Source of the DNA: a virus | Length of the DNA: 21,154 bases | IMG/VR virus record: IMGVR_UViG_3300025759_009321 | Location: 1 to 21,154 of that record | Strand: one strand, 5' to 3' | Part shown: piece by piece, positions 1 to 21,154 of the stretch | Layout: each line of letters starts with the position of its first letter | How positions within the stretch are numbered: the stretch's first letter is position 1 | The notes under the pieces: model-generated | The model's input: the letters and a program-made list of their open reading frames with translations, nothing else | Database searches by the model: none | Told to the model about the DNA's origin: nothing | Program-made: the position numbers and the translations under genes

Positions 1-158
1 ACAAAGTACCCAAGTATTTTACGGGTCGAAACAAAGACGTTATCATATGTTCTAAGTGTTATAACGAACACTGGGGCGGCGTCTTTGATTATAAAGAAAA
101 AGAGTTTGTATGTCCTGTATGTGCAAACGGAAAGGATACTGATGAAACTAACGTTTGA
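1..158 (+). CDS. Zinc-ribbon protein, C-terminal fragment (5' end outside window)
   Basis: Frame 3 is open from the window edge to TGA at 156-158 and gives the last 51 residues of a protein. Two CxxC pairs, CSKC and CPVC, lie about 20 residues apart in a short beta-type context (YNEHWGGVFDYKEKEFVCPVC), the usual layout of a four-cysteine zinc ribbon. Such ribbons bind nucleic acid or protein, but no specific function can be read from this fragment. The stop overlaps the start of the DNA polymerase gene at 142, so the two are probably translationally coupled and belong to the replication operon. A frame for the polymerase could in principle open at 85, but that would run antagonistically through this zinc-ribbon frame. 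I do not recognise the full gene. Confidence 0.65.
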   Translation, partial: KVPKYFTGRNKDVIICSKCYNEHWGGVFDYKEKEFVCPVCANGKDTDETNV

Positions 159-1944
159 TATTGAGACCGATGGCATTGAAGCAACTAAAGTTTGGTGCAT
201 TGTAGCTCAAGACGTTGACACAAAGAAAATCTATAAGTGGAGACCGGATGATATCGAGTCTGGTCTTGCTTTCCTAATGAATGCAGAAGCATTAATAGGT
301 CATAACATTATTGGCTATGACTTAGCTGTACTCGAAGGGTTATATGGTGTTGATTTACTTAGTAAAAAGACATATGACACCTGGATTATGAGTCAGGTAT
401 TGAACTATAAGAGACCACATAAGCATGGTCTTGGTGGCTGGGGTGAACACCTTGGTTACAACAAACTAGAGTTCGATAACTGGTCTGAGTTTAGTGAAGA
501 GATGCTTACGTATTGTGTAAGAGACGTTGAACTTAACACACGAGTATATGAACTATTACTCGCTGAGTTCAAAGATCAAGTCTCGACTAAGCCTATGCTG
601 GCTAACGGTATGAGGGCAGAGCATGATGCAGCTGTATTCGAAGCTAGAGTAAGAATGAATGGTTGGTTGTTTGATCTTGATTCAGCTGGTAGACTGCTTA
701 AAGAAATGTCTAGCGAGCTATCAGAGATTGAATCACGGATTCACCCTCAACTACCTGAGATGACTATCATGGTAGACAAACAACCTAAGAAAGCTAAGTA
801 TACGAAGGCCGGTAAATTTACTGCAGTGACTAAGCGATTACTCACTGAGTATCTTGACGGAGAAGAACCAGACGAAATGGAGTGGCCACCTGAGAAAGAA
901 TTTCAGCGTAGCTACGTTACACAAGTAACTCTAAGCAACATGGAAGAGGTTAAAGAATGGCTGTATACAATAGGCTGGAAGCCCGATGATTGGAACTACA
1001 AGAAGGTCGGATACGAGTTTCATAAAGTCAGCCCGAAACTCACATCAACGTCACTTGCTTTACTCGGTGAGGTCGGCAAAGATATTGATCGATACTACAC
1101 GACAAGATCGAGAAGGTCTATACTCGAAGGCTGGATTGCAACGTCTAAGGGCAACAGGTTACATGGACGAATGTGGGTTATCGGTACGCCAACCTATCGA
1201 GCCAGACACGAAGTAATTACTAACCTACCTAGTGTTGACGCTGCATGGGGTAAGGAGATGCGTAGTCTCTTTATTTGTGAGGACGGATACAAGGTAGTAG
1301 GTGCTGACTCAGCAGGTAATCAAATGAGAGCATTGTGTCACTACATAGGTGATGATGCCTTCACCAAGGAGGTTACAAGTGGTGACATTCATTCCTATAA
1401 TGCCAACATTCTGGGATGTGATCGTGGTGCTGCTAAAAGGTGGCTTTACGCTTATCTTTTTGGTGGCGGTGGTAAGAAGCTCGGTACTATTCTTACAGGT
1501 AAGCCGAATGCTACGTCAGGGGATGCTTCCAAGAAGAAATATCAATCAGCAATTCCTGGACTTGGAAAGCTTAAATCGAAACTGGATCAGATATACCAGC
1601 AGACTAACCACGGTTATGGTAATGCATTTATTCCTGGCCTTGATGGTCGCCGTGTGTATGTTGGTTCTGCTCATCAGGCTTTAAACTATCTACTACAATC
1701 AGCAGAGGCTATCACTTGTAAGGCAGCTGTTGGTTATGCCATGCATAAAATACGAGAAGAAGGCTTGGATGCATATCCGGTTATCTTCTATCACGATGAG
1801 ATGGCATGGGTTGCTAAAGAAAGTGACGCAGCTAGGGTACTAGAGATCTGTGTTGAGTCATTTAAAGAAGCACCTAAACAATTCAATGTGCAGTGTATGG
1901 ATGGCGATGGTGTCATTGGTAGCTGCTACGCAGACGTTCATTAG
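142..1944 (+). CDS. Family A (Pol I / T7 gp5-type) replicative DNA polymerase with 3'-5' proofreading exonuclease
   Basis: Replicative DNA polymerase, 600 aa. Proofreading domain at the N terminus: Exo I D6-I-E8, Exo II N55...Y59-D60, Exo III Y124...D128. Polymerase domain: motif A GADSAGNQMR with metal ligand D389; motif B (O helix) R428-x3-K432-x3-Y436; motif C H551-D552-E553. It is about 100 residues shorter than T7 gp5, so a T7-type thioredoxin-binding insertion is probably absent. ATG 142 is chosen because AAAGGA (131-136) sits 5 bases upstream and the exonuclease motif follows at once; an upstream in-frame ATG at 85 lacks this and overlaps the zinc-ribbon gene. Oddities: the position of the T7 E480 / Klenow E710 steric gate is Gln (Q394), and the O-helix aromatic is Tyr, as in T7. 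Family assignment is secure. Confidence 0.97.
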   Translation: MKLTFDIETDGIEATKVWCIVAQDVDTKKIYKWRPDDIESGLAFLMNAEALIGHNIIGYDLAVLEGLYGVDLLSKKTYDTWIMSQVLNYKRPHKHGLGGWGEHLGYNKLEFDNWSEFSEEMLTYCVRDVELNTRVYELLLAEFKDQVSTKPMLANGMRAEHDAAVFEARVRMNGWLFDLDSAGRLLKEMSSELSEIESRIHPQLPEMTIMVDKQPKKAKYTKAGKFTAVTKRLLTEYLDGEEPDEMEWPPEKEFQRSYVTQVTLSNMEEVKEWLYTIGWKPDDWNYKKVGYEFHKVSPKLTSTSLALLGEVGKDIDRYYTTRSRRSILEGWIATSKGNRLHGRMWVIGTPTYRARHEVITNLPSVDAAWGKEMRSLFICEDGYKVVGADSAGNQMRALCHYIGDDAFTKEVTSGDIHSYNANILGCDRGAAKRWLYAYLFGGGGKKLGTILTGKPNATSGDASKKKYQSAIPGLGKLKSKLDQIYQQTNHGYGNAFIPGLDGRRVYVGSAHQALNYLLQSAEAITCKAAVGYAMHKIREEGLDAYPVIFYHDEMAWVAKESDAARVLEICVESFKEAPKQFNVQCMDGDGVIGSCYADVH

Positions 1945-1956
1945 AAAGGAAACGTT

Positions 1957-2166
1957 ATGGGTAAGATGAAAGATCACCTTATAGGACTTGAAGAATACTT
2001 CTGGTATATGGCAAATCAAACCGTATCTGGTTGTGAAAACGTAGAAGACTTTGTATCAGAGATGTCTGAGTATAAACAATATCTACCACTATTAGATGAC
2101 TCTGAATTCACTGAAGTAGTAGTAGATGCTTTCAATCACTACTGGGAAGAGAAAGGACACGCATAA
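1957..2166 (+). CDS. Small acidic hypothetical protein
   Basis: A 69-aa ORF in the 221-base space between the DNA polymerase and exonuclease genes. It has a good SD (AAAGGAAACGTT before ATG) and its TAA overlaps the ATG of the next gene by one base, both typical of genuine genes in this operon. The product is rich in Asp, Glu and Tyr (EEYFWYMANQ, EDFVSEMSEYKQYLPLLDD), looks helical, and has no signal peptide or membrane segment. I do not recognise the family. Its place between two replication enzymes suggests an accessory role in DNA metabolism, but that is only context. Confidence 0.75.
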   Translation: MGKMKDHLIGLEEYFWYMANQTVSGCENVEDFVSEMSEYKQYLPLLDDSEFTEVVVDAFNHYWEEKGHA

Positions 2167-2852
2167 TGTTAGCGATAGTAGACACTGACAGCTGCATCTA
2201 TCAAGCAGCATGGCAGCAAGAGTCTGTCGAATCAGCGTTAAGTAATTATAAACATTTAATAAATCAGAACTGGATAACACCAGTCTGGGCTGATGAACAC
2301 GTTGCTTATTGCGGAGGTAAAGATAACTTTCGCCATAAGCTTTGCCCTAACTATAAGGCTAATCGTAAGGATCCACCGGATGATGCTAAGTTCTTTCGTC
2401 CACTAATGGAGCGTATTGTCGAGGAAGGCTTAGCTATACCCTCAAATGGTATGGAGGCTGATGACATGGTACGTATTAAAGCTACTGAGTGTGCATCACT
2501 CAACGTAGACTTTACTATAGTACATATCGATAAGGATCTTGATTGTATTCCGGGGAAACATTACAACCCTCATAAGGAGACCTTCTATGAGATTGATGTT
2601 GACGCAGCTGATCTGTTTTATTGGACTCAAATGCTGAAGGGTGATCCAACCGATAACCTTCCAGGGCTACCTAAGATCGGACCAAAGAAAGCAGAGAAGA
2701 TGCTTAAGGGTGTACCGCTAGGTAGACGTAAACAGAGAGTACTTGCTGCATACAGAGCTAAATACGGTCGAGTTGACTGGAAAGAAAAGCTATTGGAAAC
2801 AGCAAACGGTATTCATATTTTAAGGAGTCATAATGACTACTTCTCGATTTAA
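2166..2852 (+). CDS. 5'-3' exonuclease / flap endonuclease (T7 gp6-like)
   Basis: Structure-specific 5' nuclease of the FEN/PIN superfamily, 228 aa, expected to remove RNA primers and degrade DNA for recombination or nucleotide recycling. Metal-binding acidic residues are visible in order: D6 and D8 (VDTDSCIY), the EADD cluster (E98, D99, D100), D122 and D124 (HIDKDLD), D160 and D163. A helical-arch basic patch is NFRHKLCPNYKANR (54-67), with K63 and R67 conserved in type. The helix-3-turn-helix DNA-binding motif is LPGLPKIGPKKAEKML (165-180). An AAAGGA SD lies upstream and the ATG overlaps the previous stop. The last 20 bases overlap the next gene. The order polymerase, exonuclease, primase-helicase group resembles T7-like replication modules. 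Confidence 0.95.
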   Translation: MLAIVDTDSCIYQAAWQQESVESALSNYKHLINQNWITPVWADEHVAYCGGKDNFRHKLCPNYKANRKDPPDDAKFFRPLMERIVEEGLAIPSNGMEADDMVRIKATECASLNVDFTIVHIDKDLDCIPGKHYNPHKETFYEIDVDAADLFYWTQMLKGDPTDNLPGLPKIGPKKAEKMLKGVPLGRRKQRVLAAYRAKYGRVDWKEKLLETANGIHILRSHNDYFSI

Positions 2853-3468
2853 CAACCATGAACGTTGGCATAACGTACAGGTTGAACGTGTTACTCAGTT
2901 CGATAGTCACGACTGGTGTGGCATTATCACAAAAGAACACGGTGAAATACGGTGTAAGCGTAGAAATAAGAAACGCTTTAAACTAAAGAAAGGATTTAAA
3001 GGTCCAATCACTGTTTTCTTTTATCAAGGTAAGACACCAACGATTGCTGACGATCCACGTGGTCACATTGAAGTAGAAAGTCACTGGACTATTCTTAATC
3101 CAGAGGTCTTTGATGAATCACATCATGGCTTTCTTTATATCATCACGGATAAACGTAATGATAGACGCTATATCGGCGTTAAAACACTACATACTAGCTG
3201 GAAGGGCTATACTAGTTCTTCCTCAGAACTCAACGAAGAAATAACTAAAGCAGGTAAAGAGAACTTTACTTTCAATATCTTGTTCTCTTGCCCAATGAAA
3301 GGTGATCTTAGTTATATGGAAGCCTATATGATTATGATCACACATGCCCTATGCTCTGATGAGTGGTATAATAAATGGGTGCATGAAATTAGGTTTAAAC
3401 CCGCAATGAAGGATATGGAGAGACAAATTGAAATCGCCAAAGACTATTCGCAACCCCTACCACAATGA
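2833..3468 (+). CDS. GIY-YIG endonuclease-like protein
   Basis: Predicted endonuclease of the GIY-YIG superfamily, 211 aa. The signature is split as G99-F-L-Y102 and Y113-I-G115, followed by W123-K-G-Y126 and TSSSSEL, a glutamate in a helix (E163) and an asparagine (N180) at about the I-TevI E75 and N90 spacing. The I-TevI arginine and histidine after YVG are not visible; the YIGVK...W..Y...SS pattern instead resembles phage segE-like variants. The first 90 residues are Lys/Arg-rich and unrecognised, perhaps a DNA-binding part. AAGGAG at 2822-2827 is 5 bases before ATG 2833, and the gene starts inside the exonuclease frame, unlike a freshly inserted homing cassette. It could be a homing nuclease or a resident junction or host-DNA nuclease standing in for a T7 gp3-type enzyme, which is not seen here. 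Confidence 0.75.
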   Translation: MTTSRFNNHERWHNVQVERVTQFDSHDWCGIITKEHGEIRCKRRNKKRFKLKKGFKGPITVFFYQGKTPTIADDPRGHIEVESHWTILNPEVFDESHHGFLYIITDKRNDRRYIGVKTLHTSWKGYTSSSSELNEEITKAGKENFTFNILFSCPMKGDLSYMEAYMIMITHALCSDEWYNKWVHEIRFKPAMKDMERQIEIAKDYSQPLPQ

Positions 3469-3655
3469 CATTAGAAAGTATAAGGTTATTCCTAATGAAC
3501 GTGCAGAGGTAACTGAAGAAGATTGGGATGAAGATCTAATCGATCTATTCAATAACAAGCAGCAGAAAGCTGAAAAGATTATAAAGTCAGATAGAGCTAG
3601 AAACCGAAGGAAGGAAGCTCGATATGCCAAAGAAGATAGAATATACGGAAAGTAA
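3428..3655 (+). CDS. Small charged hypothetical protein, TTG start
   Basis: A 75-aa reading frame overlapping the end of the GIY-YIG gene by 41 bases and the start of the primase-helicase by 32 bases. No ATG or GTG lies in frame after the upstream stop at 3407; TTG 3428 has GGAG at 3417-3420, 7 bases upstream, so a TTG start is likely. The N-terminal half is mixed charge with an acidic stretch (EVTEEDWDEDLIDLF); the C-terminal half is strongly basic and helical (KAEKIIKSDRARNRRKEARY), which could bind nucleic acid. The frame fills a 155-base gap otherwise without a gene. The family is not recognised. Confidence 0.65.
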   Translation: MKSPKTIRNPYHNDIRKYKVIPNERAEVTEEDWDEDLIDLFNNKQQKAEKIIKSDRARNRRKEARYAKEDRIYGK

Positions 3656-5285
3656 AGAAATAGGTAAGACAGCTTGTCCCGCTTGTCCTTCAAGCGATGG
3701 CTTTGCTGTATACGATGATGGACACGGTTACTGCTATGTATGTAACCACTATGAAAAAGAAATCGGAAAGGAAGAGGAAATGCCTCTTGATACTAACACA
3801 CCTAGCCTTGAGCTATTTGAAGCAAACCTCGGCGATTGTCGTGGTGTACAAGACCGTAGAATAACTAAGACTATTGCAGAACACTACGGTGTTCGTGTTA
3901 ACTATGATAGTGACCGCAATATTATTGCTTATAACTATCCTTATTATGCGGATACACATCACCCCATTGCCTACAAAACAAGAACACTACCTAAACAATT
4001 CAAGACAGTAGGAGACTTTAAAGATGTTTGGCCTTTCGGCGTTCACGCTTTTCATGCGGGAGGAAAGAGACTTGTCATCACTGAAGGCGAGTTCGATGCG
4101 ATGGCGGTCGCGCAAGCTTCGTATGACCACTATAATAAAATCTATCCTGTCATCTCGGTAGCAAGTGCTTCTAACCTCAAGAGTCTTCTTCATGCTCGGA
4201 CATGGATTAGATCCTTTGAGGAAGTTGTTCTATTCTTTGACAATGATACTGCAGGACAAAAGGCTATTAAAGATGCCGCTAATATTATCGGTATCGATAA
4301 AGTAAAGATAGCTTCTTTAGGTACAGTAGCTAAAGATCCCTGTGAGTTGTACGTAGCTGCAGGTAAAGACGGTGTTATGCGTGCTGTATGGGATGCACAA
4401 CCCTATAGTCCAGCGGGTATTGTGGTAGGCCATGAACCTGTATGGGAACAATACCTATCTCGGCAAGCTACTGAGTCAGTGCCTTATCCGGATTGCTTAG
4501 ACGGTATCAATGAGAAGACTAAGGGTATGCGCTTCGGTGAGATAACCTTGTTTACTTCTGGTACTGGCAGCGGAAAAAGTACTGTCATTAAAGAAATTGT
4601 ACTTGACTTATTAGATAAAACTAGTTATAAGGTAGGTATGATCTCTCTTGAAGAGAGTATTGGCGATACCGCAGAAAAGTTTATTCAGATGAAACTTAAA
4701 CAAAACCTGCAAGAGTTCGATGTACCACTCGATATACAGGAAGCAGCATCAAAGGAGGTGTTTGGTAGTGAACGTCTTGTATTGCTTGATCACCAAGGTT
4801 CTGTTGGTGATGAGTCACTCATTGATAAGATTGAGTATATGGCTCTTATGGGTTGTAAGTATCTTATTCTCGATCACATTACGATTGCAGTATCAGAGGG
4901 CGCAGAAGGTTACTCTGGCAATGAGGCTATCGACAAGGTTATGTCAGACCTACTTAAGATTACTAAGAAGCATAACATCTGGCTTGGAGTTATATCTCAT
5001 CTACGGAAAGTACAGGGCGGCGGTACCACATTCGAGCAAGGTAAGTTACCTAGCATGGATGATATCAAAGGCTCTGGATCCATCAAGCAAATCTCTTTCG
5101 ATATTATCGGGTTCTCTAGAGATATGGCTAATGAAAATGAAGAAGTTAGAAATACTATTGAGTTCATCGTACTCAAGAGCCGCTTTTCTGGTAAGACAGG
5201 ACCAGCGGGTTCGGTTAAATACAACCATGAGACTACGCGGTTAGAATATAATAACAATAACATTGACTTTGAGGTGCTACCATGA
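3624..5285 (+). CDS. Primase-helicase (T7 gp4-type)
   Basis: Bifunctional replication protein, 553 aa, that primes lagging-strand synthesis and unwinds DNA as a hexameric ring. Domains in order: zinc-binding primer-recognition domain (C18/C21, C37/C40); TOPRIM primase fold with E154-G-E156 and D206-N-D208; RecA-like helicase with Walker A SGTGSGKST (312-320), catalytic glutamate in SLEES (343-344), Walker B LILDH (D417), sensor H459 in VISHLRK, and arginine finger R520 in KSRFSGKTG. Length and order match T7 gp4 (566 aa). A strong SD, AAGGAAGGAAG (3607-3617), precedes ATG 3624. A second SD and in-frame ATG (codon 53, 3780) lie just after the zinc domain, predicting a short helicase form like T7 gp4B. 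The stop overlaps the next gene in ATGA fashion. Confidence 0.96.
   Translation: MPKKIEYTESKEIGKTACPACPSSDGFAVYDDGHGYCYVCNHYEKEIGKEEEMPLDTNTPSLELFEANLGDCRGVQDRRITKTIAEHYGVRVNYDSDRNIIAYNYPYYADTHHPIAYKTRTLPKQFKTVGDFKDVWPFGVHAFHAGGKRLVITEGEFDAMAVAQASYDHYNKIYPVISVASASNLKSLLHARTWIRSFEEVVLFFDNDTAGQKAIKDAANIIGIDKVKIASLGTVAKDPCELYVAAGKDGVMRAVWDAQPYSPAGIVVGHEPVWEQYLSRQATESVPYPDCLDGINEKTKGMRFGEITLFTSGTGSGKSTVIKEIVLDLLDKTSYKVGMISLEESIGDTAEKFIQMKLKQNLQEFDVPLDIQEAASKEVFGSERLVLLDHQGSVGDESLIDKIEYMALMGCKYLILDHITIAVSEGAEGYSGNEAIDKVMSDLLKITKKHNIWLGVISHLRKVQGGGTTFEQGKLPSMDDIKGSGSIKQISFDIIGFSRDMANENEEVRNTIEFIVLKSRFSGKTGPAGSVKYNHETTRLEYNNNNIDFEVLP
3767..3782 (+). promoter_or_regulatory. Internal ribosome binding site and start for a short helicase form
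   Basis: AAAGGA at 3767-3772 followed 7 bases later by in-frame ATG 3780, codon 53 of the primase-helicase. Translation from here would give about 501 residues lacking all four zinc-ligand cysteines (18, 21, 37, 40) but keeping the TOPRIM and helicase domains. This parallels T7 gp4B, which starts at Met64 of gp4A. SD and spacing are directly visible; use of the site is inferred. Confidence 0.6.
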
Positions 5286-5473
5286 GCGAGACTGCTTTAT
5301 ATCATCAAATAGGTTTACTTCAACAAGAACTTGCTCATGCAAAAGAAATCATTGAAAGTCTTACTACGGAACGTAATAAGTTTCGTAGTCAGGCTATGAT
5401 GAGGGCAAATAAAATAGAGACATTATCAAATGAGATCAATAGTATTTATACGAAACAAGAGTATATCCCCTAG
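5282..5473 (+). CDS. Small coiled-coil hypothetical protein
   Basis: A 63-aa protein whose ATG overlaps the primase-helicase stop (ATGA), indicating translational coupling. Heptad-like spacing of hydrophobic residues runs through most of its length (YHQIGLLQQELAHAKEIIES, then KIETLSNEINSIY), so it should form a helical coiled coil and probably a dimer. There is no catalytic motif, signal peptide or membrane segment. The family is not recognised. Coupling to the helicase gene suggests, without proof, a replication-associated partner. Confidence 0.7.
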   Translation: MSETALYHQIGLLQQELAHAKEIIESLTTERNKFRSQAMMRANKIETLSNEINSIYTKQEYIP

Positions 5474-5600
5474 TCAAGACATTATTAAGCTATTAAATAG
5501 TCTTAGATCAAGGGGTACTGAGCCTATTGACTGGCACTATGATAACAACCATATAACATTCAGAGTAGAGGATGAAAATCATGGCGAAGAAAGCAGATAA
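5430..5600 (+). CDS. Candidate small ORF, 56 aa
   Basis: An in-frame ORF that bridges the space between the coiled-coil gene and the small basic gene, overlapping the first by 44 bases and the second by 20. Its second half (GTEPIDWHYDNNHITFRVED) has the mixed polar and aromatic composition of a real protein, and no other frame explains 5474-5580. The SD is weak (AGAG about 11 bases before the ATG), so expression may rely on coupling. The family is unknown. It may be real or an unused frame. Confidence 0.45.
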   Translation: MRSIVFIRNKSISPSQDIIKLLNSLRSRGTEPIDWHYDNNHITFRVEDENHGEESR

Positions 5601-5697
5601 TAGTAGGGATTACTTCCTTCTTAAACCACGCAAGCAGCGAACCTTCACAGGAAAGAAATATGCAGGACGTAAAAAGTATCGAGGACAAGGTCGATAA
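5581..5697 (+). CDS. Small basic hypothetical protein, 38 aa
   Basis: A very small, strongly basic protein (MAKKADNSRDYFLLKPRKQR, then GKKYAGRKKYRGQGR), about one third Lys plus Arg. An AGAGGA SD lies about 8 bases before ATG 5581; an alternative in-frame ATG at 5572 is too close to that SD. The composition suggests nucleic-acid binding, but there is no recognisable fold. It overlaps the proposed start of the deaminase by 38 bases, in keeping with the packed arrangement of this stretch. Confidence 0.5.
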   Translation: MAKKADNSRDYFLLKPRKQRTFTGKKYAGRKKYRGQGR

Positions 5698-6151
5698 CTA
5701 CAAAGGTTTTATTACCATGACAATAAAGGAAGAACGATATGATACACTCTATATGGACATCGCTAAGCGAGTTGCTCAAATGTCTTACGACAGCGACACG
5801 CAAGTTGGTGCAGTCATCGTTAAAGATGGAAACATTATTTCAATGGGCTGGAACGGCACTCCAAGCGGCTTTGACAATAACTGTAAACACCCTGAAACGG
5901 GTATCACTTTATCTACTGTTATTCATGCTGAAGCTAATGCAATCTGTAAGCTTGCTCGTACTAGCGGTGCTGGATTGGGTGCCACATTGTACACTACGCT
6001 CTCACCTTGTATCGAGTGCACTAAGCTTATCCTCCAATCTGGTATCAGCGAAGTTGTCGTTGATAAAGCGTATGAGAAAGATCTAGAAGGATTTAAAATT
6101 CTTAATGAGAAAGGTATGATAAGGGTATGCAAATCTATTACCAAAGAATAG
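5660..6151 (+). CDS. Deoxycytidylate (dCMP) deaminase
   Basis: Zinc-dependent deaminase converting dCMP to dUMP, feeding dTTP synthesis for phage DNA. The signatures are complete: H89-A-E91 (zinc ligand and proton-shuttling glutamate), P-C117-x2-C120 (zinc ligands), and the family-typical GWNGTPSGFDNNC (64-75 region) for substrate binding. Length (163 aa) fits bacterial and phage dCMP deaminases. ATG 5660 is preferred because AGGA lies 7 bases upstream; ATG 5717, with AAGG 10 bases upstream, would give a 144-aa protein that still holds the whole domain and would avoid overlap with the 38-aa ORF. No thymidylate synthase is seen in the window. Confidence 0.93.
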   Translation: MQDVKSIEDKVDNYKGFITMTIKEERYDTLYMDIAKRVAQMSYDSDTQVGAVIVKDGNIISMGWNGTPSGFDNNCKHPETGITLSTVIHAEANAICKLARTSGAGLGATLYTTLSPCIECTKLILQSGISEVVVDKAYEKDLEGFKILNEKGMIRVCKSITKE

Positions 6152-6396
6152 AGACTTTACCCGATTATGTTGCTTGGGTCCGATGTAATCCTGAAGATCG
6201 CAGTCAAGTAGAGGAAATGTTTCCTAAAGATAAATACGAACTACTGATTGCAGTACAACCTAACTATGACCCTATAACTTGTTCACAACAAGTACTTTAC
6301 AATCCACCCGCTCCAACTTGGGGCTTAGATGTATGGAAGAAAGAGGACGATGGAAGATATACGGAACTATCTACTAGAGAGAATCCGCAGCGATAA
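6127..6396 (+). CDS. Hypothetical protein, 89 aa
   Basis: An ORF starting 25 bases before the deaminase stop and ending inside the RNA polymerase N-terminal region. The sequence (ETLPDYVAWVRCNPEDRSQV, PKDKYELLIAVQPNYDPITC) looks like a folded cytosolic domain with alternating beta and helical segments. AAAGG lies 12 bases before the ATG, a rather long spacing, so coupling to the deaminase is possible. No family is recognised and no motif stands out. It covers 6152-6328, where no other frame codes. Confidence 0.6.
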   Translation: MQIYYQRIETLPDYVAWVRCNPEDRSQVEEMFPKDKYELLIAVQPNYDPITCSQQVLYNPPAPTWGLDVWKKEDDGRYTELSTRENPQR

Positions 6397-8467
6397 CATA
6401 GGTGTTAAGCCTAGACGCAGCCTACAACTTATGCGTATGATCGACACCGATGGTGTTGATATGCTCGACTTCCTAATCGAAGATATGATTATCTACGGAC
6501 GTAAGTTTATCCAGCGTTGTTTTAAACGTAGTAAAGTAGAAGGTGAAACCCCTATTACACAAGCTTCAATGGCTATCGGCAAGTATATTGTTGAAGGCTG
6601 GGACAGTAACAACGTTAACTTTAGAGACCATGTTCGTGTTGGTGATCTTATCATTGAAGGCTTTGTTATGTGTGGCTACCTGACTATATCAGTAGGACAC
6701 ATGAAGAGCCGTAAGCCAGTTACAATCCATGCCACCGATAAATGGGGTGAGATGGAAGTAGTAGCTGGCAAAACCACTTGTATGAGTGCAGATCCAATCC
6801 CACCTATCAGTAAACTATTTCAGGATAATGGTAGGGCTGTGATTAAAACTTGGGATAAGTCTAAAGAACACCTGTTTATGAAGTATATTAATGCACCTTT
6901 TGTAAAGGCAATTGATAGACTACAGTCTACACGGTATCGAGTTAACACTGAAGTTAACCAAGCCATTAAAGAAAATATGTTTATGTTTGTTAAGAACGAA
7001 ACATTTGATGGTGAAGACAAAGAAGAAAACACTAAGCTGTATCAGCGTCAGGCTTCTAAGAATCGCGAGATAAAAGAAGTAATGGCTATTGCAGACAAGT
7101 GGCTAGGTGAGTCATTTAGTTTCTACATTGATGCAGATTATCGTGGGCGGTTATACTATAGCGAACCCTTCTTTAACTTTCAAGGTGCTGACATTGCAAG
7201 AGGACAACTCTTGTTTGATGAAGGTAAACGCTTTGATGAGTCTGCTAGCTTCTGGTTAGCTGTTCATACTGCTTGTTGTTTTAATCAGTCATATAGTATT
7301 GATGAAATTCCTGAGTGGACTACAGGTGACTACCGTTCTGTACTCGAAGAAGAAAACTTAGATACTATTTCAGTAGACAAAATGACTCTAGAGGATCGCG
7401 CTCAGTGGACTCAAGAGAACGTTGAAGTCATTATTGAGATGGGTGAAATGCGAATGATCGCAGAAGAGGCCGAGAAAGCTATCTCTTTCTTAGCATGTTG
7501 CATCGAGTGGTACCGCTACAGTACTACGGATGGGGACTACTATACTCGACTTCCAATCCCCATAGACGGGGCTAATAACGGCTGGCAACACCTAGGCGCT
7601 ATGTCTAAAGATTCACTAACAGGTAAGCTAGTTGGACTTGTTCCTACTGAAATCCAGAACGACTTCTATGTACAAATAGCTAAACGGCTATGCGACAGGA
7701 TGCCCGAATGGTTTGAAGAAAGACAAATCCCAATGAAGCATATCCGTAAGGGCATTGCCAAACGTGCAGCCATGACTCGTGCTTATAGCTGTGGTCAAAA
7801 GAAAATGTCTGAGTCTATGTATAGTGATTGCTATCAATACGGCTTCACTAATGACTACAACATCTCTACTTGGGATTGTGATGAGTTAAGTAGCCAGGTT
7901 ATTAGGGCTATCCAGGAAGTTTGCCCCGGTCCTTTAGACACCATGAAGTATCTGCAACGGTTAGCCGATCAGGAGATCACTAACTGGTATAAGCAGTATG
8001 GTACTGATAGAGGTAAGGGTATCGAGTGGACTACCCCTTCAGGTTTTCCTGTAATATACGAATGTTATCGCACTAGACCTGTTAAGGTAGACTGCTATGG
8101 CTTCAATACGCCTGACGGAGAGATCCGCTTTAAGCACGTTATTAGAGAGCATACAGACATCCCTGATCGTAGAGGCTTTATGTGCGGCATTAGCCCTAAC
8201 TTTGTACACAGTATGGATGCTAGTCATATGGCTCTTGTTATAGCAGACTGGGAAGGCGACTTCGCTGCTGTGCATGATTCGTATAGCGCTCACGCTGGTA
8301 ACGTAGAAGATCTTATGGTCAAGACAAGACAAAAGTTTGTTAGTATCTACGACAAAGAAAACTTCTATGATACAATACCCTTTGGCAAGGGCTTTGAAGG
8401 AGTAGTACCTACTATCGGTAAGCTATCTATTAAAGATGTTGCTGATTCTACTTACTTCTTTTGTTAA
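6329..8467 (+). CDS. T7-like single-subunit DNA-directed RNA polymerase
   Basis: Phage RNA polymerase, 712 aa, expected to transcribe middle or late phage genes from its own promoters. Signatures: DYRGR (270-274); motif A D413-G-x3-G-W-Q-H; motif B K474-x3-K478-R-x2-M482-x3-Y486; NFVHS with H627, matching T7 H784; motif C H649-D650. The C terminus ends in aromatic TYFFC, comparable to the FAFA foot of T7. It is about 170 residues shorter than T7 RNAP, nearly all missing before DYRGR, so the N-terminal promoter-melting domain is reduced or divergent. The T7 R627 position is Lys, though an Arg precedes it. The start is uncertain: ATG 6329 or ATG 6350, with the latter's SD only 2 bases away. Unusually, the gene lies last in the replication block, next to the terminator. 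Confidence 0.95.
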   Translation: MYGRKRTMEDIRNYLLERIRSDNIGVKPRRSLQLMRMIDTDGVDMLDFLIEDMIIYGRKFIQRCFKRSKVEGETPITQASMAIGKYIVEGWDSNNVNFRDHVRVGDLIIEGFVMCGYLTISVGHMKSRKPVTIHATDKWGEMEVVAGKTTCMSADPIPPISKLFQDNGRAVIKTWDKSKEHLFMKYINAPFVKAIDRLQSTRYRVNTEVNQAIKENMFMFVKNETFDGEDKEENTKLYQRQASKNREIKEVMAIADKWLGESFSFYIDADYRGRLYYSEPFFNFQGADIARGQLLFDEGKRFDESASFWLAVHTACCFNQSYSIDEIPEWTTGDYRSVLEEENLDTISVDKMTLEDRAQWTQENVEVIIEMGEMRMIAEEAEKAISFLACCIEWYRYSTTDGDYYTRLPIPIDGANNGWQHLGAMSKDSLTGKLVGLVPTEIQNDFYVQIAKRLCDRMPEWFEERQIPMKHIRKGIAKRAAMTRAYSCGQKKMSESMYSDCYQYGFTNDYNISTWDCDELSSQVIRAIQEVCPGPLDTMKYLQRLADQEITNWYKQYGTDRGKGIEWTTPSGFPVIYECYRTRPVKVDCYGFNTPDGEIRFKHVIREHTDIPDRRGFMCGISPNFVHSMDASHMALVIADWEGDFAAVHDSYSAHAGNVEDLMVKTRQKFVSIYDKENFYDTIPFGKGFEGVVPTIGKLSIKDVADSTYFFC

Positions 8468-8470
8468 ATA

Positions 8471-8525
8471 AAAAAACCCCACAAGGTTTCCATTACGGAT
8501 TCCCTGTGGGGTATTTTTATTTTTA
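8471..8525. terminator. Bidirectional Rho-independent terminator
   Basis: ACCCCACA (8476-8483) pairs perfectly with TGTGGGGT (8505-8512), with further GG/CC pairing inside and a small inner TCC/GGA helix. An A-run (8471-8476) precedes it and T-runs (8513-8524) follow, so RNA from either strand ends the hairpin with a U-tract. It lies between the stops of the converging RNA polymerase gene and the 81-aa late gene, as expected for a shared terminator. Confidence 0.9.
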
Positions 8526-8771
8526 TTACATTAGTTCTTGAATATCTTTTTTAGCTTGCGCACGAAGACGCCCTGCCTTTGACTTAGCTTCAGCTATTGG
8601 CATACCTGTATTGATATACGAACGAATATTTTTATCATACATCGTATTTAAAAGTGCATCATTGATTTCTGGTGTATAAGCTAACTGTGGATTAAGGTTA
8701 AACTCCTTAATAAACTCCATGTCATCAATGTCTACGCCTTGCAATGCTAGTCTATTATAACTCTTTTTCAT
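8526..8771 (-). CDS. Hypothetical protein, 81 aa, last gene of the late block
   Basis: The final ORF before the terminator. TTAGGAGGACAAATTAT precedes the ATG, an excellent SD that overlaps the stop of the upstream RNA polymerase-like gene, so the two are coupled. The product is helical and charged (GVDIDDMEFIKEFNLNPQLA, and a basic C terminus AKSKAGRLRAQAKKDIQELM) with no membrane segment. The family is not recognised. Coupling suggests a role with the adjacent virion protein, such as packaging or folding it, but this is inference. Confidence 0.7.
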   Translation of the reverse strand: MKKSYNRLALQGVDIDDMEFIKEFNLNPQLAYTPEINDALLNTMYDKNIRSYINTGMPIAEAKSKAGRLRAQAKKDIQELM

Positions 8772-8784
8772 ATAATTTGTCCTC

Positions 8785-11700
8785 CTAATTATATTGGTAA
8801 ATGAGTTCTGCTAACTCTTTCAGTGCATTACGTTTACCGATTTCAGAATTATTTTTCCAAGTATTAAATCGTGTATTTATTTTTTCATAGTTCTCAATTA
8901 CTTTAAATACGGTTAATAATTGTTTACCACTTAAGTTTGCCCCTTCTTCTGCCCAACCTGCCGTTTTAACTGCATTAATAAGCTGTTCTAGCTTTCCTTT
9001 TGGTGGGCCTCTTCGACCTGTAATTGGCGCTACTATATTCCCTTTCTTCTTTTTTAGCTGATCTAATTTTTGTAAAAGATAGGTATGCATTGAGCGATAT
9101 GAACTTTCTCCTGATACTAAATACGTTCCATTTGGATTGATAGTATTTTGAAATACAGATTTAGCTTCATTATAGCCATTAAGAATATTGTTTGCTAAGT
9201 TATAACGTTTATTTACTTCAACAAAGTTTTTATTAATCCTAGCATGGTATTGGTCTACGCTAGATGCGTCAGTAATAATAGCATCATGAACTGGCAACAT
9301 AAATAACGGTTCTTTACGCCCATCATTGATATCATTAATTGTTTTAGCCATAATAGCTGCATCAATCTGTTGTATAGAAATAACAGGCAATTGATTAGCA
9401 ACTTCTTGACCGAACCTAGAAGGAGGTGCCTTTTGCCATTCACTTTCTTCTTTATCCCTGTTTAATATCTTTTTACTTTTAGATCTAGCACTACCTGTTG
9501 GCTGGCTTACTTGTACCTGTTTAAATACAGTCCCTTGCGGAGTTGGAATAGGTACTACCCGGCCAGTATCTGTCCATTCAGTAGAACCTAAGAAAATATT
9601 AGTACCCAATGGTCCTTTATAAGTAGGAACTTTGCCCATCATTGACCATAACATTCCCATATCTTGCAATGTTTTTTGATGCGTCATTGGAATTGAATCA
9701 ATTAATGTTGATTTAATTAGGCTATTAAAGTCTTCAACCATTTGATTAACATCAGAATAATCAATTACATCACTAAGATTTCTAGCAGTTTCTAGAATTG
9801 TTCCGTATTTACCATTTTTAAAATCAATAACTGTATCATGGTTGAAAGAAGGGTCTTTACCATAAGACACTTCCATTAGCGGAGTACGTGATATTAAACG
9901 AGTAATTGCTTTCCGGTCTTCATGCTGATTGATTTCATCTAATACCGTATTCCAAAAATCTACTTTTTCTGAACTGTTAGCAAATGTTTTCTTAATTGCC
10001 ATAGGCATCATATCCATATAGCGTTTACGAATATCTCCCTCTGGGATAACAGTGCCTTCTTCGGTATTATAAATTGCACCTATCGAGGCTAGCAAGTCGA
10101 TATCACCTAATTGCATTGCTTGAATAGCAATACCATTTTGTTTACCATCATGCTGGGTTTGTGCTTGTGGTTCAAATACAACGATGCCTCTTGGATCTGC
10201 CTTAGCTTTCTTTTTTGCATCTACATAATTTGCAAAGTCAATTAATGATTGTAGTTTATAACCCCATTCTGCAGGATCTTGGAAGTCCTCTAAGAAATCG
10301 GGGCCAACTAACTCGTTTAATGCTTCAGTATTTGTAAAGTCACTATCTTTAATAGTCCGAAGTCTTGCGCCTGTCTTGTACCATTTCTGGTAAATAGGGT
10401 TGTTAGGATCATTAATAACTCGCTCAGTAGCTCGTTGTACTGCATTCCAAGTCATGTCTTCGGTTTTTACTGCAGCACCTGTTCTATCTGTAAGCCCTGT
10501 TTCGCTTGGCTTGAGTAGGTTCTTTCCAATAATATATTTCCAATTAGATAAAACCTTTGAGCTTGTATCTGCAGTACTGTTAAGGTTTAATGGAAACCGT
10601 TTAGCACTACCTACAAAATTTCTTACTAGTTTACTATCTTGATAGTTAAGAATTGTGTTACGAACAAAATAACGACCTACAGACGAAGCATGAAACCATT
10701 TATTATAAAATACTTTACCATCTTTAGCATCACCGTCTAGCATTGTCTGGAAAATCTTTTTAGCTTCCCTACGAACTACTCTGTCTGCTTGTTCAGTTGC
10801 CATAGCAGTATCGCCATTGTGTGTTTTAAGCGCACGGCTATAAGCTTTAGCCCATTTCTTCTCATCAAGCCCAATCATTGCTGCCCAAGGTTCTGTAGAA
10901 AAGAACCCACGGTCTGATTGTCCAGCTAATCCAGTAATTGTTTTACCATCTTCTGCTACTTGAATTACAGAGGCAACCACCTGCATAGCAAAGTTATAAC
11001 GGTCTTCTACAATGCGTAGTGGCATACGCCCAAGGTTATTTTTAGTTTTGTTTTCAATAACAAGATTTTCATCTAGCTTAGATTTTTGAGATACGGGTCC
11101 TGCCTTACGCCCTTTAGTGCGTTCTAATCCTGGGACAGATTGTCCTTCAATAGTTGGTACTGAGGAAACATCAATACGATTTTCAGGTTGGATATCCGAA
11201 AGAAGCTCTTTGGCGTTATTGAAAAAGTTTTCTGCACCCTCTGACATACGGTAAAACTCACTTTCACCGTCAGTATGGTAATCAAGAAAACCAAGTTCTT
11301 TAACTGCATTCCACATAAGGGTGTCTAGATAACTAGCAGTTTCTGGATCTAAAGTAACACCAGCATCACCGTAGCCGGTAACAGTTTGTCCTTCTCTAGT
11401 AGGTGCCTGTAATAGTTTACCAATGACGCCTCTAGCTAGGCTACCTCTAGTGTAGTCTGTATTTAGTATTTCGCCTTGCACTTTATTTGTTTCATCTCTT
11501 TCAAATAAAGAAACATTATCTGATTGTGAAGCGTTGTAATTACCTGTAGCACGATCATCTCGTTTATTTATATGATCTTGAATATTTTCTAGTAACTGGA
11601 TTGTAAGCGCATTAGCAACTTTAGGTTGTAATTGATTAGTTGTAGAATCAAGTAAGTTATTCTTAATAAGAACATTTTTTACACTTTGCGCAGTATCAGA

Positions 11701-12267
11701 GAAATCATCTAGAGTAGGTCTGAAAGTTTCATCTAGCTTTTCTCTAAGCTCATACCCTGTATTAACAACGTTAGTTAAAGCATCGCGGCTTGATGTAGCA
11801 TTCTCAAACCTATTTTTAAGCTGATCAGGACTACGATAATCAAAGAATTCAGTATCCGATTCTTTAGCATAGATTGGTGCAGTCTCATACTGTGCTGCTT
11901 GTTCTGCTTCAACAGCACGTTGTGCTACTGCAGGATCAAACGTTGTTTGTCCTTCAATATCAGTAATACCTCGTTGAGCAACCTGACGGGCAACAGGGTC
12001 TATACCACCTGCTGTGCTTACCAACGATTCTGCTTGTTCCATTTGGCTAGGCATCGGAGTTGGTGTTGGAACAACGCCCTCTGTCTCCGGAGTTGGTGCA
12101 GGTGTTAACAACCCTAACTGCTCAGTAGCGGTAGGCGCAATTGTTGGTGTTGTTTCTGCTTCTTGTGTAATCTTACGCTTTTCTTGCTCCATTGCAATAG
12201 CTTGTGGCGATTGCGCTGGTGCTTTTACTCGTCTAGCGTTAGCTAGAGTATTACTAAACTTACCCAT
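8785..12267 (-). CDS. Putative virion-associated single-subunit RNA polymerase (N4 vRNAP-like)
   Basis: A 1160-aa protein encoded among ejection proteins. It carries the single-subunit RNA polymerase signatures in order: SSVGRYFV (R532), corresponding to the T/DxxGR motif; motif A D707-G-x3-G-I; motif B R790-x3-R794-x3-M798-x3-Y802-G; an LPVISIQQIDA segment where T7 has its NFVHSQD element; motif C VH994-D995. Spacings (GR to A 175, A to B 87, B to C 201 residues, then a 165-residue tail) lie near those of T7 and N4 enzymes as I recall them. Residues 40-75 are a Pro/Thr linker and the N-terminal 400 residues are unassigned. By analogy with N4 it would be packaged, injected and used for early transcription. 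Oddity: the motif B lysine is Arg (CGT, 9886-9888). ATG 12267 has GGAG 9 bases upstream; an earlier TTG at 12282 overlaps this SD. Confidence 0.75.
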   Translation of the reverse strand: MGKFSNTLANARRVKAPAQSPQAIAMEQEKRKITQEAETTPTIAPTATEQLGLLTPAPTPETEGVVPTPTPMPSQMEQAESLVSTAGGIDPVARQVAQRGITDIEGQTTFDPAVAQRAVEAEQAAQYETAPIYAKESDTEFFDYRSPDQLKNRFENATSSRDALTNVVNTGYELREKLDETFRPTLDDFSDTAQSVKNVLIKNNLLDSTTNQLQPKVANALTIQLLENIQDHINKRDDRATGNYNASQSDNVSLFERDETNKVQGEILNTDYTRGSLARGVIGKLLQAPTREGQTVTGYGDAGVTLDPETASYLDTLMWNAVKELGFLDYHTDGESEFYRMSEGAENFFNNAKELLSDIQPENRIDVSSVPTIEGQSVPGLERTKGRKAGPVSQKSKLDENLVIENKTKNNLGRMPLRIVEDRYNFAMQVVASVIQVAEDGKTITGLAGQSDRGFFSTEPWAAMIGLDEKKWAKAYSRALKTHNGDTAMATEQADRVVRREAKKIFQTMLDGDAKDGKVFYNKWFHASSVGRYFVRNTILNYQDSKLVRNFVGSAKRFPLNLNSTADTSSKVLSNWKYIIGKNLLKPSETGLTDRTGAAVKTEDMTWNAVQRATERVINDPNNPIYQKWYKTGARLRTIKDSDFTNTEALNELVGPDFLEDFQDPAEWGYKLQSLIDFANYVDAKKKAKADPRGIVVFEPQAQTQHDGKQNGIAIQAMQLGDIDLLASIGAIYNTEEGTVIPEGDIRKRYMDMMPMAIKKTFANSSEKVDFWNTVLDEINQHEDRKAITRLISRTPLMEVSYGKDPSFNHDTVIDFKNGKYGTILETARNLSDVIDYSDVNQMVEDFNSLIKSTLIDSIPMTHQKTLQDMGMLWSMMGKVPTYKGPLGTNIFLGSTEWTDTGRVVPIPTPQGTVFKQVQVSQPTGSARSKSKKILNRDKEESEWQKAPPSRFGQEVANQLPVISIQQIDAAIMAKTINDINDGRKEPLFMLPVHDAIITDASSVDQYHARINKNFVEVNKRYNLANNILNGYNEAKSVFQNTINPNGTYLVSGESSYRSMHTYLLQKLDQLKKKKGNIVAPITGRRGPPKGKLEQLINAVKTAGWAEEGANLSGKQLLTVFKVIENYEKINTRFNTWKNNSEIGKRNALKELAELIYQYN

Positions 12268-12278
12268 TATAATTTTCT

Positions 12279-12300
12279 CCAAGGGAGGCCAGCCCCTTAG
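12279..12300 (-). repeat. Intergenic hairpin, copy 2 of a repeated element
   Basis: On the minus strand AAGGGG, a six-base loop CTGGCC and TCCCTT form a hairpin, extendable by two pairs, in the 50-base gap between the 1406-aa and 1160-aa genes. It ends directly at the SD (GGAG) of the RNA polymerase-like gene. It is nearly identical in sequence (about 15 of 18 positions) to the hairpin at 16560-16580. No U-tract follows, so it is not a standard terminator; an RNase III site, RNA stabiliser or translation control element are possible. Confidence 0.6.
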
Positions 12301-12317
12301 GAGGACTGACCGTTGAA

Positions 12318-15300
12318 TTATCTTAACAATGCTCTGATTATATCATCGGAATCAGGCAACTCTACCCCTTTAAGGGGGTTTTCTAAGTGTGCTACATCAG
12401 ACAAAGAACGTCTTAATGAAGTTACCGGGCCAATTCCAGGTAGTATCTTACCAAAGTTTGATACTGCTCTTTCTGTTTCTCCTGATAACGCTTGTCCTGT
12501 TGCGGTTAATACTGTTTCAATATTTCTAGCTGAAGGTCCAGCCTCACCAAGAATAGTATTAAACATCCATTCAAGACCGTTACCTCGTTGTGGATAAAGT
12601 GGGTGTACCATATCTACAACTCGTTCATACTGACCAATAACACCAGAAGAATATAATGCTCTTTGTACATAACCTACTTCATCAAGATAAGGGCTTGACT
12701 GTCCAAACTTAATTAAGTCTTTAATGTACTGAGAAGCTCCTCCTAGTGCCATCATCATTATTACTAACGCAAACATATCATACTTTACTTTAGGATTACC
12801 TTTTGCCAGTTGATCACGCCAAAGCTTAGGAATAACATTAGCAGTAAATGTACTAATGAAACCGTTAAACTGAGTGAATAACTGATAATGTGGATCCTGG
12901 AAAAACAAAGGACGATTAGCAGCTTGAGGGTTTTGAATACGCTCATTTACAAAACGGTAAATAGCAGTTTGTATTTGCTCATTTACTTCTTCTTGTATTT
13001 TTTGCGCTCGCTGTAGTAACTCTTCACCCTTTAGCTTTTCACGACGTGCTAGCTTTCTTGTAGCTGTTTCTCTTTGAGTAGGACTACGAATAAAGGCATC
13101 GGTATCCCCTTCTACTGAGCGATTGTCAGTAATATCAAATAGTGTATCTCTGTAGATCTCATCGGTTTCACTAAAGTAATCATATAGCTTTTGTACATCA
13201 ATACCAAGGTCAGATAAGTCTAAGAAAGTTCTCATTTCAACTTCATTAAACCTATCAAGGTTAAAGGTACCATCGCTATTCTTAGGTGCAAACTCTAATC
13301 GATTAAAGCCAGATTTAACTGTGTCTACTGCAAATGCAGCATTCATTCTACGCTGGAATTGAGTAAACTGCTTAATCCCTACTGCTCTAAAGAAAGCTTC
13401 ATGTGCTTTAATAAACGAAACATCACGCTCACCTGTAGCAAGCCTATCAACGACAGTGTTTTGGTCTTCAGATAGTCCTGATTGCTCCAACTGCTTCTTA
13501 GTTATCTCAACTTCTGCTTTGAGAGCGTTATCCCAGGCACCTGCAACTTGTTGAATGAATCGGGTATTCGCTTGTTTAAACTCATCGCTATCTTTTACTT
13601 TAAAGTAAACCATAGCTGTTTCAGGTATAGAAGAAATAGTAGAAAGAGGTAGCCCTGCAAAGATAGACCACGATGTTAAGTAGTTATTTACTGCTGCCCA
13701 TCGAGGGTCTTGGATACGCCTAAAGTTACCATGTGAACTATCAATAATTGCTTTAGTATACCATGCAAACTTTTGAATTTCTTCTTTGTTAAGTACACCC
13801 TCTGTTTCTAATTGTTTAAATAAGCGAGATAACTTTGAACCACCTTCACCGAAGTATTTAGTTGTTGAATTATATTTTGCAACTTCATTTTGTGTTTTGT
13901 TTAATGATTCAAATAGATTATCATTAGACCAATTATTAAATCCTTTAGCATCTGTAATATTTGTTGATGCAGGATTAAAGGACCAAGGTCTCCACTTAAC
14001 GCCACCTACTAAGGAAAAGTCTCCTTGTGCGCCATGTGCTCCCCTATTAGCGATGTTTTGATAGATAGATTCTACATCAAGCGAAGGGTCTACACTCTTT
14101 AACCACTTTTTAAATCCGGCAGGATTCTTTCTAACCTTAGTATGATCAAAGCCTTGATGTCTCCACCAATAATCAGAACGATAAGGTATTGTTTTTCCTT
14201 TATTTGATTTAGAATACTCTTCATTAAAGGCTGAATGAGAAGCATCATAAGAGCTTTTAATTTGTTTAGCTGCAGCATATAGTTTACTAGCTTCGGTAAA
14301 GCTATCTACTTTTAATGCTTCGAATGGTACAACACCATTAGGGAATTTTTTAGCCTTAGCATAGTAAGCACGAATATCTGCATCAGTGCTTAAGCCTAAT
14401 GCATTTAGTTCGTCTACAATTATTTGATCACGATTACCTTTAATATAAGCATCTGCTAAATCAAAAGCGCCTTGTTGTTGTAAGACCATCAACTCGTAGT
14501 TTTCAAATCCACCTGATCTTCCAAACTCTCTAAGTTTTTTAGAAATATCAATTGCATTTTTTGAATCAATATTTTTATAACCAAAAGATTTAGCAATTTC
14601 TTTTTCATCTACAAAGGTTTTTAAGTCAGAGATTAGCTGATCACTATACTGTTTAAAGTTTTGACCAGCATGATACACACCCGTAGTCATTTGACCAATG
14701 CGAGAAAAAATATCTAAACCTATTTTACTTTGTACAAGCTTATTAAAGTCTACAGCGGAAGACTCTGCTGCTTTAAATAGCTTTCCAAATCCACTAGTTA
14801 TATTTTCAATATAATCATATAACTCATCATTATTTCTAAAGAAGTTTTTAATACCACGTTTTTCATTTTCATGGACTTGAGCTTCGTTACTAAAATAATT
14901 TATATCTGAATCATAATCATAGTTATCTCTTTCAGCGTCTCTGTCGTCAGCATCAATATTAGCAGTAACCGTAGACGGCTTAGGTCGATTAAGATTAGTG
15001 TCACCTGATTGTGCATCTCTAATTCTAGCTTGCTCTATAATACGATAACGATCTGTACTTGCTTTAGCTAGATCTGAACGTGTAAGTTGATTTTGTCCTT
15101 GAGAATAAATATTTCCAGCAGCCGAAAAGCCTGAACCAAGTACACCACCTGCTAAACCAGCATTAATAAAGCGATTAACTAGCTCATCTTGAGTGTACTC
15201 TTTCTCTGACATTATGCCAGCAGTAGCTACTTGAATGCCATCTTGAATTATCTCAGTACCGCCTTCCTTTAATGAGCCTAATGCTCCAGCCTTAAGAACT

Positions 15301-16538
15301 CCAGCTCCAGTAAACTTAGCAATGTCAGATGGTCTCATCCGCAGTAAGCTGCGTGCCATTGATGCCTGTTCTTCTTTAGCAGTCTTAAGAACAACGCTCT
15401 TAGCAACTTCTCTACTAACATTATTTTTCTTAGCATATGAACTGACTAATCGATTAATTCCTTTTTGAGAAAGAACATCAGCAGGACTAATTAAAGCTTT
15501 CATACCAAGCCGTTCAACCATAGCGGCTGCGACACCTGCAGCAGTAGCTGCTAAAAACTGTGGAATTCCTTTTTCGCCTTCCATCTCATTCCAAGTATGA
15601 CCTGCATAAATGGTAGCAATAGGAGCAAGCGCAGTTGCACCGCCAACAGCTGGCCCTGCTATTAAAGTGGTAGGTACAGCCGCAGCTGCAGCACCGAAGG
15701 TTGCTACAAGATAAGGTGCCGCCATAACAGCGTTATTCATTGCCCAAGAAAAACCATCCCATACGTTATCAACATCTTGATAGTCTAAGATAATTTCAGG
15801 TGCATCTGCCATACGGAGTCTAGCATTACGAACACCAGCTTCACCAAGATTTTGAATCATGTCAATATCGGTAACTTGACCAATACCTTCTAGGTATCCC
15901 CATAGTCCTTCCTTAACGCCATCCCAACCTTGATCCCAAGCAGTTTCTACATTTCCTGTAAAGCCAATTGCTTTGTTATCGAGTGTGCGTTCGACATCTC
16001 TGTATCGAACACCCGAATGTATTTCAGGATCATAATATTTTTCATTAATAGCCTTGTCTTTAAATACAATACCTGATTGGGCAATCTGATTTCTTATATC
16101 ATCGCCTAGATCGTTTAACGGATCTTCTTCCTTGCCAAAAGCTGCTTCATAAAGCTCTCGCTCGCGTTTAGCAACAATTGCTTCTTCAGAAGTATATGGT
16201 GTAACTTCAGTTATTCCAGATGAAATAAGTTTACTTTCTAAGCTTTCACCCTTATCATTACGAAGATTAATAATCTGCCTATCGTAATCATCGTATTCAC
16301 CAGTATATTCAATATCATTAAAGCCACCATCGCGAATAACTTTAGCTATAGCTTTAGCTTGAGCTTCTCCACCAATTTGACCCTGTTTAAATTCAATACC
16401 ACCTTCTGTCTCAATTATTTTGTCTACTTCTCTAGCATTAACATTGCCAATACGAAGCTTATTGCCATTAGTATCAGCAGCTGTATCGCCATCTAATAAC
16501 AAAAAAGAGTTATTCTTTTTGTCACGAAAAGTTTCCAT
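12318..16538 (-). CDS. Large ejection (internal virion) protein with N-terminal staphylococcal-nuclease-like domain
   Basis: A 1406-aa virion protein, probably ejected into the host envelope with the genome. Residues 11-120 match the SNase (thermonuclease) pattern: LDGDT (D16, D18), LRIGNVNAREV (R29, E37), GGEAQAKAIAKVI, then DDYDRQI with R87, ending in SKLISSGI. Relative to staphylococcal nuclease the D21, R35, E43 and R87 equivalents are present, but the D40 equivalent is Asn (N34). Then come Gly/Ala-rich hydrophobic segments near 267-312, 326-345 and 407-475, including EGGTEIIQDGIQVAT, suited to membrane insertion, a long helical middle, and another hydrophobic stretch near the C terminus (MFALVIMMMALGG). 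AAGGAG lies 7 bases before the ATG. Neighbours and size fit a T7 gp15/gp16-type channel protein. The family is otherwise unrecognised. Confidence 0.85.
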   Translation of the reverse strand: METFRDKKNNSFLLLDGDTAADTNGNKLRIGNVNAREVDKIIETEGGIEFKQGQIGGEAQAKAIAKVIRDGGFNDIEYTGEYDDYDRQIINLRNDKGESLESKLISSGITEVTPYTSEEAIVAKRERELYEAAFGKEEDPLNDLGDDIRNQIAQSGIVFKDKAINEKYYDPEIHSGVRYRDVERTLDNKAIGFTGNVETAWDQGWDGVKEGLWGYLEGIGQVTDIDMIQNLGEAGVRNARLRMADAPEIILDYQDVDNVWDGFSWAMNNAVMAAPYLVATFGAAAAAVPTTLIAGPAVGGATALAPIATIYAGHTWNEMEGEKGIPQFLAATAAGVAAAMVERLGMKALISPADVLSQKGINRLVSSYAKKNNVSREVAKSVVLKTAKEEQASMARSLLRMRPSDIAKFTGAGVLKAGALGSLKEGGTEIIQDGIQVATAGIMSEKEYTQDELVNRFINAGLAGGVLGSGFSAAGNIYSQGQNQLTRSDLAKASTDRYRIIEQARIRDAQSGDTNLNRPKPSTVTANIDADDRDAERDNYDYDSDINYFSNEAQVHENEKRGIKNFFRNNDELYDYIENITSGFGKLFKAAESSAVDFNKLVQSKIGLDIFSRIGQMTTGVYHAGQNFKQYSDQLISDLKTFVDEKEIAKSFGYKNIDSKNAIDISKKLREFGRSGGFENYELMVLQQQGAFDLADAYIKGNRDQIIVDELNALGLSTDADIRAYYAKAKKFPNGVVPFEALKVDSFTEASKLYAAAKQIKSSYDASHSAFNEEYSKSNKGKTIPYRSDYWWRHQGFDHTKVRKNPAGFKKWLKSVDPSLDVESIYQNIANRGAHGAQGDFSLVGGVKWRPWSFNPASTNITDAKGFNNWSNDNLFESLNKTQNEVAKYNSTTKYFGEGGSKLSRLFKQLETEGVLNKEEIQKFAWYTKAIIDSSHGNFRRIQDPRWAAVNNYLTSWSIFAGLPLSTISSIPETAMVYFKVKDSDEFKQANTRFIQQVAGAWDNALKAEVEITKKQLEQSGLSEDQNTVVDRLATGERDVSFIKAHEAFFRAVGIKQFTQFQRRMNAAFAVDTVKSGFNRLEFAPKNSDGTFNLDRFNEVEMRTFLDLSDLGIDVQKLYDYFSETDEIYRDTLFDITDNRSVEGDTDAFIRSPTQRETATRKLARREKLKGEELLQRAQKIQEEVNEQIQTAIYRFVNERIQNPQAANRPLFFQDPHYQLFTQFNGFISTFTANVIPKLWRDQLAKGNPKVKYDMFALVIMMMALGGASQYIKDLIKFGQSSPYLDEVGYVQRALYSSGVIGQYERVVDMVHPLYPQRGNGLEWMFNTILGEAGPSARNIETVLTATGQALSGETERAVSNFGKILPGIGPVTSLRRSLSDVAHLENPLKGVELPDSDDIIRALLR

Positions 16539-16550
16539 ATAATACTCCTT

Positions 16551-16580
16551 AAAAGAAAAGCAAGGAGGCTAGCTCCTTAC
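16551..16580 (-). terminator. Intergenic hairpin with U-tract (copy 1 of repeated element)
   Basis: On the minus strand GTAAGGAG, loop CTAGC and CTCCTTGC form an 8-pair stem with one G-U wobble, followed directly by TTTTCTTTT. This is a Rho-independent terminator shape lying between the 934-aa and 1406-aa genes, 6 bases or so before the SD of the latter. Since the same operon continues, it probably acts as a partial terminator, setting lower expression of the two largest downstream genes, or as an RNA-processing site. It shares sequence with the hairpin at 12279-12300. Confidence 0.65.
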
Positions 16581-16589
16581 TTTCATTGA

Positions 16590-19394
16590 TTATTTAAAGG
16601 CTTCTGTTATCATCCATTGAATTATTGGATCATAGCCATCTGCTTTAAATGCGTCTTTATTTTTAACTTCTTTCCAGTCAGCTTTAGCATCAGTCCAAAG
16701 TTGACGGTATACTTTAACATAAGTTTCACGATCAAGATTACCATCAGAATTAATAGCTGCATTAGCTGCTGCATTAGAAAGTGTCTTTTCAAGAATATCT
16801 AAATTTTCAGGATTGGTATTTTTAACATCGTTATAACTAAAGACACCACCTGTTTTAAGCTTAATTATACGCTTGTTATAATAACCTTCAATACTTGTTG
16901 GCTTATCAAATTCGCTAGGATTTTGCATATGCTTTTTATAGTCTTGCAGAAAATCTTTTTGTGCTAAAGTTATCTCATCCGATAATTTTACAGCCTTTTT
17001 ATTGTTCATTCTGAAAAGATCTCTATTTGAAACATATAAAGCACGTGCTTCATTTGCTAATGTTTCAGTAGAAAAGTCTAATTTAGGACTATCTTTATCT
17101 ATTGCTTTATTTAACTCATCAACTTGATTACCTAATCTTTTTTGAAATTCATCTCTGATTTCATTAAGATCATGCAGTTTAGGATTAACTACTTCGAATC
17201 GAGAAGAAGTCGCATCTACAAAGCCATCACCAGATTTTACAACTAGCCTTGCATCTTTACCAGATCCCATTTTATAAACAGGTACTTCTGTTCCAGTAAA
17301 TCGATCAAAAGTAGTTCCTGATTGTCCTGTAATATTCATTGCAGAACTGCTAGTTGGCTTTTCAATAAGATCATTACGATCCCCTGTTTTAAGATAATTA
17401 TCAAGTGATTCTTTAGTGTATGCTTCCATGAAGTCTTTATCACGAACATCTTTTTGGCGCTGAGTATACTCTGCATCAATACGTTTAACATATTGTTTAG
17501 CAGAATAACCAAGAGAAGCTGAATGATCATAACCCAATGCTCTAGAACCAGCATACATAACTGCCATACGTGCAAGCTCTTTAGGATCAAACAACTCTCC
17601 AAACATATCTTTAAATCCTTGCATAATAGACTCAGCAAATGTAGGATCTGATTTTAAAGTTTTATTGCCTTGATCAGTGATTTCATCTTCATCTTCTTTA
17701 ACTTGGTCAGCTGCTTCTGCATTTTGTTTGGCAGCAGCTTGAACTTTAGCTAACGCTGCTGATGCACGATCAGATGTTTTAGTAGCATCTTCCGGCTTTG
17801 GTGGTGCATCATCAGTTGCTGGAACAGTTGAGACCTCAAAGTCTAATATTTCATCTGCTTCTTTTTGACGATCCGAAATAACTTTTGCTTCTGCTGAATC
17901 AAGTTTAGCAATATCTTTTTCAACTCCAGCTTTAGTTGCTTTAGCATCCTCTAAATCTTTTTTGGCCTTTTTACCTTTTTCAACTGTTTGCGGAGTTACA
18001 CCACCTGAAGACGATATTTCAATTTCAAGTTGTGCTTGAGCAGCCGCTAATTCAGCCTCAGCTTTAGCAATTTCTTCTTCTGCTGCAGTAACTTTGTTTC
18101 GAAGTCCTTGCTTACCAAGGCTTTCTGATTTAGGCAGCTTTGATGTTGGAACCCCATATCGATCTGTAGTTTGTGGACTTATATTTGACATTCGACTAGG
18201 TGGTATCGAATAAAGTTCATTATAGGCTTCATCTCCAATATCGCCACCGGCTTCATTTAAAGAAGGAACTTCCATAGTCTTTAAAATAGCTTCATCCCGA
18301 ATACGCTGGTCTTCACTACCTGCAATTTGAGTAGGTACACGAGGTCCAGTTACTGGATCTGAGTACTGACTAAAATCAATTGCTGTAGGAGGAGGTACAG
18401 GTGCATCTGGCTCTGGTACTGGCACTTCTGCTGGTGCCAACGGAGTCATTGCGTTTAATTGATTATCATCAAGATAAACTTCACCTTCTGGTGTCATAAC
18501 AAATTCACCCATGTCATCTGAGTAAACCTTTTGATCTCCAATAGTCCCTATTACTGTTCCTGGTACTGTACTAACCTGTCTACGAGTAACACCAAACTTA
18601 TCTGGATCAGACATATTATCCATTATTTTACCAGCATAGGCTTGTCCACGTGGTCCAAGCGCTTCTGTTCCAGCTTTAGCTTTACGGACATTACTTGCAC
18701 CCGAATGGTAAGCAGTAAGTACTTCTTCAGGAGTAAAGTCAGGATTAGCGCTAGCAATACCTGTTAAATAATTCCTAGCAAATTCTCTAGACTTAACAGG
18801 ATCACGAATATCTTCTATTGCAAGAGGAGGAACATTCATCCCAGGCTGTTGCGCTGTTGCTGGCATAATCTGATAAAGACCTTGTGCTCCCACTTCAGAG
18901 GTAGCCATAGGATCACCTGAAGATTCGACCATTTTAAGGCTGTCAAGTACTTCATCGGTTAACCAAGAAGGAACTTTACTACCTACAGCAGAATACATAG
19001 GACCACCGTCTCTATCACCAAGCCGTTGACCAAGACTATTTAGCATCCCATCATAACGAGGTACTTCCATTCCACCAGCAGCATAAGTAGGAATAGGTCC
19101 ACCTTGTGCCTGTTGAACTGCACGACCTTGTTCATTCATTTCATCAATCTTTTCTTGATTACCAGGAAGACGAGATGCTTCAGCATTAACAACGTTCTCT
19201 CCAGGGGTTAACCATGCGGGGACTGTATCAGTACCTTTAGGTTCTCCAGGGTGATTACTAGTGTCTGCACCATTATAACCATCAGCCATGTCAGGGATCA
19301 TCATCATCATCGGGATAGAAGCATCGGGTTCAAAGAATTCAAAAGAAAACATATTGCCATAACGGTCTTTCTGACTAAGGCTTTTTAGTTTCAT
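16590..19394 (-). CDS. Ejection protein with soluble lytic transglycosylase (SLT) domain
   Basis: A 934-aa virion protein that would cut peptidoglycan during genome entry, like T7 gp16. The SLT domain spans about residues 143-260: catalytic E157 in MVESSGDP, GAQGLYQIMPAT (169-180), and TAYHSGASNV (227-236). Before it, GTDTVPAWLTPGENVV (54-69) is a motif known from phage tape-measure and internal proteins. After it come a Pro-rich linker (APAEVPVPEPDAPVPPP), a long Ala/Glu/Lys coiled-coil region (about 430-640), and a helical C-terminal third. AAAGGAG ends 5 bases before the ATG, with a one-base gap to the upstream gene. The SLT call is secure; the remainder is unassigned. Confidence 0.9.
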   Translation of the reverse strand: MKLKSLSQKDRYGNMFSFEFFEPDASIPMMMMIPDMADGYNGADTSNHPGEPKGTDTVPAWLTPGENVVNAEASRLPGNQEKIDEMNEQGRAVQQAQGGPIPTYAAGGMEVPRYDGMLNSLGQRLGDRDGGPMYSAVGSKVPSWLTDEVLDSLKMVESSGDPMATSEVGAQGLYQIMPATAQQPGMNVPPLAIEDIRDPVKSREFARNYLTGIASANPDFTPEEVLTAYHSGASNVRKAKAGTEALGPRGQAYAGKIMDNMSDPDKFGVTRRQVSTVPGTVIGTIGDQKVYSDDMGEFVMTPEGEVYLDDNQLNAMTPLAPAEVPVPEPDAPVPPPTAIDFSQYSDPVTGPRVPTQIAGSEDQRIRDEAILKTMEVPSLNEAGGDIGDEAYNELYSIPPSRMSNISPQTTDRYGVPTSKLPKSESLGKQGLRNKVTAAEEEIAKAEAELAAAQAQLEIEISSSGGVTPQTVEKGKKAKKDLEDAKATKAGVEKDIAKLDSAEAKVISDRQKEADEILDFEVSTVPATDDAPPKPEDATKTSDRASAALAKVQAAAKQNAEAADQVKEDEDEITDQGNKTLKSDPTFAESIMQGFKDMFGELFDPKELARMAVMYAGSRALGYDHSASLGYSAKQYVKRIDAEYTQRQKDVRDKDFMEAYTKESLDNYLKTGDRNDLIEKPTSSSAMNITGQSGTTFDRFTGTEVPVYKMGSGKDARLVVKSGDGFVDATSSRFEVVNPKLHDLNEIRDEFQKRLGNQVDELNKAIDKDSPKLDFSTETLANEARALYVSNRDLFRMNNKKAVKLSDEITLAQKDFLQDYKKHMQNPSEFDKPTSIEGYYNKRIIKLKTGGVFSYNDVKNTNPENLDILEKTLSNAAANAAINSDGNLDRETYVKVYRQLWTDAKADWKEVKNKDAFKADGYDPIIQWMITEAFK

Positions 19395-19395
19395 G

Positions 19396-20127
19396 TTATA
19401 CTCCTTTGCTTATCGGTCCACCGTAAGACAATTTGTAGGTCTCTCCACCTTTTGATTTATATTCTACTTTAGCTAATGGTCCAGCCATACCGCCTTTGTT
19501 AAGCATTGAAGCTAACCCCATAGGGATCCCTTCTTCTTTTGCTTTATCCATAAGCATAGGCATTAGCCCACCCATGCTAGCGTGTAATGGCCCAACATAA
19601 CCCCCCTTATTAAACAAACCAAAGGCTTTACCAGCAAGCATTGCAGCACCAATGTAAGGTACTGCTGTACCTAGCGCACCCATAGCAGCACCCATGCCAC
19701 CCGTAGTTGCACCAGAAGCTAACGCATTAGTTGTTGCTTGTTTTGCTAGCTCCGCACCACCCATTTTTGCTAATTCAGCGCCAGCCATTCCAGAAGCCTC
19801 CGCAACTAACGGAGCCGCACTAGAACCAGATCCCATAATAGCTTGAGCTTGGCCTGGAGATACTCCTTGCCCTGCAAGATTAATTATTTCTTTCATTTGG
19901 GTACCCGAAGGTGCAGCTACTGAAGGCGCTAACATAGAAGAAACACCTTCTGTTAGTTTTTCTTCCCCATAATCAAGACCTTTTGTCATAGCTCTATTAG
20001 CTGCCATATCAGTCATTTGTTGTGCAGCTGATTTTTCTTGAGGTGCTATTGGTTGAGGAGTTGGTCTATAGAGTGGTCCTTGTCTAGGGTCTTCTTCTCT
20101 TTGTAGCTTAGCTAATTGAACAGCCAT
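19396..20127 (-). CDS. Gly/Ala-rich internal virion protein (gp14-like by position)
   Basis: A 243-aa protein, with a polar Pro/Gln N terminus (LYRPTPQPIAPQE), a long Ala/Gly/Met-rich middle that could insert in membranes (TTGGMGAAMGALGTAVPYIG), and a C terminus with two copies of NKGGxxGPL (NKGGYVGPL, NKGGMAGPL). Its size and its place just upstream of the SLT ejection protein resemble T7 gp14, the smallest ejection protein that forms an outer-membrane pore; no sequence homology is claimed. GGAGGTGG precedes the ATG, which overlaps the upstream stop by one base, showing coupling. Confidence 0.75.
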   Translation of the reverse strand: MAVQLAKLQREEDPRQGPLYRPTPQPIAPQEKSAAQQMTDMAANRAMTKGLDYGEEKLTEGVSSMLAPSVAAPSGTQMKEIINLAGQGVSPGQAQAIMGSGSSAAPLVAEASGMAGAELAKMGGAELAKQATTNALASGATTGGMGAAMGALGTAVPYIGAAMLAGKAFGLFNKGGYVGPLHASMGGLMPMLMDKAKEEGIPMGLASMLNKGGMAGPLAKVEYKSKGGETYKLSYGGPISKGV

Positions 20128-20774
20128 TACTTACCACCTCCGCTTTGAGTAGATGTTTGTTGTTGTGGTGCATTACCAAGATATCCGAAGTAACGCGAAG
20201 CTACCGTGTGAGGTGCATCAAGCCGTTGTTGCTCATACTGTTGCTTAGTAGTTCCTACTTCACCAAGACCAGTAATGCCACGCTCCATTGTTGCTTGACG
20301 ATCTTTTTGTAACTCTAATGAACGATCCGCAACAGCTCCCAACATAGCCTTTTCACCACGAGCAGAACCAAGTCCACCACCAGCAGCTGCCATACCAGAA
20401 GCACTACCCATAATATTTTCTAAGTCACGTTTACGGGCTGCGCCAGTGTCGTATACTCCAGTGCCAGCCATAGCATCTTCAGCTGCTTTCTTCTGTGCTT
20501 CCAATGCTTGTAGCTGCTCAGGAGTCATTTTTGCAACTACAGCGTCTGGACCTCCAGCAACATCTGCTTCGTATTTTCCTGTTACATCAGCTAACACTTT
20601 TTCAAGGTATGGTTTAAACTCAGGATCAATACCACTTACGGTTGTTGTGGTTTTAGAACCACCCTTATTACAAATATGATTATTGAAATGCCTATGTAGA
20701 AACTTTGGAGCGTCCTCCGGTACTTCTACTCGCATATCAAAGATTCCTAGATTTGGATTCGAATCTTCGAACAT
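20127..20774 (-). CDS. Virion-type protein, 215 aa, function unknown
   Basis: A 215-aa protein directly upstream of the ejection genes. CNKGGSKTTTT (35-45) precedes a helical Ala/Glu/Lys region (GIDPEFKPYLEKVLADVTGK, then MTPEQLQALEAQKKAAEDA), a Gly-rich stretch (GMAAAGGGLGSARGEK) and a Gln/Ser/Gly-rich tail. CAGGAGAATTAA precedes ATG 20774, supporting this start. Similar KGGSKTTT-type N termini occur on small structural proteins in podovirus ejection clusters, so a connector or internal-virion role is plausible, but this is from context. No enzyme motif is visible. Confidence 0.7.
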   Translation of the reverse strand: MFEDSNPNLGIFDMRVEVPEDAPKFLHRHFNNHICNKGGSKTTTTVSGIDPEFKPYLEKVLADVTGKYEADVAGGPDAVVAKMTPEQLQALEAQKKAAEDAMAGTGVYDTGAARKRDLENIMGSASGMAAAGGGLGSARGEKAMLGAVADRSLELQKDRQATMERGITGLGEVGTTKQQYEQQRLDAPHTVASRYFGYLGNAPQQQTSTQSGGGK

Positions 20775-21154
20775 TTAATTCTCCTGTATTACGCCTCTGA
20801 CTGAGACATGAATTGCCGAATTATAACGGCGTTGCAAGAAACGACCATAATCCATAGCTTCTTGCTCGCTACGAATAGAGTCGGCTCGCCAATGTTTACC
20901 ACCATACTCTTTAGTATGTGCAATCATGGCATCGAATAAACGATAAACTGTAAAGGTGTTATTGTAGTCATGATCAACAATACAATCCTTAACGTCCATT
21001 ATATATTCGTTAGTATAGTAGTTAGTAAAAGATTCAGCAGAAAGAAAACCCCTTAGCTGCTCGTCTACATAGTCGCCTATTACAAGCGCATGAGGGGTTT
21101 CTTTTTGTTTTTCTACCAGTCCAACAAAATACTTTATCCATACAGCTTCATTTC
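20775..21154 (-). CDS. GNAT-like acetyltransferase, 5' end outside window
   Basis: The minus-strand frame stays open to the window edge, giving the C-terminal 125 or so residues of a longer protein. An in-frame ATG at 20999 has no SD and coding sequence clearly continues upstream (VEKQKETPHALVIGDYVDEQ, then RGFLSAESFTNYYTNEY), so that ATG is internal. The pattern of a central strand (EYIMDVKDCIVDHDY), a helix with an N-terminal Asn/Thr cap (TVYRLFDAMIAHTKEYG), a further strand and a final helix (EQEAMDYGRFLQRRY) resembles the GNAT N-acetyltransferase fold, common among phage structural modules; the acetyl-CoA loop is not a clear consensus. The substrate is unknown. It abuts the 215-aa gene with no gap. 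Confidence 0.55.
   Translation of the reverse strand, partial: NEAVWIKYFVGLVEKQKETPHALVIGDYVDEQLRGFLSAESFTNYYTNEYIMDVKDCIVDHDYNNTFTVYRLFDAMIAHTKEYGGKHWRADSIRSEQEAMDYGRFLQRRYNSAIHVSVRGVIQEN

Follow-up and report, generated by a model that had tools for sequence, protein, structure and literature searches.

A compact, N4-type virion RNA polymerase predicted beside a T7-like RNA polymerase in a lineage of uncultured phages

The DNA analysed here, called the window throughout, is a virus record of 21,154 bases (IMGVR_UViG_3300025759_009321). Its plus strand carries replication genes for a DNA polymerase A, a 5′–3′ exonuclease, a GIY-YIG nuclease, a primase-helicase, a dCMP deaminase and a T7-like RNA polymerase (RNAP), and these are convergent with late genes on the minus strand, arranged leftward in the order 19396-20127, 16590-19394, 12318-16538 and 8785-12267. 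The last of them, an ORF that the first-pass annotation of this DNA had listed without a strand, runs on the minus strand from an ATG at 12267 to a stop at 8785 and encodes the 1160-aa protein P0001; an alternative TTG start would add 5 aa. The late operon ends with this gene, which adjoins the genes of two ejection-type proteins, so that the virion-module location proposed for it is borne out. The capsid genes and the early region of the phage lie outside the contig. The features of this part of the window are as follows.

6329..8467, plus strand: second RNA polymerase, a T7-like single-subunit RNAP of 712 aa with 16 Cys, convergent with the P0001 gene (Pfam and PHROG)
8476..8512, no strand: bidirectional terminator-like hairpin ACCCCACA...TGTGGGGT at the convergent junction, with an A-tract before and a T-tract after it
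8526..8771, minus strand: ORF of 81 aa without Cys, 3′ of the P0001 gene at the end of the late operon
8785..12267, minus strand: P0001, putative compact vRNAP-like single-subunit RNA polymerase, 1160 aa, 0 Cys (motifs, Pfam, PHROG, family alignment, AF2 fold)
12318..16538, minus strand: putative ejection protein, 1406 aa, 0 Cys (weak match to PHROG 6958, virion structural protein)
16590..19394, minus strand: putative ejection protein with an SLT transglycosylase domain, 934 aa, 0 Cys (Pfam and PHROG)
19396..20127, minus strand: late gene

A PHROG search with the 81-aa ORF gave no match. The GIY-YIG nuclease (2833-3468), which is SegE-like, lies between the exonuclease and primase-helicase genes; as ORFs of similar size occupy its place in two other loci (L001 and L003), it may be a resident gene and not a homing invader.

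Comparison with another locus, L018, showed 97% DNA identity over positions 2434-8553, that is, through the T7-like RNAP gene and past the terminator, after which the match stops. Positions 8476-8553 thus hold a sharp recombination boundary where, immediately past the terminator, the replication/RNAP module gives way to the virion module. Since the identity ends at 8553 and the compact polymerases of the two loci are only ~29-38% identical, the P0001 gene moves with the virion module.

Taken alone, P0001 gives weak similarity scores. Its match to Pfam RNA_pol (E=0.0013) is below the curated cutoff, and the PHROG search returned PHROG 414, RNA polymerase, with E=9e-6. No match was obtained by phmmer against the PDB, profiles of 3-5 close sequences recovered no RNAP from the PDB by sequence, and BLAST of P0001 against gp33 of Roseobacter phage CRP-7 alone found nothing. 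For this reason relatives were gathered from IMG/VR, with P0001, CRP-7 gp33, the neighbouring T7-like RNAP and a divergent subgroup as queries. Some of these relatives match PHROG 2206, 'virion RNA polymerase', with E values down to 3.9e-11, and a 64-sequence profile reached mitochondrial RNAPs in the PDB, at an E of only 0.009.

Profile-profile alignment (hhalign) of the family gave a probability of 98.4% (E 7.6e-15, residues 397-1039) against nine schitovirus virion RNAPs (vRNAPs) and of 96.4% (E 1.1e-9) against T7-like RNAPs. Control families (DNA polymerase A, helicase, ejection proteins) stayed at or below 0.8%, and reversed or column-shuffled family alignments at or below 0.4% against N4. 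The profile comparison with T7 and N4 recommended in the first-pass annotation therefore matched both, with nothing scored by the controls, and the N4 vRNAP-like character it had proposed agrees with the better E value. In bits, the family scores 141.4 against the N4 vRNAPs, as compared with 72.7 for N4 vRNAPs against T7-like RNAPs. P0001 with only two close relatives reaches just 45% against N4, so the case for homology rests on the family.

The motifs were not supplied to the profile alignment, yet it placed S528, R532, K546, R549, D707, R790, R794, Y802 and D995 of P0001 on T420, R424, K437, R440, D559, R666, K670, Y678 and D951 of N4. The catalytic residues thus fall one-to-one on those of N4 and T7, position 794 being an Arg where both have the catalytic Lys. 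The elements lie at the following positions.

10672..10686, minus strand: T/DxxGR motif, here S528-S-V-G-R532, mapping to N4 T420-R424 and T7 D421-R425 (R532 in 57/57 members)
10621..10632, minus strand: K546...R549, equivalent of N4 K437/R440 (alignment; K546 in 57/57)
10132..10149, minus strand: motif A, D707-G-x3-G712, with the predicted catalytic Asp (N4 D559, T7 D537; alignment and conservation)
9859..9900, minus strand: motif B on the O helix, R790-x3-R794-x7-Y802-G803 (N4 R666/K670/Y678; alignment, conservation, AF2)
9283..9291, minus strand: motif C, V993-H994-D995, with the predicted catalytic Asp (N4 D951, T7 D812; alignment and conservation)

The four motifs on which the earlier proposal of a polymerase was based (SSVGR, DG-x3-G, R-x3-R-x3-M-x3-YG and VHD) are present with exact numbering at residues 528-532, 707-712, 790-803 and 993-995, M798 being the Met of motif B. 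Conservation was examined in 57 distinct members, 1156-1385 aa long, that have fewer than 50% of 5-mers in common. R532, K546, R549, D707 and D995 are invariant (57/57), and position 790 is Lys or Arg throughout. Tyr occupies position 802 in 55 members and Phe in the other two. The median spacings are likewise kept (R to D 180, D to Y 94, Y to D 204 residues). Other positions are looser: residue 528, a Ser in P0001, varies across the family, and Q705 stands for N4 E557, which stabilises the +1 NTP phosphate in N4 and has a Glu counterpart in only 16/57 members.

Where the T7-like RNAPs have DxxGR, with Asp in 35/35, P0001 reads SSVGR. The position of N4 K437 is Lys in 9/9 N4-type vRNAPs and in 57/57 compact members vs. 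Asp in 35/35 T7-like RNAPs. The Lys at this position, together with the loss of the Asp of DxxGR, puts the family on the N4 side. A quick tree nests the N4 enzymes within the compact family, with an SH-aLRT of only 86, a value that does not separate a position inside the family from one beside it. In the T7-like RNAPs of the same phages motif B ends in Y-S rather than Y-G (residues 486-487 of the window's 6329-8467 product; Ser in 34/35).

These data bear on whether P0001 might be a structural ejection protein derived from a polymerase, its catalysis lost, that forms part of a DNA channel. The Arg at the position of the motif B catalytic Lys, found in P0001 and nine of the 56 other members, is compatible with such a protein, as is the replacement of the Gly of the GR motif in 24/57. 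Against it, position 794 is Lys in 47/57 and position 802 Tyr or Phe in all, and the invariant active-site residues are kept by members as low as 14-16% identical; with catalytic residues retained family-wide, a dead enzyme is not expected. R794 was rejected as its sign because most relatives have Lys there, and we regard the loss of catalysis as very unlikely.

Structure prediction by AF2 for residues 100-1160 with 64 homologues gave a confident model (pLDDT 88.2, pTM 0.89); a run with 10 close sequences (pLDDT 38) was not used. Compared with the PDB, the best 50 of 73 matches (E<=0.001) were all single-subunit RNAPs, namely yeast and human mitochondrial, T7 and N4 vRNAP, with E from 2.5e-16 to 6e-11 and probability 1.00. 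In BFVD the named best matches were nearly all phage RNA polymerases, N4-type vRNAPs included. TM-scores of ~0.4-0.5 indicate a distant member of the single-subunit RNAP superfamily. In the model a strand carries R532, D707 closes a strand that leads into a helix, a long helix bears motif B, and the turn of a beta-hairpin holds D995, a predicted placement that fits the palm and fingers of single-subunit RNAPs. The structure prediction that had been put forward as a check hence returned the fold anticipated, with the motifs on the expected strand, O helix and beta-hairpin, and the assignment to single-subunit RNAPs is upheld by the motifs, the 57-member conservation and the fold together.

Two further readings can be judged at this point. 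Motifs A and C and the right-hand fold also occur in family A DNA polymerases, and P0001 could on that account be a DNA polymerase or primase-like enzyme. Yet the family profile of the phage's own DNA polymerase A scores 0.8%, the best fold matches are all RNAPs, and motif B carries the Tyr-Gly, and the protein the K437/R440 equivalents, of N4 vRNAP; this reading is highly improbable. The sub-cutoff Pfam match would also suit an unrelated internal virion protein with motifs arisen by chance, a case of next to no weight given the shuffled and reversed controls and ruled out by the fold and family conservation.

The size of P0001 is that of a known catalytic module. The N4 mini-vRNAP of 1106 aa retains initiation, elongation and termination, and in N4 K437 and R440 bind the initiating nucleotide (PMC4496689). 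Motif C is followed by 165 residues in P0001 vs. 155 in the mini-vRNAP and R532 corresponds to N4 R424, so P0001 equals a mini-vRNAP with ~108 additional N-terminal residues. Residues ~109 to 1160 alone make up the mini-vRNAP size; the long accessory N terminus ascribed to the protein by the first-pass annotation is thus not there, only a short N-terminal extra. Its remark that P0001 is much smaller than the ~3500-aa N4 protein is accurate, as the entire protein is 1160 aa and has no room for the giant three-domain architecture of N4 vRNAP. The 998-aa N terminus and 1400-aa C terminus of the latter serve injection and encapsidation (PMC5512222, PMC12633501). Judged from its sequence, P0001 has neither region. 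The phage seems to dispense with both, and separate neighbouring proteins may supply these functions. On the same architectural grounds we rejected the identification of P0001 as an N4 gp50 orthologue in a schitovirus.

Ejection of P0001 is indicated by three features: its position, its composition and its inheritance with the virion module. As to position, N4 has replication genes followed by convergent gp50 (vRNAP), gp51 and gp52 (ejection), capsid, portal and terminase, and CRP-7 has replication genes with RNAP gp30, then convergent gp33, gp34, gp35 and, further on, capsid gp55, portal gp59 and terminase gp62. The layout of the window matches this order as far as the window extends. The earlier description of a non-N4 gene context accordingly fails for the gene order, which is that of N4, and holds for the adjoining T7-like RNAP, which is no N4 feature. 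When the T7-like RNAP was used as an anchor and loci with at least 1.5 kb of DNA downstream of it were counted, a convergent member of the family was found in 129/130 (81/82 distinct RNAP sequences). The phage does encode a second polymerase, as had been claimed.

With regard to composition, P0001 and its two neighbours P0002 and P0003 (3500 aa together) contain no Cys, and the same is true of N4 gp50-52 and CRP-7 gp33-35. Fifty-one of the 57 compact members are devoid of Cys and six have one, vs. 13.6 on average in the T7-like RNAPs that these phages encode. If P0001 had the composition of the window's replication proteins, zero Cys in 1160 residues would have a probability of 3e-10. Some other structural proteins are likewise Cys-free, which makes the absence of Cys a strong hint of ejection, short of proof.

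Conservation of the active site says nothing on packaging and would equally suit a late-expressed, active second RNAP that remains in the cell unpackaged, for example to transcribe a subset of late genes or to prime replication. This we consider unlikely, because P0001, unlike the T7-like RNAP, is Cys-free, as are the ejection proteins beside it and N4 gp50-52, and because in 81/82 distinct relatives the gene closes the late module and is convergent with that of the T7-like RNAP.

We conclude, with a probability of roughly 0.8, that P0001 is an N4-type, DNA-dependent single-subunit RNA polymerase reduced to its catalytic module, which is made late, packaged and ejected, and transcribes the first genes before the T7-like RNAP takes over. 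To judge by its sequence, it would be an N4-type virion RNA polymerase in a new and compact form, in essence a "mini-vRNAP" occurring in nature. There are strong indications of packaging, ejection and early transcription; catalytic activity, early promoters and a division of labour between the two RNAPs are inferred. In the proposed course of infection the compact polymerase would be a late product that enters the capsid together with its two Cys-free neighbours and later passes through the short tail into the host, either before the DNA or along with it. Once inside, by analogy with N4, it would transcribe the first phage genes, that of the T7-like RNAP among them, which would make early expression independent of the host RNA polymerase. 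Middle and late genes would then be transcribed by the T7-like RNAP that these early genes yield. Points that count against this explanation are the apparent absence of the N4 injection (N-terminal) and encapsidation (C-terminal) domains, R794 for the catalytic Lys, Q705 for N4 E557, and the hairpin promoter not found in CRP-7 or its relatives. By analogy, the reading that P0001 works like N4 vRNAP stands.

Comparison with known systems sets the limits of the likeness. N4 gp50 (Schitoviridae) resembles P0001 in its RNAP module of ~1100 aa (mini-vRNAP residues 998-2103), T/S-xxGR in place of DxxGR, the K437/R440 equivalents, the lack of Cys, and its place as last gene of the late operon adjoining two Cys-free ejection proteins. 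It differs in being ~3500 aa long, with the two terminal domains, in an identity to P0001 of ~15% in aligned columns, in its hairpin promoters, for which the search of CRP-7 and its relatives gave no counterpart, and in that the second RNAP of N4 is RNAPII (gp15+gp16) and not a one-chain T7-like enzyme. CRP-7 gp33 (MK613349; 1235 aa) belongs to the same family, with the same position, motifs and Cys-free composition, and is convergent with the T7-like RNAP gp30; yet it is 18-21% identical to P0001, its GR motif is LR, and the CRP-7 host is an RCA roseobacter. The shortest vRNAP encountered in the literature, that of Alteromonas phage R22Y (2083 aa; PMC11705849), is also a shortened vRNAP of a marine podophage with a second RNAP, but it is a schitovirus enzyme nearly twice as long as P0001. 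T7 RNAP and the phage's own T7-like RNAP share the superfamily and motifs A, B and C, but have DxxGR and Asp at the K437 position and are not ejection proteins; the phage's own enzyme is in addition Cys-rich and lies in the replication module. Polyvalent proteins contain vRNAP modules embedded in large multidomain proteins (PMC5512222), and such N4-like RNAP domains are delivered with phage DNA, whereas P0001 is a stand-alone protein with its own conserved gene neighbourhood.

P0001 comes from a marine phage and would ordinarily be listed as a "hypothetical internal virion protein". The compact vRNAP family is previously unrecognised and is carried by a whole lineage of uncultured phages beside a T7-like polymerase. 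Among 50,697 deposited phage genomes, queried from five subgroups, CRP-7 gp33 was the only full homologue found; it is annotated as hypothetical, and in the available portion of the CRP-7 paper ORF30 alone is reported as an RNA polymerase (PMC6918029). No description of the family was found in the literature searched, in which subscription papers were mostly outside the scope. An earlier vRNAP survey used a length filter over 2500 aa (PMC10654107), which would have removed any compact member detected. Bacterial genomes scanned with the profile of the T7-like RNAPs yielded no host or prophage clue.

A virion-carried single-subunit RNAP is regarded as a hallmark of N4-like phages. With the present family this trait would reach a widespread group, for the most part uncultured, with a polymerase of one third the size that has no packaging or injection domains, and one can therefore ask which parts of N4 vRNAP packaging and delivery need. 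A compact Cys-free RNAP that has to withstand transit through a phage tail would be of practical use as an enzyme as well. It is possible, though doubtful, that a large marine podovirus lineage has a self-sufficient natural mini-vRNAP and that such a compact ejected polymerase was the ancestor of the giant N4 vRNAP, which would have gained its N- and C-terminal domains later.

A repeated hairpin promoter was sought in the non-coding DNA of CRP-7 and relatives and none was found, only isolated hairpins in about the number expected from a rough estimate made without a shuffled control. A different sequence, TATAGTCCNNTATTAAAAGG, occurs in five copies, four in CRP-7 (L005; 2025, 7146, 14763 and 38264) and one in L006 (7214). 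All lie in intergenic DNA ahead of genes and share their orientation, and one immediately precedes the T7-like RNAP gene. The sequence is probably a phage promoter. It does not form a conserved hairpin, and it may belong to the T7-like RNAP.

In two members of the compact family (L080:12431-16531 and L081:3770-7927, both on the minus strand) a NADAR-like domain is inserted between motifs B and C. The insert matches Pfam below cutoff (E 0.0013 and 1e-4, respectively) and resembles a DUF1768 protein of a crAss-like phage, which would place an ADP-ribose-related domain within a putatively ejected polymerase.

Follow-up and report, generated by a model that had tools for sequence, protein, structure and literature searches.

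The window, an IMG/VR virus record of 21,154 bases, encodes a 1406-aa protein whose front part is almost certainly a divergent homologue of staphylococcal nuclease (SNase), and the protein itself is comparable in layout to the inner ejection protein gp16 of phage T7. Among podovirus ejection proteins, the known enzyme domains are peptidoglycan hydrolases; an RNA polymerase is also known from N4-like phages. Both the enzyme family and the kind of ejection protein are known, but their pairing was not found described: the open-access PubMed Central papers that were searched contained no report of a nuclease on a podovirus ejection protein.

Gene Organization of the Window

In the right half of the window, the minus strand carried a structural/ejection module. 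The left half, on the plus strand, encoded DNA polymerase, exonuclease, a GIY-YIG protein, primase/helicase, dCMP deaminase, and a T7-like RNA polymerase. The three large genes of the module lay on one strand in the order of lytic transglycosylase (SLT) protein, SNase protein, and RNA polymerase (RNAP)-like protein (Table 1). The 1406-aa ORF started with the ATG at 16538-16536 on the minus strand, and a wrong start codon was ruled out by the ribosome-binding site AAGGAG at this ATG.

An AAGGAG-loop-CTCCTT hairpin was observed at 16562-16578, in the intergenic stretch that separates the SLT gene from the SNase gene. A T-rich stretch (GCTTTTCTTTT) came next on the minus strand, ahead of the true AAGGAG ribosome-binding site. 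This hairpin may be a weak terminator or an RNA control element. In the left half, the gene at 2833-3468 (plus strand) received 'NAD synthetase' (phrog_447) as its best PHROG label, and gp22 of phage CRP-7 is likewise annotated as NAD synthetase. This label looks wrong, because Pfam assigned the window gene to the SegE GIY-YIG endonuclease (69 bits).

Table 1. Features of the ejection module in the window.
Feature	Position	Strand	Evidence
Small proteins of the structural/ejection module	20127-20774 and 19396-20127	minus
Preceding ejection-module protein, 934 aa, SLT domain at residues 151-245	16590-19394	minus	PF01464, E 3.6e-17
Ribosome-binding site AAGGAG preceding the ATG of the 1406-aa ORF	16545-16550	minus	sequence
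Probable gp16-like inner ejection protein, 1406 aa, with N-terminal SNase, internal hydrophobic segment and conserved C-terminal region	12318-16538	minus	phrog_6958; full-length relatives
SNase-like nuclease domain, residues 11-120	16179-16508	minus	family-profile match, E 9.7e-8; 60-sequence conservation
D16, SNase D19 equivalent	16491-16493	minus	60/60
D18, SNase D21 equivalent (calcium ligand)	16485-16487	minus	60/60
R29, SNase R35 equivalent	16452-16454	minus	60/60
N34, at the SNase D40 position (calcium ligand)	16437-16439	minus	D 43, N 10, E 3, S 3, Q 1 of 60
E37, SNase E43 equivalent (general base)	16428-16430	minus	60/60
R87, SNase R87 equivalent	16278-16280	minus	60/60
Hydrophobic segment, residues 270-288	15675-15731	minus	hydropathy scan; place matches the T7 gp16 membrane region between N and C domains (PMC8954989)
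Most conserved C-terminal region, residues 1180-1300, common to SNase-less podovirus structural proteins	12639-13001	minus
Following ejection-module protein, 1165 aa, candidate single-subunit RNAP with motifs A, B, and C (D712, R799, Y807, D1000)	8785-12282	minus	PF00940, phrog_414, phrog_2206, motif conservation

Identification of the SNase Domain

When the SNase domain was searched as one sequence, nothing was returned from Pfam, PHROGs, or PDB; the 140 N-terminal residues of the window protein alone gave no Pfam match and no SNase among the PDB chains. A family profile was therefore needed, and 22 loci with relatives were taken from IMG/VR for the first family set. A profile of 17 N-termini (A1) matched SNase among the structures at E = 3.8e-5, and a profile of 21 members including CRP-7 and phiA008 (A4) matched it at E = 9.7e-8. 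All 60 matches listed in the A4 search were SNase/thermonuclease, and the profile was aligned with SNase residues 14-135, nearly the whole SNase chain. The curated cut-off of PF00565 (21 bits) was exceeded by the phiA008 protein (29.9 bits) and by relative L010 (24.0 bits); relative L008 reached 21.5 bits in a DNA search of its record and 17.7 bits as a whole protein. At E 0.1, PF00565 was matched by five of the 21 family members. In the A1 alignment, window residues D16, D18, T19, R29, N34, E37, D83, and R87 corresponded to SNase D19, D21, T22, R35, D40, E43, D83, and R87, respectively. A chance resemblance to SNase was ruled out by the profile E-value together with the residue invariance described below.

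The initial annotation had recognized SNase in residues 11-120 of the 1406-aa protein and proposed a profile or structure comparison with SNase as the check. The family profile matched SNase structures and relatives passed the Pfam cut-off, which upheld the identification; its coordinates were right, and the strand, which it left unstated, is the minus strand. Compared with the SNase/thermonuclease family (PF00565; PDB 4h7b and 1ey0), the phage domains shared the equivalents of D19, D21, R35, E43, and R87. They differed in that the D40 position was relaxed and that the SNase formed the N-terminal part of a large phage fusion protein, which was 1287-2050 aa long among intact members. The window domain was also highly divergent, with 14-73% identity to the other phage members.

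Active Site Conservation and Selection

Conservation was assessed in 60 non-redundant domains (<90% identity). The mean column identity of the domain was ~33%, and only six of 140 positions were invariant (D16, D18, R29, E37, R87, and G97). Five of these six were SNase active-site positions, for which the chance probability was ~9e-8 given an active-site set of six that we defined ourselves. The T22 equivalent was kept in 59 and the D83 equivalent in 53 of the 60 domains. In close pairs, dN/dS in the SNase domain ranged from 0.035 to 0.20, and purifying selection on the domain was supported. A degenerate SNase fold was ruled out by the invariance of the catalytic residues. Invariant catalytic residues and low dN/dS favored a working nuclease over a fold kept for DNA binding only, and the domain is likely to be an active nuclease.

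D18, R29, E37, and R87, together with Asn at the D40 position, were all located where the initial annotation had placed them, and the loss of the remaining active-site residues across the family, which it had named as evidence against an SNase, was not seen. It had also pointed to N34 as a residue to follow in relatives. The D40 position held Asp in most of them and Asn, Glu, Ser, or Gln in the others (Table 1). In a tree built from the protein outside the SNase domain, Asn at this position was spread over more than one branch; L011, a near sister, had Asp. Because several residues occur here and Asn arises on more than one branch, N34 was regarded as a tolerated variant and not as decay or loss of the site.

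S. aureus nuclease is a basic protein. In contrast, the phage SNase domain was acidic, with a net charge of -10 in the window and a family median of -6. This acidity would fit a low affinity for DNA, and it argued against a DNA-anchoring role.

Probable Ejection Protein and Its Topology

The 1406-aa protein matched phrog_6958, a virion structural protein, at E 4.8e-15 (7.6e-25 for relative L015), and the matches of its C-terminal half also included structural proteins from KPP25 and from LUZ24-like phages. The mean identity of residues 1201-1300 was 75% in the near clade. An RNAP-like homologue was located downstream of the SNase protein in all 78 relatives with a readable downstream gene. Two features that mark a gp16-like inner ejection protein were found, namely the very large size combined with a position inside the ejection/structural module, and the homology to known virion proteins. 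Synteny, topology, and homology to structural proteins indicated that this is very probably a virion/ejection protein, and the name 'ejection protein' used in the initial annotation was well supported by the synteny and the homology.

After ejection of T7 gp16, residues 1-156 with the transglycosylase are located in the periplasm, and the rest comprises the tape, putative membrane regions, and then a C-terminal domain in the cytoplasm (PMC8954989). The window protein shared with T7 gp16 the very large size, the place in the ejection module, the N-terminal enzyme domain, and a hydrophobic segment between the N and C parts. However, its N-terminal enzyme was a nuclease, and the transglycosylase was found on the neighboring 934-aa protein. 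No sequence homology between the 1406-aa protein and T7 gp16 was detected. By analogy with T7 gp16, the periplasm is more likely than the cytoplasm to be the first site of action, and the chances that the SNase domain acts in the periplasm are about evenly balanced.

The Neighboring RNAP-Like Protein

The 1165-aa protein that followed the SNase protein contained HDGKQNGIAIQAM (motif A, D712), SRTPLMEVSYG (motif B, Y807), and VHDAI (motif C, D1000). Among 88 sequences, D712, K/R799, and D1000 were conserved in all and Y807 in 87. It matched PF00940 (E 0.0013), phrog_414, and phrog_2206; the last, labeled 'virion RNA polymerase' in PHROG, matched six of seven members with a best E of 1.3e-9. The profile-profile comparison with T7 RNAP was weak (E 4.6e-4 for one pair, probability 33%), no RNAP was found for the protein in PDB, and hhalign gave no alignment with the N4 virion RNA polymerase. 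These PHROG and Pfam matches and the conserved motifs made the 1165-aa protein a candidate for a compact virion RNA polymerase; it was kept as a candidate because searches of PDB and profile-profile comparisons gave weak or negative results. The window also encoded an ordinary T7-like RNA polymerase at 6329-8467, and gp33 was the RNAP-like counterpart in CRP-7.

In N4, a 3500-aa virion RNA polymerase is encoded in the ejection cassette, and its 'mini-vRNAP' corresponds to residues 998-2103 (PMC12633501). The RNAP-like gene of the window was likewise located in the ejection module, but the protein was about one third of the size, near that of the 'mini-vRNAP'. With family lengths of 1146-1317 aa, these proteins fell outside the N4 type, which is ~3500 aa long and has a membrane domain at its N-terminus and a large domain at its C-terminus.

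Distribution of the SNase Module

A second IMG/VR scan with the conserved C-terminal region as query detected 156 relatives, and 80 of them were fetched. The SNase domain was present in 64 of the 65 relatives with a readable N-terminus: in 61 it was identified by HMM, in L093 and L100 by eye, and in L116 it was encoded in a separate frame. The protein of L083, the remaining relative, began near the contig end. True loss of the domain in some relatives was ruled out, as these cases were accounted for by the separate frame, the contig end, and the two domains missed by the HMM. Genome contigs scanned with the A5 profile contained no relative, and an IMG/VR scan with the phiA008 protein as query returned none.

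Two cultured phages carried the fusion. Roseophage CRP-7 (MK613349) had the same three-gene module in gp33-gp35, with the SNase at the front of gp34, and these proteins were annotated only as hypothetical. It differed from the window in the C-terminal region, where the identity was ~24%, and in gp35 (L002 6848-10519), which had a pesticin/lysozyme-like domain (PF16754, 27.5 bits) in the place of the SLT. The peptidoglycan-cutting domain thus appeared to have been swapped between lineages while the SNase stayed. The second, distant fusion was the 2050-aa hypothetical protein of Aeromonas phage phiA008 (pA_gene0066; L063 718-6870), in which a canonical SNase at residues 28-112 was placed at the front and the same phrog_6958 C-terminal region at the end. 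However, this protein was much longer, and its SNase was 14% identical to that of the window; it is possibly a separate capture.

Structural proteins of KPP25, the LUZ24-like HSN4, JB8, VP506, and Phriendly shared the homologous C-terminal region and had no SNase domain. Because podoviruses with the same C-terminal region lack it, the SNase appears, from these comparisons, to be a module that was added to a common ejection-protein chassis and kept in one large lineage, possibly having been acquired more than once. In the 2009-aa structural protein of KPP25 (ORF088; L060/L066), a repeat (LDARAARAPDTIDPSLPVAQQ...) was observed near the N-terminus, where the others have the SNase. A nearby KPP25 gene is annotated as 'photosystem II D1', a doubtful-looking label.

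Proposed Action at Entry and Alternatives

We propose that the 1406-aa protein would be stored in the core of the virion, where its nuclease would be kept in check, would exit unfolded via the portal and tail, and would refold in the host envelope. The SNase domain would then be exposed to the Ca2+-rich periplasm, and the C-terminal domain would cross the inner membrane as in T7 gp16. The phage's own DNA would be shielded inside the ejection tunnel, and the nuclease would destroy nucleic acid outside it, most likely DNA brought in by co-infecting or superinfecting phages, or else nucleic acid of the host at the point of entry. With the phage genome inside the tunnel, an attack on exposed nucleic acid in the envelope would be favored. 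A catalytically competent, Ca2+-dependent, sugar-nonspecific SNase-type nuclease on a gp16-like ejection protein that acts in this way was the explanation to which we leaned, with modest confidence; the SNase homology, the catalytic invariance, the purifying selection, and the near-universal presence in the lineage supported it. Rival phage DNA would be the likeliest target, yet this was the weakest step, and a main role in keeping out competing DNA can be suggested only tentatively.

Seawater contains ~10 mM Ca2+, and an active SNase beside packaged DNA under these conditions counts against this explanation, as self-damage would be expected. Asn in place of the calcium-binding Asp at residue 34, and the lack of a significant match for the window sequence by itself, also weigh against it. 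When SNase was engineered into T4 heads, the packaged DNA was cut to small fragments (PMC7697877). The two cases would be alike in that SNase is enclosed with DNA in a phage head; the T4 heads, however, were a laboratory construct in which the packaged DNA was cut. By this comparison, some restraint on the natural domain is required inside the virion, which might be achieved by its folding state, by burial in the core, or by low affinity.

It is also conceivable, though rather unlikely, that the nuclease acts in the host cytoplasm on entry, where it would nick or degrade the host chromosome or RNA and so shut down host functions, supply nucleotide pools, or knock out a defence. SNase enzymes require calcium far beyond the usual cytoplasmic levels, and this need speaks against a cytoplasmic site even though the catalytic residues are conserved and co-delivery with a candidate virion RNA polymerase would fit an early takeover of the cytoplasm. 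Injected proteins with anti-defence roles do exist, such as Ip1-3 of T4 (PMC12373910). However, the N-terminus would be periplasmic if the T7 gp16 topology applied, and a nonspecific nuclease in the cytoplasm would endanger the phage genome as well.

It is improbable that the SNase fold is non-catalytic and has a structural or DNA-guiding task within the ejection machine. Nucleic-acid binding is common among OB folds, and the relaxed D40 position would agree with such a role, which the initial annotation had offered as a genome-guiding option. That option was disfavored, as D19 and four other catalytic residues were invariant in 60 diverse domains amid drift, an invariance that binding alone does not need, and as the domain was acidic; moreover, podoviruses with the same C-terminal region function without SNase. 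This last point also weighs against action on the phage's own DNA or on packaging by-products, by which the nuclease would trim ends or free the last stretch of DNA from the portal at ejection or packaging. The protein would adjoin the DNA end in the core, and in P22 the space of the ejection proteins is accessible to DNA (PMC8402733). Nevertheless, SNase has no sequence specificity, and this role was considered very improbable.

With the periplasmic nuclease on the ejection protein as the preferred reading, a broader picture can be drawn, although it is doubtful as a whole: a marine podovirus lineage would fire a peptidoglycan hydrolase, a virion-silent and Ca2+-triggered periplasmic nuclease against rival phages, and a compact virion RNA polymerase ahead of its genome. 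The lineage is common, as indicated by its 156 IMG/VR relatives, and CRP-7-type phages are reported to be widely distributed in the ocean (PMC6918029). The pairing raises two questions, namely how a nonspecific nuclease can be carried through calcium-rich seawater while the genome of the phage stays uncut, and what purpose the nuclease serves at entry. Since CRP-7 is cultured, both questions are testable.
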